From NCBI RefSeq assembly GCF_016809835.1, contig NZ_JAFBIL020000006.1, positions 1 to 64,000 on the forward strand: a DNA stretch of 64,000 nucleotides, read 5' to 3'. Numbering within the stretch: the first letter of the stretch is position 1; every line of letters starts with the position of its first letter. Positions 1-64,000 of this stretch are shown in pieces. The notes beneath the pieces were generated by a model that did no database searches, was not told the origin of the DNA, and saw only the letters and a program-made list of their open reading frames with translations. The DNA comes from Massilia soli. Its GTDB lineage: Bacteria > Pseudomonadota > Gammaproteobacteria > Burkholderiales > Burkholderiaceae_D. Made by a program: the position numbers and the translations under genes.

Positions 1-54
1 TCCGTTTTTTCGACGATGCCGCTTCCGCCAAAAATCGGGAAACCGCTGAAATCA

Positions 55-411
55 TCAATTGATCAGCGCTTCCCTAGCATGCCATGGTTTACTCGATGCC
101 TGCGCTGGTGTCCGGCTCACACCATTATCCGTACAAGGATGTTTCGGCCAAGGAGGGCCCAGCGCATCGAAGAAAACTCTGCCGCCGTAAGCGGACTCGT
201 AGTAAAACACCGTAGCACCGCATACCGGGCATCGAGAATTCGGAACTGTGACGATATCGGCGAGCGCGCCAAACGTTCCCTTCTGACGACCTAGCTTGCG
301 CGGAGGAGGTGCCCTGTTAAACAGCCAGGCGGCGTCATCGTGAGCTGAACCATACCAGACACCGCCCCATCCGCAAGGGCAACCGGGCGGATGATTATTC
401 GCGTTACACAT
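55..411 (-). CDS. Small zinc-ribbon-like conserved hypothetical protein
   Basis: Encodes 118 residues of unknown function. The N-terminus has Cys2, Cys11 and Cys13, and the middle has a CPVC knuckle followed by a strand-rich stretch ending in a GPPWPKHPC motif, so one or two zinc-binding knuckles are likely. I recall similar short proteins with the GPPWPKHPC signature as conserved hypotheticals in proteobacteria, but no function is known to me. The ATG start is the only upstream Met. The gene stands alone, 94 bp from the next minus-strand gene. A nucleic-acid-binding role is possible but only inferred from the zinc knuckles. Confidence 0.7.
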   Translation of the reverse strand: MCNANNHPPGCPCGWGGVWYGSAHDDAAWLFNRAPPPRKLGRQKGTFGALADIVTVPNSRCPVCGATVFYYESAYGGRVFFDALGPPWPKHPCTDNGVSRTPAQASSKPWHAREALIN

Positions 412-504
412 TGTCGGACGCCGATGTCAAAATTGATAGGAATGGTTAGTTTTACAAGAGGTTGACCTGGCAAAAATAAGCGCGACTGTTCAACTATTTG
501 TTAC

Positions 505-1554
505 CTAGCTATCAATGATACCGACGCCGTCTCTCCTTCGTAGTAAAGCGCTAACCTGTGTGAAGGTCTTGACTTCAACCTTATGCCCGCACGCACGCCC
601 GTCAGAAGTTACCCCGAGACAGACATACTCATAGCTATCAAGCATCAAACCTGTCGCCCTATTTTTCGCCATCAACTTCATCGGCAATACGTGATGGGGG
701 CAAATTATCTGTTCGTCGTCATCGCCAAGGCTTGCACGAAGTCTCCCATGGGTCTTCGCTACCACATTAGGCTGCTCCCAGACCTTCCTTCGGTATTCGC
801 TTGAGCCGTCTAAGTCTGCGTCAGGTCGTCGCAGGACCGTAGATTGCTCGGCTGCCAAGTTTATCTTAATGTTGGGGCAAATGAAGGCATTCTGCGCTGT
901 GCACTGCCACCAAAAACTTCTGGATTTCCCTGTGTAAGCCCCTTGTCGAATTCGCATACCACCTCCGCACTCCGGGCACGTCTTAGAGGCCAAAATTCCG
1001 GACGAGGCACTCACGTCGTCGTCGGTTAAGCGGGCTGAAATTAATTCGTCACTGGCATTCTTGAGCTCGGCCTCTGCCTGCCGAGTAGCTGCATCATTCA
1101 GTGCCTTTTTAACCCTCTCGCGCTCCAGATGAATCTCGTTCAGACGCTCACTGTCGAGTTCTGAACGCCGGCCATCGCGCCTAAACCTCTCAGCAAGTTC
1201 ACGCTCCTCATCAGCCAGATTTCTCGCGTTCGAAAAGTATTTTTTCGTTACTCCGCCAACAAATTCGATGGCTACACGTCCGACTGCTGAGTGGTCAATT
1301 TCTGCCAGCACTGCGCGCACAGCCAGTGCCGCAACTTCCACCACGCCCTGTAAAATTGCGCGTGCTCCGGAAAATAATGCCTCAAGAAAACCCATTGCAA
1401 GTTCCACTTTCGCGTTATGAAACAGCATGAAAGACTGAAAAGAGTCCTTCGCTACTCGGCCACCATCACCTAACATTTTTCCTTTAGATAGGACGAGGAA
1501 ACAATAGCATGTTTTCCTTTCTGGAAACTCACCAATAGTCACTCTGTCGGTCAC
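505..1554 (-). CDS. Cysteine-rich hypothetical protein coupled to a UDG-like gene
   Basis: Encodes 349 residues with no family I recognise. The N-terminal third is hydrophobic and alanine-rich. Residues about 110-175 are strongly charged and probably form a coiled coil. The C-terminal half carries several Cys pairs (CPEC, a later WWQC, FIC, CPHH, and a final C-x8-C), which look like two treble-clef or topoisomerase-type zinc ribbons. The GTG start overlaps the TGA stop of the upstream UDG-like gene by 4 bp, so the two are probably translationally coupled. The zinc ribbons suggest DNA or RNA binding, which would suit a partner of a DNA glycosylase-like protein. This is inference. Confidence 0.65.
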   Translation of the reverse strand: MTDRVTIGEFPERKTCYCFLVLSKGKMLGDGGRVAKDSFQSFMLFHNAKVELAMGFLEALFSGARAILQGVVEVAALAVRAVLAEIDHSAVGRVAIEFVGGVTKKYFSNARNLADEERELAERFRRDGRRSELDSERLNEIHLERERVKKALNDAATRQAEAELKNASDELISARLTDDDVSASSGILASKTCPECGGGMRIRQGAYTGKSRSFWWQCTAQNAFICPNIKINLAAEQSTVLRRPDADLDGSSEYRRKVWEQPNVVAKTHGRLRASLGDDDEQIICPHHVLPMKLMAKNRATGLMLDSYEYVCLGVTSDGRACGHKVEVKTFTQVSALLRRRDGVGIIDS

Positions 1555-2150
1555 GGGTTCGGGCGGGAAAGAGTCTCAACTTCTTCTCTTACCTTAAGCC
1601 CAAGCTTGAAAGCTGACTCGTGTGACCAACCTCGGGAAAAGTGCGAGACGGGGATAACTTTGGCATCAACGTTCATTTTCCGAATGTGCTCTACGGCCTC
1701 AACTCCGTGCGCGACGATGACGCGGGGTTTGATGTTTGCAAGCAGGAAATCGAAAGGAGCAGTAATTCGCTGTTGGGTAGCCAAGTCCGCAGCTTGTACT
1801 GTTGACGCCGAGTAGATGTTGGTTTCCAAGCAGCGGTAAGGCGAAGCGCCTTCAAGAATCATCTCAATCACTCGACGTGAAGGGCTAACGGCATTGCGCC
1901 GCGTCTTCCCCGGCTTCAGTGGTTTGAGCTGCCGGTCCTTCTTGTACGCCTCGAACCAAGCTACTTTGTCGAAGCCCACACCTGGGCGCCAAAACTGCCA
2001 AAAGTCCGCAGACATCGTAGTCGCGGGATTGAAGCCAACGATAAACACGTCGCATGTCAATGGGGAGCCATCGCAGACAAATGGGCGCAGGTCAGTAGGT
2101 GCGCCAATCAAGACAGCCAGCTCATTTTCGAATTTGGATATCGCCTGCAT
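1551..2150 (-). CDS. Uracil-DNA glycosylase-like superfamily protein
   Basis: Encodes 199 residues from the ATG at 2150, which has a GGAAAG ribosome site at good spacing. A longer frame reaches 2228 but lacks a better start. The sequence CDVFIVGFNPATT near residues 33-45 resembles UDG motif 1 (G-x-N-P), and VIPVSHFSRGW near 165-175 resembles the second active-site motif, where UDG families carry an H-P-S-type loop. The spacing between them fits a single UDG-fold domain. Families of this superfamily excise deaminated or modified bases, and some single-domain forms in accessory DNA have unknown substrates. It is coupled by a 4-bp overlap to the cysteine-rich gene downstream. Substrate unknown. 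Confidence 0.65.
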   Translation of the reverse strand: MQAISKFENELAVLIGAPTDLRPFVCDGSPLTCDVFIVGFNPATTMSADFWQFWRPGVGFDKVAWFEAYKKDRQLKPLKPGKTRRNAVSPSRRVIEMILEGASPYRCLETNIYSASTVQAADLATQQRITAPFDFLLANIKPRVIVAHGVEAVEHIRKMNVDAKVIPVSHFSRGWSHESAFKLGLKVREEVETLSRPNP

Positions 2151-2365
2151 ACTTGGGCTTTCCAGAAGAATGGTAGAGCCGCAAATGATACAGCCTGGCG
2201 GAGGCCCCAGAGGCAGTACACAGGCCATTTCCCCGGTTGCAATTTTACCGCCCCCAAGCGGAATAGCACCCTATGGCGCGAGTGAACTGGTGGGCAGGCC
2301 ATGATGCACAAACGCTTCGAGAGCCACCCCGTGCTCATCCCGCGCGACCTGCGGGTGTCCCCACC

Positions 2366-3004
2366 CTATATCCGGCCAGACGAATGGACAATTGGCACGA
2401 ATCCTTCCACGAATGCTTTAATCACGGATTGAGGCGTAAGCACTTTCACGACTGCGGTGCGGCCGATACTCACTGCAGCACCGTAGCCGTCGAACGACCA
2501 AGGTAGGTAACCAGCAGAAGCTACAAGGTAAGCGGCCTCTTCATACTCAAACATCGCGCCTATGGGAAGCTCGATGAGCGGCACCTCAAACGTCACTTTG
2601 CGGCCGCCAGGAACGCACCGCTCAGCGTGGAGCACTCGGTCAATCGCCGACATCAACGTTGACGCACCCAGTTCGTCAGCCACGTTTGCGCGCACCCATG
2701 CATCCTTGAACTCACGGTGCCGCGCCCGCTGACAATAGGCACACGGCCGGTGTCCAGCAGCAAACGCAGTCGCTTCATCTATGAAGAAGAGCTCTGAGTA
2801 GTTCCCGGGCGAGAAAGGCTTGGGCCGCTTAATACCGTTATATTGGAGCAGGCAGGTAACCCAAGCTTTATGCGCCCATGGTCGGACAATTGCATTTGAG
2901 TCGTTATGAAGGATACCTCGGTTGCCCATGAGTTCGCCTCTGTTTGGAACGGCGTGCAATTTGCCCCAAGGGTCGACCCGATTTTGCAGATTACGTGAAG
3001 TCAT
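2366..3004 (-). CDS. Conserved hypothetical protein with GHRPCAYC motif
   Basis: Encodes 212 residues. The ATG at 3004 is preceded by a GAAGG ribosome site, while the longer frame would need a TTG. The middle contains ELFFIDEATAFAAGHRPC followed by AYCQR, a signature I recall from a conserved but uncharacterised family in alpha- and betaproteobacteria. The paired cysteines recall an Ada-like metal site, but the rest does not match Ada. It lies on the same strand as the UDG-like pair, 216 bp upstream of it, so a shared nucleic-acid-repair theme is possible but unproven. No signal peptide or membrane segment is visible. Confidence 0.65.
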   Translation of the reverse strand: MTSRNLQNRVDPWGKLHAVPNRGELMGNRGILHNDSNAIVRPWAHKAWVTCLLQYNGIKRPKPFSPGNYSELFFIDEATAFAAGHRPCAYCQRARHREFKDAWVRANVADELGASTLMSAIDRVLHAERCVPGGRKVTFEVPLIELPIGAMFEYEEAAYLVASAGYLPWSFDGYGAAVSIGRTAVVKVLTPQSVIKAFVEGFVPIVHSSGRI

Positions 3005-3060
3005 TTTATGGCCTTCCAAGACGTTACGGTTTAGCCAGGCGGCCTCACTACACGGCCGTC

Positions 3061-3978
3061 TTAGGGGGACGCCGGGACTTCAGGATGACTACGGTACCAC
3101 GCCCTACCCATCGCACCTTCCTCAGGGGCGGGGCAGCGAAGTTCGAACAGCCCTGATTTCCTCAAGACTTGGCGCCAAGTCTTGCAGCCATATCGGCTCG
3201 GTATCTGGTCTCGATTTTCCTTCGAGATAAATCGTATCGCGGCGTCGAGGGAGGTCCAGCCGTCTACCTGGCAAGAGCTCTCTGCTTCGCGCAAGCATTC
3301 GACTATTGTGCTCTGCGGCCAGCACACTGAGCCGTCAGGGTTGATGCCGTGTACGAATGCATCCTCGAAGACCTTTGACTGCAGGAACGATGATGCCAGC
3401 GCTTGGGTTTCGGCCAAGGTTGTGGCCCAGTCCCTCAGGCGCACAAAATGCCCATCAATTCGCTCGTAACATGTGTCGAGGTGAGTGACAGCTGCACGGC
3501 AGCCGCCGTCATTGAAGAGGTCGAATTGGTCGATGAGGTGATGGACCAAGTCATTGCGGAGCGCGACCAGCTCCGCAAGGTTATCTTTGGTTTGTGTATA
3601 GACTTCAGGGGGCATCGCCATACTGAAGCGCATGCTCATCCAAGCGACATCGGGGTCCCGGGGGAAAGCAGCGCTGTCATCCTTGGGACCCACTTCTTCT
3701 ACCGGTAGCTCAATACTAAGGTAGCCTTCGGCGAATACCCCCACCAGCGCGCCCAAAGTTTTGTTACGCAACTTAGCCCGTTTTTTGTCCCGGGTGGCGT
3801 GTAAGTCTTGGACCCGCCCTTCCACCGCTACTTCCGCGACCATAGCTTTGAGCAACCCTTCATACTGCTGAAGACGCAGCATGCAGCGGCCCAGATTACG
3901 CTGGACATCTTGCTGTAGCGCTTTCAAAACACCGTCTCCATCGCCTGGCGACTGGGCGGTTTCAGGCTCTGGAATCAC
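3061..3978 (-). CDS. HEPN-like protein with C-terminal OST-HTH/LOTUS domain
   Basis: Encodes 305 residues. Residues about 15-220 are helical and include RNDLVH at 141-146, which fits the R-x4-H catalytic motif of HEPN ribonucleases. Residues about 235-290 (WTSLDAAIRFISKE, then WRQVLRKSGLFELR) fit an OST-HTH/LOTUS domain, an RNA-binding winged helix often joined to nucleases. Known HEPN proteins are frequent toxins or defence RNases, and LOTUS domains bind structured RNA. An RNA-targeted nuclease is therefore a reasonable inference. The GTG start overlaps the stop of the EF-hand gene by 4 bp, so the two form one operon. The HEPN call needs structural support because only the motif and helicity are visible. 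Confidence 0.65.
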   Translation of the reverse strand: MIPEPETAQSPGDGDGVLKALQQDVQRNLGRCMLRLQQYEGLLKAMVAEVAVEGRVQDLHATRDKKRAKLRNKTLGALVGVFAEGYLSIELPVEEVGPKDDSAAFPRDPDVAWMSMRFSMAMPPEVYTQTKDNLAELVALRNDLVHHLIDQFDLFNDGGCRAAVTHLDTCYERIDGHFVRLRDWATTLAETQALASSFLQSKVFEDAFVHGINPDGSVCWPQSTIVECLREAESSCQVDGWTSLDAAIRFISKENRDQIPSRYGCKTWRQVLRKSGLFELRCPAPEEGAMGRAWYRSHPEVPASP

Positions 3979-4616
3979 TTTTTGCCGATGCTTTTGAATG
4001 CACCGAACGCAGCACCGGCAGTAGCACCGGTGACGGTGCTAATCACGGGGATGGGAATCATTGAGGCCAGGACGCCACCTACAACAGCGCCGGCTGCTGC
4101 GTCTTGGACCAGTTTCGACTGCAGAGCACTCTTTCCAAGTTGGCCAACCTCCTCTGCGGCAGCGCCGGCAACTCCTCGAACCTTGGCGGCAGCGATTTTC
4201 GCGTCTTCGAAATCAACTTTTCCATCGCCGTTCAAATCGCCAACCAGCACGCCCAGGGCACCGAGCGCATTGCCGGCAGAGTCCGCCGCAACCCCGAGAG
4301 CTGCGCTGGCAGACTTGGCGCCAGCTGCGGCCGAGTCTCCTACGATACTGGCGCGATGCTTAGCGGCGACCAACGACTTCCCAGCGCTTTCCGAAATGGA
4401 ATCTCCTGCACTGGATGCGAAATTCGATGTAGCTTCAGCGGCTTGCCCCAAGGCTTCACCAGCCGATTTTCCGAAGGCAAGCGCCGATTGGCCAGCCTGC
4501 TCGGCTGAATCCTTGGCTGCCGTGAACGAGGTACCTGCCGCGGTCGATGCCGCGTCAGCAGCCGAGGCGACAGCTCGCCCTAAACTTTTCACAAATCCTG
4601 AGACCGTGCTTTTCAT
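3975..4616 (-). CDS. Alanine-rich EF-hand and glycine-zipper protein
   Basis: Encodes 213 residues, very rich in Ala, Ser and Gly with repeated AGxSA-type helical segments in residues 10-120. A single canonical EF-hand loop, DLNGDGKVDFED, spans residues 127-138, with Asp/Asn at each calcium-ligand position. The C-terminal 40 residues (AGAVVGGVLASMIPIP, then TGATAGAAFGAF) look like a glycine-zipper membrane hairpin. It could be a membrane-associating, calcium-responsive partner of the downstream HEPN/OST-HTH protein. The 4-bp overlap supports co-translation. No signal peptide is evident. Function unknown. Confidence 0.65.
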   Translation of the reverse strand: MKSTVSGFVKSLGRAVASAADAASTAAGTSFTAAKDSAEQAGQSALAFGKSAGEALGQAAEATSNFASSAGDSISESAGKSLVAAKHRASIVGDSAAAGAKSASAALGVAADSAGNALGALGVLVGDLNGDGKVDFEDAKIAAAKVRGVAGAAAEEVGQLGKSALQSKLVQDAAAGAVVGGVLASMIPIPVISTVTGATAGAAFGAFKSIGKK

Positions 4617-4750
4617 TTTGAACCCGAGTAGTGAACAATTTTGCGCGAGAGTGTGTTTGATTACCTACATAATGTGTATTGCCAGTCTAGTCATATACCT
4701 CAAAAATGTCGACCAGCAATTTACCGGCACTGACACCCGAACTGCTATCG

Positions 4751-5515
4751 TTAAGGGTTGTACGATGCCGGGCGCTCCTCTGAGACGGGGTCACCACTCC
4801 TAAAAACTCGCCTATCAAATACTTGCGCTCGCAGTCCGGTCCAGCCAGCGGGACGCGATAAGCACTTCCGGTTTCTTAATGTGCTGAGCATATCCGGGTA
4901 CGAATACCATGTAAGCTGATACTCCAAGGTTAGGTCATCCGGAAGCTCGCCCTTCGGCAAGATTTTGTACAACCTCTGGGCCTCGGAACATGCTTGATTG
5001 ATGCGGGCGAATGTGTCTTTCAGTTTGTCTGTTGGAGCCCTCCCGTCAAGTTCGGCCGGGCTGTCGCCCGCGTCAGTACGCTCTTCAATTTCATGCAAGG
5101 CGCCAACCAGCATTGCGCGCATTTCCCTTGCTAGATAAGGTCCCGAATCAGAGAGAGAAACCATGGACTTGAGCTCTTTCTTGGCGTCCATGATGTCCAT
5201 CTCTTGCGTCCGCGTGCGAGCAGGACCAGCCAGCTCCGACAACCGCTGTTTGACGTGTGCCAATTGCTTGTCGTCGAGCCCGCGCGTTACTAGAACCGTG
5301 AGTTCTTCCACACTTAAGACTGCCTTTCCGGATTCGACGCGCAGCAGCACAGTGTTATTTGTTCGCCCAAAGGCCTTGCCATCAGGCCCCTTGCAGGTTT
5401 TGTAGACGGCTCGGATTACCTCGACTTTCGCAGGCCGCTTTCCAGGCAGGATACGTTGGTATACGACGATGCTTCCGCTCGTCGCATTCAAATTTTCAGT
5501 TGTTGTGTTGTTCAT
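4751..5515 (-). CDS. Hypothetical protein, 254 residues
   Basis: The frame is open from a GTG at 5689, but the first protein-like sequence starts at the ATG at 5515 (MNNTTTEN). The product has a beta-rich N-terminus (about residues 10-70, GSIVVYQRILPGKRPAKVEV) and a helical, charged remainder. I see no catalytic motif, cysteine cluster, signal peptide or membrane segment. I do not recognise the family. It lies 135 bp upstream of the EF-hand gene on the same strand, so it could belong to the same transcription unit, though the gap is long enough for a separate promoter. Confidence 0.55.
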   Translation of the reverse strand: MNNTTTENLNATSGSIVVYQRILPGKRPAKVEVIRAVYKTCKGPDGKAFGRTNNTVLLRVESGKAVLSVEELTVLVTRGLDDKQLAHVKQRLSELAGPARTRTQEMDIMDAKKELKSMVSLSDSGPYLAREMRAMLVGALHEIEERTDAGDSPAELDGRAPTDKLKDTFARINQACSEAQRLYKILPKGELPDDLTLEYQLTWYSYPDMLSTLRNRKCLSRPAGWTGLRAQVFDRRVFRSGDPVSEERPASYNP

Positions 5516-5841
5516 GTCGAGTATTCGTAGTCTTGTTGACGGGATTGTCCACAATGTGTAGCAACCGTCGAGTCGTCTTCGGCGAACCTTCGCGCTTCCG
5601 CCACCCTCAACACTTGTCCGAGGCGTCGAAGACCCGCGGACTATTGACCGGGTAGTCGACGCCACGATGTCTAGCACTGGGAAGTTCACGGTGAAGAACT
5701 CGGGCTAACCGCAGAATCTACTCGTCTTGCCATGAACGAGAAGCTAGGTAGGCACCGATGAGAAATTGTATTCAACTGCCATTGCGGCACAATTTTCTTG
5801 CGTAGCTATACCAATCAGGCCATTCTTGAAAGGACACCCGT

Positions 5842-6057
5842 ATGACCGCTAGAACCCTGATGCAACAGTGCACAGACGAGCTACTCGACTTGATGCGCTT
5901 ACTTGGAAAGATGCACGATGCTGTTCAACGTGGAGAGCCAGTGCCATTGCTGACAGCGGAGCAGACACAGACGCTCATCCTGACCGTTGGTGATGCAATG
6001 ATGACCAACCACCGCGCCTTACGTTCAAAACAAAACGCCGGCCATGTGGCCGCTTGA
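5842..6057 (+). CDS. Small hypothetical protein, 71 residues
   Basis: A helical, charged protein with no recognised domain. The ATG follows a GAAAGGA ribosome site about 7 bp upstream. A strong hairpin terminator lies directly after the stop, which supports a real short transcript. The sequence ends in a basic tail and has no cysteines or membrane segment. It resembles the small accessory genes of phage satellites and plasmids in size and setting only. Confidence 0.6.
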   Translation: MTARTLMQQCTDELLDLMRLLGKMHDAVQRGEPVPLLTAEQTQTLILTVGDAMMTNHRALRSKQNAGHVAA

Positions 6058-6068
6058 TTCGTGATTGC

Positions 6069-6102
6069 AAAGCCCTGGCCAAAACTTGGTCGGGGCTTTT
6101 CT
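6069..6102 (+). terminator. Rho-independent terminator after the 71-residue gene
   Basis: AAAGCCC-TGGCC pairs with a TTGGTC-GGGGCTTT arm around a short loop, followed by TTTTCTT. It begins 12 bp after the stop at 6057. Confidence 0.7.
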
Positions 6103-6143
6103 TGCGGGCACACCCAAAATCGGAAAAATAGGCAAAGGACGAA

Positions 6144-6317
6144 ATGCAGAAATTCGACAGTGAAAAGTTTCGGGCGGCACCAGAGGCCATCGCGACCGAA
6201 AAGTCCAAGCGACGCAAAGGGGCCGCGGCCCGGCCTCGCGTCGCCCAGAAGACCGAAACGCCCACGCCATCAGCCGACGTCGAAGTGCCTTTGGAAAGGC
6301 GACGGATTGATAGCTGA
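6144..6317 (+). CDS. Small basic hypothetical protein, 57 residues
   Basis: An ATG preceded by AAAGGACGA opens a 57-codon frame (MQKFDSEKFRAAPEAIA...), ending RRRIDS. It is rich in Lys, Arg, Pro and Ala and probably disordered, with a basic cluster (KSKRRKG) suggesting nucleic-acid contact. It ends just before the terminator at 6322-6341. It has no homologue I recognise. Confidence rests on the ribosome site, the natural amino-acid makeup and the fit between flanking terminators. Confidence 0.45.
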   Translation: MQKFDSEKFRAAPEAIATEKSKRRKGAAARPRVAQKTETPTPSADVEVPLERRRIDS

Positions 6318-6321
6318 ATTC

Positions 6322-6341
6322 AAAAGGGGGCTTGCGCCCCC
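6322..6341 (-). terminator. Terminator for the wHTH gene
   Basis: GGGGGC-ttgc-GCCCCC is a perfect 6-bp stem. Read on the minus strand it is followed by TTTTG, placing it downstream of the gene that ends at 6369. It may act weakly in both directions. Confidence 0.55.
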
Positions 6342-6368
6342 TAACTTTCCTGCACTTCCCGTTACACG

Positions 6369-7022
6369 CTACGCTACGACGCCTGGAGGCAATAGAGCTA
6401 CGATTTCCGCCGCCATAGCTGGTGAAGCCTTTGCGCGAGCTGAAATGAAGCGGTCCAGTCGAGGTGCATTGGTTGTCGCAATCAGAAATGGCAAAGCTTG
6501 GCCGGACAGCGAAACAACGCGTTTTTGCGCCGCTGCGTTATAACCTTGAATGGTTACCAGCCCGAAAACGGGGATGCCGTCGGAATCGACTAGCACCGCA
6601 TCATAGGCCTTCAGTCGCCCAAGTTCGCGGTAGTCCTTTCCTATACCGCGGGAACCGACGGGCTCAAGCATCATCTGGCCTGCCAAGTAACCGAGCAGAG
6701 CAATGAGCGGCCGGCGTGCATGCAAGTCGTTCATGGAGAGGTCATAGCCGTGTGCAAACCAGAGTGCCATGTGGTGGTCGCTCAGCACGTCGGCGCCGGC
6801 CCTAGTCAAGACATATGCGTTCGTCTGGCCATCGAATGGTAGCGCGCGTGCCAGCACCAATCCAGCAGTCTTCAGCCGTATGACGGCCCGCTGGGCGAGC
6901 TTCAAGCCGGCCTCGGCGGAGTAATTCGGATAGGCCAGGATGGCGAGTTCGCGGGTCGTCAAGTAGCCGAAATTGTTGACTAGCGTTAGTTGGCCGACCT
7001 GGTTAACGGTGATGTTTTTCAT
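6369..7022 (-). CDS. Winged-helix protein resembling Replic_Relax family
   Basis: Encodes 217 residues. The first 85 (LTTRELAILAYP, AQRAVIRLKTAGLVLARAL, NAYVLTRAGADVL) read as a winged helix with a recognition helix and beta wing, as in the replication-relaxation family on plasmids and integrative elements. The C-terminal 110 residues include LGRLKAYDAVLVDSDG and PVFGLVTIQGY, which recall the restriction-endonuclease-like core often fused to that domain, but no complete catalytic set is visible. Such proteins usually act at replication or transfer origins. The upstream 0.5 kb contains a perfect palindrome at 7243-7260, a possible binding site by inference only. Confidence 0.55.
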   Translation of the reverse strand: MKNITVNQVGQLTLVNNFGYLTTRELAILAYPNYSAEAGLKLAQRAVIRLKTAGLVLARALPFDGQTNAYVLTRAGADVLSDHHMALWFAHGYDLSMNDLHARRPLIALLGYLAGQMMLEPVGSRGIGKDYRELGRLKAYDAVLVDSDGIPVFGLVTIQGYNAAAQKRVVSLSGQALPFLIATTNAPRLDRFISARAKASPAMAAEIVALLPPGVVA

Positions 7023-7557
7023 GGGGTTCCCCTGTTAGCTGCACGATATCGTGCCTCTGTGTGTAGCTACCCCTTCGCCGTGCCCGCACTTTCATAGGGA
7101 AACGGCCGGTCAGGCCGTCGGAAGGCCACGCCGCGAGACAACAAGGGGTACGACAGCCGACAGTCGGCGCCGCCGCCTTCCCCTTGCATAAGCCCCCCGA
7201 GCCGCATTACCCTCCCTTCCCTTGTTTTCAGTCCGTCCGATGCCTTGCACCGGTGCAAGGCGCAGTCCGCAGGCCCCGTATTTTCGGCCACACGTGGCCC
7301 TGCACTTTCGCCAACACTCCGGAGTTCAGCACTCGCGCAAACACCCCTTGTTCTCAATGCTCTTGGACTGCCGTCCTGCGGGGCGCAGTCTGGTGTTGCG
7401 CTTCTTGCACCGGCGCTCAAGGGCAGCACTTCAAAAGAAGTTATTTTCAATGCCCTTGTCTAGCGCATCCGGCCGGCAGCGGCTCATATTTTTTACTTCT
7501 TACGCCGCGCAAAGCCGCGGTTGGGTGTACGCTGAACGGCATGACGAGGCGCCGACA
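7023..7557. other. Non-coding stretch with palindrome
   Basis: Open frames here are proline/arginine/cysteine-biased and lack ribosome sites, so I see no gene. The stretch separates two divergent genes and so must hold both promoters. It contains an 18-bp palindrome at 7243-7260. Confidence 0.5.
7243..7260. repeat. Perfect 18-bp palindrome
   Basis: CCTTGCACCGGTGCAAGG is fully self-complementary. A near copy, CTTGCGCCGGCGCAAG (16 bp), lies at 8856-8871. The two share the CTTGC-G-CC/GG core, suggesting a dimeric protein binding site used twice. Confidence 0.7.
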
Positions 7558-7986
7558 ATGAAATGTAGACAATGCAAAAGCGGTGTGCTCGGCGAAGCGG
7601 CATATGTGCGCGAGTTCTACCCTGGCCGACTGCGCGTCGCGGTAGTACTTCTGCAATCGGTTTGTGATAGCTGCGGTCACACTCGCACGCTATCAGCACA
7701 GCACGACGAAAACCTGCGACGGCTGGCGGCACGAAAATCGGCATATGGCGATGTGCTGATGGGCGAGGACTACATCGCCTTGCGCAAGCGCCATAGCTTG
7801 ACCCGCCCGCAGATGGCAAGGGTTCTGGGCGTGAGCATTCGGACCTACACACGATACGAGAACGAGGACGCTTACCCCGTCAAGTCGACGCGTCTGCTCA
7901 TCGAACTTGCGATTGGCAAGCCCGAAGTGCTGCACTTTCTGGCGGACAAAGCAGACTTAGCCCTGGGTCTGAGGGAAGAGTGTTAG
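7558..7986 (+). CDS. MqsA-like antitoxin / zinc-ribbon HTH regulator
   Basis: Encodes 142 residues from the ATG at 7558. The N-terminus has C3-x2-C6 and C36-x2-C39, a zinc ribbon as in MqsA antitoxins. The C-terminus (about residues 70-125: LRKRHSLTRPQMARVLG, then VSIRTYTRYENEDAYP) is a Cro/C1-type helix-turn-helix with the conserved R-Y-E-N turn. MqsA family antitoxins neutralise an MqsR-type mRNA interferase and repress their own operon. No toxin frame lies next to it, so it is an orphan, either a stand-alone regulator or the survivor of a lost module. It may bind the nearby palindromes, which is inference. Confidence 0.8.
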   Translation: MKCRQCKSGVLGEAAYVREFYPGRLRVAVVLLQSVCDSCGHTRTLSAQHDENLRRLAARKSAYGDVLMGEDYIALRKRHSLTRPQMARVLGVSIRTYTRYENEDAYPVKSTRLLIELAIGKPEVLHFLADKADLALGLREEC

Positions 7987-8278
7987 CCCCCTTGTCTACA
8001 ATGCAGGCCTCCTCGCCACCTCCGGGCCGCAGTGATGGCGCCTTCTGGATTCACAGTTGCCCTCCCTTCTGACGTCCACTCGTCGCCGCGCGCCGAGACA
8101 ACTCGACACGCTCCGAATCAGAACTGGTAAGGAAGCGCCCGACTACTCGTCGCGCGCCGCAACACTGCTCGCGCCGACAGCACCCAGCCCCGTATCGCTG
8201 GCCGCGTACGTGGCAGCCGCTCCAACCGCCGCACTCGCCCAACCCCCTTTGTTTCCAACCCGTTTTTCCTGAATATCC

Positions 8279-8620
8279 TGCGGGCCACGGCTTGGTGCTG
8301 CGCCTCCTGAGGGCTGCGGTTTAGCGCTGCGCCTCCTCCGGGCCACGGTTTGGTGCTGCGCCTCCTGCGGGCCACGCGCTGGTTCTGCATATCGGCGGAA
8401 CTCCCTATTGCTTTCAAAATGGGGCGTGCTGACGACCTCGCGGGCAGTAGTGTGGTGGTGCTGATTATCGCGAGGACTTCTGGACTCCTGCATGTCGGGA
8501 GGACTCCTGGGGTCCTGCACTTCGGAGGAGCTTGTGTGGTCTCGCACATTGGGGAGACTACGGCTTTGTGCGGAGTATCGGGAGAGCTACGGTTTAGTGC
8601 GGAATATCGGAGGGACTAAA
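8279..8620. repeat. Degenerate tandem repeat array, about 29-bp unit
   Basis: Four head-to-tail 29-bp units begin at 8279, 8308, 8337 and 8366. Units 1-3 share GGGC-GCGG-TT-G-GCTGCGCCTCC at high identity. After a less regular spacer, about five more diverged units of 27-29 bp run from about 8467 to 8620, sharing CGGGAG-ACT and TGCGGA-TA elements. The unit is not a multiple of three, so it is not selected as a protein repeat. The decay from regular to diverged copies suggests an old array. It is not a CRISPR because there are no unique spacers. Confidence 0.65.
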
Positions 8621-8855
8621 GCATTGACATCAAAGGGTGGTGCCGTGCCGGCCGAAGGCCGGGGGCTTGGAGTGCTTCGCATCGCTACCGCCCGCTCGAG
8701 GCTCATGTTGACAATGGGTCGTGCTGCGCAATGCGCAAAGCCTCGAGGAACGTTGCGCTTTGAGTGCCCCGGAGGTGCCGGAGTTCGGCGGGGTTGGGTT
8801 GGATGTCCGAGCGAAGCGAGGGTGGTTCTGGTGACCGGGGCAGTGGTGCACTCAT

Positions 8856-8871
8856 CTTGCGCCGGCGCAAG
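8856..8871. repeat. Perfect 16-bp palindrome
   Basis: CTTGCGCCGGCGCAAG is self-complementary and differs from the core of the 7243-7260 palindrome by one symmetric base change. It lies on the other side of the MqsA-like gene. Confidence 0.65.
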
Positions 8872-9064
8872 GCAAGCGTTTGGCGGCCCGATTGTTCCAA
8901 TCGCACCGCTGTTAAATCCTCTCGCCGCTTCGCGACGCATGATTCAAACATCAGACCGACAAAAACTACCGGGCTATTTTCAGGGTTTTAGGCCCCGAAT
9001 ATTTTGAGGTCTTACCCGTTACACGCTGCGCGGTCGGCGTCGCGTCAAACTTTCATTCGGACGA

Positions 9065-9138
9065 TTTCTTTTTTTAATGTGGGGAACATCCTTCCTCCAC
9101 AGCTTTCAACTTCGAATGTTTCTTTTTTTAACGTGGGG
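9065..9138 (+). repeat. Two direct copies of a T-tract/GTGGGG element
   Basis: TTTCTTTTTTTAAYGTGGGG occurs at 9065-9084 and 9119-9138, 54 bp apart. Each copy is followed within about 15 bp by CCACA or GCCAC that can pair with its GTGG, giving two weak hairpins. The pattern could be an RNA element or a protein-binding direct repeat. The T-tract precedes the stem, so it is not a plus-strand terminator. Confidence 0.55.
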
Positions 9139-9421
9139 CCACCCTACCGCCACATTCAGTCTGAAGCGTACACAGTGATGCAACCAGCTGTCAAGCAATG
9201 AGGATGTGACCTTGGCCGGCAATGATTTTTTGGGCACTGTCTAAGCGGCTCGAAAACTATTAGCTCCCGCGTAGCCGATGCCTATACGGTACGAGGACAG
9301 AGAAGGCTGCAAATCATGAACGTTGGCTAGGCAGACTAAAGCGTCGTTCGCGCGGCGTTTCAGCCTGTCTAGCTAACGGGACCCGAGGCAGTCGCCGAGG
9401 GTGAAACTTCATGGAGTCTTT

Positions 9422-9838
9422 ATGTGCACAACTATCACGAATATGGTGCTGACCGCTCTCGCGCTGGTCGTCGTGCGAGCGGAGACGTATGCATTGCTGG
9501 AAGCCGTCGCTTACGCACGCAAACTGAACGGTTCGCTGGTGCGAAAACTGCAAATTGGCAGTGCACGCTACGAGTGGGCGAGTATCATTTGGCATGAGAG
9601 GTCAGTTGAAAAGCCGGCATACAGCATCATGCGGCCGCTGGCACTCTTCATCGCGACAGTGTTTGGTGCCGTCGCAGCGATGGATTTCGCCGGCTTGCCG
9701 GGCAACAGTCCGTTGGTGATGTTGATGGGGCTGGCCGTCAGTGGCGGCTACTTCGCAAAAGCTTACGGCGCATCGTTCGTAGCACATCGCCAGTCCGTAG
9801 CTGAATGCCAAAGACAAGGCACTTGGCATCTCGCTTGA
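9422..9838 (+). CDS. Small membrane protein, 138 residues
   Basis: The ATG at 9422 has GGAG 6 bp upstream. A GTG at 9401 is the longer alternative. The protein has a hydrophobic N-terminal segment (about residues 6-20), a charged soluble part, then two probable membrane helices near residues 72-88 and 94-112 (PLALFIATVFGAVAAMDFAG, LVMLMGLAVSGGYFA). The family is not recognised. A strong terminator follows 22 bp after the stop. Its size and topology would fit a phage-type or toxin-type inner-membrane protein, but there is no motif to decide. Confidence 0.55.
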   Translation: MCTTITNMVLTALALVVVRAETYALLEAVAYARKLNGSLVRKLQIGSARYEWASIIWHERSVEKPAYSIMRPLALFIATVFGAVAAMDFAGLPGNSPLVMLMGLAVSGGYFAKAYGASFVAHRQSVAECQRQGTWHLA

Positions 9839-9850
9839 TTCAGCACTACT

Positions 9851-10021
9851 TCATTCACAACGCCCCTCGCGGGGCGTTTTCATTTGGCCGGCTTGCGGCT
9901 CACGAAGCGCCTCAAGTTGCGCGATATCGGCTTCGGTGACAAGGCCATATTCTCTGAGGTCAGTGGCAGTCTCGAGCAATTCGAGAAGCACCCTATTTTC
10001 GGTGTTTGGTGATTCTGACAT
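9851..10021 (-). CDS. Truncated HTH antitoxin-like protein, 56 residues
   Basis: The ATG at 10021 gives a 56-residue product. Its middle, VLLELLETATDLREYGLVTEADIAQLEAL, matches in pattern the N-terminal arm of NadS/HigA-type antitoxins (LETMRDLHxxGLxxxxxLxxFDAL), but the Cro/C1 helix-turn-helix that should follow is missing. It starts 5 bp after the 47-residue gene, so the two are probably co-transcribed. It may be a remnant or a short regulator. The plus-strand terminator overlaps its last codons. Confidence 0.45.
   Translation of the reverse strand: MSESPNTENRVLLELLETATDLREYGLVTEADIAQLEALREPQAGQMKTPREGRCE
9860..9880 (+). terminator. Rho-independent terminator after the membrane protein gene
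   Basis: ACGCCCC-TCGC-GGGGCGT is a perfect 7-bp stem with TTTTC following. It sits inside the 3' end of the opposing minus-strand small gene. Confidence 0.75.
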
Positions 10022-10026
10022 GGCAA

Positions 10027-10170
10027 TTACTCGCTGAGGCCACGACGGCGCAGCAGTTCTTGAAAATCGGACTCGGTTGGAGCGCAATACTTGATGCCAG
10101 ACTCAACACCGGTCGGGACGACATATGCCAGGAAAACGCCGAGGGCGAGACAGAGGACTATGGTCAGCAT
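10027..10170 (-). CDS. Small membrane-anchored protein, 47 residues
   Basis: The minus-strand frame starts at the ATG ending at 10170 behind an AGGAG ribosome site. It begins MLTIVLCLALGVFLAYVV, a clear membrane helix or uncleaved signal, followed by a short polar tail ending RRRGLSE. The strong ribosome site, hydrophobic leader and tight spacing to the next gene argue it is real. The family is not recognised. It could be a small inner-membrane regulator, a type I-like toxin or a phage-derived peptide. Confidence 0.55.
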   Translation of the reverse strand: MLTIVLCLALGVFLAYVVPTGVESGIKYCAPTESDFQELLRRRGLSE

Positions 10171-10234
10171 GTAATTCTCCTGGGGTTAGTGCCACGATAG
10201 CACCGGTACCTGGCAAAGAGTGAAGCGCTGGAGT

Positions 10235-10372
10235 TTATCTCGCCCCTGCTGTTGGTATTAAGCGAAACAACGCGTTTTTATCGGATGCTGCATTGAACTC
10301 CGCAGCTATTTGCCAGTGCGACATCCACAAGTATTCCATACGTACTGGTTCTCGCAAGGCCATCGCCCTCAT
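10235..10372 (-). CDS. Small hypothetical protein, 45 residues
   Basis: The frame from the ATG at 10372 reads MRAMALREPVRMEYLWMSHW and continues QIAAEFNAASDKNALF. It looks like a natural amphipathic, aromatic-rich peptide, not a shadow frame. A second ATG lies at 10363. The ribosome site is weak. A 19-bp stretch at 10261-10279 is identical to DNA inside the wHTH gene at 6508-6526, in a different frame. The family is not recognised, and the call rests on amino-acid composition only. Confidence 0.35.
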   Translation of the reverse strand: MRAMALREPVRMEYLWMSHWQIAAEFNAASDKNALFRLIPTAGAR

Positions 10373-10719
10373 TCGAGTAACACCTGGTCGATTGAGTGCT
10401 GTCGAGTGTCAACAAGGGGATGAGTCCTTGGCACTCGCGTCAACCGTACACCAACCGCTACAGCGGAACGTCTGTAGTGCCGGTGCGATTTCCTCGACCT
10501 TGGCGACCAGAGGTTAGCTCGCATCAAAGGTATTTTGGGTGTGGCGGGACGCTGAAAAAGGTCGAGCAGCGCGCCCCTCAACGTCCGGAGGCTAGATTGA
10601 TATTGGCCACCAACGCATGACTAGGCATTCATACTATTTTCGTCTTTATCCTGAAAAGCAGGGTAATTTGGATGCCGCCGTCTCTACACCTTTCACCATC
10701 AACAAGAAAGGTGTAGTCC
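10373..10719. other. Intergenic region between divergent small genes
   Basis: No convincing gene. It must hold the promoter for the plus-strand gene at 10720 and probably that of the minus-strand small genes. An AAGAAAGGTG ribosome site sits at its right edge. Confidence 0.4.
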
Positions 10720-11004
10720 ATGAATACCATCACACTCTCCCCCTACCTCCGGCTCTCCGGTGCAGGCTTTGATATTGACCTGAAAAGTCGCGGCAACAAA
10801 TTCCGCCTCATCCTCAAGCGTGGCGACGAACTGGTCGCCACCGGCTTCGCCTCCCGCGGGCACAGTATGAAAAACGCCGACGCCCTACGTCGCATTCAAC
10901 TGAATCAGTTCGGCGAAACCACGGACGTTTTCTCTTTGGTCAGCCGCCTTGCTGACATCGCAGAATCGCTGTCTCCTGCACGGGCAACAAATGCAGCGAG
11001 ATAA
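10720..11004 (+). CDS. Small hypothetical protein upstream of the helicase
   Basis: Encodes 94 residues and starts at an ATG behind AAGAAAGGTG. The predicted fold is beta-rich at the start (YLRLSGAGFDIDLKSRGNKFRLILKRGDE) and helical later. No catalytic motif, cysteine or membrane segment is visible. Its stop lies next to or inside the start of the helicase gene, depending on which start is used, so it is in the same operon. By analogy with P4-type satellites it could regulate replication or copy number, but the sequence does not show this. Confidence 0.6.
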   Translation: MNTITLSPYLRLSGAGFDIDLKSRGNKFRLILKRGDELVATGFASRGHSMKNADALRRIQLNQFGETTDVFSLVSRLADIAESLSPARATNAAR

Positions 11005-12883
11005 AATGAACCTCGAACATTTAAGAGCTGCGGTTAAGGTCAGCGACCCACTTGACCGGACGGCACTGGCACCTCGCGCTGGTCCGGCGTTGAAGGGCAG
11101 AATCGAGGCGACGCCAGCACCTGCAAACAGCGCAGTCCCAGGACGGATGGTCCCCGACCAAAAAACCGCCGTCTCGTTGGAGGAGAAACAGGCCCTTCGC
11201 AAGGACCTGATGGCCATCATTTCGACCTGCACCGATGCAGACGTACTCACAAGCATGCTGATTCCGAAGCTGGACCTGGCAACTTGTGCCGATGACCACA
11301 GGCCGCTGCGCGCTGCCATCAAGGCTGCCGTGCAGGCCAAGCTAAAGAAGTTGACTGGCGCCAAACCAACCGCTGCCGACATGAGGGATTTGTTCCCAGA
11401 GGTAGCAAAGAAGTTGAAACCAAAGGCTCGTCACGTGAGTCTGACTCACTTCGGCGTTGCTGAACGCGTGCAGGCGGACATGGCAGGCGACCTCCGTTAC
11501 AACATCGACCAGCAGAAATGGCTCAACTGGGACGGATGCCGTTGGGTGAACCTGCGCAATGCACAGGTCCAGACCATCGCTCGAAAAACGGTCAACAAGA
11601 TTAAGACCTATGTCGCGACCTTTTCGGATGTGGACATGGAGAAGCTCGAGCACGCGGATAGCGACGCGTTCCGCCGCGGTGTGGTCGGAGAAATGGTCGC
11701 ACTGGAGCGAATGCACGTCGAACAGCTGGACCTCGACCAACACGCCGGCTTTCTGGCATGCGGCAACGGCGCCATCAACCTGGCGACTGGAGACCTGGTG
11801 TACGAGCGCGACCTGCTGGTGACCGTCCGGAACGACACTGACTTTGACCCAGATGCCAAGGCGCCGCTCTTCATGAGGATTCTAGGCGAGATGTTCGAGC
11901 AGCGTGAGGAGGACATCAATTACTACGAGCTCATAATGGGCTACAGCATCCAGGCCAATCCCAGCGAACGTGCCATGTTCTTTCATAAGGGTGAGGGTAC
12001 CAACGGTAAGTCGCTAATGCTTGGCGCCATCATGAAGGCCCTCGGCGACTATGCGGTAACCACCAACTACAAGCTCATCGCCGATGGGCCGGGCAGCACT
12101 ATGAATGGAAGTGCTGATGGCCCTTCTCCGTCGCAACGCCGCTTGATGGCAAAGCGCATTGCGTACATCGACGAAATTCCTGTCGGGGGCAATCTACGGG
12201 ACGCTGACGTGAAGCGCTTCGCAGGCGGTGCCGGCACCTTGGACGCGCGCGGACTCGGGCAGGAGACGGTGGAATTCCTAATCACTTTCGTGTTCCACAT
12301 AGCATGTAACACTATGGCGACGGTTCGCAATGGACAGCCTGCCACGTTCAAGCGCGCATTCCCGGTTGTTTACACCAAGCAGTTCGACGCGGTAGAGGAC
12401 AGCACGTTGGCTGAGAAGCTGGACGTGGAACGCGCGGGCATTCTGGCGTGGCTGGTGTGCTGCTCACTCAAGTACCAGGCGATGCGGGCCCGAGGCGAGA
12501 AGCTTCGCGACCATATGCCGCAGTCGGCAAAGGATGCACTGGAGAGCATCAAGTCAGAACAGAACCCCTTCACTGCCTGGCTGGAAGAAAACTGCGAACG
12601 AGGTGAGGGCTATGTGATGCCGGTACGGGCGGCATGGGATGACTATATGCAGCACGAGGAACGGGTCAACAAAGACGCATCCAAGGTGGCGGCCCGAAGC
12701 GTAAGGAAATTCACGCAGTTGATGAAGGCGTTCAATATTGGCCGACACGACGAACAAGTCATGTTTGGCAAGCGACGTGCGGCCGGCTTCTGGGGTTGGC
12801 GCCTGCGCACTGATGTGGTGAGCGACCTGCAGGTTTCTGCTGCGGCCGCCAAAGCACCGGTCCGAGCACACAAGATAACTTGA
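10991..12883 (+). CDS. P4/D5-family phage or plasmid replication helicase
   Basis: Encodes 630 residues from the ATG at 10991; a second ATG at 11006 is also plausible. The N-terminal 150 residues are not recognised. The middle (DLRYNIDQQKWLNWDG, then CGNGAINLATGDLV) fits the D5_N region. GEGTNGKS near residues 334-341 is the Walker A loop, RLMAKRIAYIDEI near 385-396 is Walker B, and LITFVFHIACN fits sensor/motif C of superfamily 3 helicases. Such proteins open replication origins of P4-like satellites and phage-plasmids. No Toprim or catalytic primase domain is evident, so primase activity is uncertain. An iteron cluster lies just downstream at 12948-13275. Confidence 0.9.
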   Translation: MQRDKMNLEHLRAAVKVSDPLDRTALAPRAGPALKGRIEATPAPANSAVPGRMVPDQKTAVSLEEKQALRKDLMAIISTCTDADVLTSMLIPKLDLATCADDHRPLRAAIKAAVQAKLKKLTGAKPTAADMRDLFPEVAKKLKPKARHVSLTHFGVAERVQADMAGDLRYNIDQQKWLNWDGCRWVNLRNAQVQTIARKTVNKIKTYVATFSDVDMEKLEHADSDAFRRGVVGEMVALERMHVEQLDLDQHAGFLACGNGAINLATGDLVYERDLLVTVRNDTDFDPDAKAPLFMRILGEMFEQREEDINYYELIMGYSIQANPSERAMFFHKGEGTNGKSLMLGAIMKALGDYAVTTNYKLIADGPGSTMNGSADGPSPSQRRLMAKRIAYIDEIPVGGNLRDADVKRFAGGAGTLDARGLGQETVEFLITFVFHIACNTMATVRNGQPATFKRAFPVVYTKQFDAVEDSTLAEKLDVERAGILAWLVCCSLKYQAMRARGEKLRDHMPQSAKDALESIKSEQNPFTAWLEENCERGEGYVMPVRAAWDDYMQHEERVNKDASKVAARSVRKFTQLMKAFNIGRHDEQVMFGKRRAAGFWGWRLRTDVVSDLQVSAAAAKAPVRAHKIT

Positions 12884-12910
12884 ATCTGAATCGAGGAACT
12901 CCCCCATCGA

Positions 12911-12937
12911 AGGCCGCCGCAAGGGCGGCTTTCCTAC
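12911..12937 (+). terminator. Terminator after the helicase gene
   Basis: GCCGCC-gcaag-GGCGGC followed by TTTCCT lies 28 bp after the helicase stop. Confidence 0.6.
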
Positions 12938-12947
12938 GTCCGAACCC

Positions 12948-13275
12948 TACAGACTTCGGAGGCGCAATGCCTGTAAGAAGTCTGTAGGATGTCTGTAGTG
13001 TACGTCATCCTGCCGGCCAAGTTGGTGACCAGGTCCTTGGAAGCCCTTTCCCTTACAGACTTCTACAGACTTTATACAGGCTTTGAATTTCAAAGGAAGC
13101 CCGCCAATACAGGGTTTTACAGACTTACAGACTTTACAGACTTATTTCGAAGTCCTTGTGATGAGAGAAAAATTGAATACTCTTGGATTGCTCATAGAAC
13201 AGGCAGAACGGAGACGGATATATTTTAATTTTCCCGATATGAAAGCGGGCGCGTAGGAAGTCTGTAATGTCTGTA
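12948..13275. repeat. Iteron cluster, candidate replication origin
   Basis: The 9-mer TACAGACTT occurs exactly at 12948, 13054, 13064, 13118, 13126 and 13135. Its reverse complement AAGTCTGTA occurs exactly at 12978 and 13258. One- or two-mismatch copies lie at 12989, 13075, 13108 and 13267. Three copies at 13118-13143 are almost contiguous. The right half is AT-rich (about 13160-13240) compared with the flanks, as expected of an unwinding element. Direct and inverted iterons next to a D5/P4-type helicase gene are the usual layout of a self-encoded replication origin. The initiator assignment is inferred from proximity. Confidence 0.7.
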
Positions 13276-13395
13276 GGAGCGCTTCGCCAACTTGGTCAGC
13301 CAGGATTCCCGCCTTGGTGCTCTCGAAGTCCAAGTGTGGCGAGTGCAGACGAGTGAAGCCCTGCGGATGGCGCTTGCGCGCCGCAGGCATACGGC

Positions 13396-13502
13396 TGGCC
13401 AAGGGAGCGCTGTGCGCTCCTGCCCCCTCTGAAATCGGCGGGAGTATTTAGGACTACTTCAAATCGGTGTCGGTCCAGAGAGCCACAGGCTCTCCTTGGC
13501 CA
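13396..13502. repeat. Paired hairpins in inverted orientation
   Basis: TGGCCAAGG at 13396-13404 and its complement CCTTGGCCA at 13494-13502 each border a short hairpin: GGAGCGC-tgt-GCGCTCC at 13404-13420 and GAGAGCC-aca-GGCTCTC at 13478-13494. The block could fold as nested hairpins. It may be part of the origin region or a divergent terminator pair. Confidence 0.5.
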
Positions 13503-13526
13503 GCCGGGCCGCGCGCCGGTTGGCGC

Positions 13527-13682
13527 TCAACGCCAGTCACCATCGCCGCGCTGCTGCAGCACCGCAACCGGCTTACTGTCCTTCCCTAGTTCGTCGGAGC
13601 CACAACCGCGGCATTGGATGAGCAAAAACCCCACAACGACAGGTAAAAAAGTTCTTTTCCCGACAGTGGGCCATGCTCGCAA
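13527..13682 (-). CDS. Possible short lipoprotein or membrane peptide
   Basis: A minus-strand frame of 51 codons from a TTG at 13682 contains RTFLPVVVGFLLIQC, a hydrophobic stretch ending in a lipobox-like LIQC, then a polar tail. There is no ATG and no clear ribosome site, so this is a weak call. Size and pattern recall small phage or plasmid lipoproteins. Confidence 0.25.
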   Translation of the reverse strand: MRAWPTVGKRTFLPVVVGFLLIQCRGCGSDELGKDSKPVAVLQQRGDGDWR

Positions 13683-13785
13683 ATAGACGAGTATGCCTCG
13701 CTCCACCTCCAGTTCGAACGGCGGCGGGCGCCAAGCCAACGCTGGAGCGCTTCGGCGCGCCGTTGTCGGCGAGCGGGCAGCGAAA

Positions 13786-14268
13786 TCATATGGAGGAGGA
13801 AAATTCCTTGGCATCGTCCAGAAAGAATCGGAGCTGCTTGACGTGTGCTTTGGCCCCTCTACGCATTGCGCGACGGGGCGCAGAGCAGGGCATGTTGGCG
13901 GGATGGTTTTCGTCGAGGTGGCGGTCATAGTCTCGCTCGCCAGTGTAGTTGGCTTCGAGCTCTAAAGTTTGAACCACTACATGGCCATCGGCGATGCGAG
14001 ACGCCGCCCAAAGGAGGTCTCGGGGAGAAATGTCACTGGACAGTACGAACATGGCGTCGACATCACCAAACTCGCTCGGCGCAATTTTCCTATAGGATGC
14101 GGCAAATTCGCTTATCGCAGCAAAGAAAAGTTGGGCGTCTCTCAGGCACTCAGCACGAAATTTGTACTGTGCTCCGGTTACGCCGCCGCCAGCTGTGGAC
14201 GCAAGAAACGTGGACATCGCCTTCATCTCCGCCTGGATTTGCATCGAGACGTGGTTTGAGTAATTCAT
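13786..14268 (-). CDS. Hypothetical protein, 160 residues
   Basis: The ATG at 14268 follows an AAAGG ribosome site. The product is mostly helical with a charged C-terminus. No cysteine cluster, membrane segment or catalytic motif stands out. It is monocistronic, with 428 bp of non-coding DNA upstream. I do not recognise the family. Confidence 0.55.
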   Translation of the reverse strand: MNYSNHVSMQIQAEMKAMSTFLASTAGGGVTGAQYKFRAECLRDAQLFFAAISEFAASYRKIAPSEFGDVDAMFVLSSDISPRDLLWAASRIADGHVVVQTLELEANYTGERDYDRHLDENHPANMPCSAPRRAMRRGAKAHVKQLRFFLDDAKEFSSSI

Positions 14269-14696
14269 GGTCAGATACCTTTCGAATTGGTTAGCTCTTG
14301 CCGAGACGGCCCAAGCTATCAGTTAAATTTCCACAAGTTTTCTTTTCAGGGCGACAAGTGCAGTTGCAAAATTGAAGCCCATCCACGGAGTAGCCACCGC
14401 ATTTTAAATTCCACGGTTTTTATGGCAACGGCAAGGTCTGCCAGCACGGGCATGAGCCGCTGCAAATGGGCAATCATGAACATCGACCGGTGGCGTCACC
14501 TGGATGCGGGCTCGGGATATACTGGTACCAAGACCTGAGCGGTTAGCCGCTGAAAACCCAAAGAACCGTCGGCTCAGAAAGCACGCGTTTTTTGCAGACA
14601 AAAGTGTGTCAAATTGGGGAGCGCCCCCTCGCGTTCAGAACGGAGACGACTATGCGGTCAGAAGACGAAATGAAGCGCGCGGAGGAGGAGGACTAG
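14269..14696. other. Intergenic region with possible leader peptide
   Basis: No gene of normal size is supported. At its right edge a 14-codon frame (14652-14696, MRSEDEMKRAEEED) ends exactly where the next gene begins and contains that gene's GGAGGAGGA ribosome site, so it could be a translated leader. Confidence 0.35.
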
Positions 14697-15161
14697 ATGG
14701 TCCCGGCTGTGCTGGCGGAGGCTCGCAATCGTCCGGACCGCCCGATGTCCACGCCGGAATCAATCGCTGCTGGACACGCGGCGATGGCGGAGGGAAGAGC
14801 GAGAGCTGCTGAGACGCTGGCGCGCCGGATTGAATGCAAGGAGCTGTTGTCGGCAGTCGAGCTGCGGAGCGCGTTGGGCGTAGTGCAGCAGGCAATTGAT
14901 GAAGCAGTCGCGTCGAACCGGTTGTTTGCATTTGAAGGCCCTGGCCGAGAGCCCTATTACCCGGCGTTTTATGCCGATGCCACTGTGGCCAGGTCAGCCC
15001 TTGAACTGGTAGCGCAGGAACTGCTCGACCTGCCGGCGCCGTCGAAATACCACTTCTTCCTCAGCATGCGCACGAATCTCGGCACGACTCCGCTGGAGGC
15101 GCTCAAGTGCGGGCGGGTTGATGAAGTTTTGCAAGCGGCGGCTGGTTTCATGAATACCTAA
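14697..15161 (+). CDS. Hypothetical protein, possible DNA-binding accessory protein
   Basis: Encodes 154 residues. The ATG at 14697 has an excellent GGAGGAGGA ribosome site. A second ATG at 14745 is also seen. The N-terminal half is helical (ECKELLSAVELRSALGVVQQ). The C-terminal part (PSKYHFFLSMRTNLG, then TPLEALKCGRVDEVLQAA) recalls the tail of short antitoxin-like or MbcA/ParS-type proteins in which a helical pair ends with an L-x-A-L-x-x-G-x-x-x-x-V motif. I recall related accessory-region proteins but no assigned function. It stands alone and its stop overlaps a doubtful minus-strand frame. Confidence 0.55.
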   Translation: MVPAVLAEARNRPDRPMSTPESIAAGHAAMAEGRARAAETLARRIECKELLSAVELRSALGVVQQAIDEAVASNRLFAFEGPGREPYYPAFYADATVARSALELVAQELLDLPAPSKYHFFLSMRTNLGTTPLEALKCGRVDEVLQAAAGFMNT

Positions 15162-15378
15162 CTAGGGCTGGACGATATCCGGAAAATCGTGGGCCGAGTT
15201 CGGCCAGGAGCTGCCAGGCGACGAAGTCGTAGCTAATTTGATTTTTCACCATTGGGAGGAAGTAATGGTCGCGGAGACTACCGCGGCCATACTTGACTAC
15301 CACTCCGAGGTCCGCGAGAACGTGCGAAGTGTCTGGCCACAGTGAGCCCAACAAAGACATCCTGCGACTAAGACACAT
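15148..15378 (-). CDS. Doubtful small protein, 76 residues
   Basis: The product ends in a plausible helical segment (ISYDFVAWQLLAELG) but has no recognised motif. It follows the small membrane protein gene on the same strand by 6 bp, which would fit an operon, and overlaps the convergent plus-strand gene by 14 bp. Ribosome-site support is weak. Confidence 0.3.
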   Translation of the reverse strand: MCLSRRMSLLGSLWPDTSHVLADLGVVVKYGRGSLRDHYFLPMVKNQISYDFVAWQLLAELGPRFSGYRPALVRYS

Positions 15379-15384
15379 CGGTTC

Positions 15385-15504
15385 CTAGTGCTGAGTGCGT
15401 CTTCTGAGGAGCCTGCCGTAAACCTGGGCCGCGGCGAGGGTCACGGCGCCCGCCAGGAATGCAATGGCGTGCGATTTGAGAAATTCCATCGGGCCAGGAA
15501 ACAT
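15385..15504 (-). CDS. Small single-pass membrane protein, 39 residues
   Basis: The ATG at 15504 sits 1 bp after the YaaW-like stop, with AAAGGAG inside the end of that gene. The product is MFPGPMEFLKSHAIAFLAGA plus a further VTLAAAQVYG and a basic tail (RLLRRRTQH), so one membrane helix with a positive C-terminus. Tight spacing to the YaaW/zinc-ribbon gene suggests a partner role in the same membrane-linked module. Confidence 0.55.
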   Translation of the reverse strand: MFPGPMEFLKSHAIAFLAGAVTLAAAQVYGRLLRRRTQH

Positions 15505-15505
15505 T

Positions 15506-16390
15506 TCATTCTCCTTTAACGGCTTCGCCACATTCGCTACAGAAACGCGCGGTACGTTCATTCCGAGCGCCACACACAGAACATGCTTTGCTGTTCGCTT
15601 CAACTATGGCCTTCTGTCGCATATAAGCGATTTGCACCACGCACGGCACTGTAACTCTGTAGGCAGGACTCGCCATATCAGCAAGCGTCCAAACACCAGT
15701 AACGACCAAGCCGATTGGACCGAGCACTACTCCGATAGTCCTTGCCGCCGCCGCGTTCACGACCAAGGGTAGTCCTCGCCCAAGCAAAGCTTTCGAGACC
15801 GCGTTCGCGACGACAAGAGCAAGCTTGTAAGTGGCAAATCCACCGGCCCGCCCAGCCGCAATTAACGCAGCGCTAGTCGCCGGCCCCAACATTCCTAGGT
15901 CAGCGACATTCAGCTCTTTCAGCACGGTAGCTCGCTCACTAGGTGACATCTTCTCGAACGATTCGCGCAGAATCTTGCGCAGGATGCCGTCTTCGACAAT
16001 TATCACGTCGTCCTTCTTGTCGAAGGGGACCTTAAGATGGGATGCCACGTCCTTAACCACCTCGTCATAGGAAATCGCTCCATCAACGTCGGGAAGTACC
16101 TTGTTCAATAGCGAGTCGAAAGGGATACTGCTGCGGACATCACGGTAAACGTTTGTCAGCGTGTTGCCGCCGAAGGCGCAAATCTCTCGCCCAATGCGTA
16201 TGCGGTCTTCGCCTGTGTAAACCTTTCGCTCCTTAGATTTTACAAGCCTAGCGCAGACATCGTTGTTCAACGAAATCCGCCCCCCACCATTGTCGGTAAT
16301 GTAGTCGACGAGGATGTCCAAGTCGGTGACGTCTGCTTGCGCGAGCAGCAGCGAGAGGTTGCCGGGGTGTTTGATGAATTCTTCGCTCAT
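15506..16390 (-). CDS. YaaW-family (UPF0174) protein with C-terminal zinc ribbon
   Basis: Encodes 294 residues. Residues about 20-110 (CAFGGNTLTNVYRD) and 210-255 (SPAYRVTVPCVVQIAYMR) match the layout I recall of E. coli YaaW, including the FGG and the AYRVT-P-V-QIA-LR signature, with a hydrophobic alanine-rich centre (about 165-235) that could insert in membrane. Unlike E. coli YaaW it ends in a four-cysteine zinc ribbon (C270, C273, C284, C287). YaaW function is unknown. The start overlaps the XRE regulator stop by 4 bp, and a small membrane protein follows, so this is a three-gene operon, probably autoregulated. Confidence 0.75.
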   Translation of the reverse strand: MSEEFIKHPGNLSLLLAQADVTDLDILVDYITDNGGGRISLNNDVCARLVKSKERKVYTGEDRIRIGREICAFGGNTLTNVYRDVRSSIPFDSLLNKVLPDVDGAISYDEVVKDVASHLKVPFDKKDDVIIVEDGILRKILRESFEKMSPSERATVLKELNVADLGMLGPATSAALIAAGRAGGFATYKLALVVANAVSKALLGRGLPLVVNAAAARTIGVVLGPIGLVVTGVWTLADMASPAYRVTVPCVVQIAYMRQKAIVEANSKACSVCGARNERTARFCSECGEAVKGE

Positions 16391-17010
16391 TGGTTTGCCT
16401 TTGCGGTAGTGGTTCCAAGAATGCTGCAGATGGTCAGAAGCGCAGGTAAATGCGACGTAGCGACACCATCCAGCCGAAATGGAATTGCTGCGGCCGTCGT
16501 TGCGATAGACACTCTCGATGCGCGTCGAAAGTCGCGGAGTTCTTGTGAGACCCGGGGGTCATTCGAATCCTCAACGGTCTTTAAAAGTTTCCCAACACGC
16601 AACGCCGCTTCTGCGACACGCGGCGAGGTCGTCGAATCAAGTGACTGGAGCTCCGTCGCGAGCTCCTTGAATTTTGGGTCCGACATCGCTTGGAAGAAGG
16701 TCAGAACGCCGCTCCCAAGACTGGCCCAGTCCTGCGGACGCATCAACAAGATAGCAGGAGGAACTCCCACTGCCTCTGCCAGTTGGCAGATTATTTTTAG
16801 GTCGGGGTTCGTGCCCTCTGAATTGCTTCCAAGGTATTTATTCAACGTTGTCCTTCCCATGTTGGCACGCTCGGCCAGGTCAGTCTGCGACAGCGCGTCG
16901 GGGGCACCATCTTCGTCCTCCCCTGCTACCCTCATGCTCCGGCGAACGGCTTCCACGAAACATCGCGAGACGTTGCTGAATAGTGGGACCTCTTCGGTTT
17001 CTGTAGTCAC
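16387..17010 (-). CDS. XRE-family transcriptional regulator
   Basis: Encodes 207 residues. Residues about 38-85 (ALSQTDLAERANMGRTTLNKY, split by a turn, then DLKIICQLAEAVGVPPAILL) form a Cro/C1 helix-turn-helix. The remaining helical part may be a dimerisation or sensor domain; a hydrophobic C-terminal segment (LPALLTICSILGTTTA) is also present. It heads the operon with the YaaW-like gene and faces a divergent membrane coiled-coil gene, so it likely controls both from the 300-bp region between them. Confidence 0.8.
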   Translation of the reverse strand: MTTETEEVPLFSNVSRCFVEAVRRSMRVAGEDEDGAPDALSQTDLAERANMGRTTLNKYLGSNSEGTNPDLKIICQLAEAVGVPPAILLMRPQDWASLGSGVLTFFQAMSDPKFKELATELQSLDSTTSPRVAEAALRVGKLLKTVEDSNDPRVSQELRDFRRASRVSIATTAAAIPFRLDGVATSHLPALLTICSILGTTTAKANQ

Positions 17011-17310
17011 TCAATTCTCCCTATTGATGGATAGCATTCTATGATGTGGATTGCTACCGTTCAATCAAACTTGTCTGCGACGATGAACACACGTCGATTG
17101 CACGCATTTAGGTGATGTGTTACCGCGCGAGCGCAAAAGGTGTGGCAAGGGCCGCGTTTGTCTACGCAGCTAGACAAGTAATCTGTAACGCATTGCATTG
17201 GAGCACTCAGCCATGGCACAGTCCATCAGTCGCCCGAAAACGAGCGGCTGAAGCTGGCGACTGAATAGTTGTTGAGCCTCCTTAGACAGAAGCTAATTTG
17301 AGGAAATGAC
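17011..17310. promoter_or_regulatory. Divergent promoter region
   Basis: A 300-bp AT-richer region between the XRE operon and the divergent 433-residue gene. TAGCA...TGCTA half-sites around 17030-17056 form a loose inverted repeat close to the regulator start and are a candidate operator. A TTGAGGAAATG ribosome site serves the plus-strand gene. Confidence 0.4.
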
Positions 17311-18612
17311 ATGAGCATGCAATATTTTGTTTGGCTAGGAGTCGCTTTGGTTGTTGCCATCGGCGGCGTGATGATTCTCCAGCGCCGCAAATCGGATAAC
17401 GCGTCCCATGTGCCGGACATGCAGTCTCTGAAGTGCAGTCCCATTAGTGAAGTCGCTCAAACTTCCGTCGTCAAACCCTTCGAGACCAAGCAATCGCTGC
17501 CACATGCCATCGTCTTAGGTGAGAACGCCCAACGACCCGGTATCCGTATCGCGCCACTATCGGATGGGGAGCGTTATCGAGCTGCAAAAACGCTGCCTAC
17601 GGAATCCGGATTGGGAACGCGATTGAGTGCTGGGCTTCAGGCTGTGCCCGCATTATTGGTAGAAGAAGGACATCGCGGCAAACACCTGATGGAGGTCGTC
17701 ATCAACGGAGAGTTGGTCCGAGCGAAGGATGGCGAGAGTCTTCGCGCCTTCTCAGTCGGTGCCGATAACAAAATCTCGGAACATGCCAAGCTCTTCGAAA
17801 CTAACAACTTGCAGAATGTGGTTAACGCTGCCGCGGTTTGGCAAATCGCCTCAGTAGTCGTAGCACAGAAGCACTTGGCCGACATTTCCGCAAAACTGGA
17901 CAGCATACGGGAGAGTGTTCAAGTCGTCGTTGCCTTCCTTGACGAAGAACGGCGGGCAAAGGTCACGGGGACCTTTAAGTACCTTGAACGAGCAATTCGA
18001 GCAATTGCCAAGGGAGAGTTGTCGCCTGCGATGAGAATCGAACTCGAGAGTTGTGAACGCGAGCTGTTACAGATTCAGGACCATCTTCAGAATGAATTCA
18101 AGCGCCATTTCGAACAAACCATCGAACACAAGGAATTTGCGGGAACCGGGGACTTGGAAAAGAAGGTGGTTAACAAGTACGAGAAACTCAGAGTCCTTGC
18201 CATGGACCTGCGCCTGACGCTAAAGACAAGGGCACTGGCTTGGCACGTGGCATCGCTCTTCCCAGGTGAACCGGGCCTCAAACAGGTGAGGATGGAAGAG
18301 TTACTACGCGATGCCGATGAAATCGAAGGCTGGATTGATTCCATCGACGTTAGTGCTAAGCACGATTCCACGCGATTCAATTCTTTTTGGAATAAAGAGG
18401 AAACGCTGAATATCCGCAGAACGAATATACGTGAAGCAGCGCAGGCCCTGGCGACGGACTTGCGCGATGTCACCTCGCAAGCAAAGGCCGAAGTAAGTGT
18501 CGCGCACGCATCTCTATTGACGCATGACGAGCCGATTTACCTCGTCTTCGAGGTTGAGAACGGCCATATTGGCGAATTCCGCGTGGCTGAACCGATAGCT
18601 CGGACGGCTTGA
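17311..18612 (+). CDS. Membrane-anchored coiled-coil protein of unknown function
   Basis: Encodes 433 residues. A single N-terminal membrane helix (FVWLGVALVVAIGGVMIL, residues about 6-23) is followed by a linker, then a conserved-looking core around residues 115-185 (HLMEVVINGELVRAKDG; NLQNVVNAAAVWQIASVVVA). Long heptad-like helices follow (residues about 185-395), including AQKHLADISAKLDSIRESV, so it should form an extended coiled coil in the cytoplasm. It starts with ATG behind GAGGAA. The family is not named, though the pattern is natural. Its divergent position to the XRE/YaaW-like operon suggests one regulated envelope-linked module. Confidence 0.65.
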   Translation: MSMQYFVWLGVALVVAIGGVMILQRRKSDNASHVPDMQSLKCSPISEVAQTSVVKPFETKQSLPHAIVLGENAQRPGIRIAPLSDGERYRAAKTLPTESGLGTRLSAGLQAVPALLVEEGHRGKHLMEVVINGELVRAKDGESLRAFSVGADNKISEHAKLFETNNLQNVVNAAAVWQIASVVVAQKHLADISAKLDSIRESVQVVVAFLDEERRAKVTGTFKYLERAIRAIAKGELSPAMRIELESCERELLQIQDHLQNEFKRHFEQTIEHKEFAGTGDLEKKVVNKYEKLRVLAMDLRLTLKTRALAWHVASLFPGEPGLKQVRMEELLRDADEIEGWIDSIDVSAKHDSTRFNSFWNKEETLNIRRTNIREAAQALATDLRDVTSQAKAEVSVAHASLLTHDEPIYLVFEVENGHIGEFRVAEPIARTA

Positions 18613-19091
18613 CGGTTCGAATGCTTCGTGGGCGATGCATTCACATGGGTATGAGAGGGGCGTGATGCATGCCGCCAAGATAATTGCGCTTCGGGTTGAA
18701 AACAAAGAATTTTTGTCGGCATAAGAACCGCGGGAGGAAAAGCGTTCTCTGAAAGGGAAGAGGCGCGACGCGCATCACACCAATACATTTGTCTGGAGCC
18801 GGCCGCTGCTATGTGTGGGAATTCATGGACGTGAGTCGACACTTTCGTGTCACCGTTACCTGGCTCGCAAAGGTCTCGGAAAGTTTGCGCGCAACCGATT
18901 CATGTTCTGCGACCGTTGTTCGACGCGCGTAGTTGATGCCGAATTAGGCGCGCTGAAGTTGCCACCCATGTTGCGCCTAGGCCAACATCGCCGTGTAGAA
19001 TTGGGAGAGTTCGCGCCACGCAGAAATGGGCGGCCAGTCCAAAAAACCAACGCGCCGACTGAACCAAATGAGCTTTTTCGGCCCCTTTTTC

Positions 19092-19136
19092 TGTTACACT
19101 AAGCGCTTCACAAACCCGTGTAACACCAAGGTTTGT
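19092..19136. repeat. Two overlapping inverted repeats
   Basis: TGTTACAC (19092-19099) pairs with GTGTAACA (19118-19125), and ACAAACC (19110-19116) pairs with GGTTTGT (19130-19136). The two stems are mutually exclusive, like an RNA switch or a protein-bound recombination site. Confidence 0.5.
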
Positions 19137-19220
19137 CCCTCTATAGCGGTACCGAATTCGACGTGGCCAGTGGTCCCCCATCAGCCACCCCATTGTTTTA
19201 CATGTGCAGTAACGAAATCG

Positions 19221-19244
19221 AGCCACCCTTGAGGTGGCTTTTTT
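19221..19244 (+). terminator. Terminator without an upstream gene
   Basis: AGCCACC-cttga-GGTGGCT followed by TTTTTG. No protein gene on the plus strand ends here, so it may end a small RNA or be the stranded 3' end of a gene disrupted by the island. Confidence 0.65.
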
Positions 19245-19261
19245 GTGTCTGTCGCAGGCGC

Positions 19262-19290
19262 AAAAAAAACGCGCACCGTGCAGTGCGCGC
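19262..19290 (-). terminator. Terminator of the Cache-domain gene
   Basis: On the minus strand CGCGCAC pairs with GTGCGCG and is followed by eight T. It lies 16 bp after the stop at 19306. Confidence 0.8.
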
Positions 19291-19305
19291 TTGCCTGCCT
19301 GGCGC

Positions 19306-19764
19306 TTACTTGCTGTAGTAGCCGCCCGAAAACACCATGTCGTCGGCCTTCTCGAAATAGACCGACTTGGCCTGGATTTCCTTGGTCACCGGGTTCTGCC
19401 ACTTGTAGTTCGACTTGCCTTTGCCGCTGGCTTTGGCCTGGGTCAGGATGTCCTTGACGAATTCCTTGCCGTCCGCATCCTTCAGGGCAGAGACGTCCTT
19501 GCCGATCAGCTTGGCGTTGGTGCCGTGCGCGATGACCTTGCCATTCATGTCGTAGACCGAGATATACAGGTCGCGGTCAACAAACTGGCCTTTGTTGTTC
19601 GACATTTCGGCGAGGGTCTTGTCCTTGCCGTTCGCCTTCAGGTAGGCAACCGCCTTTTTGACCAGCGCGGTCGCTTCTTCAGCGGTGCCCTGCTCGGCAG
19701 CGTAGGCGCCAGCGGACATGATCAGAGCGGTCGAGCAGACCAGTGCTTGCAACAGTTTCTTCAT
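19306..19764 (-). CDS. Secreted single-Cache domain protein
   Basis: Encodes 152 residues. A signal peptide (MKKLLQALVCSTALIMSAGA, cleaved at AYA) is followed by a single Cache-2 type domain: a long helix (residues 28-60), then DRDLYISVYDMNGKVIAHGT and NPVTKEIQAKSVYFEKADD with the usual terminal GGYY. Such free-standing domains in the periplasm bind small ligands such as carboxylates and are often relatives of the sensor part of chemoreceptors. It is monocistronic with its own strong terminator. Confidence 0.85.
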   Translation of the reverse strand: MKKLLQALVCSTALIMSAGAYAAEQGTAEEATALVKKAVAYLKANGKDKTLAEMSNNKGQFVDRDLYISVYDMNGKVIAHGTNAKLIGKDVSALKDADGKEFVKDILTQAKASGKGKSNYKWQNPVTKEIQAKSVYFEKADDMVFSGGYYSK

Positions 19765-19942
19765 TTTTAATCCCTTGTTTGGTTTGTTCTGGCGTACCGG
19801 TACGCTAAGGTACTTACGGTATCATCGCAGAATTCTTAAGTGCCCTACGGAAATCTTTTTGCGATGTGGCTTTTGTTCTGCATCAAACCTCCCACCCACG
19901 GTTTTCCCGTGCTATAAATGCAATAACCAACGGGAGGATGAT

Positions 19943-20164
19943 ATGGATCAAATGGACCGCCGCGCCGATGACAGGCGCCAGGATCACGACACCGCCGCCG
20001 TCGTCAGCGAGGCACTGGCTTGCCAGCGCGCCTTCGGCAACGACGCCGCCCAGCGCTTCCTCAAGATGCGGGGTATCGAAGGAGATGTCGCGCAGCAGGC
20101 GCTGCTGGACAACTACGACCGCCGCAAAGAAAACCGCCGAACTACACCGCTCGTCGTCAACTGA
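19943..20164 (+). CDS. Small hypothetical protein, 73 residues
   Basis: The ATG at 19943 follows a CGGGAGG ribosome site. The sequence begins MDQMDRRADDRRQDH and continues with a helical AFGNDAAQRFLKMRGIEG stretch. It is charged, soluble and without a known domain. Natural codon use and the ribosome site support a real chromosomal small gene. It is divergent to the Cache gene, so the 178 bp between them hold both promoters. Confidence 0.65.
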   Translation: MDQMDRRADDRRQDHDTAAVVSEALACQRAFGNDAAQRFLKMRGIEGDVAQQALLDNYDRRKENRRTTPLVVN

Positions 20165-20189
20165 ACTGTGCTGCTGATAACTGGTCCAA

Positions 20190-20209
20190 CACCTGAATTC
20201 CTTCAGGTG
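20190..20209. repeat. Perfect 8-bp hairpin
   Basis: CACCTGAA-ttcc-TTCAGGTG lies 26 bp after the stop of the 73-residue gene. It has no T-tract, so it is at best a weak terminator or an RNA-stability hairpin. Confidence 0.5.
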
Positions 20210-20291
20210 GGCGAACACGCAGATGCACACTGAAAGCAACGAGCGCGCTGTCTATCCTTGATTACCGTCGCGCTTGGCTTGGCCGCAATCA

Positions 20292-20320
20292 TGGCTACAG
20301 GCGTTGGCTGGCTGTAGCCA
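20292..20320. repeat. Perfect 9-bp inverted repeat
   Basis: TGGCTACAG and CTGTAGCCA are separated by 11 bp, between convergent genes. It may end transcription from either side or be an extragenic palindrome. Confidence 0.5.
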
Positions 20321-20361
20321 AACGATCGCGGGCCAGCGCGTCCGGGTCCGACCCGGCTCGT

Positions 20362-20982
20362 TCAGATCGGCTTGATCACATACACGCAGCGCCGCGCGCC
20401 GGACAGCAAATGCTCCGTGCGCTCAACCTGGCATCCCTGCCCCAGCACGCGCTGAAATATCTCCAGCTCTGACCGGCAAAAGTTCTGGCACGCGCTCGCG
20501 GCGGCGCAGATCGGACAATGGTTCTCGACCAGCAGCACACTGCCATCGTCGCGCACTTCGGTGTCGGCCATATAGCCTTCCGCATCACGCGCACCTGCCA
20601 GTGCCGCCACCCGCGAAGGCAAGTCAGGCGCGTCCTCAAGCAGCATGCGGTAATGCGCTTCAATCGCCTGCTCGCGCGCGCCAATCAAACGCTCCAGCCC
20701 CTCCGCGCCGAACACGGCGCGGGCCTGCTCGATCAGGTTCAAGGTAAGGTCCGCGTGCCGATCGGGAAAGCGCGCGTGGCCGCTTTCCGTCAACATCCAG
20801 CGCCGCGATGGCCGTCCGGCCTTGTCGGCCACGTCCTCATGGCTGGCAAGGCCGCGCTCCTCGGCTGCCTCCAGCTGGCGCCGCGCGCCCATCGAGGTCA
20901 GCGCGAGCAGCCCGGCCAGCTGCTGCGCCGTCTGCGGCCCGCGCGTCTTCAGCAAGTACAAGGTTTGTTCAGCAGTATTCAT
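20362..20982 (-). CDS. SufR-like transcriptional regulator
   Basis: Encodes 206 residues. Residues 1-75 form a winged helix (TLYLLKTRGPQTAQQLAGLL, then SMGARRQLEAAEERGL and RPSRRWMLTESG). The C-terminal part has closely spaced cysteines (CPICAAASACQNFC, then a later GCQ and RRC), consistent with the iron-sulfur or metal site of SufR-type repressors. Length fits the family. The next gene, an MFS exporter, starts within its stop codon (4-bp overlap). It may therefore sense redox or metal stress and control the exporter. The ligand is inferred. Confidence 0.75.
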   Translation of the reverse strand: MNTAEQTLYLLKTRGPQTAQQLAGLLALTSMGARRQLEAAEERGLASHEDVADKAGRPSRRWMLTESGHARFPDRHADLTLNLIEQARAVFGAEGLERLIGAREQAIEAHYRMLLEDAPDLPSRVAALAGARDAEGYMADTEVRDDGSVLLVENHCPICAAASACQNFCRSELEIFQRVLGQGCQVERTEHLLSGARRCVYVIKPI

Positions 20983-22196
20983 GATCCACTCCCCTTCATG
21001 CCATCTCCGGCCAATTCCAGATGCCATCCCTGCAGGCGCCAGCTGGCCCATGCGGCCAGCACGGCGCCCAGCGCGAGCACCAGGCGCGTGTCGACCAGCG
21101 CCAGCAGCGAACCAGCAATGGCCATCAAGATGTTGGCCAGGCAGAAGGTCGTCGACAGCAAGCCCATCACCGCGCCCTGTCCGTAGCCGCCATAGCGCTC
21201 GGTACACCAGTGGGGCACGACCGCGTTGTAGTACGACATCGGCACCCCGAACAAGACAATGGCCGCCATGCCAACCCGCGCGTCGCCGGCCGCCACCGTG
21301 CCGACCGCGATCGCCACGCCCAGCGCGTTCACCGATGCCAGCCGCAGCGGCGCCAGCGCGCTCGGGCGGCCGGCAAACAAAGACACCAGGGTCATCACCG
21401 CGCACATCACGGCGGTGATCAGGGCGATGCCTTGCGCGTCGTAGGCCGCCACTTCCACCAGCCACAAGGGATAGAACTCGTAGAAGCCGGTCACGCCGCA
21501 GGTCAGCGCGAGATGGACGATGAACAGGCGCCGCAGTTCCTCATGGCGCAGCAGGTTCAGCGAGTGCTCGTTGCGCGCCACGTGCCACCACGAGGTCGTG
21601 GCCGTCGATGCCGCCTCGCGCGGCAGCGCCGCGGCCACCAGCGCGGCCGACAGCAGCAGCGCGCCAGCGGCGATCCAGAACGGCACCGTCAGGCCGAAGC
21701 CGATGGTGGCCGCGGCCATCAGCGGACCGACCAGCCAGCCCATGTAGAAAGCGCCGTTCAGCCAGGACAGCGCGCGCTGGCGCAGCGATCCGCTCAGCTT
21801 GTCGGCAAGCAGCGCCCGTGCCACCGCGCTGCGCCCTTCCAGCAAGCCGGTGGCGAAGCGCGCGAACAGAAACAGCGGATAGGATTCGATCATCAGCGCA
21901 AAGGCCGACAGCGCGTGGCCGGCGGCCGCGCCGAACGAGGCCAGCAGCAGCAAGCGGCGGCGCCCGAAGCGGTCCGACAACGGGCCCAGCACGGCCGAGC
22001 CAATCAGCAGGCCGAGCGGGTTGATCGCAAGCGCGACGCCCAGCAGCAGCTTGGGCGGCAGGTCGAGGAAGGTATTGAGGCCGTTGGCAACGCCCGAGGC
22101 GAACAGCGGCGGCAGGATCGGGTACGGCAGCGCCGCGCCGACCGTTGACAACAGGGCCATCAGGCAAGCGGCTGCGATCAGTAGTGCGTGTTGCAT
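20979..22196 (-). CDS. Major facilitator superfamily transporter
   Basis: Encodes about 405 residues with twelve predicted membrane helices. PLSDRFGRRRLLL near residues 74-86 is the MFS motif A loop between helices 2 and 3. The first ATG is at 22196, while a TTG at 22220 would add eight residues. It resembles drug or metabolite exporters of the TetA/Bcr type, with no clear substrate. It overlaps the SufR-like regulator downstream by 4 bp, and the two genes form one operon in the order transporter then regulator. Confidence 0.85.
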   Translation of the reverse strand: MQHALLIAAACLMALLSTVGAALPYPILPPLFASGVANGLNTFLDLPPKLLLGVALAINPLGLLIGSAVLGPLSDRFGRRRLLLLASFGAAAGHALSAFALMIESYPLFLFARFATGLLEGRSAVARALLADKLSGSLRQRALSWLNGAFYMGWLVGPLMAAATIGFGLTVPFWIAAGALLLSAALVAAALPREAASTATTSWWHVARNEHSLNLLRHEELRRLFIVHLALTCGVTGFYEFYPLWLVEVAAYDAQGIALITAVMCAVMTLVSLFAGRPSALAPLRLASVNALGVAIAVGTVAAGDARVGMAAIVLFGVPMSYYNAVVPHWCTERYGGYGQGAVMGLLSTTFCLANILMAIAGSLLALVDTRLVLALGAVLAAWASWRLQGWHLELAGDGMKGSGS

Positions 22197-22286
22197 GACT
22201 TGCCCGGCAATGGAAGACAAGCCACTATAAACGTCAAGAAGACAATAAGTAAACTAAATTGTTTATTTACCCTGCCGCGCTTGGGG

Positions 22287-22856
22287 TTACAGGTACGGAA
22301 TGTCGCAGCTGTCGACGGGCTGGCCAGCGGCGTTCAGGCGTTGCGCGCACAGGTCGTAGGCGATGCCGAAGCCAAGGTCGATACGTTCAACTTTCCCGTA
22401 TGGCAGCACCAGCGGCTTGCGCACCGTGCGCTTGCCCTCCAGCGCCTGCACGTCGGCGGGAATGGCCAGCGCCACCGTCTCGCCGCCCTGCAGCGCGTCG
22501 CCCGCGCGGCCGACATCGATGGAAAGTGCCAGGTCCACCGCCACGCCGCCGGCGACGTAGCGCGGCGCCGACAGCATGCGCTGCGCCTTCAGCACGCCCC
22601 ATTTGCAGACGCCTGCGGCGTCGCATTGCTTGACCTGGGTCAGCGGAAACTGTTCGGTGTGCTGCGTGAGCGCGGCCAGCGGCCAGGCGGTGCGCAGCGC
22701 GTCGGGCTTGTCGCTGACAGCATTGGTCCACGACAGCATGTTCACCAGCGACACCGCCTGGTTGGTGCGCGCGGGGTCGTGCAGGCCGGGCACGGCCGCG
22801 CAGCCCGCCAGCGCCAGCAGTACGGCGACGACAATCGAATTCAATGGACGCATCAT
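22287..22856 (-). CDS. Putative outer-membrane lipoprotein
   Basis: Encodes 189 residues. The N-terminus MMRPLNSIVVAVLLALAGC is a lipoprotein signal peptide with lipobox LAGC at residues 16-19. The mature part is beta-rich with four further cysteines (VKQCDAAGVCKWG, DLCAQRL, SCDIPYL) that could form disulfides in the periplasm. The family is not recognised. It ends 91 bp from the exporter's start on the same strand and may be transcribed separately. Confidence 0.75.
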   Translation of the reverse strand: MMRPLNSIVVAVLLALAGCAAVPGLHDPARTNQAVSLVNMLSWTNAVSDKPDALRTAWPLAALTQHTEQFPLTQVKQCDAAGVCKWGVLKAQRMLSAPRYVAGGVAVDLALSIDVGRAGDALQGGETVALAIPADVQALEGKRTVRKPLVLPYGKVERIDLGFGIAYDLCAQRLNAAGQPVDSCDIPYL

Positions 22857-22993
22857 ATCCTTCCTGTAAAGCTGGAAACGAATCAACACAGGGAGGGTAA
22901 CAGCGATCGCGCCAACGGCAGCGCGCGGGTGGTGCAGGAAAGCGCAGGGGTGGAACGCCAGCCGGCCACGAGGGCCGGCTGGTGGGGAACATC

Positions 22994-23344
22994 TTAGTCG
23001 AGCTTCCAGGCGTAATCGACCTTGGTCCAGGTCTGCGCCGGGGCGCCGTCCTTGGTACCCGGCTTGAACTTGCAGGCGCTGATCGACTTGATCGCCGCCT
23101 TGTCCAGGTTCTTGAAGCCGCTGGTCTTTTCCAGCTTGGAATCTGCCACGCTGCCGTCGGCGTTGACCAGGAACGCCATCGAGACGGTGCCCTGCTCTTC
23201 GTTCATCAGCGAGGCTTTCGGATATTCCGCCTTGCAATTTTTAGGATCGAAGCTGGCTGATACTTCGGCAGCTGCAACGGCAAAGCTGGCACCCGACAGG
23301 GCCAGGGCAGCGATGAGACGGAGGCAACGCTTATTCGTAGACAT
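22994..23344 (-). CDS. Secreted TonB C-terminal-domain protein, copy 1
   Basis: Encodes 116 residues. A signal peptide (cleaved after AVAAA) is followed by one TonB C-terminal domain: CKAEYPKASLMNEEQGTVSM, ADGSVADSKLEKTSGF, LDKAAIKSISACKFKPGT. It lacks the membrane anchor and proline-rich spacer of true TonB, so it is a free periplasmic domain whose partner is unknown. Two cysteines (in NCKAE and SACKF) probably form a disulfide. It is about 75 percent similar to the neighbouring copy 35 bp upstream, a clear tandem duplication. Confidence 0.8.
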   Translation of the reverse strand: MSTNKRCLRLIAALALSGASFAVAAAEVSASFDPKNCKAEYPKASLMNEEQGTVSMAFLVNADGSVADSKLEKTSGFKNLDKAAIKSISACKFKPGTKDGAPAQTWTKVDYAWKLD

Positions 23345-23379
23345 ACCATTTCTCCCAAAAATTGTTATTCAGCTAAAAA

Positions 23380-23718
23380 TTAGAGCGACCAGACGTAATC
23401 GACCTTGGTCCAGGTCTGCGCAACGGCGCCATCCTTGGTGCCTGGCTTGAATTTGCATGCCGAGATCGCCTTGATCGCGGCCTTGTCCAGGTTCTTGAAG
23501 CCACTGCTCTTTTCAACTTTCGACTCGACGACCTTGCCGTCAGCCGATACCAGGAAAGCCATGGTGACCGCGCCCTGCTCTTCGTTCATCAGGGACGTCT
23601 TTGGGTATTCTGCCTTGCAGTTCTTGGCGTCGAAGCTCGCTGGAACTTCTGCTGCGAAACTGGTGCTGCTAACTGCCGCGAACATCAGTGCGGCGATGGT
23701 GCTGGTACGCTTGTTCAT
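23380..23718 (-). CDS. Secreted TonB C-terminal-domain protein, copy 2
   Basis: Encodes 112 residues from the ATG at 23718 (MNKRTSTIAALMFAAVSSTS, signal cleaved near SFA). The mature sequence repeats the layout of copy 1, with CKAEYPKTSLMNEEQGAVTM and ISACKFKPGTKDG. The main differences are in the signal peptide and the last residues. Same-strand head-to-tail placement with copy 1 and 35-bp spacing suggest co-transcription. A chemoreceptor gene lies directly upstream (57 bp), which may place all three under one promoter. Confidence 0.8.
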   Translation of the reverse strand: MNKRTSTIAALMFAAVSSTSFAAEVPASFDAKNCKAEYPKTSLMNEEQGAVTMAFLVSADGKVVESKVEKSSGFKNLDKAAIKAISACKFKPGTKDGAVAQTWTKVDYVWSL

Positions 23719-23774
23719 TTTTCTTGATCCCACTTCGTTTAATAAAATCGTTTGAGTCGTTTAACGACGACCGC

Positions 23775-25532
23775 TTAAAACTCTTCCCACTCGTCGTTGC
23801 CGGCGGTGGTTGCTGCAATCTTTTTTGGCTGGGCCGCTGGTGCGGCCGGGGCTGCTGCCGCACGTGCTGCCGGGCGCTTCAGCGCTGGCTTGGCCTTGGC
23901 TGCCGCCGGACGGGAGGCCGGTGCCGCCGTTGCCATTGGCGCCGCTTCGGCCACATGGATTTCTTCGCCTTCAACCAGCTTGAAGATGCTGACCACGCGG
24001 GCCAGTTCGCCAGCCTGGTCCTGCAGGCTCTGCGCTGCCGCTGCCGCTTCTTCCACCAGTGCCGCGTTCTGCTGGGTCATGCTGTCCATCTCGATGATCG
24101 ACAGGTTGACCTGCTCGATGCCGGCCGACTGTTCCTGGCTTGCATTGGCGATCTCGCTCATGATGTCGGTGACCCGCTTGACCGAGGCGACCACTTCATC
24201 CATCGTCACGCCGGCCTGGCCGACCAGCTTGCTGCCGCGTTCGACTTTTTCTACCGAGTCGCCGATCAGGGTCTTGATTTCTTTTGCTGCCGCTGCCGAA
24301 CGCTGCGCCAGGTTGCGCACTTCCGACGCCACCACCGCGAAGCCGCGGCCTTGTTCACCGGCACGTGCTGCTTCCACTGCCGCGTTCAGCGCCAGAATGT
24401 TGGTCTGGAAAGCGATGCCATCGATAACGCCGATGATGTCGACAATCTTGTTGGCCGAAGTGTTGATCGAGCCCATGGTGTCCACCACCTGGGCGACCAC
24501 GTCGCCACCCTTGCGGGCCACGTCCGACGCCGTTGCTGCCAGCGCATTGGCTTCACGGGCATTGTCGGCGTTCTGCTTCACGGTCGAGGTCAGTTCTTCC
24601 ATCGCCGACGCGGTCTTTTCCAGCGCGCTGGCTTGCATTTCGGTACGCGACGACAGGTCGATGTTGCCGGCGGCGATTTCACGCGATGCGGTGCCGATGG
24701 TCTCGGTGCCGCCGCGAACCTGGCCGACGATGCCTTTCAGGCTGTTGCGCATTTCACGCACTTCCATCAGCAGGCTGCCCTGGGCCGCATGCTCGGTATC
24801 GATGCGGATCGACAGGTCGCCGGCGGCGATGCTGCTTGCAATCTTGGCGGTGTAGTCCGGCTCTCCGCCGAGCTGCTTGAGCAGGCCGCGGGTGATGAAC
24901 CATGCCGCCATCACGCCGAGCACGCCAGCCACCAGGCCGAGGATGATCATCATGTTGCGTGCCGCTTCGAAGCCGCTCTGCGCCTCGTGCTGGGCCTGGG
25001 CGCTCATCTTTTCTTCCAGCGTCGCCAGCTTGTCCAGCCCGTCCATCCACTTCTTCTGCGGTGGGCGGATTTCCTTGATCAGGACACGGGTTGCCGTCTC
25101 GGCATCGTTACCCAGCCACAGGGCCGATGCCTTGGCGATGGCCGCCTGGGTCAGCGCTTCGTTTTCTTTAATCTGTGCCAGCAGGGCCTTTTCGTCGGCC
25201 GAACCTTCGCGGGCGAAGACGTCGCTCAGCTTCTTCTGGGCTTCGGCGTACTTGTCGGCGCGGGCCTTGATCTGGTTCATTTCCGGTTCCATGTCGGCCG
25301 GATCAGTCATCAGGGTCAGTACTTTCAGTGACGAGATACGGTCGGCCACGTTGTTGCGCATATCGATGACAAGGCGGCTGACGACGTTGTTGACGCTGAC
25401 GACGCGGTCAAGGCGATCCTGGATTTCGGCCATGCGGAAAATACCCACGATCGTCACGGCGACCAGGAAGAACAATACGAGGGCAAAACCAAGCGCCAGG
25501 CGGGTGCCGACCTTCATGCTGGATAAATTCAT
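23775..25532 (-). CDS. Methyl-accepting chemotaxis protein
   Basis: Encodes 585 residues. It has a membrane helix at about 12-32, a periplasmic four-helix ligand domain (33-190), a second helix at about 192-212 and a HAMP linker to about 265. A long signalling coiled coil follows with the hairpin tip [20 protein letters not shown] and [19 protein letters not shown]. An alanine/proline-rich tail ends in NDEWEEF, a CheR/CheB-docking pentapeptide type. It would sense a periplasmic ligand and signal through CheA. No che genes are in the window, so it works with a chemotaxis set elsewhere. Confidence 0.95.
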
Positions 25533-25944
25533 TTCGTGTCTTTTCTAATGAAACTATTGATCGAAATCGTTCGGTTCAGTGCGCTGGCGGCGGCATTTTT
25601 GATGCTCCTCGGCAACACAATGAAGCTTCGCGTGTTTCCATCAGGATAAATCAAATAAATGACTGCGAATGCAAAATTAAGCCCGGAGTCACTTTTTGTT
25701 TCGTGAGAACAACACTCAACAGAGCCGTCATGTCGGTTGCCTCATGGAAACAACGAAATGATTATAGGTTTTTATCTTGCCGTGAGGCAAGCAGTAAAAG
25801 GTTGTGGTACGGAAAATACTGGGGATATGAAAAGGGCAAGATCGCGGCCGGGCGCCACCCTTCAGAGGAGAAACGGAACAAAATGCGCGCCGGGGGACGG
25901 CGCGCATGCCGGGACCTGGCCGGTCCCGGTGTTGCATTTGCGCG

Positions 25945-26976
25945 TCAGGCGCTGGTCAACCTGGCACAAGCGTCGAGCAGCAGGCGGGCGTCGCCTGATG
26001 CCAGGCGGGTAGGATCGGACATCACCTGGCGGAAACTGCGGGCGCCCGGCAAGCCTGCCATGATGCCCAGCATGTGGCGGGTGATGGTGTTGAGCTTGAG
26101 TCCGCGCTGTCCATGCGCCGCGATTTGCGCCTGGATATACGGGATCATCGCCTCGATCACTTGCTGGCGCGTCTTGACGGGCGAGTCGTCGCCGTAGAAC
26201 CGTGCGTCGTACTCGGCCATCACATAAGGATTATGGTAAGCCTCGCGGCCCAGCATGACGCCGTCAACGTGCTGGAGGTGAGTGGCCACTTCGTCCGCGG
26301 TCTTGATGCCGCCGTTGATGATGATCTCCAGCTCAGGGAATTCGCGCTTGAGCTGGTAAGCCACCTCGTAGCGCAGCGGCGGGATTTCGCGATTTTCTTT
26401 TGGCGACAGGCCCTTCAGCACGGCATTGCGGGCGTGTACGATAAACGTGCGGCAGCCGGCGTCGGCGATGGTGCCGACGAAATCGCGCACAAAACCGTAT
26501 TCCTCATTGCGGTCGATACCGATCCGGTGCTTGACCGTCACGTCGATCGACACGGCGTCGCGCATTGCCTTGACGCAGTCGGCCACCAGTTGCGGCTCGG
26601 CCATCAGGCAAGCGCCGAATGCGCCCTTCTGCACCCGTTCGGACGGGCAACCGCAGTTCAGGTTGATTTCATCGTAACCCCACTCCTGCCCAAGCTTTGC
26701 ACTTTTGGCAAGGTCAAGCGGATCGCTGCCGCCCAGCTGCAGCGCAACCGGATGCTCTTCGTCATTGAAACGCAGGTGGCGCTCGACATCGCCGTAGACC
26801 AGCGCGCCAGTGGTCACCATCTCGGTGTACAACCAGGTATGGCGGGTGATTTCGCGGTGGAACTTGCGGCAGTGGCGGTCGGTCCAGTCCATCATGGGGG
26901 CGACCGACAGCGTCCTGGGTTTGTATGCGCCAGGTGTTGCTGTTATGCCCCTGGAGGGTGTGTGGTTTTCTGACAT
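25945..26976 (-). CDS. dusA: tRNA-dihydrouridine synthase A
   Basis: Encodes 343 residues from the ATG at 26976; a longer open frame to 27120 reads as non-native sequence. It is a TIM-barrel flavoenzyme that reduces uridines 20/20a of the tRNA D-loop using FMN and NADPH. Visible features are SVAPMMDWTDRHCRKFHR at the N-terminus, INLNCGCPSERVQKG with the downstream GAFGACLM catalytic cysteine, VKHRIGID, the FMN-phosphate site IIINGGIKT, and the DusA-specific C-terminal helical domain (LKLNTITRHMLGI). Length is typical. It is divergent to the acyl-carrier operon. Confidence 0.95.
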   Translation of the reverse strand: MSENHTPSRGITATPGAYKPRTLSVAPMMDWTDRHCRKFHREITRHTWLYTEMVTTGALVYGDVERHLRFNDEEHPVALQLGGSDPLDLAKSAKLGQEWGYDEINLNCGCPSERVQKGAFGACLMAEPQLVADCVKAMRDAVSIDVTVKHRIGIDRNEEYGFVRDFVGTIADAGCRTFIVHARNAVLKGLSPKENREIPPLRYEVAYQLKREFPELEIIINGGIKTADEVATHLQHVDGVMLGREAYHNPYVMAEYDARFYGDDSPVKTRQQVIEAMIPYIQAQIAAHGQRGLKLNTITRHMLGIMAGLPGARSFRQVMSDPTRLASGDARLLLDACARLTSA

Positions 26977-27188
26977 TGGCTTCGGTGCGTGTATGCGTAA
27001 CCCGCCATGATAGCGCAGCGCCGCGCCGTGCGTATGATCGTCGCCCCCAGGAATGGGGCCAAAAAAATCCAGGAAAACCCCCTCCTCCACGCCGCCACGG
27101 GCTACAATTCTCGAAAGCAATGCTCTTCCTACGGCGCCATCGTTCGATCTTCGCCACTTAATATATTACTGATTTAATACTAATTCCC

Positions 27189-27416
27189 ATGAAGCTCACC
27201 GCGATTTTTTCTGAAATTTTCCAAGTCCCGGAATCGGCCCTGCAGGACCACACCGAGTTCAAGGAAATCCCAACCTGGGATTCCCTCCAGCACATGATGC
27301 TGATCACGCGGGTGGAAGACGATTTTCAGGTGCAGTTCGATGGCGACCAGATTGCCGATATGCGGACACTGGGCGACGTGCGCAAGGCCGTGGTTGCCAG
27401 CGGCGGCACGCTGTGA
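27189..27416 (+). CDS. Dedicated acyl carrier protein
   Basis: Encodes 75 residues. EIPTWDSLQHMMLI holds the phosphopantetheine serine (S32 in D-S-L). The acidic helix II after it is conserved. It differs from the housekeeping AcpP by lacking the GADSLDTVE core. It opens an operon with an SDR reductase that starts inside its stop codon (GTG overlap of 4 bp) and an AMP-forming ligase, so it probably carries an acyl or aminoacyl group that is activated by the ligase, reduced by the SDR and handed to a sugar or lipid. Confidence 0.9.
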   Translation: MKLTAIFSEIFQVPESALQDHTEFKEIPTWDSLQHMMLITRVEDDFQVQFDGDQIADMRTLGDVRKAVVASGGTL

Positions 27417-28165
27417 ACCTGAGCGGCGCCAAGGTGCTGGTCACCGGCGGCGGCCGCGGCATCGGCCGCCGGCTGGTCGAAGGTTTCCTTGCCGATGGCG
27501 CCCTGGTGGGCGTCTTCGAACGCGACGACGACTTGTGTGCCGAGCTGCGCGCAGCGTTCGATGGCCGCGTGCTGGCCTGGCCTTGCGACGTATCCGATCC
27601 GGATGCGGTCGATGCTGCCGTCGCCAGCGCAAAACAGGATGGTTTCGAGCCGGACGTGCTGGTCAATAATGCCGGCGTGATCCACAGCGAACCACTGGTC
27701 AATTTCACCGCGCGTGGCGACCGGGTTCATTCGCGCCGAGCCTGGCGCGATGTGATGGCTGCCGACCTGGATTCGGTGTTCTATGTCACCAGCCGCGTGG
27801 TCGATGGCATGATGGCCCGGCGTTGCAAAGGCGTCGTCATTTCGATCAGCTCGATTGCCGCTGCCGGCAACCCGGGCCAGTCCGCCTATTCGGCCGCCAA
27901 GGCCGCAGTGAATGCGCTGACGGCTACCTGGGCCAAGGAACTGGGGCCGCTGGGTTTTCGTTTCGCTGCCATCGCGCCCGGTTTCTTCGATACACCTTCC
28001 ACGCATGCCGCCTTAAGCGACACCATCATCACCCGCCTGAAGCAGCAAATCCCCTTGCGCAGGCTCGGCAATCCGGAGGCGATCTACCTCGCAGCCCGCC
28101 AGATCGTCGAGAACGACTATCTTACCGGTACCGTGCTCGAGTTGGACGGCGGGCTGACACTCTGA
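27413..28165 (+). CDS. SDR-family oxidoreductase (FabG-like)
   Basis: Encodes 250 residues. GGGRGIG at 12-18 is the nucleotide-binding loop, NNAG at 85-88, SISS near 144-147, and the catalytic Y159-x3-K163 lies in AYSAAKAAV. The C-terminal LTGTVLELDGG is the classical SDR end. The likely reaction is NADPH-dependent reduction of a 3-oxoacyl group on the neighbouring carrier protein, or of a sugar keto group. It starts with GTG overlapping the ACP stop, which indicates translational coupling. Substrate is inferred from context. Confidence 0.9.
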   Translation: MNLSGAKVLVTGGGRGIGRRLVEGFLADGALVGVFERDDDLCAELRAAFDGRVLAWPCDVSDPDAVDAAVASAKQDGFEPDVLVNNAGVIHSEPLVNFTARGDRVHSRRAWRDVMAADLDSVFYVTSRVVDGMMARRCKGVVISISSIAAAGNPGQSAYSAAKAAVNALTATWAKELGPLGFRFAAIAPGFFDTPSTHAALSDTIITRLKQQIPLRRLGNPEAIYLAARQIVENDYLTGTVLELDGGLTL

Positions 28166-28180
28166 CGAGGAACGCTGCTC

Positions 28181-29740
28181 ATGGCTTTTGTTTCCAATAT
28201 TGGGCTGGCATTCGACGACGTCGTTCGGCGCCACAGCGACCGCACCGCCCTGTCGTATCCGGCGACCCAGGAAATGGTCTCCTACGGCGAACTGGCCGCC
28301 CTGGCGAACGCAATTGCCGGCGAACTGATTCACCAGGGCCTCAGGCAAGGCGATGTGGTGGCCTTATTCCATGACAAATCTCCGCCTGCCTACGCGACGA
28401 TGCTGGCATGCCTGCGCCTGGGGCTGATATATACCAATCTTGACCCGGACAGTCCTTGGGCAAGGCTCGAAAAAATCTTGCATACCTGTCAGCCACGGCT
28501 GATCGTCAATAGCTTTGCCGCGCTGCCCCATCAGGCTGCGCTGACACAAACCGGCAAGCCCCCTGTCCTGGACTTGCATGCATGGTCGCACGACCCGACC
28601 GGCGGCGCCGCCGCATTGCCTGACGCAGCCGGCGTCGGCGGCCATCAACCGGCATACATCATGTTTACGTCGGGATCGACCGGAATGCCCAAGGGAGCGG
28701 CGATTTCGCACGCCAACCTGCTGTGGTTTATCGGCTGGTCACATGACCGTTTTGCAGTCACGCAGGACGACGTGCTGACGAATGCCAATCCGATGTACTT
28801 CGATAATTCGGTGTTCGATTTTTACACCGCACTGTTTGCCGGCGCCACGCTGGTGCCGCTCACCGCGCAACAGGTCAGGGAGCCGCGCACCTTGGTCACG
28901 CTCGTCAACCAGGCCCGCTGCAGCATCTGGTTCTCAGTGCCGTCCCTGCTGGTGTATTTGTTGACGACCCGCGCACTGGCGGCGAAGGATTTTCCTGCCA
29001 TGCGCGCCATTATCTTCGGCGGCGAAGGCTTCCCCAAGAGCCGCCTGAAGCAGTTGTTCGACCTGTTTGGCGCGCGCACGGCGCTCGAGAATGTCTACGG
29101 TCCGACCGAATGCACCTGCATTTGCAGCGCGCACCGCGTCGGGACTGCCGATTTCGACGACATGGCCAGGCTGGCGACGCTGGGCTCGATAGCGCAGAAT
29201 TTTTCCGCACATATCCTGCCGCTGGATGCGGCCGATCCCACCTTTGGCGAACTGTTCCTGACCGGGCCGCACGTCGGACTGGGGTATTACAACGACCCCG
29301 ACCGCACCGCCAAGGCGTTTATCCAGAATCCCGCCAATCCGCGCTATCCCGAGCTCGGCTACCGCACCGGCGACCTGGTCGAACGCGACGAGAACGGCAA
29401 GCTGCACTTCAAAGGCCGGCAGGATTTCCAGGTCAAGCACATGGGCTACCGGATCGAACTTGAAGAAATCGAGGCGGCACTGAACACCCTGCCGACCGTG
29501 ACGGAGTGCGCCGTCATTTATCACAAGCTCGCCGAGGGCCTCGGCGAGATCGTCGCTTTCGCCGCGCTCGACGATGCGAACGCAACGACCGAAGCCCTGT
29601 TGGCGCAACTTGCCGCGCTGTTGCCAGCTTACATGGTGCCGCGTAAAGTCAATCTGATGGCGGGGTTGCCCAAAAATGCGAACGGCAAAATCGATCGCGT
29701 TTCCCTTCAATCAGCACTCCAGGAAAGAGCATCCCGATGA
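28181..29740 (+). CDS. AMP-forming acyl/amino-acid ligase (NRPS A-domain-like)
   Basis: Encodes 519 residues. It carries the adenylation motifs: YIMFTSGSTGMPKGA (A3), YGPTECT (A5), GYRTGDLVE (A7), FQVKHMGYRIELEEIE (A8) and NGKIDR near the C-terminus with the catalytic lysine (A10). It most resembles free-standing DltA-type or A-domain enzymes that load a carrier protein. The ACP two genes upstream is the natural acceptor. The substrate-binding pocket cannot be read by eye. It overlaps the downstream acetyltransferase by 4 bp. Confidence 0.9.
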   Translation: MAFVSNIGLAFDDVVRRHSDRTALSYPATQEMVSYGELAALANAIAGELIHQGLRQGDVVALFHDKSPPAYATMLACLRLGLIYTNLDPDSPWARLEKILHTCQPRLIVNSFAALPHQAALTQTGKPPVLDLHAWSHDPTGGAAALPDAAGVGGHQPAYIMFTSGSTGMPKGAAISHANLLWFIGWSHDRFAVTQDDVLTNANPMYFDNSVFDFYTALFAGATLVPLTAQQVREPRTLVTLVNQARCSIWFSVPSLLVYLLTTRALAAKDFPAMRAIIFGGEGFPKSRLKQLFDLFGARTALENVYGPTECTCICSAHRVGTADFDDMARLATLGSIAQNFSAHILPLDAADPTFGELFLTGPHVGLGYYNDPDRTAKAFIQNPANPRYPELGYRTGDLVERDENGKLHFKGRQDFQVKHMGYRIELEEIEAALNTLPTVTECAVIYHKLAEGLGEIVAFAALDDANATTEALLAQLAALLPAYMVPRKVNLMAGLPKNANGKIDRVSLQSALQERASR

Positions 29741-30411
29741 AACCTCTGATCTTGTTTGGCGCCGGAAAAATCGCTGAGGTGCTGCTGTATTTCTTCCAGC
29801 ACCATAGCGAGCGCAAGGTGGTGGCATGCACGGTCGATGCGCCCTATTCACCTGGCGCACAATGGCAGGGCCTGCCGGTCGTGACGTTCGACACGGTCGC
29901 CGCGCACTATCCGCCGGAGCAATACGACATGTTTGTCGCGGTCGGCTACCAAGACCTGAATGACCTGCGCGCAAACAAATGCGCCGAGGCGCGCGCCCTG
30001 GGCTATGCCCTGGCATCCCATATTGATCCAGGCGCGCCGCGCGATCTGGTCCATGGCGACAACTGCTTTGTCATGCACCAGGCACTGGTCCACCCGCGCG
30101 TAACGCTGGGCAACAACGTCTTTGTCTGGAGCGGCGCGATGGTAGGCCATCACAGCGCGATCGGCGACAACTGCTGGCTCACCTCTTGCACGAATATTTC
30201 CGGCGCGGTCACGGTGGGAGCAAACTGTTTTTTCGCCGTCAACAGCACGCTCGGGCATGGAGTGACGATGGGCGATGAATGCTTTGTGGGCGCCAATGCC
30301 CTGGTGACGAAATGCGCGGAACGTGGCGCGGTGTTCATTGAAGGTAGCACGCCGCAGTTGCGCTTGAACAGCCGGCAGTTCCTGCGGATGTCGCAGTTTT
30401 CAAATCTATAA
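29737..30411 (+). CDS. Left-handed beta-helix acyltransferase (NeuD/PglD-like)
   Basis: Encodes 224 residues. The N-terminal PLILFGAGKIAEVLLYFFQ resembles the Rossmann-like subdomain of PglD/NeuD sugar N-acetyltransferases. From about residue 95 it shows hexapeptide repeats (GDNCFVMHQALVHPRVTLGN, VFVWSGAMVGHHSAIGDN, TVGANCFFAVNSTLGHGVTM) forming a left-handed beta-helix. Enzymes of this kind acylate the amino group of 4-amino-4,6-dideoxy sugars. The aminotransferase at 37081 and the carrier/ligase genes upstream fit that pathway. Whether the donor is acetyl-CoA or the acyl-ACP cannot be told here. Confidence 0.85.
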   Translation: MKPLILFGAGKIAEVLLYFFQHHSERKVVACTVDAPYSPGAQWQGLPVVTFDTVAAHYPPEQYDMFVAVGYQDLNDLRANKCAEARALGYALASHIDPGAPRDLVHGDNCFVMHQALVHPRVTLGNNVFVWSGAMVGHHSAIGDNCWLTSCTNISGAVTVGANCFFAVNSTLGHGVTMGDECFVGANALVTKCAERGAVFIEGSTPQLRLNSRQFLRMSQFSNL

Positions 30412-30422
30412 GGGAGTCGATC

Positions 30423-31205
30423 ATGACCCAAGCCAAAAATTCCCATGCGAGCGCCGGCCAGCTATCGCAGGCGCCGGAGCGCGGCTACCGCCGGATCGGC
30501 TTCGAAACACGCAAGTTCGAGCAGCGCCGCGAGCCGTACTGGCAGGGAGTGAATGAAATTCTTGGCATGGGCTATGACCCTGCCGATCTGATCCATCACT
30601 TTCCGGCATTCACCGGGCATGTCGCCCTCGGCCGTTTCCTCGCGCTGTACGAGGTGTACAAGCAAACGCTTGGGCTCATGGGCCACATCGCCGAAGCCGG
30701 GGTGTTCAAAGGCTCATCAATGCTGATGTTTGCCAAGCTGACCAAATTGTTCGAGCCCGAGTCGCTGACCCAGGTCCACGGATTCGACTGGTTCAAGGGA
30801 AACCATCCGGACGACAATGAGAAGCATCTCGTCGATGACAACTCCTATTTCGAGAGCAAGGAACGCCTTGAGGCGCTGATCAAGGCACAGCAACTCGATA
30901 ACGTCGCAATGCTGCATGAGCTGGACTTATCCAAGGACCTTCCCGCCTTCTTCGACCAGTATGCGCACCTGCAATTCAAACTGGTCTTCCTCGATTGCGG
31001 ACTCTACAAGGTGGTCCATCATTGCATCGAGCATTTCTGGGAGCGGCTGACGCCTGGCGGCATTCTGCTACTCGACAATATCAACCATGAAACCGCGCCG
31101 GGCGAGACCCAGGCGGTGCGCGAATTGCTGCCCGGCCTGCAGATCCGGACCTTCCCGTTCACCCAGCAGCCCACTGGCTATATCGTCAAGCCGATGGTGG
31201 GCTAA
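30423..31205 (+). CDS. TylF/macrocin-type O-methyltransferase
   Basis: Encodes 260 residues. IAEAGVFKGSSMLMFAKL is the SAM-binding loop, KLVFLDCGLYKVVHHCIEHF and PGGILLLDNINHE form the later strands with the metal-binding acidic residues typical of TylF-family, Mg-dependent sugar O-methyltransferases. It lies 11 bp after the acetyltransferase at the end of the five-gene operon. A likely role is methylation of the acylated amino sugar or of its acyl chain, which is inferred. Confidence 0.85.
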   Translation: MTQAKNSHASAGQLSQAPERGYRRIGFETRKFEQRREPYWQGVNEILGMGYDPADLIHHFPAFTGHVALGRFLALYEVYKQTLGLMGHIAEAGVFKGSSMLMFAKLTKLFEPESLTQVHGFDWFKGNHPDDNEKHLVDDNSYFESKERLEALIKAQQLDNVAMLHELDLSKDLPAFFDQYAHLQFKLVFLDCGLYKVVHHCIEHFWERLTPGGILLLDNINHETAPGETQAVRELLPGLQIRTFPFTQQPTGYIVKPMVG

Positions 31206-31225
31206 GCAGGCGCACCAACCCAAGA

Positions 31226-31777
31226 CTACAGGTCGGTTTCCAACAGGTCGTAGGCCTTGGCGTTGTGCCAAACACCGTCCTTCATGAAGGCATGGCGTTT
31301 TTCACCGATGTAGTGGAATCCCCACTGCCTGATCACCATTTCCGATTGCGGGTTGGAGGTGAAGTGCTCGACCACCAGCCGGTGGATGCCCAATTCCCTG
31401 AACGCGAAAGCGATCACGTGGCGGCCCGCTTCCGACATGATGCGCTGTCCCTGCGACTCCACGCCCAGCCAGTAGGCCAGCTCCGCGCTATGGTAGGTCA
31501 GTGCGCGGTGATGGCGCATGATGCTAATTAGCGAGATGATCCCGCAGAAGCGCCCGTCCATGAAAATGGACCAGGTAATGCCGCGCCCGTCGTGGCGGCT
31601 TTGCTCCAGGTTCTCGATCAGTGTCCTGGTCTCCGACTTGTCCTGGTGCGGCTGCCATGACATCAGGCGGCAGATGCGCGGATCGGTCACATGCGGCCAG
31701 ACATCGTCCAGATCCTTCATGCTGATCGGGGTGAGCAGCAAGCGCGGAGTTACGATCGTCAGGTTTTCCGGAAACAA
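31226..31777 (-). CDS. GNAT-family acetyltransferase (RimJ/RimL type)
   Basis: Encodes 183 residues. IVTPRLLLTPI at the start, LAYWLGVESQGQRIMSEA with the acetyl-CoA phosphate-binding Q-G-x-x-x loop, FRELGIHRLVVEHFTSNPQS and the final MKDGVWHNAKAYDLL match RimJ/RimL-like GNATs. The start is a TTG behind GAGGT, directly after the upstream gene's stop. It is last in the four-gene minus-strand operon and meets the TylF gene tail to tail. It may acetylate a surface sugar. Confidence 0.85.
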   Translation of the reverse strand: MFPENLTIVTPRLLLTPISMKDLDDVWPHVTDPRICRLMSWQPHQDKSETRTLIENLEQSRHDGRGITWSIFMDGRFCGIISLISIMRHHRALTYHSAELAYWLGVESQGQRIMSEAGRHVIAFAFRELGIHRLVVEHFTSNPQSEMVIRQWGFHYIGEKRHAFMKDGVWHNAKAYDLLETDL

Positions 31778-31782
31778 TTCAT

Positions 31783-32721
31783 TTACCTCGTATCGAGTGG
31801 ATATTCGGCATAGCCCATGCCCTCGGCGCCAAAGCCGTTACCGTTGTAAAACATCAGCAATTTATTCTCCTGCCGTATCACATACGGATAGGCGATCATC
31901 AGCGCATCCCACCCGCTGCCGGAGACATCGATGCCGGCCTGCGCATCGTCGCGCGTCCAGTGCTCGAGGTCATCGGAATAGGCGTAACCAATGCGGTAGC
32001 TATCGTTGCCATTGCGGAAGTCGCTGCTGCCGCGGTAGCAGAACCACATGTGCCAGGTGCCGTTGGCGCGGATGACGGTCGGCCGGGTCAAGGCTTCGCT
32101 GTCGTTACGGCACTGTAAGGCGGCGATGCCAGCTTGATGCCATTCAATGCCGTCTTGCGACGACGCAGTCTTCAGGTCGTACTGATGCTCCATTTTCCCG
32201 TTGAACTCGCGCCACGACGTGCCGGAGCAGTACCAGGAGCGCCATTGTCCCTGGTCGCGCAGCATGAACGGCGATGTCGCGGAATACGGTTCGGCTTCGG
32301 TCGCCTTCAGCACCGGCTCCTGGCTGACGCGGGTAAATGTCGTGCCATCATCGCTGATCGCCAGGCCGGTGAAATTGCGGTACGGGGCACCAGTCGTGGT
32401 GCCGCGGCTCCAGCCGCTGTAGTACAGGAACAGGCGCTGGCCGACTTGCACCACGCAGCTCGGCATGACGCCATGTTCGTCGAAGCTGCCGGCTTTGCCC
32501 AATGCCAGGATCGGCCGGTCATGCACGTATAACACCTCGCGCGGGTCGTGCGCCGACACGTCGATGAAGGTCGTCATGCTCAAACCGGGCTCGGGACGCG
32601 TGGCGAAAAATATCCTCAGCGTGTCGCGATCTTTTTGCCACACGGTGGGCACCTGCGCATGGCTGTGCATCCAGCCATGCTGTCCCGATGCGTCGAAGAT
32701 CTTGCCTTTCTTAAGCCACAT
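31783..32721 (-). CDS. Five-bladed beta-propeller glycosidase-like protein
   Basis: Encodes 312 residues from the ATG at 32721. Repeated blades are visible (MPSCVVQVGQRLFLYYSGW; TSPFMLRDQGQWRSWYCSGT; TRPTVIRANGTWHMWFCYRG; AYPYVIRQENKLLMFYNGNG), each with the W/Y-Y/F-x-G ending of GH43/GH32-type propellers. No signal peptide is seen, so it is cytoplasmic. Related proteins occur in polysaccharide and modification clusters and are not proved hydrolases. The gene starts 4 bp after the methyltransferase stop. Confidence 0.7.
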   Translation of the reverse strand: MWLKKGKIFDASGQHGWMHSHAQVPTVWQKDRDTLRIFFATRPEPGLSMTTFIDVSAHDPREVLYVHDRPILALGKAGSFDEHGVMPSCVVQVGQRLFLYYSGWSRGTTTGAPYRNFTGLAISDDGTTFTRVSQEPVLKATEAEPYSATSPFMLRDQGQWRSWYCSGTSWREFNGKMEHQYDLKTASSQDGIEWHQAGIAALQCRNDSEALTRPTVIRANGTWHMWFCYRGSSDFRNGNDSYRIGYAYSDDLEHWTRDDAQAGIDVSGSGWDALMIAYPYVIRQENKLLMFYNGNGFGAEGMGYAEYPLDTR

Positions 32722-32725
32722 CGCG

Positions 32726-33736
32726 CTACTGTCCGAGATCGCGCAGGGCTGCGGCCTTGACCACGTCGTCCAGCCAGGCGTGCATGCTCTTGCCCGACTT
32801 TTGCATCGCTTCCAGTGCGAGCGTCTTGGTTTCCGGCTTGACGCCCTCCAGCTGGCCATCGACACGCGTCATGTGGGTACCGCCGCGCGGGCCGGGAATC
32901 TCATAATTGAAGTTACCCGTCGGTTCCCCATCGCCGACGACAAAATCGATCAGGTAGAACACGCCGCCAATCACCCAGCGCAGCCGCACCTCGCGCGCTT
33001 CAACCGGCATCTCCTGCAGCGGCAGCGGCGCATTGAATTGCGGATTGGTGGCGGTCAGGATTTGTGCGAAGCGGGTGCCGCGCAGCCATGGCGGCATGCT
33101 TTCGTCGCCTACCAGCACGCGGCCGCCGACTTTGGTGACGCGCGCGAACTCCTTCAAGGCGCGCTTCACGTCGCCGAATTCGCCCAAGCCGCCGAAGTGG
33201 TAGACCGCATCGAAATAACCGTCGGGGAAAGGCAGGTAGCTGCCGTTCGACAGCGAATAGTCGATGGGCACGGCGACGCCGTCCATCCGCTCCACGCATT
33301 TTTCCAGCATCGGCAGCGAGATATCCTGCAGGTACAGGCTGCCCGAAGCGTCCAGGCGCTGCGCCAGCAAGGCCGAATCGCGGCCCGAGCCGCAGCTCAC
33401 TTCCAGCACGCGGTGATGCGCTTGCAGTTCCAGCGTGTCGATCATCTTGTTGCGCGTGACCGTCTCGTCTTCCCAAAACGTTTCAAAAGTCAGGTGCAGG
33501 AACTTGTCGTAGATCTCGGCGCGCTGATCGTAGAATGCCCTGCTTTTCTGTTCGGTCGGATGCAACTCCGGAGGGAAGGTCAGGTCGGCGATGCCGTTGT
33601 TGATCGCATAGCGGCGCCCACCGGCCGCGGTGAGCCAGCCCGAGAGCACATTGCCCTGGTCCTGGTGGTCGATCTCCAGTGTCAGTTCGGCACCGGTTTC
33701 TGGACAGCGATAATGTTTTTCCTGACCTGGTTTCAT
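32726..33736 (-). CDS. SAM-dependent methyltransferase with zinc-finger-like start
   Basis: Encodes 336 residues from the ATG at 33736, behind AGAGGA. A Trm112-like front (HYRCPETGAELTL, ending GIADLTFP) precedes a class I methyltransferase domain: RVLEVSCGSGRDSALLAQRL is motif I, FDAVYHFGGLGEFGD motif IV, RVTKVGGRVLVGDE motif V. The C-terminal 100 residues are extra and not recognised. Such enzymes appear in surface-polysaccharide clusters. It sits between the WbqC-like and propeller genes on the minus strand. Confidence 0.85.
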   Translation of the reverse strand: MKPGQEKHYRCPETGAELTLEIDHQDQGNVLSGWLTAAGGRRYAINNGIADLTFPPELHPTEQKSRAFYDQRAEIYDKFLHLTFETFWEDETVTRNKMIDTLELQAHHRVLEVSCGSGRDSALLAQRLDASGSLYLQDISLPMLEKCVERMDGVAVPIDYSLSNGSYLPFPDGYFDAVYHFGGLGEFGDVKRALKEFARVTKVGGRVLVGDESMPPWLRGTRFAQILTATNPQFNAPLPLQEMPVEAREVRLRWVIGGVFYLIDFVVGDGEPTGNFNYEIPGPRGGTHMTRVDGQLEGVKPETKTLALEAMQKSGKSMHAWLDDVVKAAALRDLGQ

Positions 33737-33828
33737 ATCTTTCCTCTGTAAATTGTCATCGGTGCCGCATTGGCTCATTACTATAGTTGATCGAGGGCAC
33801 CCGCGCTACGCTGCGCATGCCGAGCGCG

Positions 33829-34539
33829 TCACTCCAGCGCGGCGGAAAAAAGCGCTTGCCGCGTCGCTGCCCTGCCCTGGTGCATCAGCACATCGATGAT
33901 CGACAATCCCGGCGTGAACGTCGCGCCATCCTGGGCATACGCATCCAGTCGCGGTTTCAGGAAACGCAGCTGCATCCCGAGCGCGGCGAAATCGGCGGCC
34001 GCGTACAAGTGCTTGCCGCCGGGCGCATTGACATAGACGCTGGCGTGCTCCTGGCGGCAAATGTCGAGGATCCGCTGCGCACCCTTGTAGTGCTGGTTTT
34101 CATAGTGAGAGGACGTGGCAATGATCTGGCATGGCAGTTCCAGCCAGGCGTGCAGCGCGATGAGGGAACAGCGCAGGTAGGGCGCCAGCATGGTTTCCGG
34201 ACAGCCGAGGATGTCCTGCGCCAGGGGCATGGTTTCCGCATAAAACGGCGCCTTGCGATACGACTGCTCGACCGTCTTGAGCAGCTTGCTGCGCCAGGCC
34301 GAGTCCTCGCTCACCGCGATCTGGTTGATCAGCAGGTTCTGGCTGGCCGCGCGCAAGGGGATGGTCATCCAGTGTTCGCGCCCGCCCACCATGATGCGGT
34401 TGCGGTTGATCCAGCCACGCTTGATGAAACCGACATCGTCGAACAGCACGAAGCGGTCGACCGCGGCCATCAATTGGAGGTAGCCGATGTAGGGCACGAA
34501 ATACGGCTGCATGATGGCCAGTCTCACCGCAAGTTCCAT
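33829..34539 (-). CDS. WbqC-family protein
   Basis: Encodes 236 residues. The start LAIMQPYFVPYIGYLQLM, DRFVLFDDVGFIKRGWINRN and GREHWMTIPL are the WbqC signature. The family is common in O-antigen and flagellin-modification loci and is thought to act in amino-sugar biosynthesis, but no reaction is proved to my knowledge. It leads the minus-strand operon and faces the OGT-like gene across a 256-bp divergent region. Confidence 0.9.
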   Translation of the reverse strand: MELAVRLAIMQPYFVPYIGYLQLMAAVDRFVLFDDVGFIKRGWINRNRIMVGGREHWMTIPLRAASQNLLINQIAVSEDSAWRSKLLKTVEQSYRKAPFYAETMPLAQDILGCPETMLAPYLRCSLIALHAWLELPCQIIATSSHYENQHYKGAQRILDICRQEHASVYVNAPGGKHLYAAADFAALGMQLRFLKPRLDAYAQDGATFTPGLSIIDVLMHQGRAATRQALFSAALE

Positions 34540-34795
34540 CCTGTCATTGCTGCGCTTTCGTCAAATAATCCAGGCCAATCGCCAGCGTGATAGTGCTCCA
34601 TGGAATAAGCTGCGTCAAGAAACGCTGTGGCTTGTCAAAATTTCCACAGAGAAAATTAGCCCGTTTGGCGGAAAGGGACGCGGTACAATTCCGTAAGCAC
34701 ATTTCCTAGCTAAATCCTATGAGCGCAATGACACTTTCCACCACGTGTTCCGACCCGTGCAGCACGATCCGGGCCGTGCCGTGAAAGGCCAGCCG

Positions 34796-37084
34796 ATGCG
34801 CGCCAACGCACCCGACGCTGAACTGGCGCAGCTGCGGCGCGCACTGAAGCTGGCGCCGCGCAGCGCCAAGGCGCACGCCGAGCTGGGATTGGCGCTGCAG
34901 CGGGCCGGCCAGTTCGCGCCCGCCGTGGCCAGCCAGCGCCGCGCGCTCGAACTCGATCCGGGCATGGTCAGGCTGCATGGGATCATGGCGCCGGCGCTGC
35001 ATGCGCTGGCAGAATACCCGGCGGCCGCTGACAGTTACCGCAAGGCCATTGCCCTGCAGCCTGACAACGCCGCCTTGCACTATGGACTGGGCGAGGCGCT
35101 GCGCGCGCTGGCCGACTACCCGGCGGCCGAGTCCAGCTACCGCCGCGCGCTGCAATTGCGGCCGCACGACCAGTATGCCTACACCGGCCTGGCAGGCGCG
35201 CTGCATGGACTGGGCGACCTGGACGGCGCCGCCGCCGCCTACAGCCAGGCGCTGGCGATCGCCCCGGACCATGTCGATGCCTTGCTCAATCTCGGCAATA
35301 CGTCGCTGCGCCAAGGCCAGTTCACCATCGCGGCCGACGCCTACAACGGCGTGCTGAAGGTGCGGCCCGACCATTACGATGCCCGCATCAACCTCGGTGT
35401 GACGCTGGCGTCGCTGGACCAGCACGAAGCCGCGCTGGCATGCTACCGCCAGGCGCTGGCGGGGCGCCCGAACGACCAGGTCGCACAGCGCCATATCTCG
35501 TCGACCCTGGCACGGCTTGGCAAGCACGCCGAGGCGCTGGCATTCCGCGAAGCGCTGCGCGACGCCGCGCCGGACAACGGACTGTTCCATTTCGATGTCG
35601 GCCAATCGCTGCACCAGATGGGCCAGCCGGCACTGGCGATGGCCAGCCTGGCCCGCGCCTTGGCGCTGCGGCCGGACGATGCCGCCATCCATACCTATGT
35701 CGCATGGATCCATATGGAAGGCGGCGAACGCGACCTCTCGCTGGCAAGCTACCGCCGCGCGTTGCAGCTCGATCCCCGCCCTGTCACGTTCAGCAATACG
35801 CTGTTCGCACTGAGCCACTGCACCAACGACCCGCACGAACTGCTGGCCGAGCACCTGCGCTTCGGCGACTTGTTCGAGCGCCCGCTGCTGGCCCTGCGCC
35901 GCCCCCATCCGAATGTGGCGGACCCGGCGCGCCGGATCAATATTGGCTTCGTCTCGGCCGACCTGTACAACCACGCGGTGGTTACCTTCGTCGAGCCGAT
36001 CCTCGAATTGCTCACCCATAGCACCGAGTTGTCGCTGTTCGCCTACAACAACGGCAAGGTCGACGACGAAGTCACCGCGCGGCTGCGCGGCTATTTCCCG
36101 CACTGGCGCTCGATCTCCGCACTCGACGACGAAGCGGCCGAACGCATGATCCGCGCCGATGGCATCGACATCCTGATCGACATGTCGGGTCATTCCGGCG
36201 CCAACCGGCTGCCCCTGTTTGCGCGCAAGCCGGCGCCGCTCCAGATCAGCTGGCTCGGCTATGCCGGCACCACCGGCTTGCAGGCAATGGACTATTACTT
36301 CACCGATGGCTTCCACCTGCCCGAAGGGCGTTACGACGACCAGTTCACCGAAAAAATCGTGCGCCTGCCGCTCGGCGCGCCGTTCATGCCGGCGCCAAAC
36401 GCCCCCGAGATCAGCGAGCTGCCCGCCCTGCGCAACGGCTACATGACGTTCGGCACATTCAACCGGGCCAATAAGCTCAGCCGCGAGGTGATTGCGCTGT
36501 GGGCAAAATTGCTGCATGCGGTACCCGACGCCCGGCTGTTGCTGGGTGGGCTACATCCGGGCGCCGACACGCTGGTGCTGGGCTGGCTGCGCGACCAGGG
36601 TATCGACGCAACGCGCCTGCAGCTGCAGCCGCGCGGCACCGTCGGCGAGTACCTGGCCGCGCACGACCAGGTCGATATCTGCCTCGGCGCCTTCCCCTAC
36701 ACCGGCACGACGACGGTCTGCCACGCGCTCTGGATGGGGGTACCGACCCTGACCAACACCGGCCCGACCAATCCCAGCCACGCCGCGGTGTGCCACATGG
36801 CCCACCTTGGCCTGACCTCGTTCGTGGCCGATAACGACGACCACTTCGTCGACTTGGGCGTGTTCCTGTCACAGAATGTGGACGAGCTGGCGCAATTGCG
36901 CGCCACCATGCGCCAGCGTTTCGGCCAGTCGGTGTCCGGCCATCCGATCATCGCCGCCTCGGGCCTGGAGCGCGGGTTGCGGCTGATCTGGGAGCGCTGG
37001 TGCGCCGGCCTGCCGCCTGAGTCCATGCGCGTCAGGCTGTCCGACCTGATGACTTCCGAACCGGCACTGGAGCCTGAAGCATGA
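34796..37084 (+). CDS. TPR-GT41 glycosyltransferase (SPINDLY/OGT-like)
   Basis: Encodes 762 residues. The ATG at 34796 follows an AAAGG site; upstream only a GTG exists. Residues about 10-355 hold around ten TPR repeats (AHAELGLALQRAGQFAPAVA; YRKAIALQPDNAALHYGLGE). From about 375 the GT41 catalytic part begins: INIGFVSADLYNHAV, DILIDMSGHSGANRLPLFA, LQISWLGYAGTTG, TFGTFNRANKLSREVIALWA. Bacterial members glycosylate serine or threonine of proteins, and FlmG in Caulobacter is a TPR-containing flagellin glycosyltransferase. Position just upstream of flagellin makes flagellin the likely substrate. It overlaps the aminotransferase start by 4 bp. Confidence 0.9.
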   Translation: MRANAPDAELAQLRRALKLAPRSAKAHAELGLALQRAGQFAPAVASQRRALELDPGMVRLHGIMAPALHALAEYPAAADSYRKAIALQPDNAALHYGLGEALRALADYPAAESSYRRALQLRPHDQYAYTGLAGALHGLGDLDGAAAAYSQALAIAPDHVDALLNLGNTSLRQGQFTIAADAYNGVLKVRPDHYDARINLGVTLASLDQHEAALACYRQALAGRPNDQVAQRHISSTLARLGKHAEALAFREALRDAAPDNGLFHFDVGQSLHQMGQPALAMASLARALALRPDDAAIHTYVAWIHMEGGERDLSLASYRRALQLDPRPVTFSNTLFALSHCTNDPHELLAEHLRFGDLFERPLLALRRPHPNVADPARRINIGFVSADLYNHAVVTFVEPILELLTHSTELSLFAYNNGKVDDEVTARLRGYFPHWRSISALDDEAAERMIRADGIDILIDMSGHSGANRLPLFARKPAPLQISWLGYAGTTGLQAMDYYFTDGFHLPEGRYDDQFTEKIVRLPLGAPFMPAPNAPEISELPALRNGYMTFGTFNRANKLSREVIALWAKLLHAVPDARLLLGGLHPGADTLVLGWLRDQGIDATRLQLQPRGTVGEYLAAHDQVDICLGAFPYTGTTTVCHALWMGVPTLTNTGPTNPSHAAVCHMAHLGLTSFVADNDDHFVDLGVFLSQNVDELAQLRATMRQRFGQSVSGHPIIAASGLERGLRLIWERWCAGLPPESMRVRLSDLMTSEPALEPEA

Positions 37085-38256
37085 AGACCATCCGCCATCG
37101 CGCCGACCTTGCGGTCAACGGCGCCGTTCCCGCCTTCGACGAGCTGCTGCACGTGGGGCGACCCAACATGGGCGACCGCGCCGCCTTCATGCAGTACGCG
37201 GCCGACATTTTCGACCGCCGCTGGCTCAGCAACAACGGCCCGCTGGTGCAGGAATTCGAAGGCGAAGTGGCGCGCCACCTCGGCGTCAAGCACTGCGTGG
37301 CAATGTGCAACGGCACCATCGCGCTGGAAATAGCGATCCGCGCGCTTGGCCTGACCGGCGAAGTCATCGTGCCGTCGTATACGTTTGTCGCCACCGCCCA
37401 CGCGCTGCAATGGCAGTCGATCACGCCGGTGTTCGCCGACGTCGATCCGGCTACCCACACCTTGTCGCCGGCCGCGGTGCGCCGCATGATCACGCCGCGT
37501 ACCAGCGGCATCATCGGCGTGCACCTGTGGGGACGCGGTGCGCCGGTCGAGGAACTGCAGGAGATCGCCGACGAGCATGGCCTGAAACTGATGTTCGATG
37601 CCGCCCACGCGTTCTCCTGCACGTACCAGGGCCGCATGATCGGCAGCTTCGGCGCCTGCGAAGTGCTCAGTTTCCATGCCACCAAGTTCTTCAACAGCTT
37701 CGAAGGCGGCGCGGTCGTCACCAACGACGACCAGCTGGCCGAGGCAATCCGCCTGATGCGCAATTTCGGCTTTGTCGATCTCGACAAGGTGATCCACCCT
37801 GGCACCAACGGCAAGATGATCGAGATCGCCGCCGCCATGGGCCTGGTCAACATGCGCTCGCTGGACCAGGTGATCGCCGCCAACCGCGCTAACTATGTCG
37901 CCTACCGCGAGGCGGTGCGTGGCATTGATGGCGTGCGCGTGCTCGAATACAACGAGCACGAGCGCAACAACTATCAATATGTGGTGCTGGAAGTGGCGCC
38001 CGATTGCACCATTGGGCGCGATGCGCTGGTGGACGCCCTGCGCGCCGAAAACGTGATGGCGCGCCGCTACTTCTGGCCTGGCTGCCACAAGATGGAACCC
38101 TACCGCAGCCTGTTCCCGCACGCGGGCCTGGTACTGCCCGACACCGAGGCGGTCGCCGCCAGCGTGATCGTTCTGCCAACTGGCCAAACCATGACCCCGG
38201 ACATGGTAGCGACGGTGGCCCAGATCATCCGCACCGCTGTTTCCCACCCCGCCTGA
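37081..38256 (+). CDS. DegT/DnrJ/EryC1 sugar aminotransferase
   Basis: Encodes 391 residues. A PLP-dependent transaminase of nucleotide sugars. Key parts are CVAMCNGTIALEIAIRALG (cofactor phosphate loop), MFDAAHAFSC with the pyridine-binding Asp173 and His176, and SFHATKFFNSFEGG with the Schiff-base Lys202. VioA/FdtB-type enzymes make dTDP-4-amino- or 3-amino-dideoxyhexoses. Together with the LbH acyltransferase, it suggests an N-acylated amino sugar such as viosamine. Coupled to the GT41 gene by ATGA overlap, and followed by a terminator then flagellin. Confidence 0.9.
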   Translation: MKTIRHRADLAVNGAVPAFDELLHVGRPNMGDRAAFMQYAADIFDRRWLSNNGPLVQEFEGEVARHLGVKHCVAMCNGTIALEIAIRALGLTGEVIVPSYTFVATAHALQWQSITPVFADVDPATHTLSPAAVRRMITPRTSGIIGVHLWGRGAPVEELQEIADEHGLKLMFDAAHAFSCTYQGRMIGSFGACEVLSFHATKFFNSFEGGAVVTNDDQLAEAIRLMRNFGFVDLDKVIHPGTNGKMIEIAAAMGLVNMRSLDQVIAANRANYVAYREAVRGIDGVRVLEYNEHERNNYQYVVLEVAPDCTIGRDALVDALRAENVMARRYFWPGCHKMEPYRSLFPHAGLVLPDTEAVAASVIVLPTGQTMTPDMVATVAQIIRTAVSHPA

Positions 38257-38269
38257 GCCGTTTTGTTAG

Positions 38270-38298
38270 CGGCCTGAAAACATTTCGGGCCGTTTCCT
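38270..38298 (+). terminator. Terminator after the aminotransferase gene
   Basis: CGGCCTGAAA-aca-TTTCGGGCCG (one wobble) followed by TTTCCTCC, separating the modification operon from flagellin. Confidence 0.65.
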
Positions 38299-38428
38299 CC
38301 TCATTTCATCTTTTTTCAAAAAATTTCCGTGCGGCATTTAATGAACCGCTCACAACGGTCGCTTTGTGCTTGGGAGAGCAGGAAAACCACATGCTCCGAA
38401 CAGTATCCACCTAACCAGGAGTAACACC

Positions 38429-39574
38429 ATGCTGAGCCTTCACACCAATAGCGCCGCCCTGTCCGCACAAGCTTCGGTATCCCGCAACCAGGGCACCCTG
38501 TCGACCTCGATGACCCGCCTGAGCACTGGCTTCCGCATTAACTCGGCGATGGACGACGCTGCTGGCCTGCAGATTGCAACCCGCCTCAAAGCACAAACCA
38601 GCGGTATGGCCATGGCCATGCGCAACACCCAAAACGCTATCTCGATGATGCAGACCGCCGAAGGCGCGCTCGGCGAGACCAGCAACATCCTGATCCGCAT
38701 GAAGGATCTGGCGACCCAGTCGGCTGACGCATCGTCGACCGCTTCGGACAAGACCGCAATGCAGTCGGAATATGACGCACTGGCTTCGGAACTGAGCAAC
38801 ATCATCGGCAACACCTCGTTCGGTGGCGCCAAGCTGCTGAACAAGGCTGCCGACGCTGCCGCCCTGGCACTGGCCGCAACTGCCAAGACTGCTGACGCCG
38901 CAGCCGCCACCAGCGCAACCGCAACCGCCGTCAGCTCGCTGGCTGCTTACAACACCGCAGCTGCTACGTTCACCTCGACCCCGTCGGCAGCCAATGCCAC
39001 CGCGATGCAGACGGCCCGTGAAACCATGGAAGCCGACGCCGCTGCTGAAGCCGCCGCGACCGCCAAGTCGACCGCATCGACCGCCTACGAAACCGCTGCC
39101 CTGGCATCGACCACCAGCGGCAAGTTCGCTGCCTCGATGGACTTCCAGATCGGCGCATCGACCTCGGAAAAGATGGGCCTGGACCTGTCGTCGCAACTGA
39201 CCGCGCTGCACTCCCAGCTCGGCGCAACCAGCGTCAACTACAACTCGTTCGGCGCAGCAACCGGCCTGGCTGGTACTGAACTGACCGGCGCTGGCTCGGC
39301 TTCGCTGAGCATCGACAAGCTGTCGACCGCGATCGACTCGATCGGCGCAGTTCGCTCGGCACTGGGTGCTGCTGCAAACCGCCTGGAACACGTCGCCACC
39401 AACCTGGCTAACGTGTCGAGCAACACCGAAGCTGCTTCGGGCCGTATCATGGACGTCGACTTCGCCACCGAGAGCTCGAACATGACCTCGACCCAGATGC
39501 TGCTGCAAGCTGGCACCGCGATGCTCAAGCAGAGCAACAGCATGTCGTCGATGGTAATGTCCCTGCTGCAGTAA
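38429..39574 (+). CDS. lafA: Flagellin (lateral type)
   Basis: Encodes 381 residues. The start is the ATG after AGGAG at 38429. The N-terminal D0/D1 (LSLHTNSAALSAQASVSRN, MTRLSTGFRINSAMDDAAGL) and C-terminal D1/D0 (AANRLEHVATNLANVSSNTE, ending MSSMVMSLLQ) are typical. The middle (about 145-245) is an alanine/threonine/serine-rich low-complexity segment without cysteine, a good target for O-glycosylation by the GT41 enzyme encoded just upstream. No secretion signal is needed since it uses the type III apparatus with FliS. It has its own strong terminator, so it is highly expressed as a single gene. Confidence 0.95.
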   Translation: MLSLHTNSAALSAQASVSRNQGTLSTSMTRLSTGFRINSAMDDAAGLQIATRLKAQTSGMAMAMRNTQNAISMMQTAEGALGETSNILIRMKDLATQSADASSTASDKTAMQSEYDALASELSNIIGNTSFGGAKLLNKAADAAALALAATAKTADAAAATSATATAVSSLAAYNTAAATFTSTPSAANATAMQTARETMEADAAAEAAATAKSTASTAYETAALASTTSGKFAASMDFQIGASTSEKMGLDLSSQLTALHSQLGATSVNYNSFGAATGLAGTELTGAGSASLSIDKLSTAIDSIGAVRSALGAAANRLEHVATNLANVSSNTEAASGRIMDVDFATESSNMTSTQMLLQAGTAMLKQSNSMSSMVMSLLQ

Positions 39575-39609
39575 TAGCCGCAACTCCCCCGCCCCCGGGC
39601 GGGCACGAG

Positions 39610-39643
39610 AGCCAGCCGGCGTACACCGGCTGGCTTTTTTTTG
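39610..39643 (+). terminator. Flagellin terminator
   Basis: AGCCAGCCGG-cgtaca-CCGGCTGGCT is a perfect 10-bp stem followed by eight T. Confidence 0.9.
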
Positions 39644-39678
39644 TCCCCGAATAAGTAGCACTTTTCTGGCGGCTGACC

Positions 39679-40596
39679 ATGGCAACGATCCATTTCGCAG
39701 CAGTGCATCCCGTTCCGGCCACCGCGCCGGCGCCGGCCGTGAACCCGAACATCGCCAGCTTGCCGGCGCTGCCGGTATCGGTACCGCTGGCCGCCGCCGA
39801 CGCGCCCGGCAGCGCTGGCCTGGCCCAGCTCGCCGCCAGCCCTGGCGCCGCGATGGCAGAAGCGGCCTCGATGCGCCCCGACCAGTTGTTCATGGCGCGC
39901 CAGATGGCCTGGCCTGCGCTGGACGGCGCCACCCTGGCCAACGCCTGGCGCGGCATGATCGCCACCTATGGCGCCCAGCTGGCCGCGCTGCAGCACCAGG
40001 CCGCCAGTCAGCATGTGCCGTCCGCGCTGCTGATGTCCGGCCAGTTCCCGCCCTCGCAGCAACCGCAGCAGCCCGCGCTGCACTGGCACCCGGACGCCTG
40101 GCGTTTCGTCACCCAGGGCCCGGCGCGGCCGATGACCTTGCGCGTGCTGGCCGGCGGGCCCGACCAGCCGCCCGGACGGCGGCGCCGCGGCAAGGCCGCG
40201 TTGCGGGTCGAACTGACGCTGGAAGATGGCATGCGCGCGACGGTGCAGCTGGAAATGATGCCGGAAGGTGTGATGATGGAACTGGCCGCGCCTTACACCA
40301 GCTCGCTCGAGCTGCTGCGCGCGGCCTTGCCGGAACTGCGCGTCGCGCTCGACCGCGCCGGCCTGACGCTGGTGCGCACGACCCTGCGCCATGCGCTCGC
40401 GCCGGCGCGCGCGGTCAATGACGCGGCGGCCGCGCAAGCGCTGCCCGACACGCTGTTTCGCGCGATGGCCGATGTGGCCCTGCTGCTGGCGATGCCGGCC
40501 GACCCGCCTGAGGCGACGCCGCACGAGACACCCCTCGACGCGCCGGACGGCGAACCGAACTATCCGCCAAGCTACCCGGTCGACGACCCCGCATAA
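39679..40596 (+). CDS. FliK-like hook-length-control domain protein, second copy
   Basis: Encodes 305 residues. The N-terminal 150 residues are alanine/proline/glutamine-rich and disordered. The C-terminal part (ALRVELTLEDGMRATVQLEM, then SSLELLRAALPELRVALDRA) fits the FliK C-terminal 'Flg_hook' fold, the part that talks to FlhB. A separate, better FliK lies at 55787. This protein may be a divergent FliK paralogue, a filament-specific regulator, or a T3S substrate-switch partner. Its stop codon touches the REP-like inverted repeat, so its tail could be shortened. Confidence 0.6.
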   Translation: MATIHFAAVHPVPATAPAPAVNPNIASLPALPVSVPLAAADAPGSAGLAQLAASPGAAMAEAASMRPDQLFMARQMAWPALDGATLANAWRGMIATYGAQLAALQHQAASQHVPSALLMSGQFPPSQQPQQPALHWHPDAWRFVTQGPARPMTLRVLAGGPDQPPGRRRRGKAALRVELTLEDGMRATVQLEMMPEGVMMELAAPYTSSLELLRAALPELRVALDRAGLTLVRTTLRHALAPARAVNDAAAAQALPDTLFRAMADVALLLAMPADPPEATPHETPLDAPDGEPNYPPSYPVDDPA

Positions 40597-40689
40597 CGTC
40601 GTTCCCGCGAAGGCGGGAACCTATGCCGCCCCTGCACGATTTATCTCTGGTCGGCTTCAATATAGGTTCCCGCTTTCGCGGGAACGACG
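40597..40689. repeat. REP-like extragenic inverted repeat
   Basis: Two 28-nt arms (40597-40624 and 40662-40689) are reverse complements with one mismatch. Each arm itself contains a GTTCCCGC/GCGGGAAC hairpin. This is the layout of a bacterial interspersed palindrome pair (REP/BIME, sometimes moved by a TnpA-REP transposase). Confidence 0.8.
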
Positions 40690-40720
40690 GTGACATTGCT
40701 AGCGGGGGCGTTGCTGATTA

Positions 40721-40836
40721 CCCTACCGTCCCGACATCGACACTTCGCGGTTCTCGGGAATCTCGGGCCGCACCTGCGGCACCAGCAGTAACGGCGGGGT
40801 CTGCTGCTGCTTCATCTGCTCGCGCGCCACCGGCAA
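40721..40836 (-). pseudogene. Fragment of flhA 3' end (partial duplicate)
   Basis: About 116 bp match the last part of intact flhA at 41461-41635, in the same orientation: CGACACTTCGCGGTT, then ACGGCGGGGTCTGCTGCTGC and CATCTGCTCGCGCGCCACCG. Relative to the intact copy, an internal stretch of about 60 bp is missing. Identity ends at about 40836. With the intact copy it brackets the small secreted-protein gene as imperfect direct repeats. Confidence 0.85.
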
Positions 40837-40859
40837 GGTCGAGGGAGTTGACGAGCGTC

Positions 40860-41402
40860 CTAACGCTGATATTCATGGTAGCCGCAAGCAGGCTTACGGA
40901 ATGGCGCGTCAGGCACAAGCTTTCCATCCCGGAAGAACTGCCCTTGCGGGTGGCTGATTGAAAGTACGATCTTTGTTTCGCCTTCAGGCATATCGTAGAG
41001 GGCACATTCCGAGACGATGCGAATGGGGCGGCGTGGATTCGTCGTGTTGGTGATGTTCACCACGGGAACTGGAGGGGAATAGCCCCCGTTCGATTGATTC
41101 GTAAGAACGATCGAATATTTTTTGCCTCCCATCTTGCACTCTCTTCTATGCGGAAGCGGCTTGTCCGGAACGTTCAAGTCGTCTTCAGTCGTTCGCCAGG
41201 TTGACAGCTTGTCGACGTCGATGACGTTGCGCTCCAACAGCCGTGCTTCGCCGGCTTCGTTGTAAGCGGAATAGTCGATCACTGCAATCTGATCGCGCGA
41301 ACACTCGACCTTGAAGCTTCGGTAGTACCAATCTGCCAGCGCCGAACTGCTGCAGCTTGCAGAAAGTGCCAGGACAATCAACGTTCTCGACTTCATAAGC
41401 AT
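40860..41402 (-). CDS. Secreted hypothetical protein inserted beside flhA
   Basis: Encodes 180 residues from the ATG at 41402 (another at 41396). MLMKSRTLIVLALSASCSSS is a signal peptide, cleaved near ALA. The mature part has four cysteines (VECSRD, RRECKMG, SECALYD, PACGYHEY) likely in disulfides, and a beta-rich look. GC is well below the flagellar genes around it, which suggests acquisition. It is bracketed by the flhA fragment and the flhA end. The family is not recognised, and there is no reason to think it is flagellar. Confidence 0.7.
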   Translation of the reverse strand: MLMKSRTLIVLALSASCSSSALADWYYRSFKVECSRDQIAVIDYSAYNEAGEARLLERNVIDVDKLSTWRTTEDDLNVPDKPLPHRRECKMGGKKYSIVLTNQSNGGYSPPVPVVNITNTTNPRRPIRIVSECALYDMPEGETKIVLSISHPQGQFFRDGKLVPDAPFRKPACGYHEYQR

Positions 41403-41457
41403 CACTTGCACCCTGGCCAGTATGTGTCCGGCAAACTCAACGACAACGCTAATCTAA

Positions 41458-43545
41458 TTAGCCCACTGTCCCGACAATCGACACTTCGCGGTTTTCGGGA
41501 ATCTCGTTATACGACAGCACATACAGCCCAGGCGCGAACAGGCGCGCGTAACGCGCCAGCAATGGCCGCACCTGCGGCAGCACCAGCAATAACGGCGGGG
41601 TCTGCTGCTGCTTCATCTGCTCGCGCGCCACCGGCATGTTCAGCTGCAATTGCGACAGCAACTGCGGGTCGATCGGGAAATTGTCGAGCGCGATCTTGCC
41701 GCTCTGGCGCGCCTGGTTCAGCGACCCGAGCAGCATGTTCTCCAGCTCGCCCGACAGGTTGAACGCCGGCATATCCTTCTTCTTGCCGAACAGCTGGGTG
41801 ACGATCTGGCGCCGCAGCGCGCAGCGCACTTCGGCCGCCAGCAGGATCGGGTCCTTGGTCGTTTCCGAGCTGTCGAGCAATGTGGTGGCGATCACCACGA
41901 TATCCTTCAGCGACACGTTCTCGGCCAGCAGCACGCGGAACACCCGCAGCAGCTGGGTGTGGGTCAGCGCCTTGTCGAGCGTGGCGGCCAGCTTCGGCGA
42001 CAGCGCCGTCAGGCGCTCCATCATGGCCGGCACGTCTTCGTGGCGGAACAGGTCGGGCAGATAGTCGCGCACCACTTTCGAGACGTGGGTGGCGATCGCG
42101 CTCGGCGCTTCCACCACCTGGTAGCCAAGGCCCAGCGCATGCGCCTTCTGGTCCGGCGCGATCCACGTCACCGCCATGCCGTAGGCCGGCTCGACGCCCG
42201 GTATGCCGTCCAGCTGGCCGTAGACATTCGGCGACGGAATCGCCATCAGGTGGTCGGGCACCACTTCGGCCTCGGCCACCACGGTGCCGGACAACACGAT
42301 CGTGTATTGGTTCGGACGCAGCGCCAGGTCGTCGCGCACCTGGATCGGCGGCAGCAGCAGGCCCATCGCCTCGGACAGGCTCTGGCGCACACCCTTGATG
42401 CGCTTGGCCAGCGGCTCGCCCTGGGCCGGGTCGACCAGGCCGACCAGCTTGTAGCCGACCGCTACCGACAGCGGCTGCACCGCCGGCAGTTGCTGCCAGT
42501 CGAGTTCGGCCGGACGCTCGTCGCGCAGCGCCGCTTCGATCGCCGCCACCCTGGCGTGGTCGGGCGCCTGCACCCGCGTATGCAGGCGGTAGCCGACATA
42601 GCCGAGCACGGTGGCGAACAGCATGAACATCAGGAACGGCATGCCCGGAATCAGGGCCAGCACCACCATCATGCCGGCCGCCGAGAACAGCACCGACGGC
42701 GAGGCCAGCAGCTGGCCGCCGACCTGCTGCTCGAAGTCGCCCGAATCGCTGATGCGGGTGACCAGTATCGCCGCCGCGGCCGACAGCAGCAGCGCCGGGA
42801 TCTGCGCGACCAGGCCGTCGCCGATGGTCAGCAGCGCGTAGACACGGAACGACTCGCCGAACGACAGGTCGTGCATCAGCGCGCCGATCGCCACGCCGCC
42901 CACCATGTTGATGATCAGGATCAGGATACTGGCGACCGCGTCGCCGCGCACGAACTTGGAGGCGCCGTCCATGGCGCCGTAGAAGTCGGCTTCGGCGGCG
43001 ACGTCGCGGCGCCGCACCTGGGCCTTTTCCTGGTTGATCAGGCCGGCGTTGAGGTCGGCGTCGATCGCCATCTGCTTGCCCGGCAAGGCGTCCAGCGTAA
43101 AGCGCGCCGACACCTCGGAAATCCGTTCGGCGCCCTTGGTCACCACCGCGAAGTTAATGATCATCAAGATGATGAACACCACCAGGCCAACCACGAAGTT
43201 GCCGCCGATGACCACGTTGCCGAACGCTTCGATCACCTGGCCGGCCGCATGGGTGCCTTCATGGCCGTGCAGCAGGACCACCCGGGTCGAGGCCACGTTC
43301 AGCGTCAGCCTGAGCATCGTGGTGCCCAGGATCACGCTCGGGAACACCGAGAAGTCGAGCGGCCGCTTGGCCGACACGCTGACCAGGATCACGATCAGCG
43401 CCAGCACGATGTTGAAGGTGAACAGCACGTCCAGCAGCACCGGCGGCAGCGGCAGGATGATCATCGCCATGATGACCATCAGGAAGACCGGGGTGGCGTA
43501 CTTGTGGCGCTTTAACTCGCCGAGCATGGTGTTGAAAAAACTCAT
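41458..43545 (-). CDS. flhA: Flagellar export gate protein FlhA
   Basis: Encodes 695 residues, the usual length. The N-terminal half has eight membrane segments (ATPVFLMVIMAMIILPLPPV, then NIVLALIVILVSVSAKRPLD) and the conserved FHIPEP region LGTTMLRLTLNVASTR. The cytoplasmic half (from about 360) docks FlgN, FliT and FliS with cargo. It forms the nonameric gate ring of the export apparatus with FlhB. It starts inside the end of flhB (4-bp overlap). The stop region has been duplicated downstream, but this copy is intact. Confidence 0.97.
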   Translation of the reverse strand: MSFFNTMLGELKRHKYATPVFLMVIMAMIILPLPPVLLDVLFTFNIVLALIVILVSVSAKRPLDFSVFPSVILGTTMLRLTLNVASTRVVLLHGHEGTHAAGQVIEAFGNVVIGGNFVVGLVVFIILMIINFAVVTKGAERISEVSARFTLDALPGKQMAIDADLNAGLINQEKAQVRRRDVAAEADFYGAMDGASKFVRGDAVASILILIINMVGGVAIGALMHDLSFGESFRVYALLTIGDGLVAQIPALLLSAAAAILVTRISDSGDFEQQVGGQLLASPSVLFSAAGMMVVLALIPGMPFLMFMLFATVLGYVGYRLHTRVQAPDHARVAAIEAALRDERPAELDWQQLPAVQPLSVAVGYKLVGLVDPAQGEPLAKRIKGVRQSLSEAMGLLLPPIQVRDDLALRPNQYTIVLSGTVVAEAEVVPDHLMAIPSPNVYGQLDGIPGVEPAYGMAVTWIAPDQKAHALGLGYQVVEAPSAIATHVSKVVRDYLPDLFRHEDVPAMMERLTALSPKLAATLDKALTHTQLLRVFRVLLAENVSLKDIVVIATTLLDSSETTKDPILLAAEVRCALRRQIVTQLFGKKKDMPAFNLSGELENMLLGSLNQARQSGKIALDNFPIDPQLLSQLQLNMPVAREQMKQQQTPPLLLVLPQVRPLLARYARLFAPGLYVLSYNEIPENREVSIVGTVG

Positions 43546-44681
43546 GACGCTGGAACCTCACTCAGGTGAGATGGCACCGCCATCTCATTGGGAAAACGTG
43601 GCGGCGCGGTGCGCCGGCCGGAACGGAAAGCATTCAGCTGTAAAACGTAATTCAGCACTTGCGACACCGCCTGGTACAGCGGGGCGGGAATCTGCTGCTG
43701 CACCTGGCTGGTGTTGTAGATCGCGCGCGCCAGCGGCGGCAGCTCGAGCGTCTCGATATTGTGTTTCTTCGCCACCTCGCGGATGAACAGCGCCATCTCG
43801 TCGAGCCCCTTGGCCACCACGAACGGCGCCTCGGCGCGGTTGGCATCGTACTTCAGCGCCACCGCGTAGTGCTGCGGGTTGACGATCACCACGTCGGCAG
43901 TGGGCACCGTCTTGTTGACGCTGCGCCGCGCCATCTGCTGCTGCAACTGGCGGATGCGCTGCTTGACTTCGGGCTTGCCTTCGCTGCTCTTGTGTTCTTC
44001 CTTGATGTCCTGCTTGCTCATGCGCTGGTTCTTGGCGAACAGGAAAGCCTGCACCGGCACGTCAACGATGGCAAACAGCAGGAACACCATGCACATCGCC
44101 ATCAGGCCATCGAACATCAGGCCGGCGCCATTGATGATCGCATCGGTCAGCGTCATCTTTTGCAACTCGACAAAGGCGCGCATGCCCGACTCGCTGGTAT
44201 TCCATAACACGAAGCCCAGCGCCACCGCCTTGCCGACCGAGGTGGCCACGCCGATCCAGTGCTTGCTGGTGCCCAGGTTGCCCAGGTTCTTGGCCGGCGA
44301 CAGCCGTTCCATCTTGGGCATCCAGTGCTTGGTGGTGATTACCCAGCCGCCCGGGATCAGGGCGCCGATCGACACCGCGAACGGGATCAGCGCCAGCGGC
44401 AGCAGCATCTGCACCAGCAGCATCATCGAATCGGCAAACACCGTCGACATCACGTTTTCCATGGCGCCTTCGGCGCCCATCGGCACGAACACCAGCTTGA
44501 ACAAGGCCTGGAACGATTCGAGATAGGCCGGCAAGAACAGCGTAAACACCTTCAGGCTGACCAGGATGCCGACCGCGGTGGCGAGGTCGCGCGAACGCAC
44601 CACCTGGCCTTCGTCGCGCGCCTTCTTGAGCTTCTGGTGGGAAGCCTTTTCGCTTTTGTCGCCGGTGCTGGTCTCAGCCAC
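43542..44681 (-). CDS. flhB: Flagellar export switch protein FlhB
   Basis: Encodes 379 residues with four membrane helices and a cytoplasmic tail. The autocleavage motif is NPQH at residues 268-271, where most FlhB proteins have NPTH. The key Asn-Pro and His are kept, so cleavage and the switch from hook to filament substrates are probably still possible. FliK (at 55787, and perhaps 39679) acts on this domain. The 5' end overlaps fliR by 8 bp. Confidence 0.97.
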   Translation of the reverse strand: MAETSTGDKSEKASHQKLKKARDEGQVVRSRDLATAVGILVSLKVFTLFLPAYLESFQALFKLVFVPMGAEGAMENVMSTVFADSMMLLVQMLLPLALIPFAVSIGALIPGGWVITTKHWMPKMERLSPAKNLGNLGTSKHWIGVATSVGKAVALGFVLWNTSESGMRAFVELQKMTLTDAIINGAGLMFDGLMAMCMVFLLFAIVDVPVQAFLFAKNQRMSKQDIKEEHKSSEGKPEVKQRIRQLQQQMARRSVNKTVPTADVVIVNPQHYAVALKYDANRAEAPFVVAKGLDEMALFIREVAKKHNIETLELPPLARAIYNTSQVQQQIPAPLYQAVSQVLNYVLQLNAFRSGRRTAPPRFPNEMAVPSHLSEVPAS

Positions 44682-45450
44682 GGGCCGCTCCCATCTGCTG
44701 GCGCAGCATGTCCAGCACCTGGTTGGTCATCGCCATGTAATGCTCGGGCAGGAAGTGCACCACCTGGATCAGCATCAGCAGGCCGAACAAGGTGGTCAGC
44801 GAGAAGCCCAGCGAAAACAGGTTCAGCGCCGGGGCGACCCGGTTCAGGAAGCCGAAGCCGATCTGCACCACCAGGGTCGAGAACACAATCGGCAGCGCCA
44901 GCAGCATGCCGGCCGAAAAAATCCAGGCCGCGTTGAATGCCACCGCGTTGAGCAGCAGCGGGCCGTAGCCCTGCCCCACCGGCCAGGCCTTGAAACTGGC
45001 GCCCATCACGCCGGCCAGCACCAGGTGGCCGTCGATCGAGAAGAACACCAGGATCGCCAGCATCGTCAGCAGGATCGACACCACGTCCGAGGACGAGCCG
45101 TTGACCGGGTCGTTCATCTGGGCCATCGCAAAACCGATCTGCGACGACACCAGGTAACCGACCAGTGAAATGACCGCCATCGAAAAATGCAGCGCCAGCC
45201 CGATCACGCCGCCGATCACGGCCTGCTCGATCGTCGCCACCACGCCCAGCATCGAGAACGGGTCGATGTCGGTGTTGCCGGAGGTGACCGGCAGCAGCAG
45301 GAAGGCCAGCACCAGCGACAGCAGCACCCGCACCGGCATCGGCACCATGGCGTCGCCGATGATCGGCGCGGCCGACAGCAGCGCGAGGTTGCGCACGAAC
45401 GGCCACCACAGCGCGTTCAGCAAGGGCAGCAGGTAGCCGGCCAGCTCCAT
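44674..45450 (-). CDS. fliR: Flagellar export protein FliR
   Basis: Encodes 258 residues with about six membrane helices and typical segments FVRNLALLSAAPIIGD, SLVGYLVSSQIGFAMAQMND and FSLGFSLTTLFGLLMLIQ. It forms the export gate core with FliP and FliQ in the inner membrane. It follows fliQ by 6 bp and overlaps flhB. Confidence 0.96.
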   Translation of the reverse strand: MELAGYLLPLLNALWWPFVRNLALLSAAPIIGDAMVPMPVRVLLSLVLAFLLLPVTSGNTDIDPFSMLGVVATIEQAVIGGVIGLALHFSMAVISLVGYLVSSQIGFAMAQMNDPVNGSSSDVVSILLTMLAILVFFSIDGHLVLAGVMGASFKAWPVGQGYGPLLLNAVAFNAAWIFSAGMLLALPIVFSTLVVQIGFGFLNRVAPALNLFSLGFSLTTLFGLLMLIQVVHFLPEHYMAMTNQVLDMLRQQMGAARG

Positions 45451-45456
45451 GCGCCG

Positions 45457-45726
45457 CTAGCCGACCAGCACGGCGGCGCGCCGGAACACCGACACGCAAT
45501 AGTCCATCAGGTAGCCGGTCATCCAGTGGCCGGCCAGGATCACCGCCATCAGCGTCACCAGCAGACGCGGCAGGAAGCTCAGCGTCTGTTCGTTGATCTG
45601 GGTGGCGGCCTGGAACAGCGCCACGATCAGGCCGGTGATCAGGCCCGGCACCACCAGCACCAGCACCAGCAGCATCACCACCTGCAGGGCGCCGGTGACC
45701 AGTTCGACTGCGATTTCGGGTGTCAT
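45457..45726 (-). CDS. fliQ: Flagellar export protein FliQ
   Basis: Encodes 89 residues in a two-helix hairpin (LQVVMLLVLVLVVPGLITGL and VTLMAVILAGHWMTGYLMDY) with the family's LIVALFQAATQINEQTL loop. It packs around FliP in the export gate. Length is exactly typical. It lies 13 bp after fliP. Confidence 0.96.
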   Translation of the reverse strand: MTPEIAVELVTGALQVVMLLVLVLVVPGLITGLIVALFQAATQINEQTLSFLPRLLVTLMAVILAGHWMTGYLMDYCVSVFRRAAVLVG

Positions 45727-45739
45727 GCGAAGTCCCCCG

Positions 45740-46501
45740 TCAATAAGCGCGGATCGAGCCGACCAGCGTGCTGACGGTCAGCGTCCAGCCGTCCACCAGC
45801 ACGAACAGCAGCAGCTTGAACGGCAGCGAGATCACCAGCGGCGACAGCATCATCATGCCCATCGCCATCAGCACCGACGATACCACCAGGTCGATGATCA
45901 AAAACGGAATGAACAGCATGGCGCCGATCTGGAACGCGGTCTTCAGTTCCGACAGCACGAACGCGGCCAGCTTGACGGTGAACGCGCGCTGCTGCGGCGC
46001 CAGCGCAGCCGGCTCGCCGGCCAGCTGCGCGACCTGGGCCAGCGCGGCCTTGGACGTTTGCGCCAGCATGAAGTTCGAAACCGGCACTTCGGCGATCTTC
46101 AGCGCATCGACCATGCCGATCTGGTCCTTGTCGTAGGGCAGGAAGGCGTCGCGCCAGACGGCGTCGCCGACCGGGCGCATGACCAGCAGGGTCAGGATCA
46201 GCGCGACCCCGGTAATCACCCGGTTCGGCAAGCCCTGCTGCAGGCCGAGGGCCTGGCGCAGCAAGGACAGCACGATCACGAAGCGGGTGAAGCTGGTCAT
46301 CATCATGACCATGATGGGCAGCAAGCCCAGCAGGGTCATCAGGACCAGGATCTGCGACTTGACGGTCAGGTCGGTCTTGGCGCCGGGGATCACGCCGGCC
46401 AGCAAGTCCTGGGCCGAGGCCGGGGCGCAGGCGAGCGCCAGCACGGCTGCCAGCGCGGCGCCCAGCGCCAGCGCCGGCCGGCCGCCGAAACGGTTGGTCA
46501 T
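45740..46501 (-). CDS. fliP: Flagellar export protein FliP
   Basis: Encodes 253 residues. A cleavable signal peptide (ending ASAQD) is followed by the FliP family core MTSFTRFVIVLSLLRQALG with GLQQGLPNRVITGVALIL, and the C-terminal LIIDLVVSSVLMAMGMMMLS. It makes the pentameric gate. fliN overlaps its start by 4 bp. No fliO lies between fliN and fliP, unlike in primary flagellar operons. Confidence 0.97.
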   Translation of the reverse strand: MTNRFGGRPALALGAALAAVLALACAPASAQDLLAGVIPGAKTDLTVKSQILVLMTLLGLLPIMVMMMTSFTRFVIVLSLLRQALGLQQGLPNRVITGVALILTLLVMRPVGDAVWRDAFLPYDKDQIGMVDALKIAEVPVSNFMLAQTSKAALAQVAQLAGEPAALAPQQRAFTVKLAAFVLSELKTAFQIGAMLFIPFLIIDLVVSSVLMAMGMMMLSPLVISLPFKLLLFVLVDGWTLTVSTLVGSIRAY

Positions 46502-46878
46502 GACGAGAGCAGGTCCAGGTTGAGTCCGTCGAGATCGATCACCTTCAGGCCGTACTGTTCGCCGGCGACCACGACTTCGGCGCGGCCGATCGGGGTGCCA
46601 TTGACCTTGATCACCAGCGGCTCGCCGGCGAGCGCGTCGAGCGCGATCACCGAGGCCGGGCCGATCGACATCAGTTCATGCAGCGAAATGCGCGCCGAGC
46701 CCACCTCGAGGGTCAGGGTGACCGGAATCTTGCGCATCATCTGCGGCAGGTCGCGCGCGCGGCGCGCGTTGCCGGAACGGGTGTCGCCGGGCACCGCGGC
46801 CGGCTCGTCGATGATCATGTCGTCGTCGATGGCGTCGTCCAGTTCCTGGCCCGGCAGTGCGTTCTGGTTGATGTTCAT
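46498..46878 (-). CDS. fliN: Flagellar motor switch protein FliN
   Basis: Encodes 126 residues. The acidic N-terminus is followed by a SpoA domain: MMRKIPVTLTLEVGSARISL, ELMSIGPASVIALDALAGEP, IKVNGTPIGRAEVVVAGEQY, GLKVIDL. It forms the lower C-ring with FliM and binds FliH. Its start overlaps the fliM stop by one base. Length fits short FliN proteins. Confidence 0.95.
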   Translation of the reverse strand: MNINQNALPGQELDDAIDDDMIIDEPAAVPGDTRSGNARRARDLPQMMRKIPVTLTLEVGSARISLHELMSIGPASVIALDALAGEPLVIKVNGTPIGRAEVVVAGEQYGLKVIDLDGLNLDLLSS

Positions 46879-47756
46879 TATTCGCTGTCTTCAAAAGAGG
46901 TTAAACAGAGCGTGCCCTTGCTTTCCGATACGGCCGCGGTAAACAGCGGCGATTCGTCGAGCAGAACCTGGGCACGGCCGAGGCTGACCGGGATGATATC
47001 CCCTAGTTTCAGCGCAAACAGCGTTTCCAGGGTGATTTCCTTGCTGACCAGGCGGCCATCGAGGCGCACCTGCAACGTCGACCCGAGCGCCACGGCGGCG
47101 CGCTCGGTGCGCTCGCGCAGCCGTTCCGGCGCCAGGCCCTGCAGCACGGCTGCCATCATCGTCTGATCCAGGCTGATCCAGTAAATAAGCGGGTCACCGC
47201 TGTGAATGTCGCGCAAGGTCACCGCCACGGTCCAGCTGCCGGCAGCCGGCGCCAGCGTCGGGCGCGCCTGCACAGGCACGGCTGCGGCCGCCGCGGCTTC
47301 CCCCTGGCCTGCGCGCTGCAGGTTGGCGGCCACCCGCTGGGCCAGCGCGGCGCAAGTCTGTTGTCCCAAAACAACAGCGAGCCGCTCCTCTGTCGCGGTT
47401 ATTTTGACGGTCGCCGGGTCCGGCGCCGGCGTCGGCGCCTGGCCGCGGCGGCCGTAACGGTAATTCAGGATCGACAGCAAACCGGGACGGCCGATCGAAA
47501 AGGCCAGGCCGCCGGCGCCGCTCGCATAGCCGAGCCAACGGCCAGCCAGGCCAGGTTCCGGGGTGCGCACGAAGGCGACGGTCAGCAGCTGGAACGCTTC
47601 CCAATAGCGGCGCGCGCCCGCCACGCGCATGGCCGCGGCCAGGTCGTCGGCGAGCTGGGCGGCAAACTGCGGCAGCAAGTGGACCGGCCGCCCGAGCAGG
47701 CAGGGGTCAAGCACCTGATGTTGCTGTGCGGCAGTTGTAGAGTTTACTGTGGGCAT
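46878..47756 (-). CDS. fliM: FliM-like motor switch protein without CheY-binding peptide
   Basis: Encodes 292 residues from the ATG at 47756. The C-terminal SpoA domain (LQVRLDGRLVSKEITLETLF, ALKLGDIIPVSLGR) and middle domain fit the FliM/LfiM family. The N-terminus begins MPTVNSTTAAQQHQVLDPCL and has no LSQ-EIDALL-like motif, the CheY-P docking site of standard FliM, and no upstream in-frame start supplies one. It is also shorter than typical FliM (about 330). Lateral motors may respond to CheY poorly or otherwise. It heads the minus-strand operon. Confidence 0.85.
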   Translation of the reverse strand: MPTVNSTTAAQQHQVLDPCLLGRPVHLLPQFAAQLADDLAAAMRVAGARRYWEAFQLLTVAFVRTPEPGLAGRWLGYASGAGGLAFSIGRPGLLSILNYRYGRRGQAPTPAPDPATVKITATEERLAVVLGQQTCAALAQRVAANLQRAGQGEAAAAAAVPVQARPTLAPAAGSWTVAVTLRDIHSGDPLIYWISLDQTMMAAVLQGLAPERLRERTERAAVALGSTLQVRLDGRLVSKEITLETLFALKLGDIIPVSLGRAQVLLDESPLFTAAVSESKGTLCLTSFEDSE

Positions 47757-48167
47757 CGGTGATTGCTTTCCGAACGTGGCAAAGTGGGCAACTCTTTGTT
47801 TTATTGGAGAAAACAGTATAGCAGAGGCATTTTCGCGCAGTGAACAAAATTTCCACTTGGCACTACATTTTCCGTAGGGTAATATCAAACGCGATAAAGT
47901 GACGGACAGAAACTTCCAGAAGTAACATTTTGCTATGAACGATGGCCACTGGGCAAAGTCCGATGCAGTAATCAATAGACTATGTAGAAACGTGTTGGAT
48001 TTTACCTACTCAGCGGCAATTATTTTCCGTATAAAAACATTTTTTGATGTGCGTCGCATTGCCCAGGCCTCACACTTGCGGTTTCCCCGTCGAGTTTGTT
48101 TCCGGGAAGATAAACTAGCGATAACCAATTGATTATTAACATAATTACCACTGCAGGGAAACATACC
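47757..48167. promoter_or_regulatory. Divergent control region between fliM and fliE operons
   Basis: A 411-bp AT-rich region that must drive both early flagellar operons. I see no gene in it. In many Flag-2 loci a lafK-type activator gene sits here; none is present. The AGGGAAACATACC before fliE supplies the ribosome site. A sigma-54-like TGGCAC-N5-TTTC at 47858 fails at the -12 GC. Confidence 0.5.
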
Positions 48168-48530
48168 ATGGAAGTTGGAAAAACGACAGCGAATGACTTT
48201 GCGAGCCTGATCAAGGCGGACCTGGCAGCGCTTGCCAACGACGCTGGCAACCTTGCCAACAGCGCGGTCATGCCGGCCGCGCCGGTATCTAACCAGGTCC
48301 TTCCGGCTGGTTTCTCGTTTACGCAGAGTATGAAAGATGCGCTGGGCAGCGTGAATGCCGAAGACAGCGCCGCCGGCATCCGCATGGCCGATGTCGACAG
48401 CGGCAAGAGCGACGACCTGGTCGGCGCGATGCTTGCCAGCCAACAGGCCAACCTTTCGTTCTCGATGCTGATGCAGGTGCGTAACAAGGTCATGGGCGCG
48501 GTCGACGAGCTGATCAAGTTGCCGGTCTGA
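48168..48530 (+). CDS. fliE: Flagellar hook-basal body protein FliE
   Basis: Encodes 120 residues. FTQSMKDALGSVNAEDSAAG and NLSFSMLMQVRNKVMGAVDE are the FliE core and C-terminal helix. It joins the MS ring to the rod. It is the first gene of the long plus-strand operon, 13 bp before fliF. The ATG at 48168 is chosen because of GGGAAAC upstream and homology start. Confidence 0.94.
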   Translation: MEVGKTTANDFASLIKADLAALANDAGNLANSAVMPAAPVSNQVLPAGFSFTQSMKDALGSVNAEDSAAGIRMADVDSGKSDDLVGAMLASQQANLSFSMLMQVRNKVMGAVDELIKLPV

Positions 48531-48543
48531 CCAGGAAGACACC

Positions 48544-50235
48544 GTGATCAACACCCTCAAATCCACGTTCGCCGGCAAGGGCTTCGGCAAGATGCCGGCC
48601 ATGCCGGAGGCGCTGCGCAACAACCTGGCGCCGATGCTGGTGCTGGCGATCGGCATCACCGCCGCCGTCATGATGTATATCTGGAGCGACCAGAGCAGCT
48701 ACAAGCCGGTGTTCGGCGCGCGCGAGAAAGTCGCCGCCAGCGACATGATGACGGTGCTCGACGCCGAACAGATTCCATACCGCCTGCACCCGGAAAGCGG
48801 CCAGCTGCTGGTGCCGGACGCGATGCTGGGCAAGGTCCGCATGCTGCTGGCCTCGAAAGGCGTCACCGCCCAGCTGCCGGCCGGCCTCGAACTGATGGAC
48901 AAGAACGACCCGCTGGGCGTGTCGCAGTTTGTGCAGGACGTGCGCTTCCGCCGCGGCCTTGAAGGCGAACTGGCGCAAAGCATCCTGTCGCTCGACGCGA
49001 TCGCCTCGGCCCGGGTGCACCTGTCGATCGCCCGCTCGACCTCGTTCATCGCCTCCGACGGCGAGAAGTCGTCGGCCTCGGTGGTGGTGGCGGTCAAGCC
49101 GGGCCGCGCCCTGTCGAACGAGCAGATCGCCGCGATCATCAACATGGTCGCCGGCAGCGTCTCGACCCTGGCGCCCGAGCGCGTCAGCCTGGTCGACCAG
49201 GGCGGCAACTACCTGTCCTCGCGCATCGACCTGTCCGAAGGCTTCGACGGCGCCAACCAGGGCGACGCCAACGCCAAGCGCATCACCGACGGCGTGCGCG
49301 CCAACGTCAATGAACTGCTCGGTCCGGTACTGGGCTCGGCCAACTTCAAGCTCAGCGTCACCGCCGACATCGACAACGACAAGGTCGAGGAAACTTCGGA
49401 AAAGTACGGCGAAGCCCCGAAAGTGACCAGCGAAGCGATGCGCGAAGAGCTGGAAAAGAACCGCATGGCGCTGGGCGTCCCGGGCACCCTGTCGAACCGC
49501 CCGCCGCAGGCCGAGGCGGCCGCCGGCGACGATGGCAAGCCGGCCGACGATGGCAGCGCGCGCAAGAACGCCACCACCCGTCAATACGCCTACGACCGCA
49601 ACATCACCCAGATCAAGCGCAGCCGCGGCCGCCTCAAGAAGCTCAGCGTCGCCGTCGTGCTCAACAACAGCTCGGCGCCGGGCAAGGCTGGCTGGACCGC
49701 CGCCGAACTGGCGTCGTTCGACAACATCCTGCGCAGCGGCCTGGGCATCGACGCCGCGCGCGGCGACGTGCTGGCGGTGTCCGCCCTGGCCTTCCCGAAG
49801 CCAAGCGCCCCGGTCCAGTGGTGGGAAGAGCGCGACACCATCGTCGACATCAGCAGCTGGGTACTCTGGCTGGTCGGCGCGATCCTGGCCTACTTCCTGC
49901 TGGCCCGCCCGCTGCTGCGCATGCTCGGTTCACGCTTCACCGCCCAGCCGGCCCCGGCCGGCGCCGCTGCCGCGCTGGCCGCCCCTGGCGGCGCTGCCGC
50001 CGCGCTCGGCGCGCCTGCGCTGGCTGACGGCGGCGTGGCCGCCGCCGGCGCGGTGCCGGCGCTGCCGACCCCGATGACGGTAGTGCCGCTGCTGGAAAAT
50101 TACGACCTGCCACCGTCCGGTTCGGCAGTCGATGTGATGGTCGACCACTTGAAGGTCCTGGCCGGCAAAGAGCCGGAACGGGTTGCGGAAGTCGTCAAAC
50201 AATGGATGCAGAAAAATGGCCGAACTGAACACTAA
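48544..50235 (+). CDS. fliF: Flagellar MS-ring protein FliF
   Basis: Encodes 563 residues (GTG start). A membrane helix at about 29-47 leads into the ring-building YscJ/FliF domains (VSQFVQDVRFRRGLEGELAQ, SVSTLAPERVSLVDQGGNYL). A second helix is near 435-455 (SWVLWLVGAILAYFLLARPL). The C-terminal tail (ends WMQKNGRTEH) binds FliG. fliG starts inside its end with a 20-bp overlap. Confidence 0.97.
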   Translation: MINTLKSTFAGKGFGKMPAMPEALRNNLAPMLVLAIGITAAVMMYIWSDQSSYKPVFGAREKVAASDMMTVLDAEQIPYRLHPESGQLLVPDAMLGKVRMLLASKGVTAQLPAGLELMDKNDPLGVSQFVQDVRFRRGLEGELAQSILSLDAIASARVHLSIARSTSFIASDGEKSSASVVVAVKPGRALSNEQIAAIINMVAGSVSTLAPERVSLVDQGGNYLSSRIDLSEGFDGANQGDANAKRITDGVRANVNELLGPVLGSANFKLSVTADIDNDKVEETSEKYGEAPKVTSEAMREELEKNRMALGVPGTLSNRPPQAEAAAGDDGKPADDGSARKNATTRQYAYDRNITQIKRSRGRLKKLSVAVVLNNSSAPGKAGWTAAELASFDNILRSGLGIDAARGDVLAVSALAFPKPSAPVQWWEERDTIVDISSWVLWLVGAILAYFLLARPLLRMLGSRFTAQPAPAGAAAALAAPGGAAAALGAPALADGGVAAAGAVPALPTPMTVVPLLENYDLPPSGSAVDVMVDHLKVLAGKEPERVAEVVKQWMQKNGRTEH

Positions 50236-51250
50236 CTACGACGAGGACGACAGCGCGCAAGCGACGCTGTCGCCGGTCGAACAGGCTGCGATCGTGTTGC
50301 TGAGCATCGGCGAAGAGCCGGCCGCCGCCGTGCTGCGCTGCCTCGACCGCGACGAGCTGATCGAAGTGACCCAGGTGATGTCGCGCATGAGCGGCATCAA
50401 GGTCGACTCGGTGCGCGAAGCGATGCAGAATTTCTTCGACGACTACCGCCAGCAGTCCGGCGTGCACGGCGCCTCGCGCAGCTACCTCAAGCGCTCGCTC
50501 GACCTGGCGCTCGGCAGCGACATCGCCAACAGCGTATTGAACAACATCTACGGCGACGCGATCCGGCCGATGATGGCGCGCCTGCAGTGGGCCTCGCCGA
50601 AATGGCTGGCCGACTACGTCGCCAACGAACACGTGCAGATGCAGGCGGTGTTCCTGGCCTTCCTGCCGCCGGCGCTGGCGTCCCAGATCCTCGAAGCGCT
50701 GCCGCTCGAAGGCCGCGAGCTGGTGCTGCTGAACCTGGCCCGCCTCGACGAGATCGACCGCGACCTCTTGTCCGAGCTGGAAGAGCTGGTGGCGCGCTGC
50801 CTGTCGGCGCTCGACACCCAGAGCGCCAGCGTCGAAGGGGTGCGCCAGGTCGCCGAAATCCTCAACCGCCTGCCGGGCAACCGCGCCGGCATGGTCGAGC
50901 TGCTGCGCGCCCACGATCCGGAGATGGTGTCGGAAATCGAGATGAGCATGTACGACTTCTTCATCCTGTCGCGCCAGAGCGAGCAGACCATCACCCGCAT
51001 CCTCGACGACGTGCCGCTCGACCAGTGGGCGATCGCGCTCAAGGGCGCCGAGCCGGCCGTGCGCGACGCCATCCTGACCTCGATGCCGCGCCGCCAGGCC
51101 CAGAGCTTCGAGGACCTGATGCGCCGCTCCGGCCCGGTGCCGATGAGCCGGATCGAGCAGACCCGCAAGGACATCATGGCCACCGTCAAGGCGCTGGCCG
51201 ACGCCGGCGACATCGAGATCCAGCTGTTCGCCGAGGCAGTCGTCGAATGA
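50216..51250 (+). CDS. fliG: Flagellar motor switch protein FliG
   Basis: Encodes 344 residues from the ATG at 50216. It has the N-terminal FliF-binding domain (SPVEQAAIVLLSIGEEPAAA), the central ARM domain (EIEMSMYDFFILSRQSEQTI) and the C-terminal torque domain with charged residues (LMRRSGPVPMSRIEQTRKDI). It contacts MotA to make rotation. Its stop overlaps the fliH start by ATGA. Confidence 0.96.
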   Translation: MAELNTNYDEDDSAQATLSPVEQAAIVLLSIGEEPAAAVLRCLDRDELIEVTQVMSRMSGIKVDSVREAMQNFFDDYRQQSGVHGASRSYLKRSLDLALGSDIANSVLNNIYGDAIRPMMARLQWASPKWLADYVANEHVQMQAVFLAFLPPALASQILEALPLEGRELVLLNLARLDEIDRDLLSELEELVARCLSALDTQSASVEGVRQVAEILNRLPGNRAGMVELLRAHDPEMVSEIEMSMYDFFILSRQSEQTITRILDDVPLDQWAIALKGAEPAVRDAILTSMPRRQAQSFEDLMRRSGPVPMSRIEQTRKDIMATVKALADAGDIEIQLFAEAVVE

Positions 51251-51933
51251 AGCACTTCCGTCCTTACCACTTCCCGCCGCTGGCACACCGGCAGCCGGGC
51301 GCGCTGGCGCCCTCGCTGGACGCCGCCGGCCAATGGCAGGACGCCGTCAACGACGGTTTCAAGCAGGGACAGCAGGAAGGCTTCGACGCCGGCTACGACG
51401 CCGGCCGCGAACAGGGACTGGCCGCGGCCCACGCCGAAGGCCTGGCCCAGGGCCTGGCCGAAGGCCGCCGCCAGGCGCAGCTGGCCTACGAACAGGCCGC
51501 CAAGCCGGTCGACAGCATGCTCAAGGCGCTCAAGAAGCTGCGCAGCGACTACCGCGCCGCCCAGAGCACCGAGGTCGTCGAGCTGGTCGGCAAGGTCGCG
51601 CGCCAGGTGATCCGCGCCGAACTGGCGCTGCAGCCGGTCCAGCTGCTGGCGCTGGTCGAAGAGACCCTCGCGTCGATGCCGGGCACGCGTGAAGAAGTCG
51701 AGGTCTACCTGAACCCGGAAGAACTCAAGCGCATCACCGAACTCGATCCGAAGCGCGCCAAGAAATGGAATTTGCTGGCCGACCCGGCGATGCAGCCGGG
51801 CGAATGCCGCGTGCGCGCGGGCGACCACGAAGTCGACGCCGGCTGCCACGGCCGCCTGATCGCCGTCATGGAACAAGTGACCACCCAGCTGGAAGCGGCC
51901 GCCGAACACGCGGCCGAGGAACTGGCGGCATGA
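51247..51933 (+). CDS. fliH: Flagellar assembly protein FliH
   Basis: Encodes 228 residues. The N-terminal export-like segment is followed by G-x3-G repeats (NDGFKQGQQEGFDAGYDAGR, then EGLAQGLAEGRR) typical of FliH, and a C-terminal globular stretch that binds FliI. It regulates the ATPase and tethers it to FliN. Overlaps fliG by 4 bp and fliI by 4 bp. Confidence 0.93.
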   Translation: MKHFRPYHFPPLAHRQPGALAPSLDAAGQWQDAVNDGFKQGQQEGFDAGYDAGREQGLAAAHAEGLAQGLAEGRRQAQLAYEQAAKPVDSMLKALKKLRSDYRAAQSTEVVELVGKVARQVIRAELALQPVQLLALVEETLASMPGTREEVEVYLNPEELKRITELDPKRAKKWNLLADPAMQPGECRVRAGDHEVDAGCHGRLIAVMEQVTTQLEAAAEHAAEELAA

Positions 51934-53246
51934 TGGCCCTGGCCGACACCCTGCGCGCACTGGAAATCGGCGATGTGCCGGTGGCCACCCCGACCGGCCG
52001 CCTGGTCGGCGCCTCGGGACTGCTGCTCGAGAGCGTCGGCTGCCGCCTGCACACCGGCCAGCGCTGCCGCATCGAGACCGTCTCGGGCGAGTGGCTCGAC
52101 GCCCAGGTGGTCGGGTTCCGCGACAAGGTGTCGTACCTGATGCCGTTCAAGCAGGCCGCCGGCCTGTCGACCGGCGCCCGGGTGTTGCCGGCGCCGACCG
52201 CCACCGCGCTGCAGATCGGCGACAGCTGGCTGGGCCGCATGGTCAATGGCCTGGGCGAGCCGATCGACAGCCTCGGGCGCCTCGGCGGCGAGCACCGCCT
52301 CGATCCGGTGCCGCCGCGCGTCAATCCGCTGCGCAAGCAGCCGGTGTCCGAGCCGCTCGACGTCGGCGTGCGGGCGATCAATTCCATGCTGACCATCGGC
52401 AAGGGCCAGCGCGTCGGCCTGATGGCCGGCAGCGGCGTCGGCAAGAGCGTGCTGCTCGGCCTGATCACGCGCCAGACCGTGGCCGACGTGGTGGTGGTCG
52501 GCCTGATCGGCGAACGCAACCGCGAAGTGCGCGAATTCGTCGAGATGTCGCTGGGCGAGGACGGCCTCAAAAAAGCCGTGCTGGTGGTGGCGCCGGCGGA
52601 CGATTCGCCGTTGATGCGCATCCGCGCCACCGAACTGTGCCACGCGGTGGCCGCGCACTACCGCGACCAGGGCAAGAACGTGCTGCTGCTGGTCGACTCG
52701 CTGACCCGCTACGCGATGGCGCTGCGCGAAGTGGCGCTGGCGCTGGGCGAACCGCCGGCCACCCGCGGCTATCCGCCGTCGGTGTTCTCGGCCCTGCCGC
52801 AGCTGGTCGAAAGCGCCGGCAACGGCGAAAACCCGGCCGGCTCGATGAGCGCCATCTATACCGTGCTGGCCGAAGGCGACGACCAGCAAGACCCGGTCGT
52901 CGACACCGCCCGCGCGATCCTCGACGGCCACATCGTGCTGACCCGCGAACTGGCCGAACGCGGCCACTATCCGGCCATCGACGTGGCCCAGTCGATCAGC
53001 CGCTGCATGGCGCAGGTGGTGCCGCAGACGCACGCGCTGGCCGCGCGCAAGCTGAAAGCCTCGATGGCGCGCCACGCCCGCGTGCGCGACCTGATTCCAC
53101 TGGGCGCCTATGTGCCCGGCGCCGACCCGGTCACCGACCTGGCGGTGCGCCTGCAGCCGCATATCGACACCTTTCTGTCGCAGGGCACGCGCGAAGCGGC
53201 GCCGCTGGGCGGCTGCATCGAACAACTTGAAGCGATGATGGCATGA
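51930..53246 (+). CDS. fliI: Flagellar export ATPase FliI
   Basis: Encodes 438 residues with a start at either of two adjacent ATG codons. Walker A is GSGVGKS at about residues 167-173; Walker B lies in NVLLLVDSLTRYAMA. Other hallmarks are VVVVGLIGERNREVREFVE and GYPPSVFSALPQLVESAG. It forms a hexamer that unloads chaperones and export cargo. Coupled to fliH and fliJ by 4-bp overlaps. Confidence 0.97.
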   Translation: MMALADTLRALEIGDVPVATPTGRLVGASGLLLESVGCRLHTGQRCRIETVSGEWLDAQVVGFRDKVSYLMPFKQAAGLSTGARVLPAPTATALQIGDSWLGRMVNGLGEPIDSLGRLGGEHRLDPVPPRVNPLRKQPVSEPLDVGVRAINSMLTIGKGQRVGLMAGSGVGKSVLLGLITRQTVADVVVVGLIGERNREVREFVEMSLGEDGLKKAVLVVAPADDSPLMRIRATELCHAVAAHYRDQGKNVLLLVDSLTRYAMALREVALALGEPPATRGYPPSVFSALPQLVESAGNGENPAGSMSAIYTVLAEGDDQQDPVVDTARAILDGHIVLTRELAERGHYPAIDVAQSISRCMAQVVPQTHALAARKLKASMARHARVRDLIPLGAYVPGADPVTDLAVRLQPHIDTFLSQGTREAAPLGGCIEQLEAMMA

Positions 53247-53680
53247 GCCTGAAACACACCATCGACAGCCTGGGCACCCTGGTGCACCTGCGCGGCATCG
53301 AAGTCGACCGCCTGCAGGCCGAGATGGCGGCGCAGCGCGCCACCAGCGCGCGCTACCGCGACAACCTGGCGCGCCTGGACGGCCTGGCGCAAGGCAGCGG
53401 CCCGTCCGGCGCGCTGCCGCTGGCGCTGGCGCTCAACTGCGGCCACTACAAGCAGGCGGTGATGCAGATGGCCGATACCCACCGCACCGACCTGAGCCTG
53501 CATGAGGCGAACATGGCGCTGTCGCAGCGCGCCCTGACCTCGGCCTGGAGCAAGCGCGAGCTGCTCGGCCAGGTGCTGGAACAGAAACAGGACGCGGCCG
53601 ACCTCGCGCAGCAGCGCGTCGACCGCAAGCGCCAGGACGACCTGGCAACCCAGGCCTGGATGGCCGGCCGCACCAAATAA
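53243..53680 (+). CDS. fliJ: Flagellar export protein FliJ
   Basis: Encodes 145 residues, fully helical and charged, forming the expected antiparallel coiled coil. It sits between FliI and FlhA and helps use proton force in export. Sequence is poorly conserved in the family, so the call rests on size, coiled-coil nature and position after fliI (ATGA overlap). Confidence 0.85.
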   Translation: MSLKHTIDSLGTLVHLRGIEVDRLQAEMAAQRATSARYRDNLARLDGLAQGSGPSGALPLALALNCGHYKQAVMQMADTHRTDLSLHEANMALSQRALTSAWSKRELLGQVLEQKQDAADLAQQRVDRKRQDDLATQAWMAGRTK

Positions 53681-53699
53681 CAACAGGACGGGAATCATC

Positions 53700-55079
53700 A
53701 TGGCAATCACTTCACCTACCTACGATCCGGCAACCACCGCTGCCGCGCTGGCGGAAAACTACGTCGCCAAGCGCCAGGAAGTCCAGGCCACCCAAACCAA
53801 GAAGGCGCAAGCCGCGGCCAAGGCGCTCAACGAGCTCAAGGGCGCGATTTCCAGCTACCAGGCCAGCCTGTACACGATGGCCACCAGCACCTCGATCCTG
53901 TCGCGCACCGCCAAGTTCGGCGACGAGGCCTTTGGCAGCGCCAGCGCCACCGCCGCCGCCAGCGCCGGCAGCTATTCGTTCTTCGTCGAGCGCCTCGCCA
54001 CAGCCAGCCAGGTCGCCTTCAGCGCCATCCCGAACGCCGCCAGCAGCTCCGGCACCCTGGGCATCAGCCTGAACGGCGCGCCGTCGTTCAGCGTCGACCT
54101 GAACAGCGCCGACACCGACGGCCTGGCCGGCATGACCACGCGCGAACTGGCGATGGCGATCAACGCCGCGCCGGACAACAAGGGCAAGGTCTCGGCATCG
54201 GTGGTCAACATCAACGGCGTCGCCGAGCTGGTGCTGACGTCGCAGTCGACCGGCGCGGCCGGCACCATCACCCTCGACGCCAGCGGCATCACCGATGCGC
54301 CGCTGCAGGCGGCGCTCGACCCGGCCAACGCGCGCACGCTGGTCGCGGCCCAGGACGCGCTGATCCGCCTGGGCGCCGAGAACGGCACCGCGATCCAGCA
54401 AGCCTCGAATACCTTCACCAATATCGACGGCGTCAGCATGACCTTCACCAAGGCGCATGCGGCGGGTGCGGCCCCGGTCACCATCACGGTAGCCGCCGAC
54501 AACAGCACGACCACCGCCAATGTGCAGAAATTCGTCAACGAATACAACCGCCTGAAATCGGTCATCGACGCCATGGTCAGCGCCGGCAACCCGGCCGAAA
54601 AGAAGGCCGCCGGCGTGTTCTCCGACGATGGCGGGGTGCGCGTGCTGCAGAACCGCCTGGTCAGCATCCTGCGCCAGGCCGGCACCGGCAGCCTGGCCGC
54701 CTACGGCATCACCGCCGCGCGCGACGGCACCCTGTCGCTCGATGCGGCGCGCCTGACCAAGCAGCTGGCAGTGGATCCAAACGGCCTCGACACGCTGATC
54801 GGCAAGGCCTCGGCCACCGCGCCGAGCGGCATAGCCGGCAACCTCGACAGCTACCTGAAACAGTGGAGCAGCGCGTCGAACGGCCAGATCAAGCAGCGCC
54901 TGGAATCCAACGACAAGCTGCTGGTGCGCCTCGAGCAGCGCCAGGAAGAACTCGACCAGCAATACAACGGCGCCTACCAGCGCTACCTGAAGCAGTTCAC
55001 CATGCTGCAGGGCCTGCAAGCCCAGATGAATTCCAGCAGCAGCATGCTCGACGCGCTGTTCGGCAACAAGAAAGATTAA
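53700..55079 (+). CDS. fliD: Flagellar filament cap protein FliD
   Basis: Encodes 459 residues. FliD_N (SPTYDPATTAAALAENYVAK) and FliD_C (NVQKFVNEYNRLKSVIDAMV, LRQAGTGSLAAYGITAARDG) flank a variable centre. The C-terminal helix (QYNGAYQRYLKQFTMLQGLQ) returns to the coiled-coil leg. It caps the growing filament. In Laf naming this is lafB. FliS and FliT follow directly. Confidence 0.95.
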   Translation: MAITSPTYDPATTAAALAENYVAKRQEVQATQTKKAQAAAKALNELKGAISSYQASLYTMATSTSILSRTAKFGDEAFGSASATAAASAGSYSFFVERLATASQVAFSAIPNAASSSGTLGISLNGAPSFSVDLNSADTDGLAGMTTRELAMAINAAPDNKGKVSASVVNINGVAELVLTSQSTGAAGTITLDASGITDAPLQAALDPANARTLVAAQDALIRLGAENGTAIQQASNTFTNIDGVSMTFTKAHAAGAAPVTITVAADNSTTTANVQKFVNEYNRLKSVIDAMVSAGNPAEKKAAGVFSDDGGVRVLQNRLVSILRQAGTGSLAAYGITAARDGTLSLDAARLTKQLAVDPNGLDTLIGKASATAPSGIAGNLDSYLKQWSSASNGQIKQRLESNDKLLVRLEQRQEELDQQYNGAYQRYLKQFTMLQGLQAQMNSSSSMLDALFGNKKD

Positions 55080-55090
55080 GAGAGAATCAC

Positions 55091-55480
55091 ATGTCCCATA
55101 CCGAAGCCTACGGCGATTACCACGCGGTCAACCTCGATGCGCAGACCTCGCGCGCCTCGCCGGTCGAACTGGTGCTGCTGCTGACCGACGGCCTGCTCGA
55201 CGAGCTGGCCCGCGCGCGCGCCCACATCGAGGCGCGCCGCTACGAGCAGAAGGCCGCCAGCATCGACAAGTGCGTCGAGATCATCAACGGCCTGTCGAGC
55301 TCGCTTGACCACGAACAGGGCGGCGAAGTCGTGGCCAACCTGGGCCGCCTGTACGATTTCTGCGCCGGCCGCCTGCACACCGCCGGCATCGCGCTCGACC
55401 CGGTGATGGTCGACGAAGTGGTCAAGATCCTCACCACCATCCGCCAGGGCTGGCTCGGCGTGCAGGCGCGCAATGGATAG
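55091..55480 (+). CDS. fliS: Flagellin chaperone FliS
   Basis: Encodes 129 residues. YHAVNLDAQTSRASPVELVL and LLTDGLLDELARARAHIEAR match the FliS four-helix bundle, with the conserved A-S-P-x-x-L-V-L-L-L start. It binds flagellin C-terminus before export. Corresponds to lafC. Its end overlaps fliT by 8 bp. Confidence 0.94.
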   Translation: MSHTEAYGDYHAVNLDAQTSRASPVELVLLLTDGLLDELARARAHIEARRYEQKAASIDKCVEIINGLSSSLDHEQGGEVVANLGRLYDFCAGRLHTAGIALDPVMVDEVVKILTTIRQGWLGVQARNG

Positions 55481-55790
55481 GCGCGCCGCCATCGACGCGC
55501 TGCGCGACGCGCTGGCCACCTCGGCCGCCGCGCGCGACTGGGAGCGCCTGTGCGGCGCGGTCGCCAACCTGGCGCCGCAGCTGCAAACCATGCTGGCCGA
55601 CGGCCCGTTCGACGCGGCCGAACTGCGCGCCGTCGCGCGCCTGCGCGCCTCGCATGCGCTGGCCGCCAAGGTCTGCGACGAGCAGCGCATGGAAGTCCTG
55701 GCGCGGATGACCGAACTGCAGGACAACAAGGCTGGCTGGATCGCCTACGCGCTTGACCACCAACACGAACTGAGCGAGAACCCGGCATGA
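55473..55790 (+). CDS. fliT: FliD chaperone FliT-like
   Basis: Encodes 105 residues, helical and charged, with no conserved motif readable by eye. Position between fliS and fliK is that of fliT/lafX, and length fits. It should keep FliD soluble. It starts within fliS and overlaps fliK by ATGA. Confidence 0.7.
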   Translation: MDRRAAIDALRDALATSAAARDWERLCGAVANLAPQLQTMLADGPFDAAELRAVARLRASHALAAKVCDEQRMEVLARMTELQDNKAGWIAYALDHQHELSENPA

Positions 55791-56926
55791 ACATGATGAT
55801 CAGTACGCCGACGCCGGGTCCCGCCGCCACCCCGCTGGCGCAGGGCGCGCTTGCCGCAACGGCCGCCCCGGCCGGCGCCGGCGCGGCCGCGCCAGTCACC
55901 GCGTTCGCCGACTGGATGGGCCTGGACCTGTCCGGCGCGCCGCAGGAAGCGGCCGCCCCGGCCGACACCCTGCCTGCCGAACTGCAGGCCGGCGCCGATG
56001 GAGCCGCTGCCGATACCGAGGCCGGCAGCGACGGTGCCGCCGCCGACGGCAGCGCCGCACAGCAACAGGACCGGCCGCTGGCCGAAGAACTGCCGACGCT
56101 GGCGGCGATGATGCCTGCCATGCCGATGCCAATGCCAGTGCCGCTGCAGATGCCGACGCTGGCCGCCGCCGCGCCGGCGCCTGTGCGCAGCGACGCCGCG
56201 CCAGCGCCTGCCGGTGGCGGCGCCGCTGCCGCAAGCCTGACGGCGGCGTTCGCCGCGGCGCCGCGGCCGGCAGCGCCCGCGCCTGCAGCGCTCACCGGTG
56301 CGCCGATGCCGGCAACGCCGTTCCAGATCGCCGCCAAACCGGCCGCAACGGCAGCCGCGGCGCCGGCCACGGCCGCCATCGCCGCCGATGCCCCGGCCGC
56401 CGCCGACGCGCCTTCTCCGGTGGCCGCCAACGGCATCGCGCCATCCCAGCCAGCCGCGCCCGCCACCAGCGAGCTGAAGCTGGCCGCGGCCGCGCCCGCC
56501 GCCTGGCAGCAGCCGCTGCGCGAAGCGCTCGGCGAGCGCCTCCAGCTGCAGCTGTCGCGCAATATCGACCAGGCCGTGATCCGCCTCGACCCGCCCAACC
56601 TGGGCCGCATCGAGATCGCCATCCGCCACATGGCCGGCAGCCTGGAAGTGAATATTTCGGCAACCCACAGCGAAGTGGTGCGCCAGCTCAATACCATCAG
56701 CGAGACCATGCGCAGCGACCTGGCCTCGCGCCAGTTCACCGAGGTGGCGGTCAACGTCACCGGCGCCACCCGCACGCCAAGCGGCGCGCAGCAGGGCTTC
56801 GACCAGCAGGGCCGCCAGCGCCAGCAGGACGGCGCCCCTGATGAGACCGACCCAGGGCGGGCGTTGGCTGAAGCCGGCAATCCGTCATCCACCTTTTCAC
56901 TGAACAGCCGTGAGTCCAGCGTATGA
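55787..56926 (+). CDS. fliK: Hook-length control protein FliK
   Basis: Encodes 379 residues. The first 240 are alanine/proline-rich and disordered, serving as a molecular ruler. The C-terminal domain (residues about 245-335: LQLQLSRNIDQAVIRLDPPN, LGRIEIAIRHMAGSLEVNIS) is the FlhB-interacting substrate switch. Corresponds to lafE. Ends overlap fliT and fliL. Confidence 0.93.
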   Translation: MNMMISTPTPGPAATPLAQGALAATAAPAGAGAAAPVTAFADWMGLDLSGAPQEAAAPADTLPAELQAGADGAAADTEAGSDGAAADGSAAQQQDRPLAEELPTLAAMMPAMPMPMPVPLQMPTLAAAAPAPVRSDAAPAPAGGGAAAASLTAAFAAAPRPAAPAPAALTGAPMPATPFQIAAKPAATAAAAPATAAIAADAPAAADAPSPVAANGIAPSQPAAPATSELKLAAAAPAAWQQPLREALGERLQLQLSRNIDQAVIRLDPPNLGRIEIAIRHMAGSLEVNISATHSEVVRQLNTISETMRSDLASRQFTEVAVNVTGATRTPSGAQQGFDQQGRQRQQDGAPDETDPGRALAEAGNPSSTFSLNSRESSV

Positions 56927-57399
56927 AAATGAAACTTAGCTCCATGCTCGCCTTTGCCGGCGTCGCCCTGTTCAGCGCCGCCATTGCCGGCGGCGCGATG
57001 TGGTGGTACGGCCCGCACGACGCCGTCGCTGGCGCGGCGAGCGCAGAAACGGCCCAGCCGGTGATCGACGAAGACAAGGCGCCAGCCCGCTACGTCACGC
57101 TCGACAAGGTCATTGTGATGTTAAAGCGCAACGCCGGCGACACCCAGGCGCACTACATTTCGACCGACCTGGTGTTGTCGACCACAGAGGAAAACGAGAA
57201 GAAGGCCAAGGAACACCTGCCTATGCTGCGGACCGTTGCGGTGCGCGCCCTGTCAAGCTATGCCATGAATGAAGCGTCGGCGATGACGGTAGAGCAATTT
57301 GCCGACCGCCTGAACACCGCGTTCGAAGCCACTTATGCCGCGGAAAAGACTGCAAAGCCTTTCACCGAAGTCATGATTGGCAAACTGATCATCGAATAA
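56923..57399 (+). CDS. fliL: Basal-body associated protein FliL
   Basis: Encodes 158 residues. One N-terminal membrane helix (LAFAGVALFSAAIAGGAMWW) and a periplasmic stomatin-like FliL domain (RYVTLDKVIVMLKRN, YISTDLVLSTTEENEKKAKE, then TAKPFTEVMIGKLIIE). It supports stator function in swarming. Corresponds to lafF. Confidence 0.92.
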   Translation: MKMKLSSMLAFAGVALFSAAIAGGAMWWYGPHDAVAGAASAETAQPVIDEDKAPARYVTLDKVIVMLKRNAGDTQAHYISTDLVLSTTEENEKKAKEHLPMLRTVAVRALSSYAMNEASAMTVEQFADRLNTAFEATYAAEKTAKPFTEVMIGKLIIE

Positions 57400-57409
57400 G
57401 AAGACCACC

Positions 57410-58180
57410 TTGGCCTACTCCACCGATTACACCGACCATGCCGCCGACTACGCGGCCGACCACGCGGGCGATTACGCCAGCGCGGCGGCCGCGTCCGGCA
57501 TGAGCGCGCGCGAAGAGCAGCAGCAGCTGGTGGCGTATGCGCCGCTGGTCAAGCGCATCGTGCGCCAGCTCGGTGCGCAGGTGTCGGGCGTGATGGGCCG
57601 CGAGGACATGGAACAGATCGGCCTGATGGGCCTGCTGGAAGCGCTGCGCCGCTATGGCATGCCGGACACCGGCTTCGGCAGCTTCGCCAGCCTGCGCATC
57701 CGCGGCGCCATCCTGGATGAACTGCGGCGCATGGACTGGCGTCCGCGCACCGTGCGCCAGGACAGCCACAAGACCCGCGACGCGGTGCGCGCGCTGACCC
57801 GCAAGCTGGGCCGCGAGCCGAGCGCGCAGGAAGCGGCCGACGCGCTGGGCATGACGCTCGATGCCTACCGCCAGCACGAGCTGGACGACAACGCCGGCGA
57901 ACTGCTGAGCTTTGACGAAGTGCTGCAGGAAGCGGCCGAGCAAGCCCATTCGACCCCGGGCCCGGAAGTGGCGTACCTGGTCAGGCGCGGCCTCGAGCAG
58001 GCGCTCGGCGCGCTCGACGAACGCGAGCAGCGGGTGATCCAGATGATTTACGAATTCGAGCTGAGCTACAAAGAAATCGCCGCCGTGCTGGACCTGTCGG
58101 ACGCGCGCGTCTGCCAGCTCAACAAGCAGGCGCTGGGAAAAATGAAGGCCGCCCTGGCTGGCGTCTCGAACACGAAGTAA
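57410..58180 (+). CDS. fliA: Flagellar sigma-28 factor FliA
   Basis: Encodes 256 residues from a TTG at 57410; an ATG at 57500 would give a protein of the usual FliA size and keep all domains, so the start is uncertain. Region 2 (LVAYAPLVKRIVRQLGAQVS; EDMEQIGLMGLLEALRRYGM), region 3 and region 4 (SYKEIAAVLDLSDARVCQLN) are all present. It directs RNA polymerase to late flagellar promoters and is held by the FlgM encoded at 60090. Corresponds to lafS; its place inside this locus implies a private regulon. Confidence 0.94.
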   Translation: MAYSTDYTDHAADYAADHAGDYASAAAASGMSAREEQQQLVAYAPLVKRIVRQLGAQVSGVMGREDMEQIGLMGLLEALRRYGMPDTGFGSFASLRIRGAILDELRRMDWRPRTVRQDSHKTRDAVRALTRKLGREPSAQEAADALGMTLDAYRQHELDDNAGELLSFDEVLQEAAEQAHSTPGPEVAYLVRRGLEQALGALDEREQRVIQMIYEFELSYKEIAAVLDLSDARVCQLNKQALGKMKAALAGVSNTK

Positions 58181-58196
58181 AAGAAAAGGAAACATC

Positions 58197-59129
58197 ATGC
58201 AACAAGTCGTCGGCATTTTCATCGTCCTGGGCTGCGTCTTCGGCGGCTTCGCCCTGATGGGCGGCACCTTCGAGGCGATCTTCCACCCGGTCGAGGTGTT
58301 GATCATCGGCGGCGCCGGCCTGGGCGCGCTGGTGCTGGGCAACCCGACCCACGTGCTCAGCGAGATGGCTTACCAATTGCGCAAGATCGTCATGCGCAAG
58401 AAGCCGAGCTCGGAATCGCAGCGCCAGCTGCTGCTGTTGATGTATGAATTGCTGCAGACCGCCGCCGGCGGCCTGAAGGCGCTCGACGCCCACGTCGAAG
58501 ACCCGGCCGCCAGCCCGGTATTCCAGCGTTATCCGCTAATCCTGGAAGAGCCGAAGCTGATCGCCTTCATCGTCGACAACTTCCGCCTGATGGCAATGGG
58601 CAAGATCAACGCGCACGAGCTCGAAGGCGTGCTGGAGCAGGAACTCGAAGCCATTCACGAAGAGCTGGTGCAGCCGTCGAAGTCGCTGCACAAGATCGCC
58701 GAAGCGATGCCCGGTTTCGGCATCCTGGCCGCGGTGCTGGGCATCGTGATGGCGATGAACTCGGTGGCCGGCGGCGCCGACGCCGGCGAGATTTCGGCCA
58801 AGGTGGGCGCGGCGATGGTCGGCACCTTCCTCGGCATCTTCTTCTGCTACGGCGTGCTCGACCCGATCAGCAACATGATGAAGCAGCTGGTCAACGAAGA
58901 AGCGGCCAACATGGAAACCGTCAAGGTGGTGCTGGTCACCCACGTGTCGGGCAAGCCGGCGCTGCTGGCGATCGACGCCGGGCGCCGCCTGGTGCAGCTC
59001 AACATCAAGCCGAGCTTCGCCCAGCTCGAGAGCTGGATCAATGCGATGGGCGGCGGTGACGACGACCTGGCGCCGCCGCGCCGCCGTCAGGGCGATGGCC
59101 GGGGAGATGCGCGTGCAAAAGCCGCATGA
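58197..59129 (+). CDS. motA: Flagellar stator protein MotA (LafT)
   Basis: Encodes 310 residues. Membrane helices at both ends of the motor domain (VVGIFIVLGCVFGGFALMGG; PGFGILAAVLGIVMAMNSVA; AMVGTFLGIFFCYGVLDPIS) enclose a large cytoplasmic loop. It conducts ions with MotB and pushes FliG. It overlaps motB by 23 bp. It is slightly longer than most MotA through its basic C-terminal tail. Confidence 0.95.
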   Translation: MQQVVGIFIVLGCVFGGFALMGGTFEAIFHPVEVLIIGGAGLGALVLGNPTHVLSEMAYQLRKIVMRKKPSSESQRQLLLLMYELLQTAAGGLKALDAHVEDPAASPVFQRYPLILEEPKLIAFIVDNFRLMAMGKINAHELEGVLEQELEAIHEELVQPSKSLHKIAEAMPGFGILAAVLGIVMAMNSVAGGADAGEISAKVGAAMVGTFLGIFFCYGVLDPISNMMKQLVNEEAANMETVKVVLVTHVSGKPALLAIDAGRRLVQLNIKPSFAQLESWINAMGGGDDDLAPPRRRQGDGRGDARAKAA

Positions 59130-60054
59130 CAAGAAGCACGGCGAGCATGCGGTCATCAAGCGCGCTGGCCGCAAGCATGCCGAAGACGACCACGGCGGCG
59201 CCTGGAAAGTGGCGTTCGCCGACTTCTGCCTGGCGCTGATGGCGCTGTTCCTGGTGCTGTGGCTGATGGCCGCGCGCGAACAGCAAAGCCTCAAGGCGGT
59301 GGTGCAGGAAATGAGCAGCAGCTATACCGACGCCGCCGGCCACAAGCCGAGCATCGGCGGCGGCCCGCGCGGCAGCCTGATCGAGCGCTTCGCCCTGCCC
59401 CACCACGGCGATTCGAACAGCCCGGACAGCGGCCAGCAGCGCCGCATGTACGACAGCCCGTCCGACCTGGCCGAACTGTCGAAGGTGCTGGCGGCGATGA
59501 GCGCCGACGCCGGCCTGGCGTCGAACCTGGAAGCGGTGGTGATGCCGTACGGCCTGCGCGTGATGCTGCATGACACCGAGAAGCAAGGCATGTTCATGCT
59601 CGGCAGCGCCAAGCCGACCGAGCGTTTCGTGGCGCTGCTGGACAAGATGGGCCCGCTGTTTGCCAAGATGGAAAACCAGATGCTGATGGTTGGCCACACC
59701 GATTCGCTGAAGTACGCCGACGACCCGGACGGCCGTTCCAACTGGACCCTGTCGTCGGCACGCGCGATGGCGGCCCGCGCCGTCCTGATGCGCGGCGGCA
59801 TGCACACCGAAAGCGTGCTGCAGGTGGTCGGCATGGCCGACCGCTCGCCGCTCGATCCGGCCAATCCGGCGGCGTCGACCAACCGCCGCATCGAATTGCT
59901 GATCTTGACGCGCAAGCAGGCCGACAGCGTCGCTGCGATGTTCGGTCCGCGCACCAAGGGCCAGGCCCTGGTGCCGGGCGCCGACGTCGGCCTGGCCGAA
60001 CCGGCCGAGCTCGACCAGCTGCGCGGCAATCTGACGGGCGCCAAGGCGCAATAA
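59107..60054 (+). CDS. motB: Flagellar stator protein MotB (LafU)
   Basis: Encodes 315 residues from the ATG at 59107, behind GGGGAG. The single membrane helix FADFCLALMALFLVLWLM carries the ion-binding Asp39. The C-terminal OmpA-like domain (NQMLMVGHTDSLKYADDPDG, SARAMAARAVLMRGGM, NRRIELLIL) binds peptidoglycan. The Y-x-D-F-to-W helix is of the proton-type family, so proton use is likely. Confidence 0.95.
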   Translation: MRVQKPHDKKHGEHAVIKRAGRKHAEDDHGGAWKVAFADFCLALMALFLVLWLMAAREQQSLKAVVQEMSSSYTDAAGHKPSIGGGPRGSLIERFALPHHGDSNSPDSGQQRRMYDSPSDLAELSKVLAAMSADAGLASNLEAVVMPYGLRVMLHDTEKQGMFMLGSAKPTERFVALLDKMGPLFAKMENQMLMVGHTDSLKYADDPDGRSNWTLSSARAMAARAVLMRGGMHTESVLQVVGMADRSPLDPANPAASTNRRIELLILTRKQADSVAAMFGPRTKGQALVPGADVGLAEPAELDQLRGNLTGAKAQ

Positions 60055-60089
60055 CTATGACGATTCAATCCAGGACCCGAGGTCAACGC

Positions 60090-60380
60090 ATGAAGATCAA
60101 CAGCGGCACCACCCCATCGGACTCGTTCGCGCTGAACCGCACCGGCGCATCAGGCGGCGCCGAAGCGGCGTCCACCGTCGCGCCAGGCGCCGGCGGCGCC
60201 GGACCGAAGGCCGCGCTGCAGTCGGAAGTGCTGCAGCCGGCCATGGCGGCGCTGCGCGAGATGCCGGAAATCGACAGCCAACGCGTGGCCGAGCTGCGCG
60301 ACCTGCTGGCCAAGGGCGAATTGCCGTTCGACGCAGGCCGCCTGGCTGGCTTGATCCAGCGTTTCCACGGCGGCAAATAA
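60090..60380 (+). CDS. flgM: Anti-sigma-28 factor FlgM
   Basis: Encodes 96 residues from the ATG at 60090 with GAGGTC upstream. The disordered N-terminus is followed by the FlgM C-terminal helix pair (IDSQRVAELRDLLAKGELPF, DAGRLAGLIQRFHGG). It holds FliA until the hook is finished and FlgM is exported. It is located in this cluster next to flgN, so the sigma/anti-sigma pair is local. Confidence 0.9.
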   Translation: MKINSGTTPSDSFALNRTGASGGAEAASTVAPGAGGAGPKAALQSEVLQPAMAALREMPEIDSQRVAELRDLLAKGELPFDAGRLAGLIQRFHGGK

Positions 60381-60381
60381 G

Positions 60382-60810
60382 ATGAGCAAGATGACACGCG
60401 ACCAGGCAGTGGCCAAGCTGGCGGCCGGCATCCAGGCCGACCTGGCGGCGTCGTCGACCCTGCTCGAGCTGCTCGAACGCCAGTTCGACGCCGCGCTGCG
60501 CCACCGCAGTGCGCAGCTGGCCGAACTGGCCGACCTGCTGATGCCGGCGCTGGAGGCGATGGAACAGCGCCGCGTGCAGCGCGTGGCGCTGGTGCGCGCC
60601 CTGCTCGGCCCGGACGCCGACATGGCCCAGCTGATCGCCAGCCTGGCCGCGCCGACGCGCGCGGCGGTCGCGGCAGACTGGCACGCGCTGGAACAGATGG
60701 TCCTGGAATGCAAGCGCCTGAACGCGCGCAACAGCGCGCTGGTAACCGAACAGTATTCGATCATGCAGCGCGTGCTGCACGGAGAGGAACAGACCTATGC
60801 GCCACGCTGA
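60382..60810 (+). CDS. flgN: Flagellar chaperone FlgN
   Basis: Encodes 142 residues, helical and leucine/alanine-rich, with the FlgN-family tail that binds FlhA (NSALVTEQYSIMQRVLHGEE). It chaperones hook-associated proteins FlgK and FlgL, whose genes lie beyond the window. It starts 1 bp after flgM and overlaps the glucosaminidase gene. Confidence 0.85.
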   Translation: MSKMTRDQAVAKLAAGIQADLAASSTLLELLERQFDAALRHRSAQLAELADLLMPALEAMEQRRVQRVALVRALLGPDADMAQLIASLAAPTRAAVAADWHALEQMVLECKRLNARNSALVTEQYSIMQRVLHGEEQTYAPR

Positions 60811-61516
60811 GTTCCACACCGCGCCGGTCGCGCCGCTGGCGCCGACCCAGTCGGCCCGCCCTGCCAGCGCGGTAGGCGGCGGCAGCGGCTTCGGCCGCGT
60901 GTTCAGCGAGATGCAGGGCGAGATCGCCGACTTCATCAGCGAAGGCGGCGGCGCGTCTGGGGCCACCAGCTTGAGCGTCGAAGGCCGCATGTGGCAGGCG
61001 CGCAGCCAGGGCACGGCGACGACGGCCGCCATGGATGGGTTCAATCCGGCGCCATCGCAGGAAGAGTTCCTCGACAACATCGCTCCGTGGGCGCGTGAAG
61101 CGGGCGAGCGCCTTGGCGTCGCGCCGGAACTGGTGCAGGCCCACGCCGCGCTCGAATCGGGCTGGGGCCAGCGTCCGCTGACCAATGCCGCCGGCGACAG
61201 CACCCACAACCTGTTCGGCCTGAAAGCGAGCGGCAAGTGGCAGGGCGATGTGTCTGAATCGCTGACCACGGAATTCGAGCACGGCGCGGCCGTCAAGAAA
61301 ACCGAGCGCTTCCGCGCCTATCCGGACCAGGCCAGCGCGTTCCGCGATTACACCCAGATGCTGTTGGAAAATCCACGCTACAAGGGCGCGATCGGCGCCG
61401 GCAGCGATGCGCGCGCCTTCGCCGAAGGCCTGGCGCGCGGCGGTTACGCCACCGACCCGCAGTACGCGGCCAAACTGGCGCGCCTGGCGACGCGCCTGCA
61501 GGGAGTCAGCGAATGA
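60797..61516 (+). CDS. Stand-alone flagellar glucosaminidase (FlgJ C-terminal type)
   Basis: Encodes 239 residues. From about residue 90 it matches the glucosaminidase half of FlgJ (FLDNIAPWAREAGERLGVAP, LVQAHAALESGWGQRPL with the catalytic E in the A-L-E-S-G motif, HNLFGLKASGKWQG, FRAYPDQASAFRDYTQML). The N-terminal rod-binding half of FlgJ is absent and is replaced by about 80 low-complexity residues. It likely opens peptidoglycan for the rod. The rod cap FlgJ domain may be encoded separately further along the operon, outside the window. Confidence 0.85.
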   Translation: MRHAEFHTAPVAPLAPTQSARPASAVGGGSGFGRVFSEMQGEIADFISEGGGASGATSLSVEGRMWQARSQGTATTAAMDGFNPAPSQEEFLDNIAPWAREAGERLGVAPELVQAHAALESGWGQRPLTNAAGDSTHNLFGLKASGKWQGDVSESLTTEFEHGAAVKKTERFRAYPDQASAFRDYTQMLLENPRYKGAIGAGSDARAFAEGLARGGYATDPQYAAKLARLATRLQGVSE

Positions 61517-62225
61517 CCGGCGCCTCGGCCGCCGGTGCGACCATGCCGGTCGCGGTGACGCGCATGCGCACCACGCGCCCGTTGGCGACGTTGCGCACCC
61601 GCACCACCGCGCCGAGCGCGCCGCTGTCGAGCGCTTCGCCGGCCGTGCTGACCTCGATCGCCTCGATCCGCGCCAGCATCACCACCGGATCGCCGCGCTT
61701 GACCAGGATCGGCGCGGTCAGCTGGCTCTGGCGCAGCACTTCGCCGGCCCGCAGCGAGCGCTTGCTGGCCTGCCCTAGCGCCGCTTGCGCGCCGATGGTG
61801 TCGGACAGCGAACTGATGTCGCGGCGCTCGAACACGATGTCGGCGTCGCTCAGCAGCTGCCCGGCCGCGACCGGCCCGGCCGTCACCGCCACGTTGGCGC
61901 TGATCCTGGCGCGCACAATGTACTCGTATCGCCAGTCGCCACTGCGCCCGCCCGGTGTGTTTTTACAGCTCACGGCAAAGCGCATGCGCGCGGCGTTGCG
62001 GGTGTCGACCGGATCGACCGTCAACGGCTGCGCGCAGGCAGGCGCGGCGCGCGGCGTGACCACGCTGATGGCGAATTCCGGCTGGTCCAGCCCGGACGCC
62101 TCGGCCTGCCGCTCCAGCTGGGCCCGCGCCGCCGCTTCCAGCGTGGCGGCCAGGGTCGGCGCGGCGGCCTGCACTGCGCCTGCAAGCAACAGCATCAACA
62201 AGGTAGCGCAGCGGATGTCGGACAT
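61506..62225 (-). CDS. flgA: P-ring assembly chaperone FlgA
   Basis: Encodes 239 residues from the ATG at 62225. A signal peptide (RCATLLMLLLAGAVQAAA) is followed by the FlgA/SAF region (AGQLLSDADIVFERRDIS, LRAGEVLRQSQLTAPILVKR, RVRNVANGRVVRMRVTATGM). It guides FlgI in the periplasm. It is transcribed opposite to the operons around it and overlaps the glucosaminidase 3' end by 11 bp; the same divergent flgA-flgB layout is common. Confidence 0.93.
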   Translation of the reverse strand: MSDIRCATLLMLLLAGAVQAAAPTLAATLEAAARAQLERQAEASGLDQPEFAISVVTPRAAPACAQPLTVDPVDTRNAARMRFAVSCKNTPGGRSGDWRYEYIVRARISANVAVTAGPVAAGQLLSDADIVFERRDISSLSDTIGAQAALGQASKRSLRAGEVLRQSQLTAPILVKRGDPVVMLARIEAIEVSTAGEALDSGALGAVVRVRNVANGRVVRMRVTATGMVAPAAEAPVIR

Positions 62226-62327
62226 GGAAAACACCTTTGACAATGTTGCGCGCGGGGCAAGCCGCCCTGCGCTGGCCATTCATTCTAACAAGTTCACACT
62301 GCAGTTCACTCAACGGAGGAGCGTTCA

Positions 62328-62690
62328 ATGACGATTAATTTCCAAAAGGCACTGGGAGTCCATGCGGATGCCCTGGAGTTGCGCGCCGAACGCACCCGCG
62401 TGCTGGCGTCCAACATTGCCAACGAAAGTACGCCAGGCTTCACCGCGCGCGACATCGACTTCGCCAGCGTGCTGCAGGAGCGGGTCGACGGCGACGCCGG
62501 CGCCCTGCCCAGTTTCGGCGATGGCAGCGCGCAGTACCGCGTGCCGTTCCACCCTAGCGCCGACGGCAACACCGTCGAAATCGGCGTCGAACAAGCGGCG
62601 TTTTCGCAGAACGCTTCCGATTTCAACACCAGCCTCACCTTCATCAACATGAAGTTGCGCGGCCTGGCCAAAGTCATCGCAGGACAATAA
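62328..62690 (+). CDS. flgB: Flagellar rod protein FlgB
   Basis: Encodes 120 residues. RTRVLASNIANESTPGFTAR is the rod-protein N-terminal motif, and FNTSLTFINMKLRGLAKVIA its C-terminal helix. It forms part of the proximal rod. It is preceded by GGAGGAGCG and followed by flgC in 2 bp. Confidence 0.95.
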   Translation: MTINFQKALGVHADALELRAERTRVLASNIANESTPGFTARDIDFASVLQERVDGDAGALPSFGDGSAQYRVPFHPSADGNTVEIGVEQAAFSQNASDFNTSLTFINMKLRGLAKVIAGQ

Positions 62691-62692
62691 CC

Positions 62693-63112
62693 ATGAGCTT
62701 CAAGGACATTTCCCAAATTGCAGGCTCGGCCATGGCGGCGCAGTCGGTGCGCCTCAATACCGTGGCCTCCAACCTCGCCAACGCCGACTCGGTCGGCGGT
62801 TCGGAAGGCGAAACCTACCGCGCGCGCAAGCCGGTGTTCGCGGCCATTATCGACAACGGCAGCGGCCGCCTGACCCCGGGCAGCCAGGTGCAGGTGCTCG
62901 ACGTCGTCGAGAGCGCCGAACCGCTGCGCAAGGCCTACGAGCCGGACAATCCGGTGGCCGATGCCGACGGCATGGTGTTCTACCCGAACGTCAACCAGGT
63001 GGCCGAGATGACCGACATGATGGCGGCCTCGCGCGCTTTTGAAACCAATGTAGAGGTGCTGGGACGGATCAAGTCCATGCAGGCATCGCTGCTGCGTCTT
63101 GGCGAAGGCTGA
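62693..63112 (+). CDS. flgC: Flagellar rod protein FlgC
   Basis: Encodes 139 residues. RLNTVASNLANADSVGG at the start and YPNVNQVAEMTDMMAASRAF at the end match FlgC. It makes the rod together with FlgB, FlgF and FlgG. It ends 2 bp before flgD. Confidence 0.95.
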   Translation: MSFKDISQIAGSAMAAQSVRLNTVASNLANADSVGGSEGETYRARKPVFAAIIDNGSGRLTPGSQVQVLDVVESAEPLRKAYEPDNPVADADGMVFYPNVNQVAEMTDMMAASRAFETNVEVLGRIKSMQASLLRLGEG

Positions 63113-63114
63113 TC

Positions 63115-63804
63115 ATGTTCTTCAATAACGTCAACAATAGCGGCGCCAAGGGCCCGAACGGCGCCGACCAGGTCTCGGCGCAAGCGCCCGGCAGCGAAAC
63201 CTCCGACATGTTCACCAAGCTGCTGGTGGCGCAGATCCGCAACCAGGACCCGCTCGCCCCGAGCGACCCGGCGCAGTTCGTCAACCAGCTGTCGCAGCTG
63301 AGCCAGACCGAGGCGATGCAGAGCATGTCCAAGGTCAGCAGCTCGCAGGCCAGCATCCTGCAAAGCCTGCAGGTACTGGCGCTCGGCGCGCAAGTGGGTT
63401 CCGATGTCATGGTGGCGGCCGGCAGCGTCCAGCTCGACGGCGCAAAAGTCTCGGGCAGCATCGAACTGACCGCCGCCAGCGCCGCCACCGACCTGGTGCT
63501 GACCGGCGCCGACGGCGTCAAGCACACCATCGCGCTCGGCTCGCACCGTTCCGGCCCGCTGGCGTTCACGATCGACCCGCAGCAGCTCGGCCTGGCGCCG
63601 GGACGCTACAGCATGCAAGTGTCGGCCAGCAATGGCCAGTTCCCGGAAGTGGAAATCGCCGGCCGCCTGGAAGCGGTGCGCATGTCCGCCGCCGGCGGCA
63701 TCATCCTGAAGGTGGCTGGCGTGGGCGAAGTCGCTCCGTCCTCCGTCACCGGTTTTAACGGCAAGTCCACTGCGGCTGCTGCTACCCCTACCTACGCTAT
63801 CTAA
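63115..63804 (+). CDS. flgD: Hook cap protein FlgD
   Basis: Encodes 229 residues. The N-terminal region DMFTKLLVAQIRNQDPLAPS and FVNQLSQLSQTEAMQSM is diagnostic; the rest is the beta-rich hook-cap domain (FTIDPQQLGLAPGRYSMQVS). It allows hook assembly. It is 11 bp before flgE. Confidence 0.95.
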   Translation: MFFNNVNNSGAKGPNGADQVSAQAPGSETSDMFTKLLVAQIRNQDPLAPSDPAQFVNQLSQLSQTEAMQSMSKVSSSQASILQSLQVLALGAQVGSDVMVAAGSVQLDGAKVSGSIELTAASAATDLVLTGADGVKHTIALGSHRSGPLAFTIDPQQLGLAPGRYSMQVSASNGQFPEVEIAGRLEAVRMSAAGGIILKVAGVGEVAPSSVTGFNGKSTAAAATPTYAI

Positions 63805-63815
63805 AGGAATACATC

Positions 63816-64000
63816 ATGAGTTTCGAAATCGCACTGTCGGGTATCCAGGCCATCAACCAGCAGCTGGAAACCACTTCCAACAACATCGCCAACGCCGGCA
63901 CCTACGGCTTCAAGAGCTCGCGCGTGAACTTCTCGTCGATGTACGCAGGCGCGCAAGCGACCGGCGTCGAAGTCGGCTCGATGACCCAGAGCATCGGCCA
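63816..64000 (+). CDS. flgE: Hook protein FlgE (5' part, runs off the window)
   Basis: Only the first 61 codons are present. FEIALSGIQAINQQLETTSN and IANAGTYGFKSSRVNFSSMY are the FlgE N-terminus. The ATG at 63816 follows AAAGGAAT. The gene is cut by the window edge and is not a pseudogene on this evidence. Confidence 0.93.
   Translation, partial: MSFEIALSGIQAINQQLETTSNNIANAGTYGFKSSRVNFSSMYAGAQATGVEVGSMTQSIG

Follow-up and report, generated by a model that had tools for sequence, protein, structure and literature searches.

A probable iteron origin beside a D5-type helicase gene on a large defence island of Massilia soli with kinship to phage contigs

We propose that positions 12884-13300 of the DNA analysed here (64,000 nucleotides of Massilia soli, contig NZ_JAFBIL020000006.1, positions 1 to 64,000, hereafter the window) are very probably the origin of a resident mobile element, with the D5-type helicase encoded just upstream as its initiator. 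The view that this origin was built for the neighbouring helicase appears well supported, and the findings described below suggest that the island carrying it can, or once could, replicate independently of the chromosome.

On the two strands together, 12948-13275 holds eight exact copies of the 9-mer TACAGACTT, three copies with one mismatch and two with two mismatches. A sequence-only reading had reported twelve copies in both orientations within 330 bp; its position and orientations hold, and its count gives way to the present one. At one mismatch or fewer, 11 of the 15 matches in the 64 kb window fall inside this interval, and 100 dinucleotide shuffles of the window gave a mean expectation of 3.36 matches with a maximum of 10. 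Across the genome (4,990,115 bases) there are 11 exact copies, eight of them in 12948-13275, so the 9-mer is not equally common elsewhere, a point that the earlier reading had put forward as a check. The Poisson probability of eight copies in 328 bp at the rate seen outside the cluster, ~6e-35, is overstated, as the motif was picked post hoc. The cluster is confirmed as real and far above chance. It and its neighbours are laid out as follows.

10720-11004, + strand: 94-aa ORF directly 5' of the helicase; tblastn 46% and 37% identity in two viral contigs
11006-12883, + strand: D5-type SF3 helicase, the proposed initiator; 625 aa from the ATG at 11006
12913-12932 (approximate), + strand: GC hairpin with a short T run, recognised by eye; probable helicase terminator
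12948-12997, both strands: first iteron group, with copies at 12948 (+), 12978 (-) and 12989 (-, one mismatch) and a two-mismatch copy at 12967 (-)
13054-13083, + strand: second iteron group, with copies at 13054, 13064 and 13075 (one mismatch)
13118-13143, + strand: abutting triple of exact iterons at 13118, 13126 and 13135 (spacing 8 and 9); counterparts in all three relatives
13144-13257: AT-rich gap between opposed iteron sets, 59% AT; proposed DNA unwinding element
13258-13275, - strand: abutting inverted iteron pair, exact at 13258 and with one mismatch at 13267

The cluster thus starts at 12948, soon after the helicase stop at 12883 and the hairpin, so that the putative origin adjoins its proposed initiator in the order that the sequence-only reading had described; the three nearly contiguous copies of that reading proved to be exact and to abut. 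Its AT-rich neighbour is the 114-bp gap, whose 59% AT compares with 38% for the window and is equalled or exceeded in 1.3% of 114-bp stretches (5-bp steps, window 1-19176). No second iteron cluster was found in scans of window 1-19192 and positions 1-41586 of C22, another contig of the same genome (together 60.8 kb of the island), and the sole other TACAGAC heptamer in these stretches is a single one at 10470. Motifs of a second, GGCCA type (three spellings counted) occur near the cluster in 0-4 copies per locus, at a higher rate than outside except for TTGGCCA, which is absent from L021.

The reading frame of the helicase is intact; the ORF as listed starts at a TTG at 10949 and would encode 644 aa. 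The protein has a C-terminal winged-helix-like domain and no recognised primase part: its Pfam match is D5_N alone, and the PHROG alignment begins at profile position 327 of 855. A fold model was interpretable at residues 67-156 and 540-617 and too poor elsewhere, and on a second look the matches listed covered mainly these same two segments. For the 94-aa ORF there was no Pfam match, and a PDB search gave nothing credible.

Three close relatives of the helicase were found, and all three carry a cluster with a TACAGA core (TACAGAC-type) directly 3' of the gene, as the sequence-only reading had anticipated for related loci. Two are viral records of ~44 kb (L020, L021), recovered by a protein-pattern scan of viral contigs with helicase identities of 57-58%; the third (L132) is a chromosomal homologue with 60% identity in genome G400, the only one to emerge from a family-level search of 392 genomes, in which 43 genomes gave a match of some kind. 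No further close relative came up in samples taken from the order (399 genomes) and the class (369 genomes), and none of the 16 helicase candidates from a protein-pattern scan of the genome contig collection was confirmed. The four loci have a common plan, namely the stop codon, a GC hairpin (its T run longer in the three relatives), copies in mixed orientation, a forward abutting triple, an AT-rich gap and two to three inverted copies; iteron sets thus lie on both sides of an AT-rich region, as in origins of the PICI/SaPI type, in all four. The gap measures 114 bp in the window, 113 in L021, 111 in L132 and 95 in L020, with 59, 69, 67 and 64% AT, respectively, against 38-43% overall, and lone TCTGTA cores also lie within it in L132 and L020. 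When the DNA of the four loci is aligned, the invariant columns gather mainly in the iterons, and the longest conserved run is the inverted block. The triple of L020 is made throughout of TACAGAGAT while the plan is retained, which indicates that the iteron set changed together. A blind scan for repeated 8-mers returned the iteron or a variant as its top match in all four loci, with 8 copies in L001, 6 in L132, 7 in L020 and 11 in L021 against at most 3 in shuffles.

The kinship with the two viral contigs, IMGVR_UViG_3300028585_000035 (contig A) and IMGVR_UViG_3300018868_001228 (contig B), extends well beyond the origin. About 7 kb of the island is collinear with contig A, with DNA matches that follow in order at 6315-6422, 8616-8714, 8991-9044, 9316-9509 (71% identity), 10088-10279, 10729-10859 and 11175-12677, and at the protein level the collinear block with the phage starts at window position 5830. 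Besides the helicase, the origin plan and ParA, the contigs contain genes related to the island's 94-aa, 145-aa and 217-aa ones and to a HAD_SAK_2 gene. In G400, the gene at the position of the 94-aa ORF has a 29% match to the counterpart in contig B, and the window's own ORF gave no direct match when searched against G400. The further genes concerned are these.

6369-7022, - strand: 217-aa gene in the collinear block; tblastn 32% and 41% in the two viral contigs
9401-9838, + strand: 145-aa gene in the collinear block; tblastn ~37% in both viral contigs
14697-15161, + strand: 154-aa gene; homologue in contig A, tblastn 47%

Both contigs encode an endolysin, Rz, a terminase (TerL), a resolvase or invertase and ParA, and contig B additionally has portal, head, tail sheath and tape measure genes and an integrase at the contig end, a gene set that gives at least contig B the look of a temperate phage with a contractile tail. 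In place of these lysis and TerL genes, and of the structural genes of contig B, the island carries defence genes. ParA has also changed place: it lies within the collinear block, upstream of the helicase, in the phages and on the opposite side of the island here. Descent from one ancestor would best explain the likeness between the replication segment of the island and those of the two phage contigs.

The element itself is an integrative island in tRNA-His, at least 60.8 kb long, with exact 17-bp att cores at both ends. Its right end falls in the window (the island part of which is C36:1-19192), and the flank beyond the right-hand core is the one seen at the empty site of genome G003. The left flank of the empty site, with an intact tRNA-His, is found at C22:41587-41662, which indicates that the island spans C22:41586 to 1 and then, presumably, continues into the window from position 1. 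The intact tRNA thus has an integrase beside it, and its 3' end recurs as a direct repeat at the far side of the island. What the sequence-only reading had called region 1 and treated as the element is merely the right-hand third of this island, the other end being on another contig. The principal markers are as follows.

19176-19192: attR core CCCCATCAGCCACCCCA at the right end of the island; 17 bp, identical to the 3' end of the intact tRNA-His on C22
C22:39750-41471: tyrosine integrase beside tRNA-His; ORF open
C22:37151-37978: ParA ATPase; ORF open
15506-16390, - strand: JukA-like defence gene (cargo); PADLOC JukA 4e-54

C22 and C36 both start beside the end of what appears to be the same multi-copy IS. 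Its end repeat, CTAGGGAAGCGCTGAT, has seven matches in the genome, five of which lie no more than 81 bp from contig starts (C3, C6, C9, C22 and C36), where this IS apparently breaks the assembly. Given the IS end shared by both contig starts, it is likely, if not proven, that C22 and C36 join across one copy. The island ORFs scanned, a subset of those outside the unread C22-C36 gap, included no virion or structural genes; TerL of contig B was absent from the genome in a search run without a positive control; and none of the four genome matches to AlpA (PF05930) lies in C22:1-41586 or C36:1-19192.

The cargo is considerable. BREX genes on C22 comprise BrxA, BrxB, BrxC, an Eco57I-type methylase in the place of PglX, PglZ and BrxL, and the CBASS-like genes comprise two DncV-like nucleotidyltransferases, ThiF and SAVED; the two systems are adjacent at C22:1-20802 (L186, L190), in the left part of the same island. 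This part also holds two HAD_SAK_2 genes, an HNH gene and, at C22:32675-36439 (L187), a 1254-aa ORF that matches phrog_18693 over its whole length (7e-258), with no match in Pfam, PADLOC or PDB and one partial match among 50,697 phage records. In the window, the JukA-like gene adjoins an HTH gene and an ORF of 433 aa for which neither Pfam nor PADLOC gave a match; the region 15506-18612 is a candidate Juk-type locus, its partner gene unrecognised.

Self-encoded origins next to their initiator genes are not without precedent. In Gram-negative PICIs, as described in excerpts of the published work, the origin lies directly 3' of the initiation gene with the AT-rich region always between two iteron sets, and pri-rep-ori (pri-ori) plasmids and deletions of them were tested for maintenance (PMC6092414). 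The anatomy reported here matches that published layout (PMC6092414), which makes a self-encoded origin the best reading. The island also resembles PICI/SaPI elements in its chromosomal location, its att sites and integrase and the lack of virion genes among the ORFs scanned. It is not taken as a PICI, however: PICIs are about one-third the size of a phage genome (PMC6092414) whereas the island reaches at least 60.8 kb, no AlpA occurs in the parts read, ParA and a large defence cargo are present, and the close relatives found for its helicase lie on two phage contigs and at a single chromosomal defence locus.

The sequence-only reading had likened the layout to that of P4-like satellites. P4 (NC_001609) does have a D5-type helicase gene (alpha) followed by a terminator and then by short repeats in mixed orientation, annotated as the type 1 repeats of crr, and, used as a positive control, it gave GGTGAACA in our blind de novo scan. 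Its alpha protein, of 777 aa, is only distantly similar to the helicase (hhalign probability 30%, blastp E 0.02), with an alignment confined to residues 401-644, and P4 differs further in its separate origin ~4.5 kb away, its 11.6 kb genome and its psu, sid, delta and epsilon genes, none of which was found among 37 island ORFs (a subset) scanned with Pfam. Membership in the P4-like satellites, whose median size is ~10 kb (PMC8628076), was rejected on four points: the island measures at least 60.8 kb, lacks AlpA in the parts read, shows no fused primase and has a single cluster in 60.8 kb in place of a split ori and crr. The top-listed named phage match for the helicase is Bbp29 of Bordetella phage BPP-1 (29.8% over 75%), a longer gene (2565 bases) beside which the same scan did not find an iteron set or exceed shuffles. 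In the crenarchaeal plasmid pRN1, according to excerpts of the report, an essential origin region likewise adjoins the 3' side of the replication gene, orf904, and differs in having a stem-loop, the authors having found no iterons there (PMC4234260). Like phage-plasmids, the island combines replication genes (helicase and iterons, by their presumed role) with a partition gene (ParA). No description of the element appeared among the literature matches listed, in so far as these sources were available in part, and it may nonetheless be published; no literature joining phage-plasmid, iterons, primase and replication origin was found, and the matches listed for the bare 9-mer TACAGACTT were unrelated.

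We postulate that the C-terminal winged-helix domain of the helicase binds the 9-bp TACAGAC-type iterons, and that the opposed sets would load two oppositely oriented hexamers, one to each side of the 114-bp AT-rich gap. The gap would then melt and host replication proteins would assemble, perhaps including the host primase, as the helicase shows no recognised primase part. Replication of the element would follow its excision.

How far such an origin still works is a separate matter. It is possible, though we do not favour it, that the origin is a relic in a decayed, permanently integrated island, its iterons being leftovers under no present selection: an IS apparently lies inside the island, phage structural genes are missing from the ORFs scanned and contig B TerL from the genome (the search mentioned above, with no positive control), and a crude scan based on codons, with the long ORFs of the window as its training set, gave few ORFs at 1-9 kb a good score. 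Against such decay, the helicase, integrase and ParA ORFs are all open, the 17-bp cores are exact at both att ends, and the iteron plan of the window is as regular as in the viral contigs. The earlier proposal of a replicating or once-replicating element finds support in the att repeats, the integrase and the phage-collinear segment.

Two other readings would deny the cluster the role of origin. Operators and centromeres likewise hold clustered, inverted short sites, and since the island has both an HTH regulator and ParA, the repeats might be operators or parS-like partition sites bound by a repressor or ParB and not by the helicase. We consider this quite unlikely, because the cluster stays 3' of the helicase in four of four loci whereas the position of ParA shifts, the AT-rich gap between opposed sets is retained in all four, and no such repeats stood out in two stretches scanned beside ParA. 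Very unlikely, in our judgement, is a counterpart of P4 crr, that is, a cluster that enhances replication from a true origin situated elsewhere on the island; the repeats directly after alpha and its terminator in P4 are indeed crr, with ori ~4.5 kb off, but the AT-rich gap here sits within the cluster, and the scans of window 1-19192 and C22 1-41586, to either side of the unread C22-C36 gap, revealed no second one. An origin served by the adjacent helicase remains our preferred reading.

Descriptions of defence islands usually centre on the cargo, and their movement and persistence are often obscure. For one such island, a probable replicon, att sites, an integrase and a partition gene can now be named, together with a replication segment that leads back to a phage lineage. 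With a named replicon and phage ancestry, it may be predicted that the BREX/CBASS/Juk island excises and copies itself, perhaps upon phage infection. It is tempting to speculate, although we regard this as unlikely, that the island represents a hitherto undescribed kind of large defence element that lacks a capsid and retains a complete phage-lineage replicon, with initiator, iteron origin and partition ATPase. On this view, infection by a related phage could set off replication of the island, its iterons being of the same type as those of the phage, or the island origin could titrate the phage initiator, and the origin would itself be part of defence. The only other close non-viral carrier found, G400, is likewise a defence locus, in which the helicase copy adjoins type I restriction (R-M) genes and an OLD-like/UvrD pair, with no virion genes among 10 ORFs scanned. 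The remaining interest lies in the combination of a phage-type replicon with a large defence island, and a helicase gene with opposed 9-mers behind it, flanking an AT-rich gap, offers a searchable signature for similar replicons.

Beyond the close relatives, the layout of a helicase followed by iterons is recurrent and not general. We surveyed 61 distinct distant D5 loci (34 and 29, after removal of L196 and L204 as duplicates of L147 and L145), of which seven exceeded their own shuffles by the chosen margin and 54 were unflagged. Two flagged loci were dropped, L194 for repeats inside an ORF and L156 for an 8-nt tandem in a possible ORF, and in each of the remaining five the helicase stop is closely followed by a distinct iteron-like set: ACGTTCCA in L133, ATCCGCCC in L004 (where three of the six copies overlap a small ORF), ACCCGACA in L006, CCCGACAC in L008 and CCGCCCAA in L193. 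Paired copies of TACAGACTT, 0-2 bases apart, were found collection-wide in 16 stretches of viral and 94 of genomic DNA, and titles such as Bacteroidales and Patescibacteria are common among them. Two betaproteobacterial stretches were inspected, L054 of Rhodoferax antarcticus with four exact copies and L082 with two; no protein encoded in the window's first 20 kb had a match in L054.

Several smaller features of the window were also recorded. An exact 19-bp direct repeat, AGCGAAACAACGCGTTTTT, occurs at 6508-6526 and 10261-10279 in the phage-like block; it is possibly regulatory and was not found in the phage contigs or the G400 stretches. The 20-bp repeat TTTCTTTTTTTAAYGTGGGG, at 9065-9084 and 9119-9138 (54 bp apart), was not found in the phage contigs either. 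At 8276-8401 lies a degenerate tandem array of TCCTGCGGGCCACGGTTTGGTGCTGCGCC-like units with 29-bp spacing, and the second half of the ORF at 7222-7986 resembles, by eye, a CxxC zinc-finger and HTH antitoxin of the MqsA type.
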